Assembly (NCBI RefSeq): GCF_006538705.1
Contig: NZ_BJLP01000003.1
Location: 1-64,000, forward strand
Direction of reading: 5' to 3'
DNA from: Cellulomonas uda
Lineage (GTDB): Bacteria; Actinomycetota; Actinomycetes; Actinomycetales; Cellulomonadaceae
Length of the DNA: 64,000 nucleotides
Below, piece after piece: positions 1 through 64,000 of the stretch. How positions within the stretch are numbered: the first letter of the stretch is position 1; each line of letters begins with the position of its first letter. The translations under genes and the position numbers were made by a program. The notes beneath the pieces are model-generated. The model was not told the DNA's origin, did not search any database, and saw only the letters and a program-made list of their open reading frames with translations.

Positions 1-18
1 GCGCGGCGGCGGGGACGA

Positions 19-60
19 CGACGGGCGCGTCCCGGGTGGTGACCCGGGACGCGCCCGTCG
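19..60 (-). terminator. Perfect 18-bp hairpin downstream of greA
   Basis: The arms at 19-36 and 43-60 are exact reverse complements, with a 6-nt TGGTGA loop, starting 9 bp after the greA stop codon. There is no U-tract, which is common for terminators in very GC-rich actinobacteria, so it could act in both directions. Confidence 0.75.
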
Positions 61-69
61 CGGTGCTGC

Positions 70-555
70 TCAGCCCTCGAACGGCTTCGCGGCGACGATC
101 GTCACCTCGATCTCGCGCCCGTTCGGCGCGGCGTAGCTCGTCGTGTCGCCCACGGACTTGCCGTGGATCGACGCACCGAGCGGCGAGGTGGGGGAGAAGA
201 CCTGGATGCCCGTCGTGCCGGCCATCTCGCGCGAGCCCAGGAGGAAGACCTCCTCGTCGCCCGCGACCACGGCCGTCACGACCATGCCCGGCTCGACGAC
301 GCCGTCGTCGGGCGGCGTGCCGATCTGCACGGTGCGGAGCTTCGCCTCGAGCTCGCGGATGCGGGCCTCGTTCTTCGCCTGCTCCTCGCGCGCGGCGTGA
401 TAGCCGCCGTTCTCCTTGAGGTCGCCCTCGTCACGCGCCGCGGCGATGCGCTGCGTGATCTCGTCCCGGCGGGGGCCCTTGAGGTCCTCGAGCTCGGCGC
501 TCAGGCGGTCGTAGGCCTCCTGCGTCAGCCAAGTGGCCGCGGTCGTGTCGGTCAC
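70..555 (-). CDS. greA: Transcription elongation factor GreA
   Basis: A 161-residue protein of usual GreA length. The N-terminal two-thirds is a predicted antiparallel coiled coil (residues about 10-78) with the acidic tip ARDEGDLKEN (40-49) that reaches the RNA polymerase active site. The C-terminal FKBP-like domain carries the conserved SPTSPLG segment. GreA stimulates cleavage of backtracked transcripts. The start has a good GGAAGGAG ribosome-binding site. It lies about 230 bp downstream of the DUF4307 gene on the same strand; a TATCCT box (minus strand, 766-771) could serve as its own -10, giving a long leader. Confidence 0.97.
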   Translation of the reverse strand: MTDTTAATWLTQEAYDRLSAELEDLKGPRRDEITQRIAAARDEGDLKENGGYHAAREEQAKNEARIRELEAKLRTVQIGTPPDDGVVEPGMVVTAVVAGDEEVFLLGSREMAGTTGIQVFSPTSPLGASIHGKSVGDTTSYAAPNGREIEVTIVAAKPFEG

Positions 556-765
556 GATCGCTCCTTCCTGCTTCCTGGTGCGTCCCGTCGGCGGCCCTCC
601 GTGACCCCACGGCTCGAGGCCGCAGGCATCACCGGTCGGCGGTGTCTGGGGCGGGGTGTCGCCGTTCCGTCCGGTCGCGTCGACCGTCCGGTCCCGGTTC
701 GTCGTGCCGTGCCGCGCTGGGAGCGGGCCGGACGCGACGAGGCGTGGGCGGCGTGCGAAACGCCC

Positions 766-771
766 AGGATA
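766..771 (-). promoter_or_regulatory. Candidate -10 box (TATCCT) for greA
   Basis: Read on the minus strand the sequence is TATCCT, just past the stop of the DUF4307 gene. It would give greA a leader of about 200 nt. No convincing -35 element is visible. Confidence 0.4.
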
Positions 772-784
772 GCAAGCGGTCGCG

Positions 785-1213
785 TCAGGGGGCGCCCGGC
801 GCGTCCTCGACGGGGTCGCACGTCTGCACGCTCGCGCTCACGGCGAGCTCCGCGGTGGGGATGACGACGGTGACGCGCTGGGTGCGGGCGCCCGGGCCGA
901 TCTGCACGTCCTTGACGCCGACCTCGGCGTACGACTGCGACAGCGCACGCACACGGCACGACGCGGTGCTCTCCGGGTCCTTGGTGACCTCGAACGTCAG
1001 GTCGACCGTGTCCGCGCCGTGCACCGAGAACCCGATGGTCTTCCACTGCACGGGGTCGCGCAGCGCGCTGATGCCGATCCAGCCCACCACGACCGCGCCG
1101 ACGAGGGCGGCGAGCACGACCGTGACGAGCCACGGGACGCGCGAGCGCTCGTCGGGGTCGTCGCCGTAGCGTCCCGCGGGCGGCGTGGGGCTCGCGGCGG
1201 GCGTGCTGGCCAC
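785..1213 (-). CDS. DUF4307 single-pass membrane protein
   Basis: A 142-residue protein: a proline-rich cytoplasmic N-terminus, one membrane helix (about residues 28-50, ending VVVGWIGISAL) and an extracytoplasmic domain with two cysteines (ASCRV and QTCDP) that may pair. The pattern matches the actinobacterial DUF4307 family, of unknown function. The GTG start is chosen because AGGAGG lies just upstream; a longer frame to 1462 has no comparable site. It is divergent from mca and precedes greA, an order I recall from actinobacteria. Confidence 0.85.
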   Translation of the reverse strand: MASTPAASPTPPAGRYGDDPDERSRVPWLVTVVLAALVGAVVVGWIGISALRDPVQWKTIGFSVHGADTVDLTFEVTKDPESTASCRVRALSQSYAEVGVKDVQIGPGARTQRVTVVIPTAELAVSASVQTCDPVEDAPGAP

Positions 1214-1281
1214 GGGGGTTCCTCCTGTGTGGTCGGCGGACCGGTTCCGGGTTCGTGGGTGCCGTGCGCGATCATTGTCCC

Positions 1282-2304
1282 GTGCCCGAGCTGCCCGCCG
1301 AACCACGGCGCCCCCAGAACGTGACCGACACCTCGTCCCCGAGCGCTCCCGCCGGGTCGGCGTTCGTGCGCCGCACCGACGCCGCGGGTGAGCCGCTGCG
1401 CCTGATGGCGGTGCACGCGCACCCGGACGACGAGTCGAGCAAGGGTGCGGCGACCACCGCACGGTACGCCGCCGAGGGCGTCGAGGTGCTCGTCGTGACG
1501 TGCACCGGCGGCGAGCGCGGCGACGTGCTCAACGAGCGCTACGGCGAGGTGCCGGGCGGCATCGAGGGCATGCGTGAGGTGCGCCGGCACGAGATGGCCG
1601 CGGCCGCGGCCGCGCTCGGTGTGCAGCAGCGCTGGCTCGGCTTCGTCGACTCGGGGCTGCCCGAGGGGGACCCGCTGCCGCCGCTGCCCGAGGGGTGCTT
1701 CGCGCTCGTGGGCCTCGAGGACGCGAGCGCGCCGCTGGTCGAGGTGGTGCGCGAGTTCCGGCCGCACGTGATGACGACGTACGACCCGACGGGTGGCTAC
1801 CCCCACCCCGACCACGTGATGTGCCACCGGGTCGCCGCCGAGGCGTTCGCGGCCGCGGGCGACCCCGAGCGCTACCGGGGCCACGGCGAGCCCTGGGCGC
1901 CGCTCAAGCTGTACTACAACCACGGTTTCTCGCTCGCGCGTCTGCGCGCGATGCACGAGGCGATCCTCGAGGCGGGCGGCGAGTCCCCGTTCGGGGACTG
2001 GATCGAGTCCCGCCAGGCGCGGGAGATCCCCGAGCGCGAGGTGACGACGCGCATCGAGTGCGCGGCGTACTTCGACCGGCGGGACGCGGCGCTGCGCGCC
2101 CACGCCACGCAGATCGACCCCGAGGGCTTCTTCTTCGCGGTCCCGCGCGAGGTCGAGCTCGCGCACTGGACGACCGAGGAGTACGAGCTCGCGGAGTCGC
2201 GCGTGCCGGTCACGCTCCCCGAGCACGACCTGTTCGCGGGGATCGCGGTGCAGCCGCTCGGCTCGCTCGCGCCGGCCGACGAGACGACGGGGACGGATCG
2301 ATGA
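1282..2304 (+). CDS. mca: Mycothiol S-conjugate amidase Mca
   Basis: A PIG-L-fold zinc amidase that cleaves mycothiol S-conjugates, releasing a mercapturic acid for export and glucosaminyl-inositol for recycling. The zinc motif HPDDE is at about residues 47-51, in LRLMAVHAHPDDESSKGAAT, which is typical of Mca rather than MshB; the second histidine motif GYPHPDH is at about 172-178. The start is uncertain. GTG 1282 follows a weak -10-like GATCAT by 6 nt (leaderless pattern); GTG 1321 would give a length closer to characterised Mca and the ATG at 1255 is also in frame. It begins a run with overlapping downstream genes. Confidence 0.93.
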   Translation: MPELPAEPRRPQNVTDTSSPSAPAGSAFVRRTDAAGEPLRLMAVHAHPDDESSKGAATTARYAAEGVEVLVVTCTGGERGDVLNERYGEVPGGIEGMREVRRHEMAAAAAALGVQQRWLGFVDSGLPEGDPLPPLPEGCFALVGLEDASAPLVEVVREFRPHVMTTYDPTGGYPHPDHVMCHRVAAEAFAAAGDPERYRGHGEPWAPLKLYYNHGFSLARLRAMHEAILEAGGESPFGDWIESRQAREIPEREVTTRIECAAYFDRRDAALRAHATQIDPEGFFFAVPREVELAHWTTEEYELAESRVPVTLPEHDLFAGIAVQPLGSLAPADETTGTDR

Positions 2305-2582
2305 ACGCGCTGGCGCTGGTCCTGGCCGCCACGCCCGCACCGAGCCCCAGCCCCACCGTCACGGCGGCCACCGGGGGCTCGCCGGGCTTCCTGGGCTTCG
2401 TGTTCACGTTCGGGCTCGCGGCGGTCGCGGTGCTGCTGTTCCTGTCCCTCACCCGCCACCTGCGGGTCGTCGACCGGCGCGCCAAGCAGCTCGAGGCCGA
2501 CGAGGCCGCCGAGGCCGAGGCGCAGGAGCGCGGTGCGGACGGCGCGAGCGAGCCGGACGACGCGACCGACGGCACGCGGTGA
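2301..2582 (+). CDS. Small single-pass membrane protein of unknown function
   Basis: A 93-residue protein whose ATG overlaps the mca stop (ATGA), implying translational coupling. It has a short Pro/Ser/Thr-rich N-terminus, one membrane helix (about residues 29-50, FLGFVFTFGLAAVAVLLFL), and a charged tail rich in Glu/Asp/Ala. Short proteins of this design are common right after mca in actinobacteria (recall). No function can be assigned; co-translation with mca is the only hint. Confidence 0.8.
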   Translation: MNALALVLAATPAPSPSPTVTAATGGSPGFLGFVFTFGLAAVAVLLFLSLTRHLRVVDRRAKQLEADEAAEAEAQERGADGASEPDDATDGTR

Positions 2583-3424
2583 GCGAGCGCCCCGAACCGC
2601 CGCGGCGGCCCGCGGTCCGTGTGACGATCGCCCAGGTCGCGGCGTCGGCGGACGCGGCGGCGAACGTCGTGGTCCTGCGTGACGCGTTCGCGCAGGCGCA
2701 CCACGTCCGGGCCGACGTGCTGGTGCTGCCCGAGTACGCCTCGGCGTTCGACCCGGGCGGCGTGGGCGCCGAGCACGCCCAGCCACTCGACGGCCCGTAC
2801 GTGACCACGCTGCGGGAGCGGGCGGCAGCCACGGGCGTCGCGGCGCTCGCGGGCGTGACGGTCCCGGGCGACGACGAGGACCCGCGCGCGGCGAACGTCG
2901 TCGTCGCGGTGGACGGCACGGGCGCGCTCGTCGGGACGTACCGCAAGGTGCACCTGTACGACGCGTTCGGCAGCCGCGAGTCCGACCGGCTGCGGCCGGG
3001 CCCGGCGGACGCGCCCCCGCTCGTCCTCGACGTCGCGGGCGTGCGGTTCGGCGTGCTGACGTGCTACGACCTGCGGTTCCCGGAGTCGGCCCGGCGGGTG
3101 GTGGACGCGGGTGCGGACGTGCTCGTCGTGCCCGCGGCGTGGGCGGACGGTGCGCTCAAGGCGATGCACTGGCGCACGCTCGCGACGGCGCGTGCGATCG
3201 AGAACACGGCCGCGGTCGTCGCGGTGGGCATGGCGGGCAAGGGCGTCGTCGGGCGCTCGCTCGTCGTGGGGCCGGACGGCGTGGTGGGCCTCGAGCTCGA
3301 CGACGAGCCGTCGATCCGCACGGTCGACCTCGACCCGGTCGAGCTGCGCGGCGTGCGCGAGGCGAACCCGTCGCTCGCCAACCGGCGGTACGCGGTGGTG
3401 CCGGCGGGTCAGCGCAGCGAGTAG
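2579..3424 (+). CDS. Carbon-nitrogen hydrolase (nitrilase superfamily)
   Basis: A 281-residue amidase-like hydrolase with the full Glu-Lys-Cys triad: E52 in LPEYAS, K124 in YRKVHLYD and C163 in LTCYDLRFPE. These motifs resemble the omega-amidase/Nit group, which hydrolyses deaminated glutathione or alpha-keto acid amides, but the substrate cannot be read from sequence. The GTG start overlaps the previous stop by 4 nt, so mca, the small membrane protein and this gene look like one transcript. The 3' end overlaps the convergent hemolysin III gene by 16 nt. Confidence 0.92.
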   Translation: MSERPEPPRRPAVRVTIAQVAASADAAANVVVLRDAFAQAHHVRADVLVLPEYASAFDPGGVGAEHAQPLDGPYVTTLRERAAATGVAALAGVTVPGDDEDPRAANVVVAVDGTGALVGTYRKVHLYDAFGSRESDRLRPGPADAPPLVLDVAGVRFGVLTCYDLRFPESARRVVDAGADVLVVPAAWADGALKAMHWRTLATARAIENTAAVVAVGMAGKGVVGRSLVVGPDGVVGLELDDEPSIRTVDLDPVELRGVREANPSLANRRYAVVPAGQRSE

Positions 3425-4110
3425 CTCGCGATCGACACGGCGATGTAGTGGCACGCGAAGCCGATGACGGTCAGCGCGTGGAAGATCTCGTGGAACCCGA
3501 AGTACCGCGGGCTGGGGTTGGGGCGCTTGGTGCCGTAGACGACCGCCCCCACGGTGTAGGCCAGGCCGCCGGCGGCGATGAGCCACAGGATCGCCGCGCC
3601 GCCCTCGCGGTAGAACTGCGGCAGGAACGCGACCGCGACCCATCCGAGGATCACGTACACCGGCACGTAGACCCATCGGGGTGCGGAGAGCCAGAACACG
3701 CGGGCGAGCAGCCCGACGAGCGCGCCGGCCCAGACGGCGATGAGCAGGTTCCGGGCGGTCGTGGCGGGCAGCAGGAGCACGGCCAGGGGCGTGTAGGTGC
3801 CCGCGATGATGAGGAAGATGTTGGTGTGGTCGAGGCGGCGCAGCACGCCCGCGACGCGCGGCGACCAGGTGCCGCGGTGGTAGACCGCGCTGGTGCCGAA
3901 CAGCATGACGGCCGACAGGCCGAAGACCGCGGTGGACCACCGCGCGGCGGGCGTGGGGGAGAGCGCGACGAGCACGATCGACGCGGCGAGCACGAACGGT
4001 GAGACGCCGGCGTGGATCCAGCCCCGCAGGAGCGGCTTGACGCTCGCGGCGACCTGCTCGACCGCGCGTACGACGCCCGAGGTGCCGCTGGGGGCGGGGG
4101 TGCTGGCCAT
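3409..4110 (-). CDS. Hemolysin III family (YqfA/TrhA-like) seven-helix membrane protein
   Basis: A 233-residue protein with about seven hydrophobic helices. It has the conserved Ser/His/Asp pattern of the HlyIII/PAQR superfamily: GTSAVYHRG, LDHTNIFLIIAGTYTP and HEIFHALTVIGFACHY. PAQR-type proteins are proposed metal-dependent membrane hydrolases; bacterial members are linked to membrane lipid homeostasis. The gene is monocistronic, overlaps the nitrilase gene tail to tail, and has a striking palindrome just upstream, suggesting specific regulation. Confidence 0.93.
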   Translation of the reverse strand: MASTPAPSGTSGVVRAVEQVAASVKPLLRGWIHAGVSPFVLAASIVLVALSPTPAARWSTAVFGLSAVMLFGTSAVYHRGTWSPRVAGVLRRLDHTNIFLIIAGTYTPLAVLLLPATTARNLLIAVWAGALVGLLARVFWLSAPRWVYVPVYVILGWVAVAFLPQFYREGGAAILWLIAAGGLAYTVGAVVYGTKRPNPSPRYFGFHEIFHALTVIGFACHYIAVSIASYSLR

Positions 4111-4134
4111 GGTGCCTCGCGTTCGTCGTCGGGA

Positions 4135-4167
4135 ACCTACGACCCCGTAGGTTACGGCACCGTAGGT
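4135..4167. promoter_or_regulatory. Palindromic operator with a third half-site, upstream of hemolysin III
   Basis: ACCTACG-ACCC-CGTAGGT (4135-4152) is a perfect 7-bp inverted repeat. A third half-site CGTAGGT recurs at 4161-4167, 15 bp from the second, forming an approximate 15-bp direct repeat. It lies 25 bp from the hemolysin III start, between that gene and the divergent uppS. TetR-family binding is plausible but no regulator is encoded nearby. Confidence 0.6.
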
Positions 4168-4306
4168 AGCGGTGTCGACCGCCTGCGCCGCACGGACGAT
4201 CCTGCCTCACGCACATCGGCGGACGAGTACGGTTGACCGCGCCGGCACACCACGCCGCACCCGCCGGGCGCGAGCCCGGCCGGTACCGATCGCGACAGGA
4301 GAGCGC

Positions 4307-5068
4307 GTGCGCCTGCCCCATCCGCTGTACGGGCTGTACGAGCGCCGCCTCGCCGCGTCGCTGCCCTCGGACCGGATGCCGCGGCACGTCGGCGTGATCC
4401 TCGACGGCAACCGCCGCTGGGCGCGGTCCACCGGCAAGTCCACGCACGGCGGGTACCGCGCGGGCGCGGACAAGATCAGCGAGGTGCTCGCCTGGAGCGA
4501 GGACGTCGGCGTCGAGGTCGTCACGCTGTGGATGCTGTCCACCGACAACCTCAACCGCCCCGCCGACGAGCTCGAGGGCCTGCTCGTCGTGATCGACGAC
4601 GCGGTGCGCGAGCTCGCCGCGACCCGCCGCTGGCGCGTGCAAGCGGTCGGCTCGCTCGAGCTGCTGCCCGAGCACACGGCCCAGGCGCTGCGCGACGCGC
4701 AGGAGGCGACGCGCGACGTCGTCGGGCTGCACGTCAACGTGGCCGTGGGCTACGGGGGCCGCCGCGAGATCGCCGACGCGGTGCGCGCCTACCTGCGGGA
4801 CGCGGCCGACAAGGGCCTCGGGCTCGACGAGATGGCGGAGTCGTTCGACGTCGAGCACATCGCCGCGCACCTGTACACCAAAGGGCAGCCGGACCCGGAC
4901 CTCGTCATCCGCACCTCGGGCGAGCAGCGGCTCGGCGGTTTCCTGCTGTGGCAGTCGGCGCACTCGGAGTTCTACTTCTGCGAGGCGTACTGGCCGGACT
5001 TCCGGCGCGTGGACTTCCTGCGCGCGGTGCGCGACTACGCCGTCCGGGAACGGCGGCTCGGGCGCTGA
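4307..5068 (+). CDS. uppS: Isoprenyl transferase (cis-prenyl diphosphate synthase)
   Basis: A 253-residue cis-prenyltransferase that condenses isopentenyl diphosphate into the long-chain polyprenyl diphosphate carrier for cell-wall synthesis. Family motifs: HVGVILDGNRRWAR (27-40, catalytic D33), HGGYRAGADK, and near the end RTSGEQRLGGFLLWQ and FYFCEAYWPDF. GTG 4307 is chosen because AGGAGAG lies 3-9 nt upstream and the protein then starts just before the family core. Actinobacteria often have two paralogues (short E,Z-farnesyl and long-chain); length and motifs do not separate them. Confidence 0.94.
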   Translation: MRLPHPLYGLYERRLAASLPSDRMPRHVGVILDGNRRWARSTGKSTHGGYRAGADKISEVLAWSEDVGVEVVTLWMLSTDNLNRPADELEGLLVVIDDAVRELAATRRWRVQAVGSLELLPEHTAQALRDAQEATRDVVGLHVNVAVGYGGRREIADAVRAYLRDAADKGLGLDEMAESFDVEHIAAHLYTKGQPDPDLVIRTSGEQRLGGFLLWQSAHSEFYFCEAYWPDFRRVDFLRAVRDYAVRERRLGR

Positions 5069-5419
5069 CGCGCGCTCGCGGTTGCCCCGGACGACCCGCC
5101 ACGAGCGGACCTCCCGCGGCGCCGTCACCCCGCCGGGTGGACGCCCGGCGAGGTGCAGGTGAACTTCGTGTTTCGGACGGCGCGTCGAGCCTGCGACCCG
5201 CGCGCGGCCGGGGTTAGCGTCACCACAAGGACGTCGCCCCGGCGTCCCCGGGAGGCCTAGCCCATGGAGCATCCGCTCCGGGAGGAGGGCCGGACCCGGC
5301 CCTTCGCAGGGTCGGACCGCCCTCGTCCCGCCGCCGCGAGCCGGCCCCCGCACCCCCGCGTGCGGGACACCGGAGCGCGACGCCTTCTGCGGCGCACGTA
5401 GCGCCGGAGGGAGCACGCC
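5069..5419 (+). other. Leader region before the PhoH-like gene
   Basis: This 351-bp stretch has no known gene. A TTAGCGT box near 5213 may be a -10, giving a leader of about 200 nt. The leader contains compact hairpins: GGAGC-ATCC-GCTCC after the ATG at 5264, then GGGCCG-GACC-CGGCCC. It also carries a 45-codon open frame with a ribosome-binding site (separate entry). Confidence 0.5.
5264..5401 (+). CDS. Possible 45-residue upstream ORF in the phoH leader
   Basis: The ATG is preceded by GGAGG about 9 nt upstream, and the frame runs to TAG, 18 bp before the phoH GTG. The peptide is Arg/Pro-rich (starts MEHPLREEGR, ends RRLLRRT), without recognisable domain or membrane segment. Codon use is not clearly coding, and the overlapping hairpins suggest the region could act as RNA instead. 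It may be a regulatory leader ORF or chance. Confidence 0.25.
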   Translation: MEHPLREEGRTRPFAGSDRPRPAAASRPPHPRVRDTGARRLLRRT

Positions 5420-6811
5420 GTGGTCAGCAGCGCAGCTCAGCAGGGCCCCACCGGACCCGAGCCGGCCGGGCAGGACGACGCCCGCCGGACCCACGTCCTC
5501 GACACGTCCGTCCTGCTGTCCGACCCCAGGGCGATGTACCGCTTCGCGGAGCACGACGTGGTCCTGCCGGTCGTCGTCATCACCGAGCTCGAGGGCAAGC
5601 GGCACCACGCGGAGCTCGGGTACTTCGCCCGCTCGGCGCTGCGCCTGCTCGACGACCTGCGCGTCCAGCACGGCCGCCTCGACGAGCCGCTGCCCATCGG
5701 CGACCTCGGCGGGACGCTGCGCGTCGAGCTCAACCACACCGACCCGACGGTGCTGCCCGCGGGCTTCCGGCTCGGCGACAACGACACGCGGATCCTCGCG
5801 GTCGCGGCGAACCTCGCCGCCGAGGGTCGAGACGTGACCGTGGTCTCCAAGGACCTGCCCATGCGGGTGAAGGCCTCCGCGGTGGGGCTGCGCGCCGAGG
5901 AGTACCGGCACGAGCTCGCGGTCGAGTCCGGCTGGACGGGGATGGACGCGCTCGACCTCACCGAGCAGCAGATGGCCCAGCTGTGGGAGCACGAGTCGCT
6001 CCCGCTCGCGGACGTCGTCCCCTCCTCGTCGGAGCCGGGGTTCGGCACGGCCGCCCCGGGGGACCTGCCGTGCCACACCGGCCTCGTGCTGCACTCGCCC
6101 CGGGGGTCCGCGCTCGGGCGCGTGACCGCGGACAAGCACGTCGCGCTCGTGCGCGGCGACCGGGACGTGTTCGGCGTGCACGGCCGCTCCGCCGAGCAGC
6201 GCATCGCGATCGACCTGCTGCTCGACGAGGAGATCGGGATCGTCTCGCTCGGCGGTCGCGCCGGGACGGGCAAGTCCGCGCTCGCGCTGTGCGCGGGGCT
6301 CGAGGCCGTCCTCGAGCGCCGGCAGCACCGCAAGGTCATGGTGTTCCGACCGCTGTACGCCGTCGGCGGTCAGGAGCTCGGCTACCTGCCCGGCTCCGAG
6401 GCCGAGAAGATGAACCCCTGGGCGCAGGCGGTGTTCGACACGCTCGGCGCGCTCGTCTCGCGCGAGGTCGTCGAGGAGGTCATGGACCGCGACCTGCTCG
6501 AGGTCCTGCCGCTCACGCACATCCGCGGCCGGTCGCTGCACGACGCGTTCGTGATCGTGGACGAGGCGCAGTCGCTCGAGCGCAACGTGCTGCTCACCGT
6601 CCTGTCGCGCATCGGGCAGAGCTCGCGCGTGGTCCTGACGCACGACGTCGCGCAGCGCGACAACCTGCGCGTGGGCCGGCACGACGGTGTCGCGGCGGTC
6701 ATCGAGGCGCTCAAGGGCCACCCGCTGTTCGCGCACGTGACGCTCACCCGCTCGGAGCGGTCGCCCGTCGCGGCGCTGGTCACGGAGCTGCTCGAGGGCA
6801 TCGAGGTCTGA
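5420..6811 (+). CDS. PIN-PhoH fusion protein (PhoH2-type RNase/helicase)
   Basis: A 463-residue protein with two domains. The N-terminal PIN ribonuclease domain (about 24-160) keeps acidic residues in [17 protein letters not shown] and [10 protein letters not shown]. The C-terminal PhoH ATPase (about 235-463) has Walker [10 protein letters not shown] near 277 and Walker B VIVDEAQ near 378. Mycobacterial PhoH2 has this architecture and acts as a sequence-specific RNA helicase/RNase. The GTG start has GGAGGG upstream. A hairpin and tandem repeat follow the stop codon. Confidence 0.94.
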
Positions 6812-6816
6812 GCCCG

Positions 6817-6834
6817 GCGCCCGACCCCGGGCGC
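6817..6834 (+). terminator. Short GC hairpin after phoH
   Basis: GCGCCCG-ACCC-CGGGCGC is a perfect 7-bp stem with a 4-nt loop, 5 bp after the TGA. It has no U-tract. It sits between convergent genes and could terminate either direction. Confidence 0.55.
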
Positions 6835-6893
6835 AGACCTGTGCTCAGTCCTGTGCTCAGACCTGTGCTCAGACCTGTGCTCAGTCCTGCGTG
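6834..6893. repeat. 12-bp tandem repeat, about five units, across a gene 3' end
   Basis: Units of CAGACCTGTGCT and CAGTCCTGTGCT recur at 6834, 6846, 6858 and 6870, with a diverged fifth at 6882. The array runs into the 3' end of the minus-strand ABC ATPase gene. Each unit supplies a TGA in that gene's frame, because 12 bp is four codons. Confidence 0.9.
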
Positions 6894-7603
6894 AGCACGC
6901 CGTCCTGCAGGCGCACGACCCGGTCGGCCAGCGACATCATGACCGGGTCGTGCGTCGCGACGAGGGCCGTGGTGCGCTCGTGCTCGACGACCGCGCGCAG
7001 CAGCCCCATGATCGCGACGCCCGTGGCCGAGTCGAGCTGGCCGGTGGGCTCGTCCGCGACGAGCAGGCGCGGCGAGTTCGCGAGCGCACGCGCGATCGCG
7101 ACGCGCTGCTGCTGACCACCCGACAGCTCCCCGGGCCGCTGGTTGGCGTGCCCGCCGAGCCCGACGAGGTCGAGCAGCAGCGCCACGCGCTCGTCGCGGA
7201 CCTTCGGCGGGACCTTGCGCAGCCGCAGGGGGACGCCGACGTTCTCGGCCGCCGACAGCACGGGCACGAGCCCGAACGTCTGGAACACGAACGACACGAC
7301 GTCGCGCCGCAGCGCGACGAGCCCGCGCTCACCGAGCCGGGACACCTCTCGGCCGTCGACGACGACACGGCCCTCGTCGGGGCGGTCGAGCCCGCCGACG
7401 ACGTTCAGCAGCGTCGTCTTGCCCGAGCCGGAGCGTCCGACGAGCACCACGAGCTCACCGGGGGAGATCGACAGCGAGACGTCCCGCAGCGCGTGCACCG
7501 CGGCGTCCCCGCTGCCGTACGTGCGCGAGACGTGGTCGACCAGCACCATCGGCTCGGACGTGCTCGCGGCGTGCTTGCCCTGCTGCGCGGTCTCGACGCT
7601 CAT
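6881..7603 (-). CDS. ABC transporter ATPase, LolD/MacB type
   Basis: A 240-residue nucleotide-binding subunit with Walker A GRSGSGKT (56-63), signature LSGGQQQR, Walker B LLVADEPTGQLDS and switch histidine VATHD. The ADEPTGxLDS form is typical of the MacB/LolD/FtsE group that pairs with FtsX-fold permeases. The ATG overlaps the upstream ATPase stop by 4 nt and has a GGAGG site. It is the last gene of a four-gene operon; its stop codon lies in a 12-bp tandem repeat. Confidence 0.93.
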   Translation of the reverse strand: MSVETAQQGKHAASTSEPMVLVDHVSRTYGSGDAAVHALRDVSLSISPGELVVLVGRSGSGKTTLLNVVGGLDRPDEGRVVVDGREVSRLGERGLVALRRDVVSFVFQTFGLVPVLSAAENVGVPLRLRKVPPKVRDERVALLLDLVGLGGHANQRPGELSGGQQQRVAIARALANSPRLLVADEPTGQLDSATGVAIMGLLRAVVEHERTTALVATHDPVMMSLADRVVRLQDGVLTQD

Positions 7604-8586
7604 CGGTGGGGTCCTCCCTCGTGCGTGCCGTCCTGGGGCGCGGCGGTGGGCTGCGTGGGGGCCACGCGCGGGCGGTCGGGCCACACGGACACGTGCGACG
7701 CCTCGAGCGCGAGCCGCACGCGGCCCGACAGCTCGAGGGCCTCGCGGTACTCGGCGGGCAGCTGGACCCGCCCCGCGCGGTCGAGCACGGCGAACTCCTC
7801 GGCCACCACGTGCTCGGTGCCGTCGTCGCGCAGGTGCGTGCGGCGGACCGTCTCCGACGACGTGCGCCCGTCGCGGATGGCGACCGTGCGCTGCACGTGC
7901 TCGCTCACGCCCGGGTCGTGCGTCACGACGACGACCGTGGTGCCGAGCTCGCGGTTGACCATCCGCAGGCTCTCGAGCACCAGGTCGGACGTCGCGGAGT
8001 CGAGCTCGCCGGTCGGCTCGTCGGCGAACACCACCTGCGGCGAGGTGGCGAGCGCGACGCCGATCGCGACGCGCTGCTGCTCGCCGCCCGACAGCTGGCC
8101 GGGCCTGCGGTCCGCGCAGTAGCCCACGCCGAGCAGCTCGAGGAGCTCGGCCGCGCGGGCCTCGCGCTCGCGCCGGCCGCTGCCCGCGAGCGCGAGGGGC
8201 AGCGTCACGTTCTCGGTCGCGCTGAGGTACGGCACGAGGTTGCGGGCCGTCTGCTGCCACACGAACCCGACCATCTGGCGGCGGTACGCCACACGCTGCG
8301 CGGAGGTCATGGCCATGAGGTCCCAGTCGCCGACGCGCACCCGCCCGGCGGTCGGCACGTCGAGGCCCGACAGGACGGCGAGCAGCGTCGACTTCCCGGA
8401 GCCGGACGCGCCGACGATCGCGACGAGCTCGCCGGGCTCGACGAGCAGGTCGAGGCCCTGCAGCGCCTGCACCTCGATGCCCTCGGACTGGTAGATGCGC
8501 ACGAGCGAGTCGCACACGATGAGCGCGTCCCGCCCGAACGCCGGGGCGCCGGCCTCCTGCGTGAGCCGGTCGAGCGTCGTCGTCAT
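7600..8586 (-). CDS. ABC transporter ATPase with C-terminal AbrB-like extension
   Basis: A 328-residue protein. Residues about 22-245 form a MacB-type ATPase: Walker A GASGSGKS (59-66), signature LSGGEQQR, VVFADEPTGELDS, VVTHD. About 75 extra residues follow; EEFAVLDRAGRVQLPAEYRE resembles the swapped-hairpin SpoVT/AbrB fold (similarity by eye). An untranslated gap of about 20 bp separates it from the FtsX gene upstream. With two ATPases and two permeases the operon may form one heteromeric transporter or two related ones. Confidence 0.9.
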   Translation of the reverse strand: MTTTLDRLTQEAGAPAFGRDALIVCDSLVRIYQSEGIEVQALQGLDLLVEPGELVAIVGASGSGKSTLLAVLSGLDVPTAGRVRVGDWDLMAMTSAQRVAYRRQMVGFVWQQTARNLVPYLSATENVTLPLALAGSGRREREARAAELLELLGVGYCADRRPGQLSGGEQQRVAIGVALATSPQVVFADEPTGELDSATSDLVLESLRMVNRELGTTVVVVTHDPGVSEHVQRTVAIRDGRTSSETVRRTHLRDDGTEHVVAEEFAVLDRAGRVQLPAEYREALELSGRVRLALEASHVSVWPDRPRVAPTQPTAAPQDGTHEGGPHR

Positions 8587-8605
8587 CGCGCCTCCTTCGT
8601 CGTGG

Positions 8606-11341
8606 TCATCGTTCCGCCTCCCGGATGCCGAGGGCCAGGTCGTCGTCGCGCCGCGTGCGGGCCTCGACCTCGACCGCGACCGCGAGGCCCAGCGCGAGCG
8701 CCCCCGCCGCGAGCACGAACGGGACCCAGGTCGTCGCGACGCGCGTGCCGTCGGGCTCGCCCGTGAGCGTCGACAGGCCGAGCGCGCCGGTGAGCAGCCA
8801 CGGCACCGCGACGCCGATCGCGCAGCCCGCGAGCAGGCCGGCGACGGCGACGGGCGCGGCCTCGCCCGCGGACAGCCGGCGTGCGGTGCCCGCGTCGAGC
8901 CCGAGCGTGCGCAGGACGTGCAGCGTGCGTCGCCGGTCGCGCGCGGTCGCCACGACGGTCAGGACGAGCGCGACGACGGCGAGCACCGCGAGCGCGCCCT
9001 GCGCGACGCGCAGCAGCGTGCGCAGCCCCGTGGTCAGCGGCGAGGTGTTCCACGCGTCGAGCCAGTCGGTGCGGCTCAGCACGCGCACGTTCGGCAGGCC
9101 CTCGACGGCCGTCGCGGTGACGGCGGCGTCGGCTCCGGGCCCCAGCAGCCACGTCGTCTCGGCGGGGATCTCGACCCCCATCGCGGCGGCGAGCGCGGCG
9201 CGGTCGACGACGACGGTCGGCGCACCGTCGACCCGCAGGTCGGTGGTGCCGCGCGGGTCCAGCGCGACGAACGACTCGGTGACCCAGACCTGCGGGTCGG
9301 TGGTCTCGGCGATGGGCTCCAGGTCCGCCGTCACGAGCGCGGGCACCCCGGTCCCCGGCGCGCCGTCCGCCAGCCGCGCGAGGCCCGCGTCGCTCTCGCC
9401 GCGGGCGGCGCGCAGCGCCTCGAACGGTGCCGTGTCGACGGCGAGCAGTGTGACGTCCACGCCCGAGCCCACGCCGAACGTGCGGCTCACCCACGTGCGC
9501 GAGCCCGTGACGCTCGTCAGGCCGTCCTGCTCGCGCAGCGCGGCCAACGCGTCGTCCCCGACCGGCCCGTCGATCCGCACGTCGCCGCCCACCACGAGGT
9601 CCGCGGCACGCACCTGCCCGCGGTCCACGGTGGCGACCATGATGCCGCTGAACACCATGAGCGCCACCGCGACCGTCACGCTGAGCAGCGGGATCGCGGT
9701 GCGGCTCGCGCGCTCGGCACGTGCCGTGGCGACCAGCCCGGCGAGCGCGGGGCCGCGCGAGGCGACGGCCCGCAGCCGGCGCAGCACGGGCGGCAGGGCG
9801 TGCGCGGTCAGGACGGTCGCGGCGCCGGCCAGCAGCACGGGGGTCGCCGCGAGGAGCCAGTCGACGTCGCCGACGCTGCTCGACAGCAGACCGCGCGCGC
9901 GGACGGACAGCAGCGCGCCGGTGGCGACCGCGAGCAGCGTGAGCTCCGCGACGAGCCGTCGCGTGCGGCGACGTGACGCGAGCCGGTCGCGGTCGGCGCG
10001 GTTGGCGGGCACGCGTCGGCCGGTCCACGACCGTCGGACCAGGGCCCCCGCGAGCAGCGCGGGCGCGACCACGCCCACGGTCGCGACCGCGACGCCCGGC
10101 CACCACGCGCCCTGCGGCGGCATGACGAGCAGGAGCGCGGCGACCGCGAGCGCCGTCGCGGCGAGCGTGACGGGCACGGACTCGAGCAGCGCGCGCCAGC
10201 CCACGGACGTGACCGACGCCCCGCGTGCGCGCTCGAGCGTGAGGCCGCTGGAGCGGCGCTCGACCATGAGCCGCGCGGCGAGCAGGACGGTGAGGCCTCC
10301 GACCGCGACGATCCCCATGAGCAGGACGCTCGCCTGCGCGGTCGCACCGGCCAGGCGGTCGCGGTAGGCGAGCAGCTCGTCGTCGAGCGACGTCAGGAGC
10401 GTGGGCTGGCGCGCGTCGAGCAGCTGGAGCGGGCGCGGGTCGGTGCGCAGCGCCGCGACCTCGGCGGCGATGACCCGTGCCCGCGCCGCCGTGATGCGGT
10501 CGGGGACCGAGACGAAGCGCACGTCGGTGGTCACCGCCGACGGCTGGACGGCGACGAGCAGGTCGGGCAGCGACGCGTCCGTCACGAGCAGCCCGACGGC
10601 GGCGAGGTCCGCGGACCCGCCCGGGGCGGGCATGGCCCGGACGAGCTCGGGCAGCGTGGTCCACACCGGGTCGTCGGCGTCGGTCACCTCGTACGTGCCG
10701 ACGACGACGGCGGTCAGCCGGGACACCATCGCGGTGGTCACGCGCACCTCGTCGCCCGGCTCGAGGCCGAGCGCTCGGGCGCCGTCGACGCTCACGCCCA
10801 CCTCGACGCGGCGCTCGACGTTCGCGAGCGACTGGTCCTCGGTGACGACCACGTCGTCGAGCTGCTCGGGTGCGCGGCCGGTGACCCAGCGGACCGGGTC
10901 GGCGCCGTCCGCGGGCAGGACGTAGCCCGCGCGTGCGACGAACTGGCCGCTGGGGAGGTTCCCGGTCCACGCGGACGTGAACGTCGACAGCGACGGTCCC
11001 GCGAGGTCGCGGAGCATCGCGGCGGGCACGCCGGCGGCGACCGTCTTCGCCGCACTGCGCTGGTCGTCGGGTGCGTGGTCCGGGCGGACGCCCGCCTTGG
11101 GCGGTACGGCGCCGGAGACGCGTGCGACGACGTCGGTGGCCGGACGGCCCCGCTCGACGACGTCGCGCGCGCCCTCGTCGGCGACGCTCGTGACCAGCCG
11201 CGGCGCGAGGAGCGCGACGAGCACGAGCGCGGCGACGAGCGCACCCGTGAGCGCGAGCAGGCCCGCATCGGTGCGCGCGCGGCGGCGCACGAGCAGCGGG
11301 GCGCCCCCGACGACCGTCCGCACGCGAGTCGAGACGTTCAT
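8606..11341 (-). CDS. FtsX/MacB-type ABC permease (911 aa)
   Basis: A large permease with a first membrane helix at about residues 25-47 (LLALTGALVAALVLVALLA), a long extracytoplasmic domain, a cluster of helices mid-protein including LMGIVAVGGLTVLLAARLMV, a second extracytoplasmic domain, and C-terminal helices ending near a short charged tail. Two FtsX cores separated by large periplasmic-type domains is the usual layout for actinobacterial MacB/LolC-like permeases. The ATG overlaps the upstream permease stop by 4 nt. The substrate is unknown; lipoprotein, peptide or drug handling are possibilities. Confidence 0.88.
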   Translation of the reverse strand: MNVSTRVRTVVGGAPLLVRRRARTDAGLLALTGALVAALVLVALLAPRLVTSVADEGARDVVERGRPATDVVARVSGAVPPKAGVRPDHAPDDQRSAAKTVAAGVPAAMLRDLAGPSLSTFTSAWTGNLPSGQFVARAGYVLPADGADPVRWVTGRAPEQLDDVVVTEDQSLANVERRVEVGVSVDGARALGLEPGDEVRVTTAMVSRLTAVVVGTYEVTDADDPVWTTLPELVRAMPAPGGSADLAAVGLLVTDASLPDLLVAVQPSAVTTDVRFVSVPDRITAARARVIAAEVAALRTDPRPLQLLDARQPTLLTSLDDELLAYRDRLAGATAQASVLLMGIVAVGGLTVLLAARLMVERRSSGLTLERARGASVTSVGWRALLESVPVTLAATALAVAALLLVMPPQGAWWPGVAVATVGVVAPALLAGALVRRSWTGRRVPANRADRDRLASRRRTRRLVAELTLLAVATGALLSVRARGLLSSSVGDVDWLLAATPVLLAGAATVLTAHALPPVLRRLRAVASRGPALAGLVATARAERASRTAIPLLSVTVAVALMVFSGIMVATVDRGQVRAADLVVGGDVRIDGPVGDDALAALREQDGLTSVTGSRTWVSRTFGVGSGVDVTLLAVDTAPFEALRAARGESDAGLARLADGAPGTGVPALVTADLEPIAETTDPQVWVTESFVALDPRGTTDLRVDGAPTVVVDRAALAAAMGVEIPAETTWLLGPGADAAVTATAVEGLPNVRVLSRTDWLDAWNTSPLTTGLRTLLRVAQGALAVLAVVALVLTVVATARDRRRTLHVLRTLGLDAGTARRLSAGEAAPVAVAGLLAGCAIGVAVPWLLTGALGLSTLTGEPDGTRVATTWVPFVLAAGALALGLAVAVEVEARTRRDDDLALGIREAER

Positions 11342-14300
11342 CCCTCGTCCCCCAGTCGCAGGAGCGCGCCGGAGGTGCGGCGCAGGAGTGCGCGCGTGGT
11401 CACGACCACCGCGAGCGTGGCACCGAGGCCGATCATCGTGACGACCGCCGCGAGCGCGGGCCACGGCCACTGCACGAGCACGCCCGGCACGGGTGCCAGA
11501 CCGCGCGGCGAGACCGTCACGAGCGGGCCGACGACGCGCACGAGGGCGGCGCCCACGAGCACGCCCGCCACGGTGCCGAGCAGCCCCAGCAGCGCGTACT
11601 CGCCGAGCACCGCGCGGGACAGCGCGCCGCGCGACGCGCCGAGCGCCTGCAGGCGGGCCAGCTCGAGCCGTCGTGTGCGCACCGCGACGGTCGCGCTGAG
11701 CGCGACGCCGGTGACCGCGAGCGCGACGGCGGCGAGCGTGACGCTCCACAGCGCGGCGGGGATCCCGACCCGCAGGGGACCGTCGGTCGCCTCGACGACG
11801 GCTGCCGCGCGCGTGCTGGCGGTCCCGAGCTCCGAGCGGGCGACCGCCGCGGCGGCGGCCGGTGCGGCCGCGTCGTCGACCATGGCCCACCACTCGTCGG
11901 CGAGCGCGTCCCGACCGCCGGCGACGAGGGTCGCGCGGGTGAGCGCGTCCCGGTCCACGAGCAGGGCGTCTCCGTCGGGCACCGACGGCAGGTAGGGCAC
12001 GACGGCGTCGACGCGCACCTGCACGTCGATCCCGTCGACCTGGACGACGAGCGTCTCGTCCGGCTCGGCGGTGAGCGTGCTCAGCAGGCCGGGCGTGACG
12101 ATCGCGTGCACGATCGGCTCGCGCTCGAACGCGGTGGTGTACAGCGCGCTGTACCCCTGCAGCACCAGCCCCATGTTGGTCGCGGCGGTCACGTGCAGCG
12201 CGCCGGCCTCGACCCACGTGGCGCCCAGGCGGTTGCCCTCCGCGAGCGGGTTCCACGTCGACGGGGACGTCGTGCGCCACTGCGCGCGTGCCAGGTCGAC
12301 GGGCGTCGGCTCGCCGTCCGCGTCGAGCGCCTGCATGCGCGACACGATGCCGTGGACCGTGACCTCCCAGTTCTCGGGCGTGAGGAGGTCGACCGCGAGC
12401 GGGTCGAGGCGGATGTCCATGGTGACGCCGAGGAGCTGCAGGGCTCCGACGCCCTCGGGCACGTCGAGCGTGAACGTCGTGGGGACGGCCTCCTCGACGG
12501 GACGCCCCGACGTGGGCTCGAGCATGCCGACGTCCAGCGTGGTGCGCAGGCCGCGCTCGTCGGCGAGGAGGACCGACACGCGCAGTTCGGCGCCCTTGAT
12601 GCGCTTGGCGAGCCAGCCCTGCACGTCGAACGAGATCGACCGCGTGCCCGCGGGGAGCGGTGCCCCGCGGACGACGGACGCGGGCGCGAGGTCCCGCGTC
12701 ACCGCGGGCCACCCGCCGTCGAGCCGGCCGCGCAGCAGGTCGCCCGCGTGCCGCGTGTCGAGCGCGACGAGCGTGGCCGGGACCCCGGTGCTCAGCGCGC
12801 TCGCACCGGTCGCGATGCCGACCTGCGCCTGGCGCCGGGCGACGGGTGACGTGATGGGCACCTCGGGCAGCCCCGCGAGCAGCGCCGACTGCTCGAGCGG
12901 GGAGCCGCCGAGCTCGTCGACGCGCAGGTCGGTGCCCACCACGAGCTCGGCCTGCTCACGCTGCGAGAGGTGCCACGTCGCGAGCCAGCCCTGCGCGAAC
13001 GTGCCGACCGCGACCGCGAGCGTGACGAGCAGGACGGCGCCCGCGGCCCGGTGCGGGCGACGGCTGACCTGCCAGGCGGCCAGCGGGGCGACGAGCGACC
13101 GGCTGTGTCGCGCGACGTCCTCGCCCGTGCGTGCCACGACGGGCAGGACGCGGCCCGCGAGCACGCCGCCGGCGAGCAGGACGAGCGCGGGGGCGGCGAC
13201 GAGCAGGGGGTCCAGACCGCGCGAGCCCGCGAGACCCGTGGCGCCGTGCCGGACGAGCTGCCACAGCGCGACGCCGGCGACGACCACGACCGCCAGGTCG
13301 ACGCCCGAGCGGGCGAACATCTGGCGACGGTCCTGGCGGACCTCCTGCTGCTCGGAGTCGACCGCCGAGACCCGTCGCCGGAGCGTGGGCGCGAGCAGCA
13401 CGGCGGCGAGCAGCGTGGCGGCGACCGCGCACGTGAGCCAGAGCGTCGTCGGTGTGCCGGGGTCGGTCGCCAGCCCCGCGTCGCGCAGCAGGCGGGCGCG
13501 CGTGAGGGCGCCGTACGCGAGACGTGCGAGCCACGGGGCGAGCAGCGCGGCGGCCAGCGCGACGCCGAGCGCCTCGAGCGCGGCGAGGCCGACGAGCTGC
13601 GGTGCGGACGCCCCGCGTGAGGTGAGCAGCGTCTGCTCCGCGGTCCGCCGCTCGGCGAGCAGGCGCGCGGCGATGAGCAGGACCGTGACGGCGACGACGA
13701 GCAGCAGGAGCCCGACGACGACCACGCCCGCCCGCGTGACCGCGAGCGTGGCCGCGATCTCGTCGAGCGTGCGGTCGAGCGTCGTGCTGACCTGCACGCT
13801 CGCGGCCGGGATGGACGCGTACGCGTCGGTCTGGGCGGTCTCGAGCCGGTCGCGCAGCCCGGCGCGCTGCGCGGGTGTCGCAGACCCGAGGTCGGGCCTG
13901 GCGACGAGCGTGAGGGTGCCCGGGACGATCGCGTCCACGTCGTGCGCGACGACGATCGGGCCCCACGCCTCGGTGACGACCGAGCCGAACGAGCCGGGCA
14001 CCGGGAAGTACGGCTCGTGGCCGCGGCCCGAGAGCAGGTCGCGCTGCCACAGCGCGCGCGGGGGCTCGGCGCGGAACACGCCGACGACCCGCATGCGCAG
14101 GTCGGCGCCGAGCTCGACGCCCTCGAGCGCGACCTCGTCGCCGAGCTCCCAGCCGTAGCGCGCGGCCGCGTCCTGCGGCACGGCGACGGGGATGGCGTAC
14201 GAGCCGGGTACGGACGCGGTCGTCGGCCACTCGCCGGCGAGCAGGGTCGTGTGCTCGGGCACGACGGGGTAGTCGGCGAGGTACACGATCGGGTCCACCG

Positions 14301-14634
14301 GGTCCGCGGTGCCGGGTACGGACAGCCACGGCGACGACGCCCACACGTCCCGCTCCTGCGCGACGTCGCCGACGATGGCGTCCATCGCGGCGTGCGCGGC
14401 GGCGGCCACGCTTGTCCCGTCCTTGCCGCCGACGACCGAGCGCAGGTCGATCGTCGTGTCCCCCGGGTCGACCCGCTCGAGGGCGACCTGCGGCGCCCGC
14501 GTCTCGCTCGCCGTGAGCAGCAGCGCGAACGTGCCGAGCAGCGTCGTCGCCACGAGGGTCACGGTCAGCACCGCGAGCAGCAGGGTGCCCTGCGCCGTCG
14601 CCCGGCGCAGCAGCAGCCGTGACCTCCAGCCCAC
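11338..14634 (-). CDS. FtsX/MacB-type ABC permease (1098 aa)
   Basis: First gene of the four-gene operon. It has a membrane helix near the N-terminus (LLLAVLTVTLVATTLLGTFA), a long extracytoplasmic region, a central multi-helix block (VVVVGLLLLVVAVTVLLIAA), another large soluble domain and C-terminal FtsX helices (ALLGLLGTVAGVLVGAALV). GTG 14634 is chosen because GGGAGG sits 7 nt upstream; GTG 14661 is also in frame but has no ribosome-binding site. With the downstream permease and two ATPases it likely forms a heteromeric transporter of unknown substrate. Confidence 0.86.
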   Translation of the reverse strand: MGWRSRLLLRRATAQGTLLLAVLTVTLVATTLLGTFALLLTASETRAPQVALERVDPGDTTIDLRSVVGGKDGTSVAAAAHAAMDAIVGDVAQERDVWASSPWLSVPGTADPVDPIVYLADYPVVPEHTTLLAGEWPTTASVPGSYAIPVAVPQDAAARYGWELGDEVALEGVELGADLRMRVVGVFRAEPPRALWQRDLLSGRGHEPYFPVPGSFGSVVTEAWGPIVVAHDVDAIVPGTLTLVARPDLGSATPAQRAGLRDRLETAQTDAYASIPAASVQVSTTLDRTLDEIAATLAVTRAGVVVVGLLLLVVAVTVLLIAARLLAERRTAEQTLLTSRGASAPQLVGLAALEALGVALAAALLAPWLARLAYGALTRARLLRDAGLATDPGTPTTLWLTCAVAATLLAAVLLAPTLRRRVSAVDSEQQEVRQDRRQMFARSGVDLAVVVVAGVALWQLVRHGATGLAGSRGLDPLLVAAPALVLLAGGVLAGRVLPVVARTGEDVARHSRSLVAPLAAWQVSRRPHRAAGAVLLVTLAVAVGTFAQGWLATWHLSQREQAELVVGTDLRVDELGGSPLEQSALLAGLPEVPITSPVARRQAQVGIATGASALSTGVPATLVALDTRHAGDLLRGRLDGGWPAVTRDLAPASVVRGAPLPAGTRSISFDVQGWLAKRIKGAELRVSVLLADERGLRTTLDVGMLEPTSGRPVEEAVPTTFTLDVPEGVGALQLLGVTMDIRLDPLAVDLLTPENWEVTVHGIVSRMQALDADGEPTPVDLARAQWRTTSPSTWNPLAEGNRLGATWVEAGALHVTAATNMGLVLQGYSALYTTAFEREPIVHAIVTPGLLSTLTAEPDETLVVQVDGIDVQVRVDAVVPYLPSVPDGDALLVDRDALTRATLVAGGRDALADEWWAMVDDAAAPAAAAAVARSELGTASTRAAAVVEATDGPLRVGIPAALWSVTLAAVALAVTGVALSATVAVRTRRLELARLQALGASRGALSRAVLGEYALLGLLGTVAGVLVGAALVRVVGPLVTVSPRGLAPVPGVLVQWPWPALAAVVTMIGLGATLAVVVTTRALLRRTSGALLRLGDEG

Positions 14635-14687
14635 GCGTCGACCTCCCGACCTCGTCGTCACCGGTCCGCAGCGGGCCGGGCGGGGCG

Positions 14688-14693
14688 ACAGTA
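14688..14693 (-). promoter_or_regulatory. Candidate -10 (TACTGT) for the FtsX-type ABC operon
   Basis: On the minus strand the sequence reads TTACTGT, about 54 bp upstream of the chosen start. It is the only TANNNT box in a region of nearly pure G/C. Confidence 0.4.
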
Positions 14694-14860
14694 ACCCAGC
14701 GCGCAGGGGCCCCGGGAGCGGTCCCACGAACGCCGCGAGGGTTCTGTCCGGGTGAGTGCGGGGTACCGGGGAGTTCTGTCGGGTTCCCACAGCAACTTCC
14801 TCGGGTTGTCACCCGTTCGGGTGGCTCTGGCGGTCGCGCGCATGTGTGGGTCCTTGGTCC

Positions 14861-14866
14861 TACGCT
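14861..14866 (+). promoter_or_regulatory. Candidate -10 (TACGCT) for the MFS exporter
   Basis: TACGCT lies 76 bp upstream of the MFS start and is preceded by relatively AT-containing sequence. No clear -35 is seen. Confidence 0.35.
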
Positions 14867-14942
14867 CGACGACGGGCCCCGACGAGCGCGCGTCGCCGCC
14901 CCGAGCGTCGTCCACCGTCCGCGCGCTGTCCGAGAGGCCCCC

Positions 14943-16613
14943 ATGACGCACGACCCCAGCCCCGCGCGGCCCACCGCCGCGCCGGCCCCCGGCCAGGTCG
15001 ACCTGCACGGGCGCTCCCCGTGGAGCGTGCTGCCCGCGCTGTGCCTCGGGTTCTTCATGATCATGCTCGACACGACCATCGTGAACATCGCGGTGCCCAC
15101 GCTCGGGCGCGAGCTGGACGCGAGCATCACGCAGGTCGGCTGGGTGAACAGCGCCTACCTGCTCTCGTTCGCGGTGCTCCTGCTGGTCACGGGGCGGCTC
15201 GGGGACCGGTTCGGGCCGCGGCCGGTGTTCATCGCCGGGCTCGTCCTGTTCACCGTGACGTCGGCGGTCTGCGGGCTCGCCGACTCGGTCGCCCTGCTCG
15301 TCGCCGCGCGCGCGGTGCAGGGCGTCGGGGCGGCGCTCATGACGCCGCAGACCATGTCGATGATCACGCGCGTGTTCCCCCCCGAGCGGCGCGGCGCCGC
15401 GATGGGCGTGTGGGGTGCGGTCGCGGGCGTCGCCACGATCACCGGCCCGGTGCTCGGCGGCGTGCTCGTCGAGACCGTGGGCTGGGAGTACATCTTCTTC
15501 ATCAACATCCCGGTCGGCGTCGTGGCGCTGTGGTTCGCGGTGCGGACGCTGCCGTCGCTGCCGACGCACGCGCGCTCGTTCGACGTCGTCGGCGTCCTGC
15601 TCTCCGTGGTCGGCATGTTCCTGCTGGTGTTCGGGCTGCAGGAGGGCGAGTCCTACGACTGGGGCACCATCCGGGGGCCCGTCTCGGTGTGGCTGGTGAT
15701 CGGTGCGGGAGTGCTGGTCCTCGCGGCGTTCGTCTGGTGGCAGAACCGGATCGGCGACCGCGCGCTGCTGCCGCTGCGGCTCTTCCACGTGCGCAACTTC
15801 TCGCTCGCGAACGTGTCCGGCGCCGCCGTGACGTTCTCGATGACCGGCATCTTCTTCCCGTTCATCATCTACCTGCAGCTCGTGCTGGGGCTCTCGCCGC
15901 TGCGGGCCGCGCTCGTCGGGGCGGGCGGCTCGCTCGTGTCCGGCGTCGTCGCGCCGCTCGCGGGACGGCTGTCCGACCGGGTGCCGGCGAAGTGGGTGGT
16001 CGCGGCCGGGTTCGCGACCCTCGCCGTGGTCGTCGCGTGGCTGGCCGCCGCGGTGCGGCCGGACGCGCCGGTCTGGACGCTGGTCGTGCCCATGACGGTG
16101 TTCGGCATCGGCACCGGCCTGGTGTTCTCGCCGCTGGCGGCGGCCGCGACCGCGGGGCTCGACCAGCGCACCGCGGGTGCGGGAGCGGGCGCCTTCAACA
16201 CCACGCGGCAGATGGGCGGCGTGGTCGGCTCGGCGGCCGTCGTCGCGATGCTCACGTCACGCCTGTCGGTCGAGGTCCCCGCCGCGGCCGCCGACGCCGC
16301 CCGGGACCTCCCCGAGGCGGTGCGTGCGCCCTTCCTCGAGGGGTTCGCGCGGCTCGACCCGTCCGCGCTCTCGAACGGCGCGGCCGGGTTCGCCCCGCCC
16401 GACGGGGTCCCGGCCGCGCTCGCCGAGCAGGTGCGCGTGGCCGCGCTCGACGCGGTCCACACGGGCTTCGCCGCCGCGACCGCGCAGACGCTCCTGCTCA
16501 CCGCGGGCGCGCTCGTGCTCGGGCTCGTGGCCGCGCTCGGGATGCACGCGGTGCGACCCCACGCGCGGCCGGTGACGACGGACACCGCTCGGGAGGTGTC
16601 CGGCGCGCGTTGA
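14943..16613 (+). CDS. MFS multidrug transporter, DHA2 (EmrB/QacA) family
   Basis: A 556-residue protein with about 14 membrane helices. Helix 1 carries the DHA2 signature LDTTIVNIAVP (about 40-50), followed by GRLGDRFGPR (motif A) and a VLGGVLVETVGW segment typical of drug:H+ antiporters. Likely a proton-driven exporter; the substrate cannot be deduced. The long last periplasmic loop (residues about 440-500, Ala/Pro-rich) is usual in actinobacterial members. The ATG follows a gap of nearly 280 bp from the divergent ABC operon. A perfect hairpin follows the stop. Confidence 0.93.
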   Translation: MTHDPSPARPTAAPAPGQVDLHGRSPWSVLPALCLGFFMIMLDTTIVNIAVPTLGRELDASITQVGWVNSAYLLSFAVLLLVTGRLGDRFGPRPVFIAGLVLFTVTSAVCGLADSVALLVAARAVQGVGAALMTPQTMSMITRVFPPERRGAAMGVWGAVAGVATITGPVLGGVLVETVGWEYIFFINIPVGVVALWFAVRTLPSLPTHARSFDVVGVLLSVVGMFLLVFGLQEGESYDWGTIRGPVSVWLVIGAGVLVLAAFVWWQNRIGDRALLPLRLFHVRNFSLANVSGAAVTFSMTGIFFPFIIYLQLVLGLSPLRAALVGAGGSLVSGVVAPLAGRLSDRVPAKWVVAAGFATLAVVVAWLAAAVRPDAPVWTLVVPMTVFGIGTGLVFSPLAAAATAGLDQRTAGAGAGAFNTTRQMGGVVGSAAVVAMLTSRLSVEVPAAAADAARDLPEAVRAPFLEGFARLDPSALSNGAAGFAPPDGVPAALAEQVRVAALDAVHTGFAAATAQTLLLTAGALVLGLVAALGMHAVRPHARPVTTDTAREVSGAR

Positions 16614-16620
16614 CGAGGAC

Positions 16621-16642
16621 CGACGGGGGCCGGCCCCCGTCG
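16621..16642. terminator. Bidirectional hairpin between MFS gene and fumC
   Basis: CGACGGGGG-CCGG-CCCCCGTCG is a perfect 9-bp stem with a 4-nt loop between two convergent stop codons, so it can serve both genes. Confidence 0.7.
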
Positions 16643-16671
16643 ACGCGGGGTGGGTCGCGCCAGGGCGAGCG

Positions 16672-18090
16672 TCAGCCCTGCGGCGGGCGCGTCATGCTCA
16701 GCACGTCGAGCGCCGCGTCGAGCTGCGCCTCGGTGACCTCGCCGCGCTCGACGTAGCCGAGGTCCACGACGGCCTGGCGGATCGTGAGCCCCCGCTTGAC
16801 CGCGTGCTTCGCGATGGCCGCCGCGGCCTCGTAGCCGATGACGCGGTTGAGCGGCGTGACGATCGACGGCGAGGACTCGGCGTACGCCCGCGCGCGGTCG
16901 GCGTTCGCGACGAGACCCGCCACGGTCTTGTCGGCCAGCACCCGGCTCGCGTTGGCGAGCAGGCGGATCGACTCCAGGACCGCCGACGCGATGACCGGGA
17001 TCTGCACGTTGAGCTCGAACGACCCGGACGCGCCGGCCCACGCGACCGTCGCGTCGTTCCCGACGACGCGCGCCGCGACCATGAGCACCGCCTCGGGCAC
17101 CACGGGGTTCACCTTGCCCGGCATGATCGACGAGCCCGGCTGCAGGTCGGGGATCGCGATCTCGGACAGGCCGGTGTTCGGGCCGGAGCCCATCCAGCGC
17201 AGGTCGTTGCAGATCTTGGTGAGCGACACCGCGATCGTGCGCAGCGCGCCCGAGAGCTCGACCAGCCCGTCGCGCGAGGACTGCGCCTCGAAGTGGTCGC
17301 GCGCCTCGGTCAGCGGCAGGCCGGTGTCCTCGCGCAGCAGCTCGATGACGCGCTGCGGGAAGCCGGCGGGCGTGTTGATGCCCGTGCCCACGGCCGTGCC
17401 CCCGAGCGGGACCTCCGCCGCGCGGGGGAGGGCCGCCTGCAGGCGCTCGACGCCGTAGCGCACCGCGGCGGCGTACCCGCCGAACTCCTGGCCGAGCGTC
17501 ACGGGCGTGGCGTCCATGAGGTGCGTGCGCCCGGACTTCACGACCCCGGCCCACTCGTCGGCCTTCGCGCCGAGCGCGCCCGCGAGGTGCTCGAGCGCGG
17601 GGACCAGGTCGCGCACGACGCCCGCGGTGGCGGCCACGTGCACGCTCGTCGGGAACACGTCGTTGGACGACTGCGACGCGTTGACGTGGTCGTTGGGGTG
17701 CACGGGAGCGCCGAGCGCGAGGGTCGCGAGCGTCGCGAGCACCTCGTTGGTGTTCATGTTCGACGACGTGCCCGAGCCCGTCTGGTAGACGTCGACCGGG
17801 AAGTGCGCGTCGTGCAGGCCGGAGGCGACCTCGTCGGCGGCCGCGGCGATCGCCTCGGCGACGTCGCCGGGCAGCACACCGAGCTCGGCGTTGGCCCGCG
17901 CGGCGGCCTTCTTGATGCGCGCGAGGGCCTCGATGTGCCCGCGCTCGAGCCGCGAGCCCGAGATCGGGAAGTTCTCGACCGCGCGCTGCGTCTGGGCGCG
18001 GTACAGGGCGGTGGCCGGGACCCGGACCTCGCCCATCGTGTCGTGCTCGATCCGGTACTCGACCGCGTCGTCGGGAAGCGCAGAAGTCAT
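16672..18090 (-). CDS. fumC: Class II fumarate hydratase
   Basis: A 472-residue member of the fumarase/aspartase superfamily, interconverting fumarate and malate in the TCA cycle. The superfamily signature [11 protein letters not shown] is intact, with [11 protein letters not shown] and [14 protein letters not shown] upstream, matching class II fumarase rather than aspartase. ATG 18090 is preferred over an upstream in-frame ATG at 18108 because the protein then begins at the family N-terminus. The carbonic anhydrase gene lies 76 bp upstream on the same strand, separated by a hairpin. Confidence 0.95.
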
Positions 18091-18124
18091 GCGCCCATCC
18101 TGCCGCACGCGGGACCGGCCGCGG

Positions 18125-18158
18125 CGCTCCCCGGGCCCGCTCGAGGCGCCCGGGAGCG
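18125..18158 (-). terminator. Hairpin downstream of the carbonic anhydrase gene
   Basis: CGCTCCCCGGGC (18125-18136) pairs with GCCCGGGAGCG (18148-18158) except for one bulged C. It lies 9 bp after the carbonic anhydrase stop. Confidence 0.6.
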
Positions 18159-18166
18159 CGCGGCGC

Positions 18167-18811
18167 TCAGAGCTCGCCGACGTCGCCGACGACCTCGGCG
18201 ACCCGCACGCGGCCGTCCGTGAGCGTGTACTCCAGGCCGATGATCGCGCACCGGCCCTGCTCGACGGCGTCCGCGAGCGAGACGGAGTACCCCTGCAGCA
18301 TGCGCACGGTGTGCTTGACGTGCTCGTGGCCCAGCGTGGCGGCGTCGAGCGACTCGGCGCCCTCGCCCCGGCGCGTGAGGCCGACGACGCTGGGGATCAC
18401 CCGGTCGACGACCGCCCGCACGAACCCGGGGGGCAGCGTGCCGTCGTTGAGCGCGGACGTCGCGGCGGCCACCGCACCGCAGGAGTCGTGGCCCAGCACG
18501 ACGACGAGCGGGGTGCCCAGGACCTCGACGCCGTACTCGATCGAGCCGATCACGGTGGTGTCGAGCACGTGCCCGGCGGTGCGCACCACGAACAGGTCGC
18601 CGAGCCCGCGGTCGAAGATGATCTCGGCGGCGACGCGCGAGTCGGAGCAGCCGAACAGCACCGCGAACGGGTGCTGGGACTGCGTCACCTCGGCGCGTCG
18701 GTCGACGCCTTGCGAGGGGTGCAGCATCTCGCCTGCCACGAACCGGTTGTTGCCGTCCTTGAGCGCGGACCAGGCCTCGGCGGGAGTCATCCGTGTCGTC
18801 ACGGCGGTCAT
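18167..18811 (-). CDS. Beta-class carbonic anhydrase
   Basis: A 214-residue zinc enzyme interconverting CO2 and bicarbonate. The zinc ligands are C55 (FGCSDSR, with D57/R59 the catalytic dyad), H108 and C111 (LGHDSCGAV). Length and motifs fit the beta class. There is no strong ribosome-binding site before ATG 18811; a second in-frame ATG six codons later (MTPAEAW) is possible. Adjacent to fumC, though a hairpin separates them, so operon membership is unlikely. Confidence 0.94.
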
Positions 18812-18859
18812 CGTCGCAAAACCGCGCGGTCCCCGCTCGCCGGTCTCACGCCCGGGCGG

Positions 18860-20641
18860 TCAGCCGATCATCGCGAGCGTCAGCAGCTTGCCGAGCATCG
18901 CGCCCGCGTCGCGGGGCGACTCGCCGTTGTCGACCAGCCGCTCGCGAGCCCGCTTGAGAACCCGCCCGTACGAGGGACGCACCGCGGGGTGCTCGACGGA
19001 CTCGTGGCCGCGCTCCGCGAGGCGCATGAGGTGCTCGGTCGACATCTCCACCGCCATCCCCGCATGCTCCGCGACGCCGAGGCCCAGGGCCGAGGGGCCC
19101 GCGGGGACGTCCGACGGCGACCCGTGCACGGGCAGCTCGGTCTTCGCCTCGGGTCCGAGCGGGCCGCCGAGGTCCGCGAGCCGCTGCGCGACCAGGTCGG
19201 GTGCGAGCGTCTTGTCGGGTCGGTCGTACGGCATCGCGGCGAGCTGGGTGTCCATGAGCGCGAGCAGCCCCGCCATGACGTTCTCGCCCTGGCCGCGCAG
19301 GCGTGCGCGGTCGCGGCGCTCGCGCGGCGGCAGGCCGTCGACGCGCTGGTGGCCGAGCGCGGCGAGCGCGACCTGGTGCAGGGGCCGCAGACCGGTCATC
19401 GACAGCGCGATGGAGTTGCCGGCGCCGTGGATGCCGTTGCGGAAGCCGCAGTAGAGCAGCTCGCTCGCGTCGGCCCACCGGGGGTCGCCGCCGGTGGCGC
19501 GGATGCCCTTGGCGGCCTGCGCACGCATGGCCCCGAGCTGCACCGCGCGCTGGTTGGTCTGCTCGAACATCTGGCGCTCGGTGCGCCACTTCCAGTTCCC
19601 CTTGTAGATCTCGGCGCCCACGCCGTTGATGGTGATCGCACCGCGCCGGACGGTGCTCAGCGGCGAGAGGGTGTCGTAGAAGCCGAGCGTCGTGGAGGCG
19701 AGCAGCGCGAGCGGCGCGCCGGCGTCCTGCGACGGGGTGCTCCTGAGACGCGGCGCGTTCAGGCGCAGCCGGTAGTGCTCCGCGATCGGCGCGACCGCGC
19801 GCGCGTCCAGGTCGTGGCTGCCCGAGCCGCCGCGCGTGTGCACGGCGAGCCGGTGCGCGGCGCCGCCGTGCACCGCACCGCCCAGGAGCACGCGCGAGTC
19901 GTACCCGCCGGACAGCATGAGACGCACGTCGAGGTCGTCGCGCAGCGCGAGCGTGGTCATCGTGCGGGCGACGAAGGTCGCGACGCCCCGCATCGTCTCG
20001 ACGGGGTCGAGGTCGACGTCGACGACCCGCGACGCGAGCAGCGGACCGTCCGGCTCGGCGCGCAGCGTACGCAGCGGGATGCGCACCCCCCGCCCGGCGG
20101 CGGCGTACGCGACCTCGACGACGTGCGTCTCCTCGCTGATCTGCTGCGAGGCGAAGTTGTTCGGGAACGTGCGCGCGAGCAGCACCTCGGTGCGTTGGGT
20201 GACGCCCTGGCCCAACCAGCGCCGCAGGTCGACGAGCACGAGCAGCGAGTCGCTCACCGCGGCGAACCCGTCGCCCGTCGTCGAGGCGAGCGCGACCGAG
20301 CCGAGCACGTCGCGACGGGCCACGACGGCGTCGTCGTCCCACTCCAGCAGCACGAACTCGCCCGAGACGCCGTGCGGGTCGGCGTGCGCGCCCGCGGGCA
20401 TGGCCTGCCAGCCGGCGAGCCCGAAGCCGATCGCGCCGTGCTCGGGCGAGACGGCGGTGCCGCGGAAGAACCGGCCGGGGGCGAGGCTCGCGCCGAGGTC
20501 CCGGCTCACCAGGAGCAGGACCGTGCGCTCGTCGAGGTCGACGAACCGGTGCTCGGACCCCACGGACCCGCGGACCGTGAGCCACTCGCGGACGCGGGGG
20601 ACGACGTCACGGCGCAGCACTGCGCCGAGGTAGTTCGACAC
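18860..20641 (-). CDS. Asparagine-synthase-like protein with PP-loop, lacking the catalytic Cys
   Basis: A 593-residue protein. The C-terminal half has the PP-loop MLSGGYDSR (SGGxDS, near residue 240), which binds ATP in asparagine synthetase B and relatives that make acyl-adenylates. The N-terminal 200 residues resemble the glutaminase-fold domain (GEFVLLEWDDDAVVARRD, then AVSDSLLVLVDL) but no cysteine follows the start, so glutamine hydrolysis is unlikely. Similar proteins occur in capsule, lasso-peptide and beta-lactam-like pathways, but none of those partners is nearby. The GTG start follows TACCGT by 6 nt (leaderless pattern). Confidence 0.8.
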   Translation of the reverse strand: MSNYLGAVLRRDVVPRVREWLTVRGSVGSEHRFVDLDERTVLLLVSRDLGASLAPGRFFRGTAVSPEHGAIGFGLAGWQAMPAGAHADPHGVSGEFVLLEWDDDAVVARRDVLGSVALASTTGDGFAAVSDSLLVLVDLRRWLGQGVTQRTEVLLARTFPNNFASQQISEETHVVEVAYAAAGRGVRIPLRTLRAEPDGPLLASRVVDVDLDPVETMRGVATFVARTMTTLALRDDLDVRLMLSGGYDSRVLLGGAVHGGAAHRLAVHTRGGSGSHDLDARAVAPIAEHYRLRLNAPRLRSTPSQDAGAPLALLASTTLGFYDTLSPLSTVRRGAITINGVGAEIYKGNWKWRTERQMFEQTNQRAVQLGAMRAQAAKGIRATGGDPRWADASELLYCGFRNGIHGAGNSIALSMTGLRPLHQVALAALGHQRVDGLPPRERRDRARLRGQGENVMAGLLALMDTQLAAMPYDRPDKTLAPDLVAQRLADLGGPLGPEAKTELPVHGSPSDVPAGPSALGLGVAEHAGMAVEMSTEHLMRLAERGHESVEHPAVRPSYGRVLKRARERLVDNGESPRDAGAMLGKLLTLAMIG

Positions 20642-20647
20642 AGCAGG

Positions 20648-20653
20648 ACGGTA
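20648..20653 (-). promoter_or_regulatory. -10 box (TACCGT) 6 nt before the asparagine-synthase-like GTG
   Basis: The minus strand reads TACCGT, CCTGCT, then GTG. This spacing predicts transcription starting at the start codon and a leaderless mRNA. Confidence 0.55.
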
Positions 20654-20807
20654 GCGCTCGCGCCGGGCGCACCGGGCGGAACGCGCACAGCGCGACGAAC
20701 GTGCACAAGACGTCCACGAACCCTCCCGCGCGCTCTCGACGTGCGGCGGCCCCGCGCGGGGTGTACCCAGGACCCAGCACGACGAGGCGCAACGGACGGA
20801 GGCCACC

Positions 20808-22100
20808 GTGGGTCGACGCACCCGCCACCTCGCGGCGGTCGCCGCGGTCGCGGTCGCACTGCCCCTCGCGGCGTGCGCGGCCGAGTCCGGGCCACCGACG
20901 CTCACGTGGTACATCAACCCGGACAACGGCGGCCAGGTCGAGATCGCGGCGCGCTGCACCCAGGAGGCGGACGGCAGGTACCGGCTGGCGACGGAGGTCC
21001 TGCCGCGCGACGCGGCGTCGCAGCGGGAGCAGCTCGCGCGGCGGCTCGCGGCGAAGGACTCGTCGATCGACATCATGAGCCTCGACCCGCCGTTCATCCC
21101 CGAGCTCGCGGAGCCCGGGTTCCTCGCGCCGATCCCGAAGGACGTGGCCCAGAAGGTCACGACCGACGTGGTGCAGGGTGCGCTGGACGGCGCGACGTGG
21201 AAGGACGAGCTCGTCGCGATCCCGTTCTGGGCGAACACGCAGCTGCTCTGGTACCGCAAGTCGGTCGCCGAGGCCGCGGGGCTGGACCCCGCCAAGGAGC
21301 CGGTGACGTGGCAGCAGATCATGGACGCCGCCAAGGAGCAGGGGAAGGTCCTCGGTGTGCAGGGCGCGAAGGCCGAGTCGCTCACGGTGTGGGTGAACGC
21401 GCTGGTCGAGTCCGCGGGCGGGCACGTGCTGGAGAACCCCGAGGCCCCGGCCGACGAGCTGCGCCTCGGGCTCGAGTCCGACGCGGGCCGCGCCGCGGCC
21501 GAGATCATCGGCACGATCGGGCGCGAAGGGCTGGGCGGTGCGGGCCTGCCCACCGCCGACGAGAACGCGACCATGACGGTCTTCCAGCGGGACAGCGGCT
21601 CGTTCATGGTGAACTGGCCGTTCGTGTGGTCGGCGACCAACGCCGCGGTCGAGGACGGCACGCTGGACGCGTCGCTCGTCGACGACATCGGCTGGGCGCT
21701 GTACCCGCGCGTCGACGCGGACACCGAGTCCCGCCCGCCGTACGGCGGCATCAGCCTGGGCATCGGCGCGTTCAGCGAGCACGTCGACCTCGCGCTCGAG
21801 GCGGCGCAGTGCATCGTCACTCCCGAGAACCAGGCCGAGTACTTCGCGACGAACGGCAACCCGCCCGCGTCGACGAAGGCGTACGACGACCCCGCGGTCC
21901 GCAAGGCGTTCCCCATGGCGGACGTCATCCGCGAGTCGCTCGAGCAGGCCGCGCCGCGGCCGCAGACGCCGTACTACAACGAGGTGTCCACCGGCCTGCA
22001 GGAGACGTGGCACCCGCCGGCCGACGTGGACCCCGACACCACACCGCGCCGGTCCACCGACTTCATCACCGCCGTCCTGCGAGGGGAGGCGCTGCTGTGA
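20808..22100 (+). CDS. Sugar ABC transporter substrate-binding lipoprotein (LpqY-like)
   Basis: A 430-residue family 1 extracellular solute-binding protein. A lipoprotein signal peptide ends at lipobox LAAC, with lipidated C23, then an Ala/Glu/Ser linker. Sequence features (LTWYINPDNGG near the start, IPFWANTQLLWYRKS) and the gene order resemble mycobacterial LpqY, the trehalose receptor of LpqY-SugABC; specificity here is inferred. GTG 20808 has a GGACGGAGG ribosome-binding site. The gene overlaps the permease downstream by 4 nt. Confidence 0.9.
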   Translation: MGRRTRHLAAVAAVAVALPLAACAAESGPPTLTWYINPDNGGQVEIAARCTQEADGRYRLATEVLPRDAASQREQLARRLAAKDSSIDIMSLDPPFIPELAEPGFLAPIPKDVAQKVTTDVVQGALDGATWKDELVAIPFWANTQLLWYRKSVAEAAGLDPAKEPVTWQQIMDAAKEQGKVLGVQGAKAESLTVWVNALVESAGGHVLENPEAPADELRLGLESDAGRAAAEIIGTIGREGLGGAGLPTADENATMTVFQRDSGSFMVNWPFVWSATNAAVEDGTLDASLVDDIGWALYPRVDADTESRPPYGGISLGIGAFSEHVDLALEAAQCIVTPENQAEYFATNGNPPASTKAYDDPAVRKAFPMADVIRESLEQAAPRPQTPYYNEVSTGLQETWHPPADVDPDTTPRRSTDFITAVLRGEALL

Positions 22101-23104
22101 CCACGTCCATCCCGCCGGGGGCCGGAGCGGACGCCCGGTCCCGGACCACCCCCGAACCGGACCCGGACCCGGGCACGGGCACGACCAGGCGCGGGCGGCC
22201 GCGCCTGAGCGACCGTGCGCGCGACGAGGCGCGGCTCGGCTGGTGGCTCGCCGGCCCCGCGTTCGTCGTGATGGTCGCGGTGACCATCTACCCGATCCTG
22301 CAGGCGTTCTACGACTCGCTGTTCTCCTACCGGCTGACCGCACCCGACGAGCGTGCGTTCAACGGCGGTGAGAACTACGTCGTCGTGCTGAGCGACCCGG
22401 TGTGGTGGCAGGCGTTCGCGGTGACCGCGCTCATCACGGTCGTCACCGTGCTCGTCGAGCTCGTGCTGGGCTTCCTGCTCGCGCTCGTCATGCACCGCGC
22501 GATCCAGCGGCTGCGCGGCGTCCTGCGCACCGCGATCCTCGTGCCCTACGGGATCATCACGGTCGTCTCCGCGTTCGCGTGGTTCTACGCGTTCGACATC
22601 AGCTCCGGGTTCGTCAACCACTGGTTCGACTGGGTGCCGGGCGTCGACCCGGACCTCAACTGGTTCGCCCACCAGGGCACGAGCCTGGCCGTCATCATGG
22701 CGTCCGAGATCTGGAAGACCACGCCGTTCATCTCGCTCCTGCTGCTCGCGGGGCTCTCGCAGGTCCCCGGTGAGCTCGAGGAGGCGGCGGAGGTCGACGG
22801 CGCGACGTGGGCGCAGCGGCTGCAGCGCGTGGTCCTGCCGAACATGAAGGCCGCGATCATGGTCGCGGTCCTGTTCCGGGCGCTGGACGCGTTCCGCATC
22901 TTCGACAACGTCTTCATCATGACGAACGGCGCGAACGGCACGACGGTGCTGTCCCTGCTGGCCTACCGCACGTCGATCGGGCGCCTCGAGATCGGCCTCG
23001 GCTCCGCGATCTCCGTGCTGCTGTTCTTCTGCGTCATCGGGATCTGCTTCATCGCGATCAAGCTGTTCAAGGTGGACCTGGCCAGCGCGAGGGGGGAGGG
23101 CTGA
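22097..23104 (+). CDS. Sugar ABC permease (SugA-like)
   Basis: A 335-residue MalF-family permease. A proline-rich cytoplasmic N-terminus of about 45 residues precedes six membrane helices. The EAA loop contacting the ATPase is EEAAEVDGATWAQRLQRVVL. The GTG overlaps the binding-protein stop (GTGA). It should pair with the next permease as a heterodimer. Confidence 0.93.
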   Translation: MTTSIPPGAGADARSRTTPEPDPDPGTGTTRRGRPRLSDRARDEARLGWWLAGPAFVVMVAVTIYPILQAFYDSLFSYRLTAPDERAFNGGENYVVVLSDPVWWQAFAVTALITVVTVLVELVLGFLLALVMHRAIQRLRGVLRTAILVPYGIITVVSAFAWFYAFDISSGFVNHWFDWVPGVDPDLNWFAHQGTSLAVIMASEIWKTTPFISLLLLAGLSQVPGELEEAAEVDGATWAQRLQRVVLPNMKAAIMVAVLFRALDAFRIFDNVFIMTNGANGTTVLSLLAYRTSIGRLEIGLGSAISVLLFFCVIGICFIAIKLFKVDLASARGEG

Positions 23105-23946
23105 TGCGCACGCTCACGACCCGCATGAAGGTCGGGTGGGCCGTCATCACCGTCGTCGTCATGGTGTGGGCGCTCCTGCCCGTCGTGTCGATCATCGCGA
23201 CCTCGTTCAAGCTGCCCAGCCAGCTCAACCTCGGCACGTTCTGGCCCAAGACGTGGACGACGACGAACTACGAGCAGATCTTCGTCGGCTCCGCGAAGGA
23301 CCTGTTCCTGCCCGCGCTGCGCAACTCCATCGGCATCTCGCTGATCGCCACGTTCGTCGCCGTGGTCCTCGCGACCCTGGCGGCGTACGCGATCGCGCGG
23401 CTCGACTTCCGCGGCAAGCGGCTCATCCTCACCACCGCGCTCGGCGTCTCGATCTTCCCCGTCATCTCGATCGTCACGCCGCTGTTCAACCTGTGGCGCA
23501 GCATCGGCCTGTACGACACGTGGCTGGGCCTGATCATCCCGTACCTGTCGCTCACGCTGCCGATCTCCATCTGGACCCTCGCCGCGTTCTTCCGGCAGAT
23601 CCCGTGGGAGCTCGAGCAGGCCGCGCAGGTGGACGGCGCGACGCCGTGGCAGGCGTTCCGCAAGGCGATCGTGCCGCTCGCCGCGCCCGGGGTGTTCACG
23701 ACCGCGCTCATCGCGTTCTTCATCGCGTGGAACGACTTCGTCTACGGCATCTCGCTGACCTCGACGTCCGCCGCGCGGCCGGTCCCCGCCGCGCTCGCGT
23801 TCTTCACCGGCGCGTCGCAGTTCGAGGAGCCGACGGGCGCGATCTCCGCCGCCGCGGTCGTCGTGACCGTCCCCGTCGTCATCCTGGTGCTGCTGTTCCA
23901 GCGCCAGATCGTGTCCGGCCTGACCCAGGGCGCCGTCAAGGGCTGA
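23104..23946 (+). CDS. Sugar ABC permease (SugB-like)
   Basis: A 280-residue MalG-family permease with six helices and EAA loop EQAAQVDGATPWQAFRKAIV. The ATG overlaps the SugA-like stop by one base. The C-terminal ATPase-contact region and length are typical of the family. Confidence 0.93.
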   Translation: MRTLTTRMKVGWAVITVVVMVWALLPVVSIIATSFKLPSQLNLGTFWPKTWTTTNYEQIFVGSAKDLFLPALRNSIGISLIATFVAVVLATLAAYAIARLDFRGKRLILTTALGVSIFPVISIVTPLFNLWRSIGLYDTWLGLIIPYLSLTLPISIWTLAAFFRQIPWELEQAAQVDGATPWQAFRKAIVPLAAPGVFTTALIAFFIAWNDFVYGISLTSTSAARPVPAALAFFTGASQFEEPTGAISAAAVVVTVPVVILVLLFQRQIVSGLTQGAVKG

Positions 23947-23961
23947 ACAAGGAGACTTCCG

Positions 23962-25233
23962 ATGGCCGCCATCACCCTCAAGGACATCGTCAAGCGCTAC
24001 GGCGACGGGTTCCTCGCCGTCAAGGGCGTGAGCCTCGACATCGCGGACGGCGAGTTCGTGATCCTCGTCGGGCCGTCCGGCTGCGGGAAGTCCACGCTGC
24101 TGCGCATGATCGTCGGGCTCGAGGACATCACGTCCGGCGAGCTGCGCATCGGCGACGAGGTCGTCAACGACAAGGCGCCCCGCGAGCGGCACCTCGCGAT
24201 GGTGTTCCAGAACTACGCGCTGTACCCGCACCTGACGGTGTTCGAGAACATCGCGTTCCCGCTGCGCCTCACCAAGGGCCAGTTCACCGAGGACGAGATC
24301 CGCGCGAAGGTCGAGCACGCCGCGTCCACCCTCGAGCTCCAGGACCACCTGCAGCGCAAGCCCGCGAACCTCTCGGGCGGCCAGCGGCAGCGCGTCGCGA
24401 TGGGCCGGGCGATCGTGCGTGACGCGAACGCGTTCCTGTTCGACGAGCCGCTGTCGAACCTCGACGCGAAGCTGCGCGGCCAGATGCGCACCGAGATCGC
24501 CCGCATGCAACGCCGGCTCGGCACGACGACCGTGTACGTCACGCACGACCAGACCGAGGCCATGACCCTCGGCGACCGCGTCGCGGTGCTGCGCAAGGGC
24601 GAGCTCCAGCAGGTCGCGTCACCGCGCGGGCTGTACGAGCAGCCCGTGAACCTGTTCGTCGCCGGGTTCATCGGCTCGCCGCCCATGAACTTCCTGCCGG
24701 GCGAGGTCGTCGACGGCGAGCTGCGCCTGCCGTTCGCGCAGGTCCCGCTGTCCGACGACCTGCGCTCGCGGATCGGTGAGCGGGGCGTCGTCATCGTCGG
24801 GCTGCGCCCCGAGCACTTCGCGGACGCCGCGCTGCTCGAGGACGGCAAGCGCGACGCCGGCCACACGTTCGACACCGAGGTCGACGTCACCGAGTGGCTC
24901 GGCTCCGACCTGTACGCCTACGTGCCGTTCGAGACGAGCCACGAGGTCGCGGGCACGCTCGAGGAGCTCGACCGCGACCTCGACGGCGAGGGGCTGCGCA
25001 CGCAGCTCGTCGTCGCGCTCGACTCGGAGTCCCGGATCCGGGACGGCGACACCGCGACGCTGTGGTTCGACCCCGCCAAGCTCCTCGTCTTCGACCCGGA
25101 GACCGGCGAGAACCTCACGTTCGACGCCGACCGTGCGCGCGAGATCGACGAGCAGAACGAGGCCGACCGCAAGGCGTCGCTCGAGCGGGCGCAGGCACGC
25201 GAGAAGAAGGAGAGCGCCGCGGCCGGTCGGTGA
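23962..25233 (+). CDS. Sugar ABC importer ATPase (SugC/MsmK/UgpC family)
   Basis: A 423-residue ATPase: Walker A GPSGCGKS (37-44), Q-loop MVFQNYALYPH, signature LSGGQRQR, Walker B FLFDEPLSNLDAKLR, VTHDQTEAMTLGDR. The C-terminal third has TOBE/OB folds (VIVGLRPEHF), as in MalK-type sugar ATPases, plus a Glu/Lys-rich tail of about 40 residues. It is 15 bp after the permease with an AAGGAG site. The gene ends 7 bp from the convergent PfkB kinase gene. Confidence 0.94.
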   Translation: MAAITLKDIVKRYGDGFLAVKGVSLDIADGEFVILVGPSGCGKSTLLRMIVGLEDITSGELRIGDEVVNDKAPRERHLAMVFQNYALYPHLTVFENIAFPLRLTKGQFTEDEIRAKVEHAASTLELQDHLQRKPANLSGGQRQRVAMGRAIVRDANAFLFDEPLSNLDAKLRGQMRTEIARMQRRLGTTTVYVTHDQTEAMTLGDRVAVLRKGELQQVASPRGLYEQPVNLFVAGFIGSPPMNFLPGEVVDGELRLPFAQVPLSDDLRSRIGERGVVIVGLRPEHFADAALLEDGKRDAGHTFDTEVDVTEWLGSDLYAYVPFETSHEVAGTLEELDRDLDGEGLRTQLVVALDSESRIRDGDTATLWFDPAKLLVFDPETGENLTFDADRAREIDEQNEADRKASLERAQAREKKESAAAGR

Positions 25234-25240
25234 CCTCGGG

Positions 25241-26191
25241 TCAGTCCAGCTCGTGCGCGCGCGGCGGGTTGGCGCCCGCACGCGAGACCGTGACCGCCGC
25301 GATGCGCGCGCACCGTCGCAGCACCGCCTCGACGGTCGGTGCCGCGACGTCCCGCAGCGCGGCGCGCCGGTCGGCACCCAGCAGGCCCGCCGACCACAGC
25401 CCGTCGACCAGTCCGCCCATGAACGAGTCGCCCGCACCCACGGTGTCGACGACCGTCACGTGCGGGGCCGCGACGCGCAGGCGCGCCCCCGCGGCGGTGG
25501 CCGCGAACGCACCGTCCCCGCCGTGGGTCACGACGACGAGCGCGGGCCCCCGCTGCGCCCACTCCTCGGCGATCTCCGCGGGCGCGACGCCCGGGTGCAG
25601 CCACGCGAGGTCCTCGTCGCTGACCTTCACGACGTCGGACAGCGCGACCATCGCCTCGACGTACGGCAGCGCGTGCTGCGGCGTCCCCATGAGCGCGGGC
25701 CGCAGGTTCGGGTCGTACGTGACCGTGGAGGTGGGGCGCAGCCGCGTCACCTCGTGCGCGACGCGCGCCGCGCCCGGCTCCAGCACGGCCGCGATCGACC
25801 CCGTGTGCACCACGAGCGGCGGGACGTCGTCACCGTCCCACGCGTGCGGCAGGTCCCACTCGAGCTCGAACTCGTAGGTCGCGACCCCCGCGGCGTCCAG
25901 GTGCGCGGTCGCGAGCGGCGTGCGCACCGCACCGCGGTCCCCGCGCAGGACGCGCACGCCCGACGCGGCCAGGTGGCGGCGCACCAGGTCGCCCTCGGCG
26001 TCCACCCCGAGCCACGTGAGCAGGTCGACCGCGCGGCCCAGGCGGCCGAGCCCGAGCGCCACGTTCGCGGGGCTGCCGCCCGGGTGCTCCTCGCGCGTGC
26101 CGTCGGCGCGCGCCACGACGTCGATCAGCGCCTCGCCGACGACGAGCGCGCGCTCGTGCGGCGTGCCCGGGCCCACGGGCTGCGCGCTCAC
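25241..26191 (-). CDS. PfkB-family carbohydrate kinase (fructokinase-like)
   Basis: A 316-residue ribokinase-fold sugar kinase. The N-terminal sugar-binding motif [15 protein letters not shown] and C-terminal [13 protein letters not shown] (anion hole and catalytic Asp) are intact. The motifs suit fructokinase, but ribokinase or other sugar kinase activity is not excluded. The GTG start overlaps the xseB stop by 4 nt, so it is likely co-transcribed with xseB. It faces the sugar importer, which may supply its substrate (inference). Confidence 0.92.
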
Positions 26192-26445
26192 GCCTCCCCC
26201 TCCTCGTCGTTCGTCCCGCGCGCGGCGGCGAGGCGCTCCCGCGCCCCGTCGAGCCACTGCTGGCACCGCGCCGCGAGCGCCTCGCCGCGCTCCCACAGCG
26301 CGAGCGACTCCTCGAGCGACTCGGCGCCGCTCTCGAGCCGCGTCACCACCGCGACGAGCTCGTCGCGCGCCTGCTCGTAGGTCAGCCCGGGGACGTCGTC
26401 GTTCGCGGCCTGCGCCGCGGGCGCGGGTGAGGTCTGCTTCGGCAC
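26188..26445 (-). CDS. xseB: Exodeoxyribonuclease VII small subunit
   Basis: An 85-residue helical protein with the XseB core [20 protein letters not shown] and [15 protein letters not shown]. It binds XseA to form the exonuclease that degrades single-stranded DNA. It is 61 bp downstream of xseA on the same strand and overlaps the kinase start. The Asp/Glu-rich tail is normal. Confidence 0.93.
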
Positions 26446-26506
26446 GTCCGCCAGTCAACCAGACCCCGCCCACGCCCGGACCATGGCCCGGCCCGTGCGC
26501 CCGGTC

Positions 26507-27748
26507 TCAGGTGTGCGTGACCTGCGCCGCGAGCTCACCGCGCGCGACCCGCACGCGCAGCGCGTCGCCCACCGCGACCTCGTCGGGGTCCCGCACGACC
26601 GCGCCGTCCGCGCGCTGCACCACCGCGTACCCGCGGTCGAGCGTCGCCGCGGGGGACAACGCCCGCACGTGGCCCGCGAGGCCCCGCACCTCGGTCTGCG
26701 CCCGGTCGAGCAGGTGCTCGAGCGTGCGCCGGGCCGACTCGCGCAGCGCGAGCACGCGGGTCTCGTGCGCGTCGACGAGCGTGCCGGGCCGCGCGAGCGC
26801 GGGGCGGCTGCGCCAGTGCTCGAGCGCCGTCTGCTCCCGGGCCAGGCGCTGCGTGAGCGCCGCGCGGGACCGCAGCCGGGCCTGCGCGATCCGCGCGCGC
26901 TCCTCGGCCACGTCCGGCACGACGCGCTTGGCCGCGTCCGTCGGGGTCGACGCGCGCAGGTCGGCGACGAGGTCGAGCAGCGGTGCGTCGAGGTGGTGCC
27001 CGATCGCGCTGACCAGCGGGGTCCGGCACGCCGCGGCCGCACGCACGAGCGCCTCGTTGCTGAACGGGAGCAGGTCCTCGAACGAGCCGCCGCCGCGGGC
27101 GACCACGATCACCTCGACCTCGGGCCGCGCGTCGAGCTCCGCGATCGCGGCGCTCACCTCCGGTACCGCGCGCGGACCCTGCACCGTCACGCGGCGGATC
27201 TCGAAGCGCACCGCGGGCCACCGGCCGCGCGCGTTCGACACGACGTCGTGCTCCGCGTCGCCCTGCTGCGCGCACACCAGCCCCACGACGGCCGGCAGGA
27301 ACGGCAGCCGCTTCTTGCGCGACTCGTCGAACAGCCCTTCGGCACCCAGCACGCGCCGCAGGTGCTCGATGCGCTCCAGCAGCTCCCCGAGCCCGACGAG
27401 CCGTACGTCGTCCGCCGCGAACGACAGGCTCCCGCGCTTGAGGTGGTACGTGGGCCGCGCGTGCACGACGAGGTGCGCACCGTCACCGACCCCCTTGCCG
27501 AGGCGCGCCACGCTCGCCGCGCTCGTCGTCACCGAGATCGACATGTCGACGTCGGTGTCCCGCAGCGTGAGGAAGCACGTGGTGTTCCAGCGCTTGAGGT
27601 CGAGCACCTGCCCCTCGATCCAGACCGGCGGCATGCGCTGCACGTAGTCGGCGATCTTGGGCGCGAGGTGGCGCACGGGCCACGGCCGGTCCGGCGTCGT
27701 GTCCGCCGCCCGCAGGGGCAGCGGCTCGCGTGGTGTCGTCTCGCTCAC
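26507..27748 (-). CDS. xseA: Exodeoxyribonuclease VII large subunit
   Basis: A 413-residue catalytic subunit. It has an N-terminal OB-fold (PVWIEGQVLDLKRWNTTCFLTLRD), the catalytic domain with EVIVVARGGGSFEDLLPFSNE and PLVSAIGHHLDAPLLDLVADLRASTPTDAA, and a C-terminal coiled coil that binds XseB. GHHLD replaces the more usual GHExD, a small deviation to verify. GTG 27748 starts VSETTPREP; an upstream ATG at 27775 is also in frame. Confidence 0.93.
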   Translation of the reverse strand: MSETTPREPLPLRAADTTPDRPWPVRHLAPKIADYVQRMPPVWIEGQVLDLKRWNTTCFLTLRDTDVDMSISVTTSAASVARLGKGVGDGAHLVVHARPTYHLKRGSLSFAADDVRLVGLGELLERIEHLRRVLGAEGLFDESRKKRLPFLPAVVGLVCAQQGDAEHDVVSNARGRWPAVRFEIRRVTVQGPRAVPEVSAAIAELDARPEVEVIVVARGGGSFEDLLPFSNEALVRAAAACRTPLVSAIGHHLDAPLLDLVADLRASTPTDAAKRVVPDVAEERARIAQARLRSRAALTQRLAREQTALEHWRSRPALARPGTLVDAHETRVLALRESARRTLEHLLDRAQTEVRGLAGHVRALSPAATLDRGYAVVQRADGAVVRDPDEVAVGDALRVRVARGELAAQVTHT

Positions 27749-27815
27749 GCCCCCAGCCTGCCGCACGCGGCCCACACACCCTCGTCCCGGGCGCGTCCGA
27801 CGTGCCCACCTGCGG

Positions 27816-27831
27816 CCCCGGCGCGCCGGGG
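27816..27831. repeat. 16-bp perfect palindrome
   Basis: CCCCGGCGCGCCGGGG lies between xseA and the secreted protein gene. It could be a protein-binding site or a tight hairpin; random occurrence in GC-rich DNA is also possible. Confidence 0.35.
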
Positions 27832-27875
27832 TGACGACGCGCCGGTCGGGCGTTCCCCCGCACGGGGCGAGCGGT

Positions 27876-27881
27876 TATGGT
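27876..27881 (+). promoter_or_regulatory. -10 box (TATGGT) 6 nt before a GTG start
   Basis: TATGGT-CTGCGC-GTG fits a leaderless promoter for the secreted protein gene. Confidence 0.65.
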
Positions 27882-27887
27882 CTGCGC

Positions 27888-29255
27888 GTGCATCGCCGAC
27901 GGACCCGCCACCCAGCGCGTCATCTGGCGGTCATCTCGGTCCTGGTGCTCGCCGTCCTGCTCGGCGGTGCGACCGCGACGACGTCCGTCGCGCGCGCCCA
28001 GGCCGCCTCCGCGGCCCTCTCGCAGGGCGAGTCCGCGGCCCGCCGCGTGAGCGCGTTCTCCGCCGAGCGGCTCTCGCTGCTCGCGGCGCGCAAGGCCCAC
28101 GAGCTCGAGGTCGCGATCGAGCGTGACCGGGTGCGCCGGCAGATCGAGCTCGACCGGATGGTCGCGGCCTCGCGCCCGCAGCGCTCGGGCGAGGTCGTCG
28201 CGACGTTCTCCGGCAACCGGGTCGACGTCGCCCGCACGCCGCCCGAGAGCGGCTCGCCGCCCATGCAGGTGCTGCGCCGCAGCACCGTCGAGGTCGCGAT
28301 CGCGTCGGCCGGCGAGAAGCGCCTCGTCACGCTCCAGGTCCCGTCCGTCCTGCGCCCCGGACCAGGGTCCAACCGGCAGGTCATGGGGCAGTGGCGCGTC
28401 GTGTGCGCGCCGGGCGAGGGCGAGCCCGGCCGCGTCGTCACGAGCGAGGCCGACGACGGCGACGCGACGAGCTCGAAGAGCACCACGCGCAACCTCCTGG
28501 CGTGGGACGCGTCGACCGTGACCGTGCGCTCGCTGTTCACGTTCACGCTCCCCGGGACGTACGCGTGCCACGGCAGCTGGGGCGCGCGCAGCTCCGTCGC
28601 GGTGCAGGACGACCGCGTCACGCAGATCAGCGCGCAGCCCGGCACGCTCACCGTCTCCGACGTGCTGAACGACGACGTCGACGCCAAGCAGTGCTTCTGG
28701 ACCCCCCGGTTCGGCACGTCCGGGGCGCTGCCGACGAGCTGCGCGTACAGCTCGCCCCTCCAGGGCGACCAGGCGCGCCTCGTGCCCGGCGGTCCGTCCG
28801 CGCACGTCAACCGGATGACCGCGTTCGTCGCGGCCCCCACCGACACCGAGCCCGGCCGGTGGATGCGTGCCTCGGCCACGATCCACGTGACCAGCTGCGC
28901 CGCCGAGCAGTACCGCGGCACCTGCCGCCCCGAGGACCGCAAGAAGGGCACGTTCACCCGGTTCCTCGGCAAGCTCCTGCTGCGCGACGCGAACGGCGAC
29001 CCGTACCCCGCCTCGTGCGTGCAGCTCGCGGGCGGTGTCCGGGGGTGGCAGAAGCTCGACGTGTCGGGCAAGGTCCACCACGACCAGCTGCAGTTCGACC
29101 TGCGTTTCCGCGTGCTGCCCGGGTGCTCGCCCGAGGTCCTGCTGCTCTCGACGGTGAGCGCGCAGAAGATGAAGGGCGCGACCGCCGGCGAGGTCCACGA
29201 CCTGTCCTCCCAGATCCTGGTCGTCGTCGACGAGCACGTAGGATCGGGCAGGTGA
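27888..29255 (+). CDS. Secreted or membrane-anchored protein of unknown function
   Basis: A 455-residue protein. Residues about 13-35 form a signal peptide or anchor ([19 protein letters not shown]), followed by a heptad-like helix (about 45-90, Arg/Glu/Leu/Ala-rich). The rest looks like extracytoplasmic beta-rich domains with eight cysteines ([52 protein letters not shown]) that could form disulfides. No family is recognised. The GTG follows a TATGGT box by 6 nt and the stop overlaps the ispH start, so the two are coupled. Confidence 0.8.
29239..29244 (+). promoter_or_regulatory. -10 box (TAGGAT) 7 nt before the ispH GTG
   Basis: TAGGAT-CGGGCAG-GTG lies inside the 3' end of the upstream gene and could give ispH a second, leaderless promoter. 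Confidence 0.5.
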
Positions 29256-30262
29256 CCAACCGACGCGTGCTCCTCGCCGCCCCCCGCGGCTACTGCGCGG
29301 GCGTCGACCGCGCCGTCATCGCGGTGGAGAAGGCGCTCGAGCACTACGGCGCCCCCGTGTACGTGCGCAAGGAGATCGTCCACAACAAGTACGTCGTGGA
29401 GACGCTCGCCGCGCGCGGCGCGGTGTTCGTGGACGAGACCGACGAGGTGCCGCAGGGCGCGCGGGTCGTGTTCTCGGCCCACGGTGTCTCGCCCGCCGTG
29501 CACGCGGCTGCGGCGGCACGCTCGCTGCAGACCATCGACGCGACGTGCCCGCTGGTGACGAAGGTGCACAAGGAGGCCGTCCGCTTCGCCTCCGACGACT
29601 ACGACATCCTGCTCATCGGCCACACCGGCCACGAGGAGGTCGAGGGCACGCAGGGTGAGGCGCCGGAGCACATCCAGGTCGTGAACTCCCCGGACGACGT
29701 GGACGACGTCGTGGTGCGCGACCCCGCCAAGGTCGTGTGGATCTCGCAGACCACCCTGTCGGTCGACGAGACCATGGAGACGGTGCGCCGGCTGCGTGAG
29801 CGGTTCCCGTCGCTCCAGGACCCGCCCAGCGACGACATCTGCTACGCGACGCAGAACCGCCAGGTCGCGGTGAAGAAGATCGCGCCGCACTGCGACGTGG
29901 TCGTCACGGTCGGCTCGGCGAACTCGTCGAACTCCGTGCGGCTGGTCGAGGTGGCGCTCGAGAACGGGGCGCGCGCGTCCTACCGGATCGACCAGGCGTC
30001 CGAGATGGACCCGGAGTGGTTCGTGGGCGCGACGACCGTGGGCGTCACCTCGGGCGCGTCCGTGCCGGAGATCCTCGTGCGCGACGTGCTCGACCGGCTC
30101 GCGTCGTTCGGGTTCGCGGACGTCGAGGAGGTCCGCACGGCGACCGAGGACCTCATGTTCTCGCTGCCGCGCGAGCTGCGCGCCGACCTCAAGGCGTCCG
30201 GCAACGCGCCGGCCCGCCCGCGCCGCGGCACGCGTCGCTCGCTCGACGTCACGCCGGCCTGA
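29252..30262 (+). CDS. ispH: 4-Hydroxy-3-methylbut-2-enyl diphosphate reductase
   Basis: A 336-residue iron-sulfur enzyme of the last MEP-pathway step, making IPP and DMAPP. The three cluster cysteines are in [11 protein letters not shown] (C15), [11 protein letters not shown] and [11 protein letters not shown]; substrate histidines are in SAHGVSP and [15 protein letters not shown]. The GTG overlaps the upstream stop by 4 nt. The last 14 nt overlap the convergent rmuC. Together with uppS in this window it feeds polyprenyl carrier synthesis. Confidence 0.96.
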
Positions 30263-31694
30263 CCGACGCCTCGCCCGGCTCGTCCTCGCCCCGCGTGCGG
30301 GGCGCCTGATCGGCGAGCGCCCGCTCGTCGCGCTGGGCGCTCGTGTCGAAGCCGTCGACGTCGTCGACCTCGTCGGGCCGACCACCGGCCCGGTCGCTGC
30401 CGTCGAGCCCGTCGAGGCTCACGAGCTGGTCGCTCGCGGACGCCAGCAGCTCGGGGGCGCTGAGCGCCGACAGGCGCGGGTCCGCCGGGGGCGGGCTCAC
30501 CAGGTCCTCGCTCACCACCCCGAGCTCGGCGAACCGCCGCGCGCTCACCAGGACGCGCGTCTCGAGCGAGCCGACCGTCTTGTTGTAGGCCTCGGCCGCG
30601 GCGTCGATCGAGCGCCCCAGGCGCGTCAGGTGCCCGCCGAGCGTGGCGATCCGGCCGTGCAGCTCCTTGCCGAGCGACAGCACCCGCTGGGCGTTCGCGG
30701 CGAGCGCGTCCTGGCGCCACGCGTACGCGACCGTGCGCAGCAGCGCGAGCAACGTGGCGGGCGTCGCGACGACGACGTTGCGGTCCGCCGCGTACTCCCA
30801 CAGCGTCGGGTCCTCCTCGACAGCGGCGTGCCAGAACGCCTCGGTGGGGACGAACATCACGACGAACTCGGGCGCGGGCGCGAACTGGTCCCAGTACCGC
30901 TTCGCCGCCAGCGAGTCGACGTGCGCGCGCATGTGCCGTGCGTGCGCCGCGAGCCGCTGGGCCCGCACGCCCTCGTCGGTCGCCTCGTGCGCCTCGAGGA
31001 AGCCGAGGAACGCGACCTTCGCGTCCACGACGAGGTGCTTGCCGCCCGCCAGGTGCACCACCATGTCCGGGCGCTGCAGGCCCTCGTCCGTGCGCACCTG
31101 CTCCTGCTCGACGAAGTCGACGTGCGCGAGCATCCCGGCGGACTCGACGACCCGGCGCAGCTGCGTCTCGCCCCAGCGCCCGCGGACCTGCGAGGACCGC
31201 AGCGCGGTGACGAGCTGCGCGGTCTCGGTGCGCACGCGCTCGGACGCCACCCGCATCGTCTCGACCTGCTCCCGCAGCGCGGCGTCGCTGGCCGCGCGCG
31301 CCCGGTCCGCCGCGGCGACCTGGCCCCGCACCTCGTCGAGCGTGCGGGTCAGCGGCTCCACGAGCTCGCGGACCGCCTGCTCGCGCTGCGCGAGCTCGCC
31401 CACCTGCGTCTGCCGGTCGGCGGCGAACCGCTGCGACGCGAGCGCGAGGAACTGCTCGGAGGACTGCGCGAGCGCGTCGGACGCGAGCGCGCGGAACTGC
31501 TCGGCCGAGCGCGCGGACGCCTCGATCGCGGCGGCCCGCTCCGACTCGAGGCGCGCGCCCGCCGCCGCGGCGGCGACCTCCGCGCGCCGCACCGCGGCCT
31601 CGGACCGGCGCGACGCGCCCGCCCACGCCACGGCGCCCCCGGCGACCACGCCGACGACCAGCCCCACGAGCACCCCGAGCAGCAGCTGTCCCAT
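30249..31694 (-). CDS. rmuC: DNA recombination protein RmuC
   Basis: A 481-residue protein with an N-terminal membrane helix (residues 3-26), a long coiled coil (about 30-170) and the RmuC nuclease-like core: [36 protein letters not shown] and [19 protein letters not shown]. RmuC limits inversions at short repeats. The start is the ATG just before the helix. The C-terminal tail is Asp/Glu-rich and overlaps ispH by 14 nt. Confidence 0.94.
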
Positions 31695-31792
31695 GCGCCG
31701 AACCGTGCCAGACACCACCGACACGCGCCCCGGCCGCAGGTCAGCGGCCCCGTGCGGGACCACGGACCGCCGACGGTGTCGGCGCACGTCCG

Positions 31793-31798
31793 TATGCT
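31793..31798 (+). promoter_or_regulatory. -10 box (TATGCT) 6 nt before the ABC ATPase GTG
   Basis: TATGCT-GACCGC-GTG is the clearest leaderless-type promoter for the ABC exporter pair; it lies in the divergent gap with rmuC. Confidence 0.65.
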
Positions 31799-31804
31799 GA
31801 CCGC

Positions 31805-32655
<851 letters not shown>

Positions 32656-32680
<25 letters not shown>

Positions 32681-34224
32681 AGCTCGCGCTCGTCGCGAAC
32701 GGTCTGCGGCGCAGCGTCTGGCAGGTCGTGGGGTTCGCGTTCGCCGTGCTGTACGGGCTGGGCATCCTCGCGATCGTCGTCGCGGGGATGGTCGCGGTCG
32801 GCACGCAGGACGTCGCGCTGCAGCGGACCGTCACCGTGCTGGTCGGCTCCGCGCTGGTGATCGGCTGGTGGTTCATCCCGCTGCTCGCGTTCGGCGTCGA
32901 CGCCACGCTCGACCCGGAGCGGTTCGCGACGTTCGCGATCCCGCGGCGCGTGCTCGTCGTCGGGCTCGCGGTCGCGGCGCTCGTGGGCGTGCCGGGTGTG
33001 CTCAGCGCGGTCGCGGCGCTGTCGACCAGCCTCGCGTGGTTCCGGCACCCGGGTGCGCTCCTCGTCGGGGTCGTCGCCGCGGTGCTGGGCCTGGCGGTCG
33101 CGGTCGTCGGCGGGCGCGCGGTGGTCGCGCTCGCGGCGCCGCTGGTCGCGCGCCGCCGCGCGCGTGAGCTGACGGCGGTCGTGACGCTGCTGCTCGTCGT
33201 GAGCATCGGGCCGACGCTCGGCACGCTCACCAACGGCCGTGAGATCAGCCGCGAGACGTTCGACGACCTGGTCGGCGTGCTCGCATGGACGCCGTTCGGT
33301 GCCGCGTGGGCGGCGCCCGCCGACGTCGCCGCGGGGGACCCGGCGCTCGCCGTGGCCCGGCTCGCGATCGCGGGTGTGACGCTCGCGATCGCGCTGCGGC
33401 TCTGGGAGGGCGCGCTCGCGCGCACGCTCGTGCAGCCCGTGCACGCCGGCTCCGGCGGCGCACGGCCCGCGGGGCTCGGGGTGCTCAGCCGCGTGCCCGC
33501 GACGCCGCTCGGCGCGGTCGTCGGCCGCTGCCTCGTCTACTGGTTCCGCGACCCGCGCTACGCGATGGCCCTCGCGATCGTGCCGTTCACGCCCGTGATC
33601 CTGTGGGTCGTCGGGCGTGGCGGCAACGCGGACCTGGTGCTGGCCTCGGGTGTGCTCGCGGCGTTCGTGTGCGGGTGGGGCGTCAGCTCCGACGTGTCGT
33701 ACGACGGCTCCGCGTTCTGGATGCACGTGAGCGCGGGCGTGCGCGGCGTGGTCGACCGGCTGGGGCGCGTCGTCGCGTCGGGCATCATCGCGGTCCCGCT
33801 CGTCACGACGATCGTCGTCGTGACCGCCGCGGTCACGGACCGCCTCGACGCGGTGCCCGCGCTGCTCGGCGCCGCCGCGGGCGTCATGCTCACGTCCTAC
33901 GGCGGCGCGAGCATCGTCTCGGCGCTGTTCGTGCAGCCCGTGCAGCAGCCGGGCGAGAACCCGTTCCAGACCCGCCAGGGCGCGTCGATGGCCACGGTGC
34001 TCTCGCAGACCGCCGGGTGGGCGCTCGTGCTCGTCGCCGCGTCGCCGCCCGCGCTGCTCGCGTGGTTCGCGGTGTCCCGCTCGTCGGCCGCGCTCGGCTG
34101 GGCGACGCTCGCCCTGGGGGTCGTGCTCGGCGCGGTGTGGCTGACGGTCGGGGTGCGCGTCGGTGGGCGGCTGCTCGACCGCCGTGCGCCCGTCCTGCTG
34201 CAGCGCGTCATCGCGTTCGAGTAG
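32656..34224 (+). CDS. ABC transporter permease, multi-helix
   Basis: A 522-residue integral membrane protein with about 12 hydrophobic stretches and no large soluble domain. The GTG at 32656 is preceded by GGGGGAGGGG and overlaps the ATPase gene, so the two are translationally coupled. It partners the upstream ATPase, probably as an exporter; the cargo is unknown. Confidence 0.85.
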
Positions 34225-34254
34225 CGCCCGGTCGGGCGGGCGCGGGTACCCCCG

Positions 34255-34260
34255 TAGACT
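34255..34260 (+). promoter_or_regulatory. -10 box (TAGACT) 8 nt before the ychF GTG
   Basis: TAGACT followed by TGCCGCCC and GTG gives the leaderless layout for ychF. Confidence 0.55.
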
Positions 34261-34268
34261 TGCCGCCC

Positions 34269-35342
34269 GTGGCACTCACCATCGGCATCGTCGGCCTGCC
34301 CAACGTCGGCAAGTCCACCCTCTTCAACGCCCTGACCCGCGCGCAGGTGCTCGCCGCGAACTATCCGTTCGCGACGATCGAGCCCAACGTCGGCGTCGTG
34401 CCGCTCCCGGACGAGCGCCTCACGAAGCTCGCCGAGGTGTTCGGCTCGGAGCGGATCGTGCCCGCCACGGTGTCGTTCGTCGACATCGCGGGCATCGTCA
34501 AGGGCGCGTCCGAGGGTGAGGGCCTGGGCAACAAGTTCCTCGCGAACATCCGCGAGGCCGACGCGATCTGCCAGGTCACGCGCGCGTTCGCGGACCCCGA
34601 CGTCGTGCACGTCTCCGGTCAGGTGAACCCGAAGGACGACATCGAGATCATCTCGACCGAGCTGATCCTCGCGGACCTGCAGACGCTCGAGAACGCGATC
34701 CCGCGGCTCGAGAAGGAGGTCCGCGGCAAGAAGACGGACCCCGAGGTGCTCGCCGCGGCGCAGCGCGCCAAGGAGGTCCTCGAGACCGGCACCACGCTGT
34801 TCGCCGCGGGTCTGCGCGACGACGAGCACGTGCGCGCGCTGCAGCTCATGACCTCGAAGCCGTTCATCTACGTCTTCAACACCGACGACGAGGGCCTCGC
34901 GGACACCGCGATGCAGGACGAGCTGCGCGCGCTCGTCGCGCCCGCCGACGCGATCTTCCTCGACGCGAAGTTCGAGTCGGAGCTCGTCGAGCTCGACGAG
35001 GCCGAGGCGCGCGAGATGCTCGAGGCGAACGGCCAGGACGAGGCGGGCCTCGACCAGCTCGCCCGTGTCGGGTTCCACACGCTCGGCCTGCAGACCTACC
35101 TCACGGCCGGCCCCAAGGAGGCCCGCGCCTGGACGATCCGCCAGGGCTGGACCGCCCCGCAGGCGGCCGGCGTGATCCACACGGACTTCCAGAAGGGCTT
35201 CATCAAGGCCGAGGTCATCTCGTTCGAGGACCTCGTCGAGGCCGGCTCCGTCGCGGCGGCTCGCTCGGCGGGCAAGGCCCGTGTCGAGGGCAAGGACTAC
35301 GTCATGGTCGACGGCGACGTCGTGGAGTTCCGCCACAGTTAG
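34269..35342 (+). CDS. ychF: YchF/Obg-like ATPase with C-terminus replaced by an integrated element
   Basis: A 357-residue P-loop protein of the YchF (OLA1) family, a ribosome-associated ATPase. G1 GLPNVGKST, G3 DIAGIVKGAS and the NTDDE specificity motif are intact, with a C-terminal TGS domain. Family proteins end in a hydrophobic FNV (E. coli NFLFNV); this one ends VEFRHS. The missing tail FRFNV-stop is found at 40603-40622, next to a second AGTTCCGC. So integration swapped the last codons (FNV to HS) without breaking the frame. Leaderless-type start at GTG 34269. Confidence 0.96.
   Translation: MALTIGIVGLPNVGKSTLFNALTRAQVLAANYPFATIEPNVGVVPLPDERLTKLAEVFGSERIVPATVSFVDIAGIVKGASEGEGLGNKFLANIREADAICQVTRAFADPDVVHVSGQVNPKDDIEIISTELILADLQTLENAIPRLEKEVRGKKTDPEVLAAAQRAKEVLETGTTLFAAGLRDDEHVRALQLMTSKPFIYVFNTDDEGLADTAMQDELRALVAPADAIFLDAKFESELVELDEAEAREMLEANGQDEAGLDQLARVGFHTLGLQTYLTAGPKEARAWTIRQGWTAPQAAGVIHTDFQKGFIKAEVISFEDLVEAGSVAAARSAGKARVEGKDYVMVDGDVVEFRHS
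35326..35333. other. Left attachment core (attL)
   Basis: AGTTCCGC within the last codons of ychF (GTGGAGTTCCGC). Upstream is host sequence and downstream is element sequence starting CACAGTTAG, which supplies the new stop codon. Confidence 0.85.
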
Positions 35343-35430
35343 CCATCAGGGCCTCCACTGACCGGGCTGGGAAGCGCGCGCTGGAGCGGTTGGCTCGTCG
35401 ATACGGCCCTGCAAGATCGGCTCGCTGTTC

Positions 35431-35436
35431 TAGCCT
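35431..35436 (+). promoter_or_regulatory. -10 box (TAGCCT) 7 nt before the DUF5343 start
   Basis: TAGCCT-GTGCCGC-ATG sits inside the element, so the DUF5343-HEPN pair has its own leaderless-type promoter and need not depend on ychF transcription. Confidence 0.6.
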
Positions 35437-35443
35437 GTGCCGC

Positions 35444-36076
35444 ATGGCGCTGCCGTCCGCATACCTCACGTCATTCAAGAACACCCCGGACATCTTCCGT
35501 GCGATCCAGGGCGCTCAGGCTCCCGAGCGGTTCACTCAGAAGTTCTTGGAGGGCCTCGGCTTCCCCAGCAGCAATGACCGCACCATGATCAACGTCCTTA
35601 AGGCGCTGGGCTTCCTGGACGACTCTGGCGTGCCCCAGCGCCGGTACCACGAGTTCTTGGACCAGACGCGCTCGGCTGTCGTGCTCGCCGAGGGCATGCG
35701 CGCGGCGTATGCGGATCTGTTCAAGGTCAACAAGAACGCCCACACCATGACGACCGCCGAAGTCAAGAACAAGATGAAGACCCTCTCCGAGGGTGCCTTC
35801 ACCGAACGTGTGCTGTCGCAGATGGCCGGTACGTTCACGACCCTCGCGAAGGAGGCCGACTTCAGCGCGGCGCCGGTTGATCGCGGTGGCGACGCAGACC
35901 CAGGCGACACGGACGACACGTCGACAGAGGAGCCTGTCCGCGACGAGCCCGTCGCTCGCGGCGGTGGACTGCGGTTCGGCTCGCTTGCCTACAACATCAA
36001 CATCGTCCTGCCCGAGTCTCGCGATCCGGCCGTGTACGACGCACTCTTCCGGGCCTTGCGGGAACACCTGCAGTGA
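35444..36076 (+). CDS. DUF5343 protein, partner of the HEPN gene
   Basis: A 210-residue protein. The N-terminal 140 residues look like a DUF5343-type helical domain (YLTSFKNTPDIFRAIQ, GFPSSNDRTMINVLKALGFLD, RYHEFLDQTRSA). A disordered acidic linker follows (about 142-175), then a short C-terminal module GSLAYNINIVLPESRDPAVYDALFRALREHL-like in composition. The domain is of unknown function. The stop overlaps the HEPN GTG by 4 nt, so the two are produced together. More GCT, GAT and TTG codons than host genes. Confidence 0.8.
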   Translation: MALPSAYLTSFKNTPDIFRAIQGAQAPERFTQKFLEGLGFPSSNDRTMINVLKALGFLDDSGVPQRRYHEFLDQTRSAVVLAEGMRAAYADLFKVNKNAHTMTTAEVKNKMKTLSEGAFTERVLSQMAGTFTTLAKEADFSAAPVDRGGDADPGDTDDTSTEEPVRDEPVARGGGLRFGSLAYNINIVLPESRDPAVYDALFRALREHLQ

Positions 36077-36663
36077 AGCGACCACTCGTCGACTCGGCGA
36101 TCTACGAGTTCGTCTTTCGCGGCCAACTCACGGAGGTCGCGCTCGACGCGGCGGGCCGGGTGCGCCGGTTCCAGGACCTTGACTCCGTCGACGAGATCGC
36201 AGCTGCGCTCTCCTTGGAGCTCCTGGACGCCGAGGAAGTCACCGCCTCCCGCGGTATGGCTGTCGTATACACGGCGATTGCGGCCTTTGAGATGTCTGTG
36301 CGCCGCTACGTGAAGCGCGTCCTTGTGGACGCCTACGGCGAAGACTGGTGGGAGAAGGGCGTCTCCCAGAACATCCGTAGGTTCGCTGAGGCTCGGCGCG
36401 AAGATGAGGAGAAGACCCGGTGGCACGGTGTCCGGGGTGAGGACTTGCTGAGCTACACCGAGCTGGGTCACCTGCCTCAGATCATCCAGCAGAACTGGCA
36501 GCAATTCGAGCCGATGGTGCGCCGCATTGACTGGGCCACGGCCATCTTCGGGACGCTCGAGCGCTCGCGGAACGTGATTATGCACAGTGGGGTGCTGGCG
36601 ATGCCCGACGTCGAGCGCGTTGGCATGAACATGCGCGACTGGATCAAGCAGGTCGGTGTCTAG
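36073..36663 (+). CDS. HEPN-domain protein (Swt1-HEPN-like) with RX4H motif
   Basis: A 196-residue, mostly helical protein. The C-terminal part has RNVIMH (R166 to H171) inside LERSRNVIMHSG, the RX4-6H active site of HEPN ribonucleases. The N-terminal half (residues 1-60) is a separate segment with a beta-rich start. HEPN enzymes cut RNA in toxin-antitoxin, abortive infection and CRISPR effector systems. The gene overlaps the DUF5343 stop (GTGA). Role as toxin with DUF5343 as antitoxin or sensor is inference. Confidence 0.78.
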   Translation: MKRPLVDSAIYEFVFRGQLTEVALDAAGRVRRFQDLDSVDEIAAALSLELLDAEEVTASRGMAVVYTAIAAFEMSVRRYVKRVLVDAYGEDWWEKGVSQNIRRFAEARREDEEKTRWHGVRGEDLLSYTELGHLPQIIQQNWQQFEPMVRRIDWATAIFGTLERSRNVIMHSGVLAMPDVERVGMNMRDWIKQVGV

Positions 36664-37003
36664 GTCCACATGCGGTCCGGTCGGGCGGTTGGCCCCTGGA
36701 AGCCCGGCGCCTCGGCCCGGCTCCGAGGGGTAGGTCCTTCCCAGGGGCGTGAGCACGCCGGATCACCGTTATCGGTCGACATCTCGATTTGACGCTAGTG
36801 TTCGTAGTGCCGGGCGCGAGCCGGGCTTAGCGGGGCCGGAACACCCCGCCGGACCTACAGCGTCGAGCACTTCCTCTCCGATGAGAGGGCGTAGGGCATA
36901 GCGGTCCACCGCCTACCCGCCCCGTTCCGGGGGCGCTGGCCTCCAGGTCGAGCTGAGGCGTGATGTAGGGGAGCCAGGACCAGTACCTCCAGTGGAGGTT
37001 GCT
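36664..37003 (+). other. Promoter/leader region of the decayed phage operon
   Basis: No gene in 340 bp. TTGACG (36789-36794) is followed by TAGTGT (36796-36801) and TAGTGC (36805-36810), promoter-like and slightly repetitive. Downstream are hairpins: GCGGGG-(8 nt)-CCCCGC at 36830-36849, CCTCTC-CGAT-GAGAGG, and a CCTCGG/CCGAGG pair further upstream. From memory, similar leaders precede small ORF strings in actinobacterial ICEs and prophages. Confidence 0.4.
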
Positions 37004-37221
37004 GTGCCTGACCCGGTTCTCTCCGCCCGTGGGCGTCTCGCCTACGCGTCTCGCCAAGGTGGCGACCCCGACCAGCGTGATGCCGCGGGCCGCATCTGAT
37101 CGCTGCCAAGTTGGAGCGGCACATCCAGCGCGCTCTGGCAGCTGCCCCGCCCCTCACGGATGAGCAGCGCGAGCGGTTGGCCGCTCTGCTGCGCGCACCG
37201 AAGGGCGGTGCGCGCGCATGA
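37004..37221 (+). pseudogene. Frameshifted small phage/ICE protein gene
   Basis: GTG 37004 has GGAGG upstream and reads 31 codons (SARGRLAYASRQGGDPDQRD) to a TGA at 37097. In the next frame, similarity-type sequence continues: HLIAAKLERHIQRAL then PPLTDEQRERLAALLR, ending at 37221 and overlapping the following ATG. The combined order matches a short protein I recall from actinobacterial integrative elements (Arg-rich start, then APPLTDEQRxRLAxLLR). The shift is +1 or -2 at the GC run near 37085-37092. Real decay or sequencing error are both possible. Confidence 0.6.
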
Positions 37222-37610
37222 GCCGAAAGAGGAGTCGCCGCCCCGGCGAGGGAGCGGCGACCAGCAGCTTGGCATCTGCTACCCGAACGGTACCGTCCAC
37301 AAGGCCGGGCGCCGCGTTCGTGCCGCCCGCCTTGCAGTGTCCGGACTGCGGCGCGATCGCCGTGGGGTCGCAGATGGCCCACGCCGACACCTGCCCGCTG
37401 AACCGCGGCGTGAACCGGGTGCTGGACGAGGACCGCGAGTGGTTCGAGGCGCACCCCGAGGTGTCCGTCCGTATCCGGCCGGTGACGCCTCCCGAGGTCG
37501 CGGACCTCCTGGCCGCTGGCGCCGCCCGCCCCACGGGCGACGTCATCGTGCTGAACCTGGCGCCCGGCCTCCGGATGCGGCGGTTCACGTTCGCCGGGGG
37601 TGCCCGATGA
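37218..37610 (+). CDS. Phage/ICE-associated protein with Cys/His zinc-ribbon-like motif
   Basis: A 130-residue protein, starting at an ATG overlapping the preceding stop. After a basic, disordered N-terminus it has CPDCGA...H.DTCPLN (about residues 41-62), a probable metal site, then a short domain with VSVRIRPVTPPEVADLL. Small proteins with this Cys pattern recur before replication genes in actinobacterial elements (recall). Function unknown. It overlaps the downstream primase fragment by 4 nt. Confidence 0.6.
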   Translation: MSRKRSRRPGEGAATSSLASATRTVPSTRPGAAFVPPALQCPDCGAIAVGSQMAHADTCPLNRGVNRVLDEDREWFEAHPEVSVRIRPVTPPEVADLLAAGAARPTGDVIVLNLAPGLRMRRFTFAGGAR

Positions 37611-38038
37611 GCGCGCAGCTGCTGGACATCGCTACCGCGGCACGGGCCGGGGCCAAGACGTGGAAGCGCGGGCGGACCACCTGGGACGAGGTCTGCTCCT
37701 GGGCTGCCGAGCCGCGCGACGGCGGCAAGGACGGTCCGGGCTACGTGCTCGGCAAGCTGTCGTCGCCGCGCCGCACGAAGGAGACCATCGTGTCTCGCGG
37801 CGTGCTGACGCTCGACGCCGATCACCTGACGCCCGCGACCCGGGATGCCCTGCTCGTGCGGGTGCGCGCGCTGGGGTGCGCGGTCGTGGTGCACAGCACC
37901 TACCGCAGCACGCCGCAGGCACCGCGGCTCCGGCTGCTCGTGCTGGCGTCGCGACCGGTCACGCCGGAGGAGTACCGGGCGCTCGTCCGGTGGCTCATGG
38001 AGCAGCTGGGCGCAGACCACCCTGGACCTCATGCGTGA
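37607..38038 (+). pseudogene. Truncated phage primase/primase-polymerase-like gene
   Basis: 143 codons resembling the N-terminal part of phage/plasmid primase proteins: an N-terminal helical segment, then RGVLTLDADHL, CAVVVHSTYRSTPQAPRLRLLVLASRPVTPEEY and ALVRWLMEQLG, the pattern of a primase-polymerase AEP core. Full-length relatives are several hundred residues longer. After residue about 135 the frame runs into unrelated sequence and stops, because the DNA is joined at about 38010 to the 3' end of a capsid gene. Confidence 0.65.
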
Positions 38039-38321
38039 GGACGGCGCCACGGGTGGGTTCCTGATGAACTCCGCCGCTGCCGACACCGTGTTCGGGCCGG
38101 GCATCCGCCGGGTGCCGTCGCTGGCCGTGCCCGCGGGGACGGCTCTCCTGGCCGACTGGTCGCAGGTGCGTCTCCGTGTCCGCGAGGACGCCCAGACGCT
38201 CGCCTTCCACCAGAGCGGCGAGCTGTTCAAGTACAACCTCGTGCAGCTGCGGACCGAGGGCCGCTACGGCATCGAGATCCGCAGGCCCCAGGCGTTCGCG
38301 GTCGTGGACCTGACCGCCTGA
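38013..38321 (+). pseudogene. C-terminal fragment of a HK97-type major capsid protein
   Basis: About 100 codons (an ATG lies at 38031) reading TTLDLMREDGATGGFL, then IRRVPSLAVPAGTALLADW, VREDAQTLAFHQSGELF and RTEGRYGIEIRRPQAFAVV. This is the usual end of HK97-fold capsid proteins (E-loop remnant, then P-domain strands ending RPQAF.VV). The N-terminal 200 or more residues are missing and the fragment follows the primase fragment out of frame. Confidence 0.65.
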
Positions 38322-38422
38322 CCCTGCGGTGCACCGCGCCCGCCCTGTCTTCCTCTCCGGGGCGAGCGCGGGAGCGGGCCGAAGGGCTTGGTGGCACCGG
38401 AGGCCTGCGCCGCACCGCTCAC

Positions 38423-38469
38423 CGTTCGCCCCCGTTCCCCGTCCTGCTGCCGGGGAGCGGGGGCGAACG
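38423..38469 (+). terminator. Strong hairpin after the capsid fragment
   Basis: A 19-bp stem (38423-38441 with 38451-38469, one G-T wobble) and a 9-nt loop. It is probably the native terminator of the lost phage structural operon, kept along with the capsid 3' end. Confidence 0.7.
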
Positions 38470-38506
38470 AGTGCCAGAAGACGATCACGGTGTCGCAGGG
38501 CGCTCG

Positions 38507-38512
38507 TAGACT
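38507..38512 (+). promoter_or_regulatory. -10 box (TAGACT) 7 nt before the DUF4145 start
   Basis: TAGACT-CCGCCGC-ATG, the leaderless layout, placed just after the phage terminator; the gene is therefore an independent cargo unit. Confidence 0.6.
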
Positions 38513-38519
38513 CCGCCGC

Positions 38520-39197
38520 ATGGCGAACCTCAACGCGGACATCCGCACCGTTCAGTCGCCGGTGAACCAGTACGGACTGGACGATTCCACGTTCTGGTTG
38601 GCGGCCACCTGCCCGCACTGCGGTCCGTCGTCGTTCCTTATGGTGGCCGCGACGGTCTCGTCGGGGTCGCCCCAGAAGCCCAACGGACATGTGCAGTACC
38701 TCCGGTGTGTCGCGTGCCGTCGCGGCGCTGTGATGAACAACGGAGTCCTGTCGCCAGGCACGACGCCCCTTCCGGCTGTCGACGGGTGCCCGGACGACGT
38801 CGACGTTGCGTGGACGGAGGTCCGTTCCGACCTCTCCGCGGGCGCCGCGACCTCGGCGGTCATGATGTGCCGGAAGCTGCTCTTCCACATTGCCGTGGAG
38901 CAGGGACTCGCCCCCGAGAACGACAAGGGGCGCGCACCGACGTTCGAGCAGTGCCTCGCCCAGCTCCGCGAGAAGGGTCTCCTGACGCCCCCGCTGGAGC
39001 CGTGGGTTCAGCACATCAAGGACGTCGGCAACAAGGCCAACCATGATCTCTCGGTCATCACGCCCGAGGACGCGCTGCGGGTGGCGACCTTCACCAGGCA
39101 GCTGTTGGTTACCACGTATGAGATGCCCTTCCGAATGCGGGAGGCGCTGGGCGAGCCGGAGGAGCCTCTCGACGGCGCAACCACCATCTCCGTGTAG
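38520..39197 (+). CDS. DUF4145 protein (HEPN-like) with N-terminal zinc ribbon
   Basis: A 225-residue protein. The N-terminus has CPHCGPSS and CVACRRG, a probable zinc ribbon. From about residue 110 a DUF4145-type helical domain follows: SAVMMCRKLLFHIAVEQG and HIKDVGNKANHD, the conserved GNxANH end. DUF4145 is related to HEPN folds and often occurs alone or in restriction/defence proteins; activity is unknown. It ends 14 bp from the convergent integrase. Start chosen at the ATG behind a TAGACT box. Confidence 0.8.
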   Translation: MANLNADIRTVQSPVNQYGLDDSTFWLAATCPHCGPSSFLMVAATVSSGSPQKPNGHVQYLRCVACRRGAVMNNGVLSPGTTPLPAVDGCPDDVDVAWTEVRSDLSAGAATSAVMMCRKLLFHIAVEQGLAPENDKGRAPTFEQCLAQLREKGLLTPPLEPWVQHIKDVGNKANHDLSVITPEDALRVATFTRQLLVTTYEMPFRMREALGEPEEPLDGATTISV

Positions 39198-39211
39198 CTG
39201 TCACTCGGGTG

Positions 39212-40564
39212 CTATCCGGCCCGCCAGTCAAGGATGACGGTGGCGGGATCGAGGTTGCGCGAGCCGCGCCGCCCTGGAAGCAGCGTCACTCTGACGAGGG
39301 CGTCGATGACCTGGCGACGGATGGCGAGCGGTGCGGCATCGAATGCGGCAACGGGGTTGTCCGCGCTGAGCACAGCGTCAGGCGCAGAGTTACCCATCAC
39401 CTGCGCCTGCCGCGACCGCACCTCCTGAAGGCGTGCCTGTGTCTTCTCGGTCGCGGACCGGAGGCGACGGCCGTCGATAAGGCCGTCGTCGTAGTCGGCC
39501 TCGAACTTCTTCAGGCGCAGCCGGAGGTCCTTCTGCTCGTCCGCGAGTTGCGCGAGTTCGGCCTCATCCGCCGGTGCCACGAGGAGGCCCCGGAGGTCCG
39601 GCATTGCGAGGCGGCCACGGATCACGCCAACCACGTACTCGTCTATCGGTCGGGCGCTCCGGTAGTGGCACGCGTTCCTGCAGGTGTACCGGTTGAGCCC
39701 GTTGCCCATGCCTGAACTCGACCGGACCCTCAAGCCGCACGAGCAGTAGTAGAGGCCCGAGCCAAGGTGCTTGCGAGCGGTGTCCTCGCCGCGCGTCTTC
39801 CGTCGAGGGTCGTCAAGGCGCGACTGCACGGCGGCGAACTGCGCCTCGCTGACCAAGGGGAGCCAGGTGCCCGTGCCGACATCCTGGCCCTTGTAGATGG
39901 ACCGGCCCGCGTAGCGGGCGTTGCGCAGGATGGAGGCCACGGAGGACGAACTCCACTGTCCGCCGCGGCGCGTGACGACGCCTTCCGCCGAGAGATCAGC
40001 CGCGATGCCTTTGAGGGTGTCGCCTGCGGTGAAGCGGTCGAAGATCCGCCTCACGATGGCTGCCTCGTCCTCGATGACGTCGCCCGCAAGCGTGTACCCC
40101 GTTGGCCTGATCCCCTTCGGCGGGCGCCCCTTCTCGGCGCGCTGCAGCTGCGCCCGGCTTTGGCGCTCGCCCTTCCTTCTGACCTCGAACCGGGCGAGCG
40201 CGGCGAACATGGTCGCGCGGAACTCGCCGTCCGCCGTAGTCAGGTCGATCTCGCCGTCCACGGTGATGACGCTGAGGCCGTGGTCGATCAGGGTGTTCAG
40301 GTCTCGCGTCGCACGCAGGAGGCGGTCGATGTCAACCGCGACGACCACGTCGACCTTGCCCGCCGTCGCGTCGGCGAGGAGCTTTGCCCACGCCGTGCCG
40401 TCACCTCGCGGCTTGGACGCCGTGATGTCGTCGTCCACGTATGCACCGGCGTCCACCCAGCCGCGCGCTGCGAGCAGTGCACGTGTGCGCTCGTCCTGGC
40501 GGTCCACGCCTTCAAGGTCAGACCTGCTCTGCCGGAGGTATCTCGCCGCGCGACGTGTGCTCAC
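39212..40564 (-). CDS. int: Large serine recombinase (integrase)
   Basis: A 450-residue site-specific recombinase. The resolvase domain (about 5-145) begins YLRQSRSDLEGVDRQ, with nucleophile S13, and includes DVVVAVDIDRLLRATRD and ITVDGEIDLTT. The recombinase domain follows (PPKGIRPTGYTL, then SSSSVASILRNARYAG), then a zinc ribbon (YYCSCGLRVR...CRNACHYR) and a coiled coil (about 345-395). Start is GTG. It lies 38 bp inside the right attachment core, the usual position for a serine integrase, and should recombine the ychF 3' end. Confidence 0.95.
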   Translation of the reverse strand: MSTRRAARYLRQSRSDLEGVDRQDERTRALLAARGWVDAGAYVDDDITASKPRGDGTAWAKLLADATAGKVDVVVAVDIDRLLRATRDLNTLIDHGLSVITVDGEIDLTTADGEFRATMFAALARFEVRRKGERQSRAQLQRAEKGRPPKGIRPTGYTLAGDVIEDEAAIVRRIFDRFTAGDTLKGIAADLSAEGVVTRRGGQWSSSSVASILRNARYAGRSIYKGQDVGTGTWLPLVSEAQFAAVQSRLDDPRRKTRGEDTARKHLGSGLYYCSCGLRVRSSSGMGNGLNRYTCRNACHYRSARPIDEYVVGVIRGRLAMPDLRGLLVAPADEAELAQLADEQKDLRLRLKKFEADYDDGLIDGRRLRSATEKTQARLQEVRSRQAQVMGNSAPDAVLSADNPVAAFDAAPLAIRRQVIDALVRVTLLPGRRGSRNLDPATVILDWRAG

Positions 40565-40602
40565 GAGCGAACAGTACGCCTATATGAGACTAGATGCGGT
40601 GA

Positions 40603-40622
40603 AGTTCCGCTTCAACGTCTGA
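40603..40622. other. Right attachment core (attR) with displaced ychF 3' end
   Basis: AGTTCCGC (40603-40610) followed by TTCAACGTCTGA, reading in frame as FRFNV-stop, the canonical YchF C-terminus. It marks where host DNA resumes; the empty site would read VEFRFNV. Confidence 0.85.
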
Positions 40623-40702
40623 GCAAGGCGGTCGCGCGGCAGGCCGGTTGCCGGCAGGGCCGGCATCTGGGCGTGCGGGGAACCCGGTCGGGCCGCCGGG
40701 CG

Positions 40703-41535
40703 TCAGTTCGTGCGCTGCTCGTCGCCGACGGGGTCGTCGGCGCGCTCGTCGGGCGCCGGTGTCGCGGACGCGGGCGTGCCGCCCAGCCGCCGGGTCGTGA
40801 GGAAGCCGACGACGAGGGCGACGACCCCGACCCATGCCGCGACGGAGACGCCCTGCGTGAGTGCCTGGCGGGCGGCGTCCGCGACGAACGCCGTGGCCGG
40901 GTCCTGCGAGAGCGGTGCGATGAGGGCACCCGCGGAGTGGGACACGGCGTCGACGAGGCCGCCGATGCCCGGGTCGGCCGCGATCTGGTCGCTCAGGCGG
41001 GACTCGGTGCTCGCGCGCAGGGTCGTGAACAGCGCGGTGCCGAGGATGGCGATGCCGAGCGCGGAGCCGACCTGCCAGGCGGTGGACTGCGTGGACGACG
41101 CCTGGCCGGACTTCTCGACCGGGATGTCGGCCAGGATCAGCTGCGTGAGCTGTGCGGTCGCGAAGCCCACGCCCATGCCGTAGACGAACAGCGGCACGCC
41201 CGTGACCCACGTCGACGAGCCGGGTCGGATGAGCAGCGCCAGGGACGCGAGGGCCGCGATCTCGAGGCCGAGGCCGAGCCGGACGATCTGGACCGGCGAC
41301 ATGCGCTGGGACAGCGAGTGCACGCCGCCGCTGGCGAGGAACGAGCTGATGGCGAGGGGCAGGAGCGCGAGGCCCGCGTCCAGCGCGTCCATGCCGCGCA
41401 CGTTCTGGAACCTCAGCGGCAGGGACAGGATCAGGCCGGACTCGCCGAGCGAGACGGTGAGGGCGGTGATGTTGCCGTTGGCGAACGAGCGGGTGCGGAA
41501 CAGGGCGACGTCGAGACTTCCAGCCCGCGCTCCTC
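40703..41535 (-). pseudogene. MFS (DHA2-type) transporter remnant, 3' half only
   Basis: The frame from about 41520 reads SLDVALFRTRSFANGNITAL, SGLILSLPLRFQNVRGMDAL, continuing through about seven helices to a normal end (GTPASATPAPDERADD tail). This is the second half of a 14-helix DHA2 drug transporter; the first 250 or so residues are absent. Upstream, in another frame at 41519-41619, TYVKPAMTFDGLVARLEERG looks like the start of an unrelated small protein (DUF302-like by eye). Two genes appear to be fused by deletion. The remnant may be expressed but is unlikely to transport. Confidence 0.7.
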
Positions 41536-41645
41536 GAGCCGGGCGACGAGTCCGTCGAACGTCATCGCGGGCTTGACGTAAGTCAGCGTGCCCCGCGGTC
41601 GTATGTCCCTGCGAGGCAAGTGGACGCCCCGGACGGCAGAGAAAA

Positions 41646-41682
41646 ATCCCCCAAGTGCGCTTCTGCGAGAGGCGTGGGGGAT
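41646..41682 (-). terminator. Hairpin with T-run, minus orientation
   Basis: ATCCCCCA (41646-41653) pairs with TGGGGGAT (41675-41682). On the minus strand the stem is followed by ATTTTTCT, an intrinsic-terminator-like run. No minus-strand gene now lies upstream of it, so it may belong to a lost gene. Confidence 0.5.
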
Positions 41683-41767
41683 CTAGTGCAGCGAGGCTGG
41701 CACGGGCGGCCAGCCCTGCGGGACCGGTGCGCGGCTATCGTCGGTGGGTGACCGTCGGAGGAGCGAG

Positions 41768-42130
41768 ATGAGTGGCGATCGGGTGTTCCGGATGACGTTC
41801 GCGAGCATCTACCCGCTGTACGTGACGAAAGTCGAGCGCAAGGGGCGCACGGTCGAGGAGCTGCGCACGGTTCTCACCTGGCTCACGGGCTACGACGAGG
41901 CAGCCCTGCACCGGGCCGTCGACTCCGGGGTGGACCTCGCGACGTTCTTCGCGCTGGCACCCGCGATGAACCCGGACGCGCGCCTCATCACGGGCGTGGT
42001 CTGCGGGCACCGGGTCGAGGAGATCGCCGACCCGCTCATGCAGCAGGTTCGCTGGATGGACAAGCTCGTCGACGAGCTGGCGCGCGGCAAGCGGCTGACG
42101 TCGGTCCTGCGCACGGAGAAGGTCGGCTGA
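41768..42130 (+). CDS. DUF2200 family protein
   Basis: A 120-residue protein matching DUF2200 by pattern: VFRMTFASIYPLYVTKVERKG, RTVEELRTVLTWLTGYD and a helical C-terminus with DPLMQQVRWMDKLVDELARGK. The family is of unknown function and common in bacteria as a single gene. ATG 41768 has GGAGGAG upstream. Confidence 0.88.
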   Translation: MSGDRVFRMTFASIYPLYVTKVERKGRTVEELRTVLTWLTGYDEAALHRAVDSGVDLATFFALAPAMNPDARLITGVVCGHRVEEIADPLMQQVRWMDKLVDELARGKRLTSVLRTEKVG

Positions 42131-42178
42131 CGTGTGTCCGCGGGCGCCCCGCCAGGTCGGCCGGGGCTCCCGTGGTGG

Positions 42179-42613
42179 TCAGCCCGCCGCGCGCTGGAGC
42201 AGGTCCGCGACCCGCGCCTCGACGTCGGGTGTCAGGGCGGTGATCGCGAACGTCGTCGCCCACATCGGGCCGTCGTCGAGGGCGGCGGGGTCGTTGAACC
42301 CGAGCGTCCCGTAGCGCGCCTTGAACTTGGACGCGGGCTGGTAGAACGCGAGCACCTTGCCGCCCTTGGCGTACGCGGGCATCCCGTACCAGGTGCGTGC
42401 GGTGAGCTCCGGCGCGTTCTCCCGGACGAGCCGGTGGATCGCCTCGGCGATCGCACGGTCGTCGTCGGGGAGCTCGGCGATCTTCGCGAGCACCTCTGCC
42501 TCGGCCTGCTCGGGGGTCATCTTCTTCGCGGCGCGCGCCTCCTTGGCGCGTTCCTTCACCGCGGCTTTCTCCTCGTCGGTGAAGCCCGTGCCCTGCTCGT
42601 CGCGTCCGGCCAT
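42179..42613 (-). CDS. DUF1801 domain protein (YdhG-like)
   Basis: A 144-residue protein. An N-terminal charged helix (Lys/Glu/Ala-rich, residues 1-45) precedes a DUF1801 domain: AIAEAIHRLVRENAPELTAR, TWYGMPAYAKGGKVLAFY and LGFNDPAALDDG. Members resemble frataxin-like iron chaperones such as YdhG/Fra. It has a GGGAGG ribosome-binding site and stands alone, convergent with DUF2200. Confidence 0.85.
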   Translation of the reverse strand: MAGRDEQGTGFTDEEKAAVKERAKEARAAKKMTPEQAEAEVLAKIAELPDDDRAIAEAIHRLVRENAPELTARTWYGMPAYAKGGKVLAFYQPASKFKARYGTLGFNDPAALDDGPMWATTFAITALTPDVEARVADLLQRAAG

Positions 42614-42714
42614 CGTGCCGTCCTCCCTCGTCGCTGGTCCGTGGTGTCGCCTCCAGGCTAGGGACGACGAGGGAGGCGGGGCTTCTCGAATCCTGACCGG
42701 TTCCCGGGGCGGCG

Positions 42715-43422
42715 TCAGGCGACGCCGTAGACGTGGGCTCGGTGCGCCGCGAACCGTCGCCGTCCGACGAGGCGCCACAGCACGCGCGCGGGGAGCGGCA
42801 GGTTGGCCCGCAGCCAGCCCGCGCGCTCGTCGGCGGGCACGACCTCGAGGATCCAGCCGAGCTGCAGCAGGAGGCGCTCGCGCGGCACGGCGGCCATGCC
42901 GCGCTCGTGCAGCGCGCCCCACTCGCGCTGGGTCATCACGGTCGACGCGGTCGGCAGGACCGCGGTCTCCTCGTCGCCGAGGTGCGTCAGCAGCGTGTCG
43001 CGCACGGCCTCCAGGTGCTCGGCGAGGCGGTCACGGTCGGCGGCGCTCGCGGACGACCGCCACGCGGGGACCGCGGCGTGCAGCGCGTGCAGCTGCTCGG
43101 CGGTCGCGGCGTGCTGCGCGCGCATGCGTCCCACGTGCAGCGCGCACGCGGGCGCGCGCTGCTCGAGCCTGTCCCACAGGAGCTCGTCCTCGCCGGTGTG
43201 GTGGTGGTGCAGCGCGTCCGCGACCTCGAGAGCGTGCGCGGCGACGGTCGTGGCACGCGCGGTGTCACCGTCGTCGACGCCGCGGACGAGGCCGGGCAGG
43301 TCGGTGAACGCGCGTCGGAACAGTGCGTGGATCGTCAGCATGTCGGACGTGTCGCAGCCGGGTCGCTCCGCGTGCGGTCGGGGGTCGCGGTCGGTCGTCG
43401 CGCTCGTCGTCGGGGGCGTCAT
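42715..43422 (-). CDS. Hemerythrin-domain protein
   Basis: A 235-residue protein. Residues about 28-150 form a four-helix hemerythrin-like bundle with metal ligands in MLTIHALFR, DALHHHHTGEDELLWDRLE, RAQHAATAEQLHALH and LTHLGDEETAVLP. These domains bind a di-iron site for O2, NO or redox sensing. A C-terminal extension of about 80 residues has no recognised fold. It is divergent from the CGNR gene. Confidence 0.88.
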   Translation of the reverse strand: MTPPTTSATTDRDPRPHAERPGCDTSDMLTIHALFRRAFTDLPGLVRGVDDGDTARATTVAAHALEVADALHHHHTGEDELLWDRLEQRAPACALHVGRMRAQHAATAEQLHALHAAVPAWRSSASAADRDRLAEHLEAVRDTLLTHLGDEETAVLPTASTVMTQREWGALHERGMAAVPRERLLLQLGWILEVVPADERAGWLRANLPLPARVLWRLVGRRRFAAHRAHVYGVA

Positions 43423-43437
43423 GGCAGGCTCCTTGCA

Positions 43438-43464
43438 TCACCAGTCAACATTGGACAGTGGTGA
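43438..43464. promoter_or_regulatory. Inverted-repeat operator between hemerythrin and CGNR genes
   Basis: TCACCA (43438-43443) and TGGTGA (43459-43464) flank GTCAACATTGGACAG in the 59-bp divergent gap. It overlaps the CGNR promoter and could be an autoregulatory site. Confidence 0.4.
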
Positions 43465-43468
43465 CGAC

Positions 43469-43474
43469 TATCGT
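43469..43474 (+). promoter_or_regulatory. -10 box (TATCGT) 7 nt before the CGNR GTG
   Basis: TATCGT-GTCGACC-GTG is the leaderless layout and decides the start codon among several in-frame GTGs. Confidence 0.6.
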
Positions 43475-43481
43475 GTCGACC

Positions 43482-43967
43482 GTGCCTGACGTCAACACCC
43501 TCGAGCAGTGGATCACCCTCGGCGTCGAGCCCGGCGTCGCCCCCGGCCCCCTCGAGCGCGTCCGGGCGCTGCTCAACACCGACGACCGGTTCCACGGCGT
43601 CGACCGCCTGGCGGACGCCCCCGCCGCCTGGCGAGCACTGCGCGACGCCCTGCGCGCGTTCGTCGTCGAGGGGTCCGCGCGTGCGCTCGACGACGAGTCC
43701 GCGCGGCACCCGCTCGTCGTCCGGGTGGGACCCGACGGACCCTGGCTCGCGCCCGCCGACGAGCACGACGAGGTCGCCGCCGTGCTCGCGACCGTCCTCG
43801 AGGAGCACCGCGCCGGCCGGCTGCAGCGGCTCAAGGCGTGCGCCAACCCCGACTGCCAGTGGGTCTACCACGACGCCTCCCGCAACCGCTCCGGCCGCTG
43901 GTGCTCCATGGGCGAGTGCGGGGACGTGATGAAGGCGCGCGCCTACCGCGCCCGCGCCCGCGCCTGA
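43482..43967 (+). CDS. CGNR zinc-finger (ABATE-type) regulator
   Basis: A 161-residue protein with an N-terminal ABATE-type helical domain and a C-terminal CGNR zinc finger (about 118-160): ACANPDCQWVYHDASRNRSG, RWCSMGECGDVMKARAYRAR. The hallmark CGNR is CGDV here, a small departure. These proteins are thought to be stress-related transcription regulators. GTG 43482 is selected over two upstream GTGs because of the -10 box at 43469. It may regulate the divergent hemerythrin gene. Confidence 0.85.
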   Translation: MPDVNTLEQWITLGVEPGVAPGPLERVRALLNTDDRFHGVDRLADAPAAWRALRDALRAFVVEGSARALDDESARHPLVVRVGPDGPWLAPADEHDEVAAVLATVLEEHRAGRLQRLKACANPDCQWVYHDASRNRSGRWCSMGECGDVMKARAYRARARA

Positions 43968-44023
43968 CCAGCGCGTCCGGCCCACCCGCTGCGCGTGTCG
44001 TACCCCGGGGTCAGCATGGGGCC

Positions 44024-44656
44024 ATGGACAAGCTCACCGGACAGCAGATCGCCGACGCCGGCCTGACGGGCTGGGTGTACCTGCCCGGCGGGCTGCACAC
44101 CCGGATCGCCACGGGAGACTTCGCCGCGGGGCTCGCGCTCGTGGACCGGATCGGCGCGGCCGCGCAGGAGCAGGACCACCACCCGGACCTCGACCTGCGC
44201 TACGCGTTCGTCGACGTGCGTCTCACGAGCCACGACGCGGGCGGCGTCACGGACGCGGACGTGCGGCTCGCGCGCGACATCAGCCGCTTCGCGGCGGACG
44301 CCGGCCACCAGCTGCGCGGCGCCGAGCGCAGCCTCGTCGAGCTGGCGCTCGACAGCCCCGACCACGCCGAGGTGCGCGGCTTCTACACCGCCGCGCTCGC
44401 GTACACGGGCGAGGACGACCTGAGCGACCCCGCGGGCGCGCTCCCCACGGTGTGGTTCCAGTGGTCGGGCACGCAGGAGCCGCGCCAGCGGTGGCACCTG
44501 GACGTGTGGGTGGACCCCGGCGAGGTGCAGCCACGCATCGACGCGGCGCTCGCGGCCGGCGGGCGGCTCGTCGACGACTCGCACGCGCCCAGCTTCTGGG
44601 TGCTCGCGGACGCGCAGGGCAACCGCCTGTGCCTGTGCACGTGGCAGGAGCGGTAG
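44024..44656 (+). CDS. Pterin-4a-carbinolamine dehydratase-like / VOC fusion
   Basis: A 210-residue protein. Residues 1-95 match pterin-4a-carbinolamine dehydratase/DCoH: DHHPDLDLRYAFVDVRLTSH carries the HHP motif and later His, and GVTDADVRLARDIS follows. Residues about 105-210 form a VOC (glyoxalase/bleomycin) domain: LVELALDSPDHAEVRGFYTAA, HLDVWVDPGE and NRLCLCTWQ. The combination is found in some actinobacteria; the substrate is unknown. Confidence 0.85.
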   Translation: MDKLTGQQIADAGLTGWVYLPGGLHTRIATGDFAAGLALVDRIGAAAQEQDHHPDLDLRYAFVDVRLTSHDAGGVTDADVRLARDISRFAADAGHQLRGAERSLVELALDSPDHAEVRGFYTAALAYTGEDDLSDPAGALPTVWFQWSGTQEPRQRWHLDVWVDPGEVQPRIDAALAAGGRLVDDSHAPSFWVLADAQGNRLCLCTWQER

Positions 44657-44692
44657 CTCACGCCCGGAGCCGGCCCGGCCGGCGCGCGCCGC

Positions 44693-45049
44693 TCAGCCGA
44701 CGAGCCGCTGCTTGAGCTCGTCGTCGTCCGCGACGAACCACACGTGGCGGCCCCGGTTGGACTCGTGCACGTAGCCCGCGAGCGCCTCGCTCGACGCCAC
44801 GTGCCCGCTGACGTCACCCACCACGACGAGGTGCAGGTGGTAGTTCACGAGCTTCTGCGCGATCTCGCCGGCGACTCGCGTGCTCAGCCGGAAGAAGTCG
44901 GGGTCGAGCCGCTGCGCGGGGACCGCCACGACCGACGCGTCGAACCCCCAGGCGTCGCCGACGAGATCCGTCGCCTGTGCCGCACCGATCGCGGGACCCT
45001 CCGCGGGCAGCATGAGCACCCGACGGTCGCCGATGACCCGAACCTGCAT
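44693..45049 (-). CDS. DUF4180 family protein
   Basis: A 118-residue protein with the DUF4180 pattern: VRVIGDRRVLMLPAEGPAIG, DLVGDAWGFDASVVAVPAQR, NYHLHLVVVGDVS and SNRGRHVWFVADDDEL. Function unknown. ATG 45049 is chosen because TACGGT lies 6 nt upstream (leaderless layout); a longer frame begins at 45097. Confidence 0.88.
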   Translation of the reverse strand: MQVRVIGDRRVLMLPAEGPAIGAAQATDLVGDAWGFDASVVAVPAQRLDPDFFRLSTRVAGEIAQKLVNYHLHLVVVGDVSGHVASSEALAGYVHESNRGRHVWFVADDDELKQRLVG

Positions 45050-45055
45050 GGCGTC

Positions 45056-45061
45056 ACCGTA
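45056..45061 (-). promoter_or_regulatory. -10 box (TACGGT) 6 nt before the DUF4180 ATG
   Basis: On the minus strand TACGGT-GACGCC-ATG; leaderless layout. Confidence 0.5.
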
Positions 45062-45111
45062 GCCGGTGGAACCGGTTCCGGCGACGTCCGTCACCACCTC
45101 GTGACCCGCCC

Positions 45112-45140
45112 GTGACCCGCCTGACGTCCAGGCGGGTCAC
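45112..45140 (-). terminator. Perfect hairpin downstream of the GH3 gene
   Basis: GTGACCCGCCTG (45112-45123) and CAGGCGGGTCAC (45129-45140) form a 12-bp stem with a 5-nt loop, 26 bp after the GH3 stop. A direct copy of GTGACCCGCC lies just beyond it at 45101-45110. Confidence 0.7.
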
Positions 45141-45166
45141 GAACGGGCCGTGAACCGGACATCGCG

Positions 45167-47491
45167 TCACGCGGTGATGGTGAACCCCGCGACGAGCTGC
45201 TGCTCGCGCACCGAGGACGGCCCGACGCGCAGCTCGAACGCACCCGGCTCGACGACGCGGCGCGCCTGGGCGTCGACGATCGAGCACGCGGACGCCGGCA
45301 GCGTGAGCTCGACGACGACGCTCTGGCCGGGCGCGACCTCCACCTGGCGGTACGCCTTGAGCTCGCTCTCGGCCCACATCGTCGTGGTGACGAGGTCGGA
45401 CACGTAGACCTGGACGGTCTCGAGCGCGGGGCGCGTGCCGGTGTTGCGGAGGGTGACCCGCGCGTGCACCTCGTCGGCCGCCGTGACCGACGGCGTGAGC
45501 ACCTCGAGGTCGGCGTACTCGATCGTGGTGTAGCTCAGCCCGGCGCCGAACGCGAACGCCGGACGCTGCGTGAGGTCCGCGTACCGGGTGCCGTGCTGGC
45601 CGCGGAGCTGGTTGTAGAACGTCGGCTGCTGCCCCACGTGCCGTGCGAACGTGATGGGCAGCCGCCCCGACGGCTCGACCAGGCCGAGCAGGATCTCCGC
45701 GACCGCCTGCCCGCCGCGCATGCCGGGGTTGGCGGCCCACACGACGGCCGCCGCGTCGAGCGCCGAGTCCGGCAGCACGTGCGGCTTGGAGGCGACCACG
45801 ACGACGACGAGCGGCGTGCCGGTCGCGGCGAGCGCGTCGAGCAGCGCGACCTGACCGCCGATGAGCTCGAGCGTCGCGGTCGAGCGTCCCTCGCCGACGA
45901 GCTCGATGCGGTCGCCCACCACGGCGACGACGTAGTCGGCGTCCCGCGCCGCGGCGACGGCCTCGGCGATGAGCTCCGGGTCGGGCTCGCACGGCGCCAC
46001 GACCTGCGGGCGCGGCTGGCCGTCGGGGAAGTACTCGCCCTCGGGGTCCGGCGTCAGCGTGAGGATGTCGGCGCCGCGCGCGTACGTGACCTCCCAGCCC
46101 TCGGGCGAGCGGCGGCGCAGGCCGTCGAGCACGGTCTCGATCATGTGGCGCGGGTGGCCGTCGGGCAGCCAGTCCACCTGGCCCGAGCGGCCGGCCCAGT
46201 CGCCCAGCTGCGCGTCGGTGTCGTCGGCGTTCGGGCCGACGACGAGCACGCGCCGGCGCTCGGCGCCCGCGGGGGCGACGGCGCGCTCGTCGTCGCCCGC
46301 CGTGCAGCCGCCGGCCAGCGGCAGGACGCCCTCGTTGCGCAGCAGGACGATCGAGCGGCGCGTGAGCTCCAGGTTGAGCGCCTCGTGCTCGGGGGTGCCG
46401 AGCACCTGCGCGATGCGCGCGTCGTCGGGGCGGCGCGGGTCCTCGAACAGCCCGAGCTCGAACTTCAGGGTGAGGATGCGGGACACCGCGGCGTCGATCG
46501 CGGCCTCGTCGAGCATGCCGGCCGCGACGGCCTCCTGGGCGCCGTCGAAGAACTGCGGCGTCGTCATGATGACGTCGTTGCCCGCCTTCACGGCGGCTGC
46601 GGCCGCGTGCGCGTGGTCGGGCTGGATCTGCTGCTCCCAGACCATGCGGCCGACGTTGTCCCAGTCCGTGACGAGCGTGCCGGTGTAGCCCCACTCGCCG
46701 CGCAGGACGTCGGTCAGCAGCCAGTCGTTCACGGTGATCGGCGTGCCGTCCATCGACTGGTAGCCGAGCATGAACGTCGCGCAGCCCTCGCGGGCGACGC
46801 GCTCGAACGGCGGCAGGAACCAGGCGGTGAGCTTGCGGCGCGAGATGTCCGCCTCGGTCGCGTCCCGCCCGCCCTGCGTCTCGGAGTAGCCGGCGAAGTG
46901 CTTGGCGGTCGCGAGGATCGCCGTCGGGTCGGTCAGGCCGTCGCCCTGGTAGCCCTTGACCATCGCGGACGCGAGCTCGCCGATGAGGAACGGGTCCTCG
47001 CCGAACGTCTCGGAGACCCGGCCCCAGCGCAGGTCGCGTGCGATGCACAGCACGGGGGAGAAGGTCCAGTGGATGCCGGTCGCGGCGACCTCGACGGCCG
47101 TGACGCGCGCGGCGCGCTCGACCAGGCCGGGGTTCCACGAGGCGGCCATGCCGAGCTGCGTGGGGAAGATCGTCGCGCCCTCGAAGAACGAGTGGCCGTG
47201 GATGCAGTCCTCGGCGATGAGCAGCGGGATGCGCAGCCGCGTGCCGGCGGTGATCTCGTGCGCCTCGCGCACCAGGGCGGGGGAGGTGTGCAGGATCGAG
47301 CCGACGTGCTGGTCCTCGATGAGGCCGCGCACGGAGCCGCGCGAGTCGAGCTGCATCATCTGCCCGACCTTCTCCGCCAGCGTCATGCGGCCGACGAGGT
47401 CGGCGACGCGCTCGGCGACGGGGAGCGTCGCGTCGAGGTAGGGCGCCGTGCCCGTCTCGGTGCGGCCGGCGGTCTCGAGGGGTGGGGTCAC
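45167..47491 (-). CDS. GH3 family beta-glucosidase/beta-glycosidase
   Basis: A 774-residue cytoplasmic-type enzyme (no signal peptide). GH3 N-terminal barrel: LTLAEKVGQMMQL near 35, AKHFAGYSETQGGRDATEA, and TDWDNVGRM, where the Asp is the catalytic nucleophile in place of the SDW triad. A second alpha/beta domain and a fibronectin-III-like C-terminus (LKAYRQVEVAPGQSVVVELTL) complete the three-domain layout. Cellobiose, other beta-glucosides or xylosides are possible substrates. GTG 47491 has AAAGGA upstream. A CelR-like operator lies 76 bp upstream. Confidence 0.94.
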   Translation of the reverse strand: MTPPLETAGRTETGTAPYLDATLPVAERVADLVGRMTLAEKVGQMMQLDSRGSVRGLIEDQHVGSILHTSPALVREAHEITAGTRLRIPLLIAEDCIHGHSFFEGATIFPTQLGMAASWNPGLVERAARVTAVEVAATGIHWTFSPVLCIARDLRWGRVSETFGEDPFLIGELASAMVKGYQGDGLTDPTAILATAKHFAGYSETQGGRDATEADISRRKLTAWFLPPFERVAREGCATFMLGYQSMDGTPITVNDWLLTDVLRGEWGYTGTLVTDWDNVGRMVWEQQIQPDHAHAAAAAVKAGNDVIMTTPQFFDGAQEAVAAGMLDEAAIDAAVSRILTLKFELGLFEDPRRPDDARIAQVLGTPEHEALNLELTRRSIVLLRNEGVLPLAGGCTAGDDERAVAPAGAERRRVLVVGPNADDTDAQLGDWAGRSGQVDWLPDGHPRHMIETVLDGLRRRSPEGWEVTYARGADILTLTPDPEGEYFPDGQPRPQVVAPCEPDPELIAEAVAAARDADYVVAVVGDRIELVGEGRSTATLELIGGQVALLDALAATGTPLVVVVVASKPHVLPDSALDAAAVVWAANPGMRGGQAVAEILLGLVEPSGRLPITFARHVGQQPTFYNQLRGQHGTRYADLTQRPAFAFGAGLSYTTIEYADLEVLTPSVTAADEVHARVTLRNTGTRPALETVQVYVSDLVTTTMWAESELKAYRQVEVAPGQSVVVELTLPASACSIVDAQARRVVEPGAFELRVGPSSVREQQLVAGFTITA

Positions 47492-47566
47492 GACAGGTCC
47501 TTTACGACGGGGATCACGACGGCGGCGGCGCGAGCCGGTGGGTCCCGTAGCCGCACGACGAGCGTG

Positions 47567-47580
47567 CGGGAGCGATCCCA
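47567..47580. promoter_or_regulatory. CelR/CebR-like operator upstream of the GH3 gene
   Basis: CGGGAGCGATCCCA matches the consensus TGGGAGCGCTCCCA at 12 of 14 positions. That site is bound by the LacI-family cellobiose repressors CebR/CelR in Streptomyces and Thermobifida, which release DNA on binding cellobiose. It is 76 bp from the GH3 start. Confidence 0.65.
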
Positions 47581-47631
47581 CGCGGGCGAGCCTAACCGAA
47601 AAGACTTACCGCGTGGTAGGTGTGCGCACGC

Positions 47632-48099
47632 CTACCGGACGGGCTCGAGGACGAACAGGTGCAGGTCGCGGCCGGCGCGCTGCTCGTACGCCTCGTAGCC
47701 CGGCCAGGTCTCCCGCAGGCGGGGCAGGAGCACCCGTGACTCGGCAGGCGTGGCGAGACGCGCGGCCACCTCGTGCGTGGCCCCCTCGACGGTGACCCGG
47801 GCCCGCGGGTCGGCCAGCAGGTTGAGCGCCCACGCGGGGTGGTGGGCCTGGCCCCAGTTGGAGCCGAGCACCACCCAGGCGTCCTCGTGCCGCACGTGGA
47901 GCAGCACCACCTCGCGCGGCTCGCCCGAGCGGCGGCCGGTGGTCGTGAGCACGAGCTGCGGCAGGCGCGCGCGGCCGAGGACCGTCCACCGCCCGCCGGT
48001 CGCCCGCTGCAGGCGTCGGTCGAGCCGCGACGTCGCGCGGCCGAGCCGCGCGAACCAGCGGGTGCGTCCCGCGCGGCGGGCGAGGTCGGTGAGGTCCAC
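47632..48099 (-). CDS. F420-type nitroreductase family protein (Ddn-like)
   Basis: A 155-residue split beta-barrel protein of the deazaflavin-dependent nitroreductase family: LPQLVLTTTGRRSGEPREVVLLHV, WVVLGSNWGQAHHPAWALNLLADP and LLPRLRETWPGYEAYEQR. Members bind F420H2 and reduce quinones or nitro compounds. GTG start. It lies upstream of the GH3 gene on the same strand but is separated from it by the operator region. Confidence 0.9.
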   Translation of the reverse strand: MDLTDLARRAGRTRWFARLGRATSRLDRRLQRATGGRWTVLGRARLPQLVLTTTGRRSGEPREVVLLHVRHEDAWVVLGSNWGQAHHPAWALNLLADPRARVTVEGATHEVAARLATPAESRVLLPRLRETWPGYEAYEQRAGRDLHLFVLEPVR

Positions 48100-48461
48100 G
48101 CCCGCATTGTGCCGTCCTGCCGAGGCGTCGGCGGTCGGTCGTGTTGCCGGGACGTGTCCGGCAGGTGGCCGGTGTGTAACGGGGCTTTAACACATCGCGC
48201 GTGGGACCGTCGCCGATTTGACGGATGGTGGACAGCCTTCCCGCTGGAGAGAGGTGATTTTTCGGCATGAATCGCCGCCGCTGTCTCGAAAGTTGAGACG
48301 TACTGGTCAGTATCAATCGGGTAACGATCAGGGGTCGGCCGGGTCCCAGCCCGCTTTGCCCGAAAACGCTTGACTAACGTTGCGCCAAACCCTGGCGGTC
48401 TGCCTCACAGCCGTACCTCGTACGAGCGGTCCTGCGGACCTCCACCTTCCCTGGAGGAACA
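48100..48461 (+). other. Intergenic regulatory region before the ABC importer
   Basis: 362 bp without genes and markedly more A/T-rich than its surroundings. It holds an imperfect inverted repeat (TGTGT...ACACA, about 48174-48194), the TetR-like palindrome at 48299-48313, and TTGACT at 48371-48376 as a possible -35 with a weak -10. The GGAGG for the TTG start lies at 48453-48457. Confidence 0.5.
48299..48313. promoter_or_regulatory. TetR-like palindrome 1 (ABC importer)
   Basis: CGTACTGGTCAGTAT; on the other strand ATACTGACCAGTACG, nearly identical to the site at 50439-50452 (GTACTGACCAGTAC). It lies 150 bp upstream of the first binding protein. Confidence 0.6.
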
Positions 48462-50294
48462 TTGAAGATCAGGCGATCCCTGGCCGGTGTCGCGGCTCTC
48501 GCGACCACCGCGCTCGTGCTCACCGCGTGCTCCAACGCGCCTGGCGACTCGGACGACGACGCCACCGGCGCTCCGTCGGCCTCCGAGGCGGCCACCACCG
48601 GCGGCACGCTCACCGTTGCCGAGACGAACCAGTTCTTCTCGTTCAACCCGAACACGAGCAACGGCAACACGGACATCAACGCGAAGGTCACGACCTACCC
48701 GACGCGCGCGTGGTTCAACTACGTCGACGGGTCGAGCTTCGCCGCGGGCAACCCCGGTGTCGCCAAGGACGAGTCGTTCGGCACGTACGAGGTCGTCTCC
48801 GAGGACCCGCTGACCGTCAAGTACACGATCAACGAGGGTGTCGTCTGGTCGGACGGCGAGCCCGTCGACGCGGACGACCTGCTCCTGTCGTGGGCGGTCG
48901 ACTCGGGCCACTACAACTCGGCCGACGGCAAGGTCTCCTACTTCGACTACGCCGGTGACACGGGCACGCTCGCGCTGACCGACTTCCCGGAGCTGGGTGA
49001 GGACGGTCGCTCGATGACCCTCACCTTCTCCGAGCCGGCCGCCGACTGGGAGTACGCGCTCGCCGCCGAGGCGCCCGCGCACGTCGTCGCCAAGAAGGCC
49101 GGCCTCGCGGACGGTCAGGCGCTGATCGACCTGTTCACCAAGCTCGCGCCGACCGCCAAGGACGCGACGGCCGACGACCCGGAGCTGCGCAAGGTCGCGG
49201 ACTTCTGGAACACCGGCTTCGACTCCACGGTCCTCCCGAGCGACCCGGAGCTGTACCTCTCGTCCGGCCCGTACATCGTCTCCGAGGTCGTCGAGAACCA
49301 GTCCGTCACGCTCGTCCCGAACGAGAAGTACTCGGGCGACCTGACGCCGAAGCTGGACTCGATCGTCATGCGCACCATCCCGGACGCCACGGCGGCCGTG
49401 CAGGCGCTCAAGAACGGCGAGGTGGACGTCATCTCCCCGCAGCCGTCCGCTGACACGCTCGCGGCGCTCGAGGGCATCGACGGCATCACGGTCCACGAGG
49501 GCGACCAGCTCGCGTACGACCACGTCGACCTGACCTTCAACAACGGTGGTCCGTTCGACCCCGCGACCTACGGTGGCGACGAGGCCAAGGCCCTCAAGGT
49601 CCGCCAGGCGTTCCTCAAGGTCATCCCGCGCCAGGCGATCCTCGAGGCGATCGTCACGCCGCTCAAGGCGGACGCGTCGATCCTCAACTCGCAGCTCTTC
49701 GTCCCGGCCCAGGCCTCGTACGAGGACTCGGTCGCGAACAACGGCTCGGCCGACTTCCCGGGTGAGCCCGACGTCGCCGGCGCCAAGGCGCTGCTCGAGG
49801 AGGTCGGTGTCACGCCGACCGTGCGCATCCTCTACAACATCAACAACCCGAACCGCGTCAACGCCTACACGCTGATCGCGGCGCAGGCCACGGCCGCCGG
49901 CTTCAAGGTCGACGACCAGGGTGACGCCGAGTGGGGCTCGCGCCTCGCCGACGGCTCGTACGACGTCGCCATCTTCGGCTGGATCAACTCGGGTGTCGGC
50001 GTCTCCGGCGTCCCGCAGATCTTCTCCAGCACCGGTGGTGGCAACTACAACGGCTACAAGAACGCCGAGGTCGACCAGCTCGCCGCGACGCTCGTGAAGA
50101 CGCTGGACCTCGACGAGCAGGCGAACATCCAGGAGCAGATCGACCCGCTCCTGTTCGCCGACGCGTACGGCCTGCCCCTGTTCCAGTCGGTCGGCATCGA
50201 CGCGGTCGCCGACCGCGTGGGTGGCATCGAGGCCTACAACCCGAGCCAGTCGGGTGTCTGGTGGAACGTGTGGGACTGGACGGTCACCGACTGA
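48462..50294 (+). CDS. Family 5 ABC substrate-binding lipoprotein
   Basis: A 610-residue SBP_bac_5 protein (OppA/DppA/glycan type). The signal peptide ends at lipobox VLTAC (C23), then an acidic linker. The body has the family pattern: PLTVKYTINEGVVWSDGEPVD, DLLLSWAVDS, and FNNGGPFDP. TTG start with TGGAGG 4 nt upstream. A strong hairpin follows the stop. Peptide or oligosaccharide import are both possible; the nearby GH3 gene and CelR-like site hint at glycans, but that is weak. Confidence 0.92.
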   Translation: MKIRRSLAGVAALATTALVLTACSNAPGDSDDDATGAPSASEAATTGGTLTVAETNQFFSFNPNTSNGNTDINAKVTTYPTRAWFNYVDGSSFAAGNPGVAKDESFGTYEVVSEDPLTVKYTINEGVVWSDGEPVDADDLLLSWAVDSGHYNSADGKVSYFDYAGDTGTLALTDFPELGEDGRSMTLTFSEPAADWEYALAAEAPAHVVAKKAGLADGQALIDLFTKLAPTAKDATADDPELRKVADFWNTGFDSTVLPSDPELYLSSGPYIVSEVVENQSVTLVPNEKYSGDLTPKLDSIVMRTIPDATAAVQALKNGEVDVISPQPSADTLAALEGIDGITVHEGDQLAYDHVDLTFNNGGPFDPATYGGDEAKALKVRQAFLKVIPRQAILEAIVTPLKADASILNSQLFVPAQASYEDSVANNGSADFPGEPDVAGAKALLEEVGVTPTVRILYNINNPNRVNAYTLIAAQATAAGFKVDDQGDAEWGSRLADGSYDVAIFGWINSGVGVSGVPQIFSSTGGGNYNGYKNAEVDQLAATLVKTLDLDEQANIQEQIDPLLFADAYGLPLFQSVGIDAVADRVGGIEAYNPSQSGVWWNVWDWTVTD

Positions 50295-50321
50295 GTCGGC
50301 TGACCTCCCCGGTATGACAGC

Positions 50322-50363
50322 CACCGGTGCCGGGACCCGGTCGTTCGGGTCCCGGCACCGGTG
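50322..50363 (+). terminator. Perfect 18-bp hairpin between binding protein and permease genes
   Basis: The arms 50322-50339 and 50346-50363 are exact complements with a 6-nt loop. There is no U-tract. Placed inside an ABC gene cluster, it would cap the binding-protein transcript and give it higher abundance than the membrane parts. Confidence 0.75.
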
Positions 50364-50416
50364 CGTCCCGGGGTCGTCGACGCACCGTCGACGACGGACC
50401 GGCGCGCGACGCGCGC

Positions 50417-50452
50417 TAGAGTCCCTCCTCAGAACGTCGTACTGACCAGTAC
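50417..50452 (+). promoter_or_regulatory. Promoter and TetR-like palindrome 2 before the permease
   Basis: TAGAGT (50417-50422) is a likely -10; the palindrome GTACTGACCAGTAC (50439-50452) lies about 17 bp downstream, where a repressor would block elongation. The site matches the one at 48299-48313. Confidence 0.55.
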
Positions 50453-50583
50453 GGCGGACCCGCCTTGAACGCGTCGCCCACGAGGCGCGGCGTTCCCGAC
50501 CTTTGCGTCGCGACAGCGCGACGCCGACGCGGAGGCGTGCACCTCACCCGCGCACGCTCCCCACGCCCGAGAAGCGAGAATTG

Positions 50584-52113
50584 ATGGCTTCCTACGTCTT
50601 GCGACGCCTCGGTGTGTCGCTGCTCATCCTGCTCGGGGCGTCGTTCCTCGTGTACCAGCTGGTCGCCGTGTCCGGTGACCCGCTGAGGGAGTACCGCGAG
50701 TCGAACCGCCCCAACAAAGAGGCCCTGATGCAGGCCCGCATCGACCTGCTCGACCTCGACACCCCCGCACCCCTGCGCTACTTCTCGTGGCTCAGCGGAG
50801 CCGTCAAGTGCGTGATCCCCGGTCAGTGCGACCTCGGCAAGACGCTCCAGGGCCAGGAGGTCACCGACGCGCTGAGCGCCGCGATCCCCTCGACGATCCA
50901 GCTGGTGCTCACCGCGACGATCCTCGCGGTCGTCATCGGCATCACGATCGGCATCGTCGTCGCGCTGCGCCAGTACTCGGTGCTCGACTACAGCGTCACG
51001 TTCATGACGTTCCTGTTCTTCTCGCTGCCGGTGTTCTGGGTCGCGGTGCTCCTCAAGGAGTTCGGCGCGATCGGCTTCAACGACTTCCTCCGGGACCCCT
51101 CGGTGAGCGTGACCGTCGCTCTCGCCGTCGGGCTGGTCGCCGGTGTCATCTGGACGGTCCTCATCGGCGGCTCGTGGAAGCGCCGCGGCATCGTGTTCGC
51201 GGGGTCCACGCTCCTCACCGCCGGCATCCTGTGGTACCTCGGCTGGTCGCAGTGGTTCAGCTACCCGGGTCTCGGGCCGGGCATCGTCGCCGGGCTCGGC
51301 GTCGGCATCGCGTTCGCGCTCACCGCGCTGCTCGCGGGCCTGCGCAACCGCAAGGCGCTGTACTCCGCGCTCATCATGGTCGGGCTCGCCGTCGTCGCGA
51401 TGTTCGCGCTGCAGCCGCTGCTCGAGGACCCGTCGGTCTGGCTCGTCATCCTCCTCGGCATCGCCGCGGTCGGCGGCGGCCTGCTCGTCGGGCGCCTCAT
51501 GGGCGGCTACGACCGCGGCCAGTCGATGAAGGTCGCGGCCCTCACCTCGTTCCTCGTCGCGGGCCTCGTGCTGCTCGACGGGTTCATGCAGGCGTGGCCC
51601 GAGTACTTCAAGCTCACGCGCGGCCGCCCGATCGCGACGATCGGCTCGGAGACGCCGAACCTCAACGGCGACTTCTGGATCACGGGCGTCGACAAGTACA
51701 CGCACCTCGTCCTCCCGACGATCTCGCTCATCCTCATCTCGCTCGCCTCGTACACGCGCTACTCGCGTGCGTCGATGCTCGAGGTGATGGGTCAGGACTA
51801 CGTCCGCACCGGCCGCGCCAAGGGCCTGCCGGAGCGCACGGTCGTCGTCCGGCACGCGTTCCGCAACGCGCTGATCCCGCTCGCGACGATCGTCGCGTTC
51901 GACATCGGCGGCCTGCTGGGTGGCGCCGTCATCACCGAGAACGTGTTCTCGTTCAAGGGCATGGGCCAGCTCTTCATCCAAGGCCTCGACCACCAGGACC
52001 CGAACCCCGTCATGGGCGTGTTCCTCGTCGTCGGCGTCACCGCGGTGACGTTCAACCTGGTCGCGGACCTCCTGTACTCCGCACTCGACCCGCGCGTGAG
52101 GGTGAAGGCATGA
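50584..52113 (+). CDS. DppB/OppB-type ABC permease with a large membrane insertion
   Basis: A 509-residue permease; DppB is normally about 310-340 residues. The N-terminus (YVLRRLGVSLLILLGASFLVY) and C-terminal core (RNALIPLATIVAFDIGGLLGGAVITENVFSF) are typical. Between them about 190 extra residues (about 185-375) contain roughly six more helices (VALAVGLVAGVIWTVLIGG, ALYSALIMVGLAVVAMFAL and others). The ATG overlaps nothing upstream; it overlaps the next permease by 4 nt. Confidence 0.92.
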   Translation: MASYVLRRLGVSLLILLGASFLVYQLVAVSGDPLREYRESNRPNKEALMQARIDLLDLDTPAPLRYFSWLSGAVKCVIPGQCDLGKTLQGQEVTDALSAAIPSTIQLVLTATILAVVIGITIGIVVALRQYSVLDYSVTFMTFLFFSLPVFWVAVLLKEFGAIGFNDFLRDPSVSVTVALAVGLVAGVIWTVLIGGSWKRRGIVFAGSTLLTAGILWYLGWSQWFSYPGLGPGIVAGLGVGIAFALTALLAGLRNRKALYSALIMVGLAVVAMFALQPLLEDPSVWLVILLGIAAVGGGLLVGRLMGGYDRGQSMKVAALTSFLVAGLVLLDGFMQAWPEYFKLTRGRPIATIGSETPNLNGDFWITGVDKYTHLVLPTISLILISLASYTRYSRASMLEVMGQDYVRTGRAKGLPERTVVVRHAFRNALIPLATIVAFDIGGLLGGAVITENVFSFKGMGQLFIQGLDHQDPNPVMGVFLVVGVTAVTFNLVADLLYSALDPRVRVKA

Positions 52114-53228
52114 CCGAGCAGACCACGGAGCGGATGACCGACTCCCTCGACTCCGGCGAGGTCGCGGCCGACCTCAAGGGCAAGAGCCAGGGCGCGCTGG
52201 TCCGCAAGCGCTTCTTCGGCCACACGGGCGCGATCGTCTCGCTCGTCGTCCTCGCGCTCGTCGTGATCCTCGCGCTCACCTCGGTGGGCATCGGCGGCTG
52301 GCACGGCTGGTGGAAGTTCCGCTGGACGGACACCCCGCCGCTGCAGAACGGCGGGCGACCCACGCTGAGCCTGTTCCCGTTCTCCCTGGGTGAGCACCCG
52401 TTCGGGCAGGACTCGGTCGGGCGCGACTACTTCGCGATGACGATGCGCGGCACCCAGATCTCGCTGCTCGTGACGTTCGTCGTCGGCGTCATCGCCGCGT
52501 TCGTCGGCGTCGTGTTCGGCGCGCTGTCGGGGTACTTCCGCGGCTGGGTCGAGGCGGTGCTCATGCGCCTGACCGACATGGTGATCATCATCCCGGTGCT
52601 GCTCATCGGCGCCGTGATCGGCTACAACACCAAGTCCGGTGTCGTCGTGCTCGGCCTGCTGCTCGGCCTGACGTACTGGACCGGCATGGCGCGGCTCGTC
52701 CGCGGTGACTTCCTGTCGCTGCGCGAGCGCGAGTTCGTCGACGCGGCCCGCCTCGCGGGCGCGTCCGACAAGCGGATCATCTTCAAGCACATCCTGCCGA
52801 ACGCGGTCGGCGTCATCACGGTCAACACGACCCTGCTGATGTCCTCGGCGATCCTGCTGGAGACGTCGCTGTCCTACCTGAACATGGGCGTCAAGGCGCC
52901 GGACACGTCCCTGGGCCTGCTCATCAGCCAGAACCAGGCCGCGTTCGCCACGCGCCCCTGGCTGTTCTGGTGGCCCGGCCTGTTCATCGTCCTCATCTGC
53001 CTCTGCATCAACTTCATCGGCGACGGCCTGCGCGACGCGTTCGACCCGCGCCAGCGCAAGATCTCCCTGCGTCGCATGAAGGAGACGCCGCGCGAGGAGA
53101 TCGACAACCGCCTCGAGGGCAGCCTGCTCGCGGCGAACGTCGCGACGCTCGACGGCGCACGCAGCGGCTGGGAGGACGGCGCACCGGGCGTCGGGCACGA
53201 CCCGGACCCCCGGGACGAGACCAAGTGA
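52110..53228 (+). CDS. DppC/OppC-type ABC permease
   Basis: A 372-residue permease with an N-terminal helix (GAIVSLVVLALVVILALTS), a periplasmic segment with HPFGQDSVGRDYFAM, and the six-helix core with EAA-like ARLAGASDKRIIFKHILPNA. The C-terminal tail of about 60 hydrophilic residues is longer than usual. The ATG overlaps the previous gene (ATGA). It should pair with the upstream permease. Confidence 0.93.
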   Translation: MTEQTTERMTDSLDSGEVAADLKGKSQGALVRKRFFGHTGAIVSLVVLALVVILALTSVGIGGWHGWWKFRWTDTPPLQNGGRPTLSLFPFSLGEHPFGQDSVGRDYFAMTMRGTQISLLVTFVVGVIAAFVGVVFGALSGYFRGWVEAVLMRLTDMVIIIPVLLIGAVIGYNTKSGVVVLGLLLGLTYWTGMARLVRGDFLSLREREFVDAARLAGASDKRIIFKHILPNAVGVITVNTTLLMSSAILLETSLSYLNMGVKAPDTSLGLLISQNQAAFATRPWLFWWPGLFIVLICLCINFIGDGLRDAFDPRQRKISLRRMKETPREEIDNRLEGSLLAANVATLDGARSGWEDGAPGVGHDPDPRDETK

Positions 53229-53260
53229 CGCCCCGCACGCACGCGCGGTCGGCGCGGTGC

Positions 53261-53884
53261 TCAGCCGACGAGCTGCAGCACCGCGCCCAGCGCGACGAGC
53301 GCGCCCACCGCGGCCAGGGCGGCCGTGTGCACCTCGCGGCGCACCGGGACCTCGTCCGCGACACCGAGCTCGAGCGCACCGTCCTCGACGAGGCGCTCCC
53401 AGCGGCGGCGCGCCTCGGTCGCGACGACCGCGGACGGCGAGTGCCCGATCTCGCCGATGCTCACGGAGCGGGCGGGGTCGAAGGCCCCCGCCTGCACGTG
53501 GCGCAGGTCGACGGACACCGCACGCGTCGCGGCGTGCCGGCCCGGGCCCGGGGCGGCGAACGCCTCGACGCTGCGGCCGGGCGTCACGAACGTGCACGTG
53601 AAGCGCGTCCGGATCTCGATGAGCGCGGTCCACGGCACGTGGTGCGTCACGAAGGGGTTCACCACGTGGACGCCCTCGTCGTCGAGCCGCACGTGCGGCC
53701 GGTAGGCCACCAGCCAGGTGAGCAGCACGGCCGCCGCGGTGAACGGCACCGCGGTGAGCAGCGTCCGCGCACCCCCCTCGGCGACCGCGGCACCCGCGAA
53801 GCCCGCGACCACGAGCCACGTACCCCCCGTGATCCACGCCGCGCTGCGGGGCCGGAAGGTCCAGGTCTCGTCGTCGTCTCGCAC
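53261..53884 (-). CDS. PH-domain membrane protein, antisense within the ABC cluster
   Basis: A 207-residue protein with two N-terminal helices (ITGGTWLVVAGFAGAAVA and LLTAVPFTAAAVLLTWLVA), then a bacterial PH domain (HVRLDDEGVHVVNPFVTHHVPW, EIRTRFTCTFVTP). A C-terminal helix (TAALAAVGALVALGAVLQL) follows. It sits on the opposite strand between the permease and ATPase genes, so these must be linked across it or transcribed separately. Function unknown. Confidence 0.8.
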   Translation of the reverse strand: MRDDDETWTFRPRSAAWITGGTWLVVAGFAGAAVAEGGARTLLTAVPFTAAAVLLTWLVAYRPHVRLDDEGVHVVNPFVTHHVPWTALIEIRTRFTCTFVTPGRSVEAFAAPGPGRHAATRAVSVDLRHVQAGAFDPARSVSIGEIGHSPSAVVATEARRRWERLVEDGALELGVADEVPVRREVHTAALAAVGALVALGAVLQLVG

Positions 53885-53910
53885 GACCCCATGATCCCAG
53901 GAGCTCTGTC

Positions 53911-55701
53911 ATGACCACGCCCACCACGACCCGCGAGCCCGTGCTGGAGGTGCGCGACCTGTCGGTCGACTTCGCGGTCGACCGCACGTGGGTGCCCGCG
54001 GCGATCAAGCTCAACTACTCCGTCGCCCCCGGCGAGGTCCTCGCGATCGTCGGCGAGTCCGGCTCGGGCAAGTCCGTGTCCTCGATGGCGATCCTCGACC
54101 TGCTGCCGCGCAACGCGCGCATCTCGGGCTCGATCAAGCTGCGTGGCACCGAGCTGCGCGGGCTGCCGAGCAAGCGCATGCGCGCGATCCGCGGCAACGA
54201 CGTCGCGATGATCTTCCAGGAGCCGATGACCGCGCTGAACCCGGCGTACACGGTCGGCTCGCAGATCATCGAGACGCTGCGCCTGCACAGCGAGATGTCG
54301 CCCGCGCAGGCCCGCGAGCGCGCGCTCGAGCTGCTGTCGATGGTCGAGCTGCCGGACCCGGACAAGGCGTTCCGGTCGTACCCGCACCAGCTCTCGGGCG
54401 GCCAGCGCCAGCGCGCGATGATCGCGCAGTCGCTGTCCTGCGACCCGGCCCTGCTCATCGCCGACGAGCCGACGACCGCGCTCGACGTCACGGTGCAGGC
54501 CGAGATCCTCGACCTCATGCGCAACCTGCGCGACCGCCTCGACTCCGCGGTCATCCTCATCACGCACGACATGGGCGTGGTCGCGGACCTCGCGGACCGC
54601 ATCGCCGTCATGCGGCGCGGCGTGATCGTCGAGATGGGCACGTCCGAGCAGATCTTCTCCGACCCGCAGCACCAGTACACGCAGGAGCTGCTCGCCGCGG
54701 TCCCGCACCTCGGCGGCCCGGAGATCGACCTGACGGCCGCGCTCGCGAGCGCGACCCACGCGGAGGACCTCGTCGTCGACGTGTCGCGCGAGGAGCTCGC
54801 GCGCCGCGAGGCCGAGAACGCGGCCAAGCTCGAGGCCGCGCGTCGCGAGGAGCGCGCCCGCGAGATGGCCGGCACCGAGCCGATCCTGCAGCTCAAGGAC
54901 GTCGCGATCGAGTACCCCAAGCAGGGGCGCATGCCGGCGTTCCGCGCGGTCGAGGGCGCGAACCTCGTCGTGCGGCCCGGTGAGGTCGTGGGCCTCGTCG
55001 GCGAGTCCGGTTCCGGCAAGACCACGATCGGCCGCGCCGCGGTCGGCCTGCTGCCGGTGGCCGAGGGCACGCTCACGGTCGGCGACATCGACGTCTCGTC
55101 GAACGACCGCAAGACGATCGCGCGCCTGCGCCGCAAGGTCGGCATGGTGTTCCAGGACCCGTCGTCGAGCCTCAACCCGCGCCTGCCGATCGGTGAGTCG
55201 ATCGGTGAGCCGCTGTACCTCGCGAAGATCGCCAAGGGTGGCGAGCTGCAGCGTCGCATCGAGGAGCTGCTCGACCAGGTCGAGCTGCCCCGCGCGTACC
55301 GCAACCGCTACCCGCACGAGCTGTCGGGCGGTCAGAAGCAGCGCGTCGGCATCGCGCGTGCGCTCGCGCTGTCGCCCGAGCTGCTCGTGGCCGACGAGCC
55401 GACGTCCGCGCTGGACGTGTCGGTGCAGGCCCACGTGCTCGAGCTGCTGCAGGAGCTGCAGGAGCGCCTGAAGTTCGCGTGCCTGTTCGTCACGCACGAC
55501 CTCGCGGTGGTGGACCTGCTCGCGGACCGCATCGTCGTGATGCAGCGCGGCCGGATCGTCGAGCAGGGCTCGCGCGACGCGATCCTGCGCAACCCGCAGG
55601 ACCCGTACACGCAGCGCCTCATCGCGGCCGTGCCGCTGCCCAACCCGGAGAAGCAGCGCGAGCGTCGCGAGCTGCGGGCGCTGCTGATCGACCGCACGTG
55701 A
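53911..55701 (+). CDS. Fused double ATPase (DppD-DppF type) of the ABC importer
   Basis: A 596-residue protein with two complete ATPase domains. First: GESGSGKS (about 48-55), signature LSGGQRQRAM, LLIADEPTTALDV, ITHDMGVVADL. Second (from about residue 327): GESGSGSG-type GESGSGKT, signature LSGGQKQRVG, LLVADEPTSALDV, VTHDLAVVDLL. The linker (about 275-325) is Glu/Arg/Ala-rich. Such fusions energise peptide and glycan importers. It overlaps the next gene by 4 nt. Confidence 0.95.
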   Translation: MTTPTTTREPVLEVRDLSVDFAVDRTWVPAAIKLNYSVAPGEVLAIVGESGSGKSVSSMAILDLLPRNARISGSIKLRGTELRGLPSKRMRAIRGNDVAMIFQEPMTALNPAYTVGSQIIETLRLHSEMSPAQARERALELLSMVELPDPDKAFRSYPHQLSGGQRQRAMIAQSLSCDPALLIADEPTTALDVTVQAEILDLMRNLRDRLDSAVILITHDMGVVADLADRIAVMRRGVIVEMGTSEQIFSDPQHQYTQELLAAVPHLGGPEIDLTAALASATHAEDLVVDVSREELARREAENAAKLEAARREERAREMAGTEPILQLKDVAIEYPKQGRMPAFRAVEGANLVVRPGEVVGLVGESGSGKTTIGRAAVGLLPVAEGTLTVGDIDVSSNDRKTIARLRRKVGMVFQDPSSSLNPRLPIGESIGEPLYLAKIAKGGELQRRIEELLDQVELPRAYRNRYPHELSGGQKQRVGIARALALSPELLVADEPTSALDVSVQAHVLELLQELQERLKFACLFVTHDLAVVDLLADRIVVMQRGRIVEQGSRDAILRNPQDPYTQRLIAAVPLPNPEKQRERRELRALLIDRT

Positions 55702-57515
55702 CCCACGCGGCGCAGGGGCGTGCGGCCGGTCGCCGTGGAGGCGGCCGCCGCACGCTCCTCGCTGCGCTCCTGGGTGGCACGGTCGCGCTCGTGCCGCTCG
55801 CGTGCTCGTCGTCGCCCGAGCCGGGCCCGGACCGGTCGCGGGACGTGGTGGTGAGCGTCGGCGCGCCGTTCGGCTCGCTGAACGCCGGGACGTCGCAGGG
55901 CCGGCTGCCCGGGTCGGTGCTCGTCCGCGGGCTCGTGCAGGACGGCTTCGTCTCGCTCGACGCCGCGGGCGTCGCGGTCCCGGACGCCGCGTTCGGCACG
56001 GTCGAGAAGACGGCCGACGACCCGCTGACCGTCCGCTACACGATCGGCCCGGACGCCCGCTGGTCCGACGGGACGCCCGTGACGGCGGCTGACCTGCTGC
56101 TCGAGTGGGCCGCGCGTTCGGGTGCGCTCGACGAGGTCGCGCCCGAGCTGGGCGACGACGGCGAGATCGTCAACGGGGACGCGCTCGACGCGGGCGTGGC
56201 GTTCGCCGCGACCTCGCGGGCACTCGTGCACGTTCAGGCCGTCCCAGCCGTCGACGACGAGGGTCGCGTCACGCTCGTGTACGCGCAGCCGGTCGCGGAC
56301 TGGCAGGTCGCGCTCGACGTCAACCTGCCCGCGCACGTGCTGGGCCGCACGGCGCTGGGTGTGGAGGACGCGCAGGAGGCGGCCGCGGCGGTCGTCGCGG
56401 CCGTGACCGCACCCGCCGGGCATCACGACGACCTGGTGGCGGTCTCCCGCGCGTGGCGTACCGGCTTCGACACGGACGCGTTGGCGGCGAGCACCGCCGA
56501 CGCCGTCACGACCGGGCCGTACGCGCTCGCGTCGGTGACGGCCTCGGCCGTGGAGCTGGTGCGCAACGAGCGGTACGCGGGCTCGCGGCCCGCGCGCTTC
56601 GACTCGGTGCGCGTGCGCACCGACCAGCACCCGCTGGACCAGGTCTCCTCGCTCGAGGCCGGCGACGTCGACGTCGTCGCGCCCGTCGCGACGCCGGACG
56701 TGCGTGACGCGCTCGTCGATGCCGAGGCGCGGGTGGTGACGGGCGGTGACGCCGCGTGGCAGCTCGTCGCGCGGGCGGGCGGCACGGGTCCGTTCGCGGG
56801 TGACGACGCGCCGACGGTGCGGGGCGCGCTGTGGTCGACGGTGCCGCGCGAGCAGGTGGTCGACGAGGTCGTCGCGCCGCTGTGGCCCGAGGCGGTCGTG
56901 GACACCGCGGTGCTCGCGACGGTCGGGGACGGTGCGGGCGGCCCGGTCGCGACCGCGCAGCCCGACGCGCCCGCCGCGGCCGCGCGGCTCGCCGACGCGG
57001 GGGTGCGCACACCGGTGGCCGTGCGTGTGCTCGTCTCCACCACCGACCCGCTGCGCGAGCAGACGCTCGCGCTGCTCACGGACTCCGCCCGCACGGCCGG
57101 CTTCGAGGTCACGGCCTCGACGGCCGACCCGGCGACCGCGCTGTGGGCCGAGCCCGACGCGTGGGACGTCGCGCTGGTCCCGACCGTCCAGGACGAGCTC
57201 CCCGTCGCGTCGCTCGTCGGCCGGTGGGGGACCGACGGGACCGCGAACGTGACCGCGTGGTCCGACGCGGCGACCGACGCGGCGCTCGCGGCGCTCGCCG
57301 CCCAGACCGACCCCGCGCGCCTCGCCGCCGGGCAGGCGACGCTCGCCGCGAGGCTCGTCGAGGCCGGTGCCGTGCTGCCGCTGGTGCACGCCCCCGCGCT
57401 CACGGCCACGCGCTCCGCGCCCGTCGCGCGCACGCCGCAGGTGGGCGAGGTTCCGCTGCTGCGGCTCTCGCGCGCCGACCTCACCGACTGGTGGTCCTGG
57501 GCCGCACAGGGCTGA
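55698..57515 (+). CDS. Second family 5 substrate-binding lipoprotein
   Basis: A 605-residue SBP_bac_5 protein, coupled to the ATPase gene by GTGA. The signal peptide ends at LVPLAC (lipobox); the Ser-rich start of the mature part and PLTVRYTIGPDARWSDGTPVT match the first binding protein's layout. It is more Ala/Val-rich and diverged from the first. Two binding proteins may broaden the substrate range or one may be non-transport. Confidence 0.9.
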   Translation: MTHAAQGRAAGRRGGGRRTLLAALLGGTVALVPLACSSSPEPGPDRSRDVVVSVGAPFGSLNAGTSQGRLPGSVLVRGLVQDGFVSLDAAGVAVPDAAFGTVEKTADDPLTVRYTIGPDARWSDGTPVTAADLLLEWAARSGALDEVAPELGDDGEIVNGDALDAGVAFAATSRALVHVQAVPAVDDEGRVTLVYAQPVADWQVALDVNLPAHVLGRTALGVEDAQEAAAAVVAAVTAPAGHHDDLVAVSRAWRTGFDTDALAASTADAVTTGPYALASVTASAVELVRNERYAGSRPARFDSVRVRTDQHPLDQVSSLEAGDVDVVAPVATPDVRDALVDAEARVVTGGDAAWQLVARAGGTGPFAGDDAPTVRGALWSTVPREQVVDEVVAPLWPEAVVDTAVLATVGDGAGGPVATAQPDAPAAAARLADAGVRTPVAVRVLVSTTDPLREQTLALLTDSARTAGFEVTASTADPATALWAEPDAWDVALVPTVQDELPVASLVGRWGTDGTANVTAWSDAATDAALAALAAQTDPARLAAGQATLAARLVEAGAVLPLVHAPALTATRSAPVARTPQVGEVPLLRLSRADLTDWWSWAAQG

Positions 57516-57611
57516 GCCCGGGCGTGGGCCCGAGTCGTGCGGGCGGCCCGGCGCGGCGCAGGTCACGTGTGGCGAGGGCCACGCGGCCACCGGTGATTGG
57601 CCCGGACCGGG

Positions 57612-57617
57612 TAAGAT
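57612..57617 (+). promoter_or_regulatory. Candidate -10 (TAAGAT) for typA
   Basis: GTAAGAT lies 55 bp upstream of the typA ATG in a highly GC-rich stretch. A good -35 is not visible. Confidence 0.45.
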
Positions 57618-57672
57618 CGACCGGCGCCGCCGTCGGCGTCACCCCCCTTTCCTCCACTCGAGAAGAGCTCGC

Positions 57673-59604
<1,932 letters not shown>

Positions 59605-59607
59605 GCC

Positions 59608-60537
59608 GTGCCGGGGCCGGGCCGGCCCGGCGGCCTGCTCGCGGTGCACGCGCACCCCGACGACGAGACGCTCGCGACGGGTGCGCTGCTCGCGACGTGG
59701 GCCGCGGCCGGGCTGCCCGTGACCCTGGTGACGTGCACGCGCGGTGAGCGCGGCGAGGTGATCGGGGACGCGCTCGCGCACCTCGAGGGCGACGGCCCGG
59801 CGCTCGCGGCGCACCGCGAGACCGAGCTCGCCGGCGCCCTCGCGGCGCTGGGCGTGGCCGACCACGTGTTCCTCGACGCCCTGACCGGGGCGCGGTACGA
59901 GGACTCGGGCATGGCCTGGGCCGACGAGGGCCGCCGCGCGGTCGCGGCTCCCGAGGCGGTCGCCGCGGGGACGGCGCTGGCCGCGCAGCCGCTCGACGAC
60001 CTCGCCGCCCCGCTCGCCACGCTTGTCGCCGACCGGGCGCCGGCCGTCGTCGTGACGTACGAGCCGGGCGGGGGGTACGGCCACCCGGACCACGTGCGTG
60101 CGCACGACGTGACGTCCCGCGCGCTCGAGCTCGCGGCGCGGGCCGGGCACCGCGTGCCCGTGGTGCTGTGGGCCGCGCAGGGGCGCCGGCGGGCGCGCGC
60201 CGCGCGTGCCGCGCTGCGCCGCCTCGTCGGACCGGGTGACGCGCTGACCCCGCCCGCGGACGACGACGTGTTCGCCTCGGTCGTCGTCGACGACGAGCGT
60301 GTGGCGGTCGAGGTCGACACGCGCCCGGTGCGCGACACCGTGCTCGACGCGCTGCGCGCCCACGCGACGCAGGTGCAGCACGTGGCCGCCGTCGACGACG
60401 AGCCCGCGCTCGTCGGCCGGTACGGCCTCAGCCTCGGCCTGGCCGAGCCGGTCCTGCCCGTCGAGCAGTACCGCCTCGCACCCGGCTCGAGCCCCGGCGG
60501 TCTCGCGTGGCCCGCAGGGGTCCGGCCGGTAGCCTGA
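59608..60537 (+). CDS. mshB: Mycothiol biosynthesis deacetylase MshB
   Basis: A 309-residue PIG-L deacetylase removing acetate from GlcNAc-inositol in mycothiol synthesis. The zinc motif is AVHAHPDDET (12-21), with EPGGGYGHPDH near 155. Motif context (HPDDETL rather than HPDDESSKG) fits MshB; Mca is encoded at 1.3-2.3 kb. GTG start 3 bp after typA. Confidence 0.93.
   Translation: MPGPGRPGGLLAVHAHPDDETLATGALLATWAAAGLPVTLVTCTRGERGEVIGDALAHLEGDGPALAAHRETELAGALAALGVADHVFLDALTGARYEDSGMAWADEGRRAVAAPEAVAAGTALAAQPLDDLAAPLATLVADRAPAVVVTYEPGGGYGHPDHVRAHDVTSRALELAARAGHRVPVVLWAAQGRRRARAARAALRRLVGPGDALTPPADDDVFASVVVDDERVAVEVDTRPVRDTVLDALRAHATQVQHVAAVDDEPALVGRYGLSLGLAEPVLPVEQYRLAPGSSPGGLAWPAGVRPVA
60530..60535 (+). 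promoter_or_regulatory. -10 box (TAGCCT) 6 nt before a GTG start
   Basis: TAGCCT-GACCGC-GTG overlaps the mshB stop and can serve the membrane protein gene independently of mshB. Confidence 0.55.
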
Positions 60538-60541
60538 CCGC

Positions 60542-60961
60542 GTGCAGCCGCTGACCCCGCAGACCCTCGTGCGGGCCCTCCTGTCGTTCGTCCTCGGCCT
60601 CCTGATCGGGGCGCTCGGGACCGTCGTCCACCGCGGTGCGATGCCGTGGGGCCTGCTCGCCGGGCTCGCCCTGGTGCTCGCCGCGAGCGTCATGGTGCGC
60701 GCGTGGGCCGGGTGGCCCGCGTACGTCGGGCTCGTCGGTGGTGTGTTCCTCGCCGTCGTCGTGCTCGCGCGGACCGGACCCGGCGGTGACGTGCTCCTGC
60801 CCGGCGGCGACCGCGTGAACGCACCGTGGCTCGGCCTCGCCTGGCTCGGCGGGGTCGTGGTCGCGCTCGCCCTCGGTGCGCTCGCCCCGCGCCGCTGGTT
60901 CGACGACACCCCGCGCGCACCGGCCGCACCGGCCGCACCGCCGAGCGACGGCGCGGCGTGA
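60542..60961 (+). CDS. Small four-helix membrane protein (DUF6113-like)
   Basis: A 139-residue protein with about four membrane helices (LLSFVLGLLIGALGTVV, LLAGLALVLAASVMV, YVGLVGGVFLAVVVLA, WLGGVVVALALGALA) and a Pro/Ala-rich tail. The downstream-of-mshB position matches DUF6113 members as I recall. Function unknown. It overlaps the next GTG by 4 nt. Confidence 0.75.
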   Translation: MQPLTPQTLVRALLSFVLGLLIGALGTVVHRGAMPWGLLAGLALVLAASVMVRAWAGWPAYVGLVGGVFLAVVVLARTGPGGDVLLPGGDRVNAPWLGLAWLGGVVVALALGALAPRRWFDDTPRAPAAPAAPPSDGAA

Positions 60962-61446
60962 GCGCCCGGCCCGACGACTTCCGCACCGCCGTCGCGGCGC
61001 TCCCCGCGGGCGTCGCCGTCGTCACCACGACGTGGCGGCGCACGGTCTGGGCCATGACCGTCAGCTCGGTCGCGTCCGTGTCCCTCGACCCCCCGCTGCT
61101 GCTGTTCTGCGTGCACGCCGACGCGCGCCTGCGCGACGCGCTCGACGAGGCCGACACCTGGACGGTCTCCGTGCTCGGCGCCGACCAGGCGCCCGTCGCC
61201 GACTGGCTCGCGTCCGCCGGGCGCCCCGCCGTCGACCAGCTCACCCGCGTCCCGCACCACGCACCCGACGTCGCCGCGGGCATCCGCGTCGACGGGGCCG
61301 CCGCCTGGTTCGAGTGCCGCACGAGTGCCATCCACGCCGCGGGTGACCACGACGTCGTCGTCGGCGAGGTGCTCGTCGCGGAACGCGCCGGACCCGAGGT
61401 CGGGGGCCTCGTGCACGTCGAGGGACGCCTGCGCGGCCTGCGCTGA
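60958..61446 (+). CDS. Flavin reductase-like protein
   Basis: A 162-residue split-barrel protein: FRTAVAALPAGVAVVTTTWR, WAMTVSSVASVSLDPPLLLF and VSVLGADQAP, the flavin reductase-like FMN-binding pattern. It may supply reduced flavin or act as an oxidoreductase; the partner is unknown. GTG overlaps the previous stop. Confidence 0.88.
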   Translation: MSARPDDFRTAVAALPAGVAVVTTTWRRTVWAMTVSSVASVSLDPPLLLFCVHADARLRDALDEADTWTVSVLGADQAPVADWLASAGRPAVDQLTRVPHHAPDVAAGIRVDGAAAWFECRTSAIHAAGDHDVVVGEVLVAERAGPEVGGLVHVEGRLRGLR

Positions 61447-61523
61447 GGTCACGATCTCGTCACAGGTCGTCCGCGTGCGTCGAGGCGCGCGTGGGCCTGC
61501 GCCGCCCTCACGGCACCGCGACG

Positions 61524-61529
61524 TAGACT
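61524..61529 (+). promoter_or_regulatory. -10 box (TAGACT) for the acidic-repeat protein
   Basis: TAGACT lies 34 bp before the ATG, so this mRNA has a leader with an AGGGGAAG ribosome-binding site, unlike the leaderless genes around it. Confidence 0.5.
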
Positions 61530-61562
61530 CGCCGGGCGTAACACGACCGAGCAGGGGAAGCG

Positions 61563-64000
61563 ATGACCGACCGTACCGACGCCGACAGCCCCGCGCCCCA
61601 GGAGCCGTCGAACGGGAGCTCGGCCGACGATGTCGTCTGGCCCGTCTGGGGTGCGACCACGCGCCGCCCCGCCCTCGGGGACGACACACGTCCGAACCCG
61701 GTCGTCCCTGCCGGGGACGCGCCCGCCGAGCCGGCTGACCCGCACGAGGCCCCCGCGGAGGACGTCGTGACCGACGAGCCCTCTGCCGACGACGTCGCCC
61801 CCGACGAGCCCGTCGCCACCGATGCGTCGCCCGACGAGGACGTGCCCGACGAGGACGTGCCCGACGAGGACGGGTCGGACGAGGACGGGTCGAACGAGGA
61901 CGGGTCGGACGAGGACGTGCCCGACGAGGACGGGTCGGACGAGGGCGGGTCGGACGAGGACGTGCCCGACGAGGACGAGCCCGACGAGGCGCCCACTGCC
62001 GACACGGAGCCCACTGCCGACGCGGAGCCCACTGACGAGCCCGTCGAGGCCGAGGCGCAGGCCGCTGTCGCGCAGACCGTCCGGCCTGAGGAGCCCGAGA
62101 ACGAGGGCCCGCGCGAGGACGAGGCCACCGTCGAGGACGAGGACGAGGACGACGCCGAGGACGAGGGCGCCGTCGAGGTCGTGGACGACGAGGACGTGGA
62201 CGACGACGACGGCGCGGCGGAGGAACCGGCGCCGACGGTCGTCGTGCCCGCGATCTTCACCGAGACCGCCGCGTCGACGCCCGCGGCAGAGGAACCTGTC
62301 GCAAGCGCTGCCGGCGGCACAGAGCCGACGTCCGCGCCGACGTCCGAGCCGGTCGACGAGCCGGAGGCCGACGAGGCCGCGGACGAGTCCGACGCGAGCG
62401 AGCCCGATGCCGGAGAGCCGTCCGACGACGAGCGCACGGCCGCTGCGGAGGCCACGGCCGACGAGCCCGCTGCCGACGAGGCCGCTGCCGACGAGGCCGC
62501 TGCCGACGAGGCCGCTGCCGCCGACGCCGCCGCCCCCGACGTGGCCGCTGCCGAGGAGCCTGCCGCCGACGAGCCGGTCGCCGACGCGCCTGCGGCCGCC
62601 GTGCGCACGAGCGCGCCCCGCGACTCCGAGACGGTCGTCCTGCCTGCCACGCCGGCCGCGCCCGCGGAGCCGACCGCGGCGACCGAGCCCGCGCCGCCCG
62701 CGGACCCTGCCGCGGCCGCCGCCGTGGCTCCGACGCGGGAGTCCGTGTTCCCCCGGCGCGAGGCGCAGCCGACGACGCAGACGTCCCGACCGGCGGACGC
62801 CAGGGGTGACGAGACGGTCGTCCTGCCCGCGTCGGCACCCACCACCCCGCCGTCCGCGACCTCGACGTCCGCGCCCCCGACGTCCACCGCCCCGACGTCC
62901 ACAGGCTCGACGCCGGGCGGTCCGGCGCGCGTGACGGCCGGTCCGGTGCCGACCACGCCGCGCGACCCGTCGCCGTTCGACGACTTCGAGCCCGAGGAGC
63001 ACGTGCGCCGCTGGCCGCGGCGCCTGGCGGTCGGTGCGGGCGTCGTCGTGCTGCTCGGCGCGGCGTACGTCGGCGCGAGCTACGCGACGGCGGACCGCGT
63101 CCCGCGGGGGGCGACGGTCGCGGGCGTGGACATCGGCGGGCTCTCGGCGGACGCCGCGGTCGCGCGGCTGGACGAGGAGCTCGCGCCGACGACGCAGGAC
63201 GCGGTCGAGGTGCTCGCGAACGACGTGCAGGCGACGCTCGAGCCGCAGGCCGCGGGCCTGTCGTTCGACGCGGCGGCGACGGTCGACCGGCTCACGGGCG
63301 TGGACCTGGCGCAGCCGCGCCGGCTGTGGGACCAGATCGTCGGCGTGGGTGCGCAGGAGCCCGTGACGCAGGTGGACGAGGCGAAGCTGACGGCCGCGCT
63401 CGAGGCGCTGGGGACGTCGCTGTCGCTCGCACCGGTCGACGGTGCGGTGCTGTTCGTCGACGGTGCCGCGGTGCTGACGGACGCGTCCGAGGGCTGGAGC
63501 CTCGACCAGGACGCGGCGGCGGACCTCGTGTCCCGCGACTGGCTGGTCGCGGCGCAGCCGCTGGCGCTGCCGACGTCGGTGGTCGAGCCCGAGATCACCC
63601 AGGCGGAGGCGCAGGCGGCGCTGGACGACGTGGCGGAGCCGCTCGTGTCCGCCCCGATCTCGGTCGTCGTGTCCGAGAAGCTCGCGGTGCTGCAGCCGGC
63701 CACGCTCGCGGCGGCTGCAGCGATGCAGCCGGTCGACGGGGACCTCGAGCTGCAGCTCGACGGTGAGGCGCTCGCGGACGCGGTCGTCGAGCAGCTGCCC
63801 GAGGGTGTGCTGACGTCGGCGGCGGACGCGCACTTCGAGTTCCAGGACGGCAAGCCGGTGCTCGTGCCGGGCGAGCCGGGCACCACGGTGGCGCCGGAGG
63901 ACGTCGCGGACGCGGTCGCGGCCGTCGCCGACGCGCAGGACCGCACCGCGACGGTGGAGCTGACGCAGACCGACCCGAGCGAGTCCACCGAGGCGCTCGA
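61563..64000 (+). CDS. Membrane-anchored protein with acidic repeats and VanW/PG-binding-type domains (partial)
   Basis: 812 codons to the window edge, no stop. Residues 1 to about 480 are disordered: DEDVP/DEDGS pentapeptides (91-140), a Glu/Asp/Ala/Pro-rich stretch with ADEAA repeats, and two ETVVLPA segments. A membrane helix (about 484-506, RRLAVGAGVVVLLGAAYVG) follows, then an extracytoplasmic part with GATVAGVDIGGLSADAAVARL, the peptidoglycan-binding (PG_binding_4) pattern that usually precedes VanW domains. Role likely in cell-wall context. ATG with AGGGGAAG. Confidence 0.8.
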   Translation, partial: MTDRTDADSPAPQEPSNGSSADDVVWPVWGATTRRPALGDDTRPNPVVPAGDAPAEPADPHEAPAEDVVTDEPSADDVAPDEPVATDASPDEDVPDEDVPDEDGSDEDGSNEDGSDEDVPDEDGSDEGGSDEDVPDEDEPDEAPTADTEPTADAEPTDEPVEAEAQAAVAQTVRPEEPENEGPREDEATVEDEDEDDAEDEGAVEVVDDEDVDDDDGAAEEPAPTVVVPAIFTETAASTPAAEEPVASAAGGTEPTSAPTSEPVDEPEADEAADESDASEPDAGEPSDDERTAAAEATADEPAADEAAADEAAADEAAAADAAAPDVAAAEEPAADEPVADAPAAAVRTSAPRDSETVVLPATPAAPAEPTAATEPAPPADPAAAAAVAPTRESVFPRREAQPTTQTSRPADARGDETVVLPASAPTTPPSATSTSAPPTSTAPTSTGSTPGGPARVTAGPVPTTPRDPSPFDDFEPEEHVRRWPRRLAVGAGVVVLLGAAYVGASYATADRVPRGATVAGVDIGGLSADAAVARLDEELAPTTQDAVEVLANDVQATLEPQAAGLSFDAAATVDRLTGVDLAQPRRLWDQIVGVGAQEPVTQVDEAKLTAALEALGTSLSLAPVDGAVLFVDGAAVLTDASEGWSLDQDAAADLVSRDWLVAAQPLALPTSVVEPEITQAEAQAALDDVAEPLVSAPISVVVSEKLAVLQPATLAAAAAMQPVDGDLELQLDGEALADAVVEQLPEGVLTSAADAHFEFQDGKPVLVPGEPGTTVAPEDVADAVAAVADAQDRTATVELTQTDPSESTEAL
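61833..61982 (+). repeat. 15-bp coding repeat, ten units (DEDVP/DEDGS)
   Basis: Units of GACGAGGACGTGCCC and GACGAGGACGGGTCG, in frame, with single-base variants (NEDGS, DEGGS, DEDEP). The near identity at nucleotide level indicates recent slippage. Confidence 0.9.
62458..62517 (+). repeat. 15-bp coding repeat, four units (ADEPA/ADEAA)
   Basis: GCCGACGAGCCCGCT then three identical GCCGACGAGGCCGCT units, coding an Ala/Asp/Glu stretch of the same protein. Confidence 0.85.

Follow-up and report, generated by a model that had tools for sequence, protein, structure and literature searches.

Sequence comparisons confirm that, in the window, that is, the whole stretch of 64,000 nt of Cellulomonas uda DNA that was analysed, a 5.3-kb mobile element is inserted among the final codons of ychF, a universally conserved gene. 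Very probably, this is a 5,277-bp integrative element, a decayed phage-satellite-like remnant with a PDC-M34 pair, whose own large serine integrase put it into the ychF 3′ end, with the host tail displaced and a replacement supplied. Related elements in other actinobacteria likewise appear to swap the YchF end for a tail that they carry. The features of the region are as follows:

34269..35342, + strand: ychF, universally conserved P-loop ATPase, its frame closed by element DNA; PF06071 (E = 1.8e-37); 99 % identity to YchF of the relative G033, which ends FRFNV.
35322..35350, + strand: attL, with the probable crossover dinucleotide GT (35322-35323), putative element VEFR codons and the tail arm CACAGTTAG (His-Ser-stop); from the pooled dyad centre and the G033 empty site.
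35444..36076, + strand: PDC-M34A-like candidate anti-phage defence gene (DUF5343); PF17278 (E = 2.5e-42), PADLOC PDC-M34A (E = 2e-78).
36073..36663, + strand: PDC-M34B-like candidate defence gene (Swt1-like HEPN); PF18731 (E = 2.7e-11), PADLOC PDC-M34B (E = 2.8e-74).
37218..37610, + strand: small ORF; sub-cutoff Pfam match only (E = 0.064), no PHROG match.
37607..38038, + strand: phage-type primase-helicase, N-terminal fragment; phrog_256 (E = 3.9e-21), profile positions 6-151 of 798.
38031..38321, + strand: major capsid protein, C-terminal fragment; PF05065 (E = 5.8e-6), phrog_10 positions 557-637 of 752.
38520..39197, + strand: DUF4145 protein; PF13643 (E = 1.9e-10), phrog_1305 (E = 2.9e-17).
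39212..40564, - strand: large serine integrase of the ychF-linked group (by the tree), 450 aa, open frame; PF00239 (E = 1.4e-21), PF07508 (E = 7.2e-21), phrog_95 (E = 6.7e-88).
40570..40622, + strand: attR, with the attP left arm, the probable crossover GT (40599-40600) and the displaced host tail TGAAGTTCCGC-TTCAACGTC-TGA (FRFNV-stop); from a chance estimate and the G033 comparison.

The product of ychF, which also matched MMR_HSR1 in the profile search, ends in VEFRHS, and the expected YchF end, FRFNV-stop, sits 5,277 bp downstream, adjoining the intact integrase gene. Both ends carry an identical AGTTCCGC (35326-35333 and 40603-40610), with the integrase start codon, at 40564, lying 38 bp from the right copy; these positions agree with the sequence-only reading of this DNA. 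The common stretch is longer than first noted, because GTGGAGTTCCGC (35322-35333) and GTGAAGTTCCGC (40599-40610) are identical in 11 of 12 positions, and the att sites have the short common core expected of a large serine integrase. Allowing up to three mismatches, the 24-mer GTGGAGTTCCGCTTCAACGTCTGA matched the window only once, at 40599-40622 and with one mismatch, with 0.00 matches expected and none in 100 shuffles, which rules out a chance repeat as the source of the displaced tail. No tRNA that could have been the target was found anywhere in the window, and a search of 33500-42500 returned no match to Rfam families.

YchF ends FRFNV in 32 of 36 genomes of the genus, the window's own included among the 36 (26/30, plus 6/6 further genomes). 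Altered tails are thus rare in the genus (4/36), and the exceptions are the window (HS), G006 (HGGTSGAGKK), G021 (FRFNKS) and G026 (FRFAV). In the nearest relative, G033, the site is uninterrupted, with the sequence GTCGAGTTCCGCTTCAACGTC-TAG. From 72 bp past the ychF stop, the G033 DNA corresponds to the right flank of the window (from 40714; 84 % over 814 bp). An insertion at ychF is supported because G033 shows an empty site with right-flank synteny; this is the kind of relative that the sequence-only reading had called for, which had also held that relatives natively ending in HS, or the lack of any uninterrupted junction, would speak against an element. With FRFNV in 32 of the 36 genomes, this check does not go against the insertion. 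That HS could be the native YchF end of the species, with a coincidental FRFNV downstream, finds some echo in G239 and G603, whose HG..KK/KR tails stand without an element in the 5 and 38 kb examined and may be native or ancient, of the FRH type. Nevertheless, the prevalence of FRFNV in the genus, the negligible chance expectation for the displaced tail and the G033 site make this explanation exceedingly improbable, and we reject it in favour of an insertion.

FRH-type YchF tails occur in 14 of 396 genomes of the order and in 6 of 394 of the class, two being common to both, which gives 18 distinct genomes. A second, displaced FNV tail was found downstream in 13 of them, whereas the opposite strand of these 773 kb had none; the stretches examined from the other five (G006, G359, G268, G239 and G603) contained none. 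A family integrase lies downstream of ychF in ten of the 18, and none was found within the stretches examined in the remaining eight. In G268, a family integrase is situated ca. 11 kb upstream instead.

The window integrase contains a resolvase catalytic domain followed by a Recombinase domain, which is the architecture of large serine integrases, and homologous integrases adjoin the same tail in other genomes. Together with the empty site and the chance estimate, this supports the original proposal of a serine-integrase element with two readable ends in the 3′ end of ychF. We examined the relationships of these proteins in a tree built from 46 of 118 rows, after thinning of those more than 70 % identical, with priority for ychF rows and with ychF labels fixed beforehand. 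The ychF-linked integrases formed one group of 18 rows (SH-aLRT 96), 17 of them labelled ychF before the tree, although eight labels are not independent of ychF because of how the rows were chosen: L325-L329 and L340 (six) for lying near FRH ychF, and L321 and L282 from a DNA pattern search. The 18th row, L085, carried the label 'other' in the tree run, though FNV-tail copies had already been seen in it. No close integrase was found in named phages, the best identity in the phage collection being only 38 %. Pfam and PHROG searches found no tyrosine integrase among the ORFs of the window element, ruling this out as the type of its integrase. Tyrosine integrases were present in all 12 genomes checked and, among the matches listed, only that of G012 is directly beside ychF.

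The window integrase is predicted to catalyse recombination between attB and attP, and the element is presumably still mobile. The integrase would pair attB, formed by the final ychF codons, with an attP of roughly 54 bp with inverted-repeat arms, and strand exchange would occur at the GT within codon V352. The right half of attP would then bring its own V-E-F-R codons, followed by the replacement tail and a stop, so that the host F-N-V codons would be moved to the far end and YchF would stay intact save for its last residues.

The position of the crossover was approached by scanning centres of dyad symmetry pooled over 15 attP sites, 14 joined and one intact, the latter in a viral contig without a ychF match. 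The pooled dyad reached 133 pairs at one centre, the G|T of the V352 codon; the next best had 76 pairs, the null maximum averaged 78 and none of 2000 shuffles was as high. An earlier inverted-repeat score, using too small an offset range, had shown no excess (15 sites, p 0.10-0.98). The pooled peak is the single best centre in 9 of the 15 sites, the window's not among them, since it has 8 of 17 pairs at G|T and 10 at another centre; the sites of G308, G651 and G590 have 3-5 pairs at the pooled centre. Because of this pooled symmetry, from which we infer the exact position, the crossover is probably at the G|T of the V352 codon, ca. 10 bp left of the TTCCGC|CAC position proposed by the sequence-only reading, whose element with two readable ends is otherwise supported; the site in the window is by itself not decisive. 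With a crossover at G|T, the element would therefore supply its own V-E-F-R codons as well as the new tail; GTGGAGTTCCGC at attL would then be element DNA and GTGAAGTTCCGC at attR host DNA, which may have drifted since coding ceased. A crossover inside AGTTCCGC, with the element starting at CACAGTTAG, is unlikely, even if it accords with the identical AGTTCCGC at both ends, with the usual host codon GAG being kept at attL and AAG found at attR, and with the greater symmetry of the window attP at its other centre. A third-codon-position test for the crossover gave no significant result (p = 0.09) and is compatible with this reading as well; the VEFR codons are less variable in empty sites too. 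Against it, the FRFAV elements of G026 and G106, from different families, share GAA TTT CGT from right of the G|T centre, whereas the upstream ychF DNA differs, and the pooled peak likewise favours the G|T position.

His-Ser-stop, as in the window, is the shortest type of replacement tail. Tails longer than HS end in Lys or Arg in 16 of 17 cases, and among the relatives read a longer tail ended in Lys in 15 of 21 and in Arg in one more. In five related pairs picked by hand, the 17 changes in the long tails were 13 synonymous to 4 nonsynonymous, with 27 % synonymous expected (p = 2.7e-5); as a caution, the adjacent 38 ychF codons of these pairs, certainly coding, had ca. 53 synonymous to 67 nonsynonymous changes. 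These tails might be a passive read-through of the integrase-binding attP arm, unselected as protein, given that their first 16-17 nt are the attP right arm, which could be conserved for binding, that the HS type stops within the arm and that the pairs are few and hand-chosen. We find this improbable, however, because the changes are mostly synonymous, because similarity falls after the stop in four of the five pairs (it runs on in G246/G268), because of the Lys or Arg ends, and because most long tails outrun the arm by 11-17 nt, in frame at different lengths (27, 30 and 33 nt) and with different Lys codons. The role of the tails is presumably to keep YchF working. A bolder proposal, which we regard as rather doubtful, is that ychF-specific elements install a selected, Lys-ended C-terminus that alters YchF function to their own benefit, for example at the ribosome, in leaderless mRNA translation or in responding to stress. 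The ychF 3′ end would then serve a cassette-chromosome-like family of defence islands as docking site and regulatory target alike.

The window element resembles the decayed remains of a phage-satellite-like element that bears the PDC-M34 defence pair, and its capsid fragment abuts the primase fragment as if a deletion had joined them. Relatives in G246 and G423 carry larger phage-satellite gene sets, and the cargo of such elements includes anti-phage defence genes, PDC-M34 in the window. These elements point to the ychF 3′ end as a place where carriers of defence genes dock, and a serine integrase group with a predicted common target in a near-universal gene could yield new actinobacterial integration tools. 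They also amount to a natural experiment with the YchF C-terminus, YchF being an ATPase linked to ribosomes and stress: some twenty sequenced hosts or elements have a swapped tail, and the importance of F-N-V therefore becomes directly testable.

No prior report of an integration site at the 3′ end of ychF was found in the literature searched, in keeping with the remark in the sequence-only reading that ychF is not a well-known site. A survey of large serine recombinases (PMC10083194) describes, in the parts available to us, distantly related enzymes sharing one target gene, with genes other than ychF as examples, and its main text mentions neither ychF nor DUF933 nor GTPase. The known site on the 5′ side of ychF is a different one: excerpts of two reports (PMC6375853, PMC8637289) place a Streptococcus pneumoniae prophage between dnaN and ychF. 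This prophage also affects ychF, but it lies upstream, alters expression and not the protein, and has 14-bp direct repeats. The phiRv1-type and other mycobacterial candidate PICIs with serine integrases, as portrayed in the portions consulted of PMC10654092, are likewise small elements with an integrase and a capsid gene, some with replication genes; they use another target site, and a capsid-encoding PICI-like element has intact capsid and replication genes beside its integrase, whereas the window has only N-terminal primase and C-terminal capsid fragments. The SCC and ECC cassette chromosomes of Staphylococcus and Enterococcus, according to the sections seen of PMC6222049, share with the ychF elements large serine recombinases, insertion at a conserved gene's 3′ end, dyad att sites (for the ychF elements in the pooled analysis) and variable cargo, and the several attR copies in 16 of 32 ECCs are a further likeness. 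Their target, however, is the 3′ end of rlmH and not ychF, and they use a ccrA/ccrB pair, whereas a single serine recombinase was found among the window-element ORFs searched. The ychF elements replace the tail of their target by a different peptide, which may also set them apart, and some members carry genes of the phage-satellite type (primase, capsid or terminase, excisionase), unlike SCC and ECC.

In the window, the last codons of ychF run into a 5.3-kb stretch carrying a serine integrase at its distal end; beyond this lies an orphan FRFNV-stop:

34269–35342, + strand: ychF, product ending VEFRHS
35322–35333: left copy of the shared stretch, GTGGAGTTCCGC
39212–40564, − strand: large serine integrase
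40599–40610: right copy of the shared stretch, GTGAAGTTCCGC

The two shared stretches lie 5,277 bp apart. The 24-nt ychF end occurs a single time in the window, with one mismatch (0.00 in shuffles), and these coordinates confirm the altered end and the displaced tail near an integrase already noticed from sequence alone. The nearest relative, G033, whose YchF is 99 % identical to that of the window, has an uninterrupted ychF ending in ...GTCGAGTTCCGCTTCAACGTC-TAG, and DNA resembling the right flank of the window (from 40714, 84 % over 814 bp) begins 72 bp past its stop codon. YchF ends in FRFNV in 32 of the 36 genomes of the genus, probably Cellulomonas, counting the window's own, the exceptions being the window, G006, G021 and G026. 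The sequence-only reading had proposed looking in relatives for an intact ychF followed by the right flank, and this is the arrangement seen in G033.

Farther along this flank, synteny with G033 shifts by ca. 3 kb at 41515–41522 (2212 to 5261 in stretch L036 of G033), apparently because DNA was deleted in the lineage of the window or inserted in G033; the MFS gene at 40703–41401 (− strand) covers just positions 232–346 of the 347 of its family. Additionally, three genomes of the genus (G020, G024 and G005; stretches L034, L035 and L042) have extra FNV-like tails downstream of a ychF that still ends FRFNV, so this site may also serve other elements, ones that restore the tail.

The altered end, searched as a DNA pattern for DGDVVEFRH, was present in 14 of 396 genomes of the order (12 of 109 genera) and in 6 of 394 genomes of the class, two of them already in the order count, giving 18 distinct genomes. 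A second FNV tail was found downstream of ychF in 13 of these 18, at distances from ca. 3 kb (G590) to ca. 41 kb (G167); a recount allowing up to one mismatch in 20 nt, over 773 kb (5–70 kb per genome), once more returned 13 of 18 for the strand of ychF and no hit for the other strand. The second tail was not found in G006, G359, G268, G239 and G603, with the contig ending in G359 and G239. An integrase related to that of the window lies downstream of ychF in 10 of the 18 genomes, and in G268 it is ca. 11 kb upstream of the gene, not downstream. Viral contig G423 contains a complete element of 15.6 kb, including its two ends, and viral record G422, with no ychF match, carries an uninserted attP ca. 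500 bp from its integrase. The complete G423 element also contains a second, invertase-like serine recombinase (L321:8421–9167). In G012 (C286, L045) a tyrosine integrase domain occurs ca. 120 bp past ychF, and DNA similar to this post-ychF region is found in G018 and behind the displaced tail of G246, which suggests that a second, tyrosine-integrase family may use the ychF 3′ site.

Named relatives of the window integrase come from actinobacteria such as Curtobacterium, Cryobacterium and Frigoribacterium. After thinning of 118 integrases to 46, a midpoint-rooted tree placed all 17 with ychF att evidence within one group of 18 (SH-aLRT 96). The ychF label required two changes on this tree, against a shuffled mean of 13.9 and with 0 of 500 shuffles as low, some labels not being independent of ychF (L325–L329 and L340 were chosen near FRH-tailed ychF, and L321 and L282 came from the DNA pattern search). 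The eighteenth member, L085 from Kocuria soli, has FNV-tail copies as well, one of them accompanied by a typical attP arm, and is thus probably no exception. The closest relative of the window integrase, L202 (66 %), is on a 48.6-kb viral contig and likewise has the tail upstream of the integrase start; the tail lies within 250 bp upstream of that start in 8 of 126 integrases. The empty site in G033 and this grouping support the view of a serine-integrase element in the ychF 3′ end.

We located the crossover by joining attR left halves to attL right halves for 14 elements and adding the intact attP, scoring symmetry at distances 10–26 around each candidate centre. The 15 sites, which include some mutual relatives, gave a single pooled peak, between bases 1 and 2 of GTGGAGTTCCGC (133 pairs against 76 at the second-best centre; the null maximum averaged 78, and 0 of 2000 shuffles reached the peak). 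The best centre of 9 of the 15 sites coincided with it, including that of the intact attP (13 of 17 pairs); the window's own site had 8 of 17 pairs there versus 10 at another centre, and the sites of G308, G651 and G590 had 3–5. A third-codon-position test pointed in the same direction without reaching significance, with a similar slope in empty sites. The FRFAV elements of G026 and G106 (two families) have GAA TTT CGT and the following DNA in common, with different upstream ychF DNA. If the GT of codon V352 is the central dinucleotide, both the V-E-F-R codons and the tail would come from the element. The original interpretation stands as to the insertion, with its boundary probably to be moved to this GT.

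The replacement tail was read in 21 cases (the 18 genomes, IMG/VR contigs L338 and G423, and Curtobacterium sp. ZW137): HS in four, HSATTK in two and other tails in 15, for instance HGGTSGAGKK, HGATTAAKK, HGGTSGSGAKK, HGITSAAQGKK and HAPTSGSNKK. The 17 tails longer than HS finish in KK (11), SK (2), TK (2), KR (1) or KS (1). Five non-overlapping pairs of related elements, picked by hand, showed 17 tail changes, of which 13 were synonymous (p=2.7e-5 against an expectation of 27 %) and 4 nonsynonymous; past the stop codon most positions differ in four of the pairs, G246/G268 being still similar. In the same pairs the 38 ychF codons ahead of the tail showed ca. 53 synonymous to 67 nonsynonymous changes; compared with this end of the host gene, the tails seem to be under stronger constraint or to have been shared more recently. 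Other tails, FRFAV (G026, G106) and FRFSI (G383), retain a hydrophobic ending of the form F-x-V/I. We read the two types as two ways of keeping YchF usable once F-N-V is cut off, a functional dependence that we infer. YchF is described as a regulator of leaderless mRNA translation (PMC8138138), and the passages of that article available to us do not mention a role for its last residues. The tails of G603 (L336, HGGAASTGKK) and G239 (L317, HGLAASGKR) are of the same type and occur without the usual attP arm DNA or a visible element; they may be native or have been domesticated long ago.

The window element carries a candidate defence pair (PDC-M34A and PDC-M34B), a DUF4145 protein, and an N-terminal primase fragment abutting a C-terminal capsid protein fragment; it resembles a satellite whose middle part has been lost. 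Among three relatives searched, G423 has a terminase, a primase and an excisionase-like gene, G246 a capsid protein and a primase, and G290 a primase and an excisionase-like gene. PADLOC gave at least one match in each of five elements, a rate biased by the input, which was selected ORFs for all but the window and, for G104, G651 and G590, ORFs chosen with Pfam matches in view.

PADLOC matches per element
Window: 2 of 7 ORFs
G290: 1 of 2 ORFs, PDC-M03A
G104: 3 of 3 ORFs, type I restriction-modification
G651: 2 of 4 ORFs, AbiD and a PD-T4-6-like kinase
G590: 1 of 1 ORF, methyltransferase

No related integrase was found in the examined stretches of G104, G651 and G590, and FNV tails occur in series in G142 (two good and one degenerate) and G104 (two), suggesting att-bounded cassettes moved in trans. 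The G142 copies (L198, reverse strand) are at 11279, 12081 and 12853, ca. 0.8 kb apart with the middle one degenerate, and a Uma2-type gene lies between two of them; we read this as small units bounded by att sites and arranged in tandem.

Overall, these comparisons of sequences support a ychF-specific group of large serine integrases, with elements that rewrite the YchF C-terminus. In agreement with the initial impression that ychF is not a well-known integration site, the titles, abstracts and passages covered, from a collection with few subscription journals, contained no report of its 3′ end as a target, and a survey table could still list the site; the sole ychF site met there lies on the 5′ side of the gene, in S. 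pneumoniae (PMC6375853, PMC8637289, as far as the consulted parts show). The nearest model, judging from the passages available, is SCC/ECC (PMC6222049): the ychF elements differ from it in the target gene and in the recombinase pair, and have in common with it the use of serine recombinases that target the 3′ end of a conserved gene, multiple attR copies, and att sites with dyad symmetry, which for the ychF elements is clear in the pooled set of 15.
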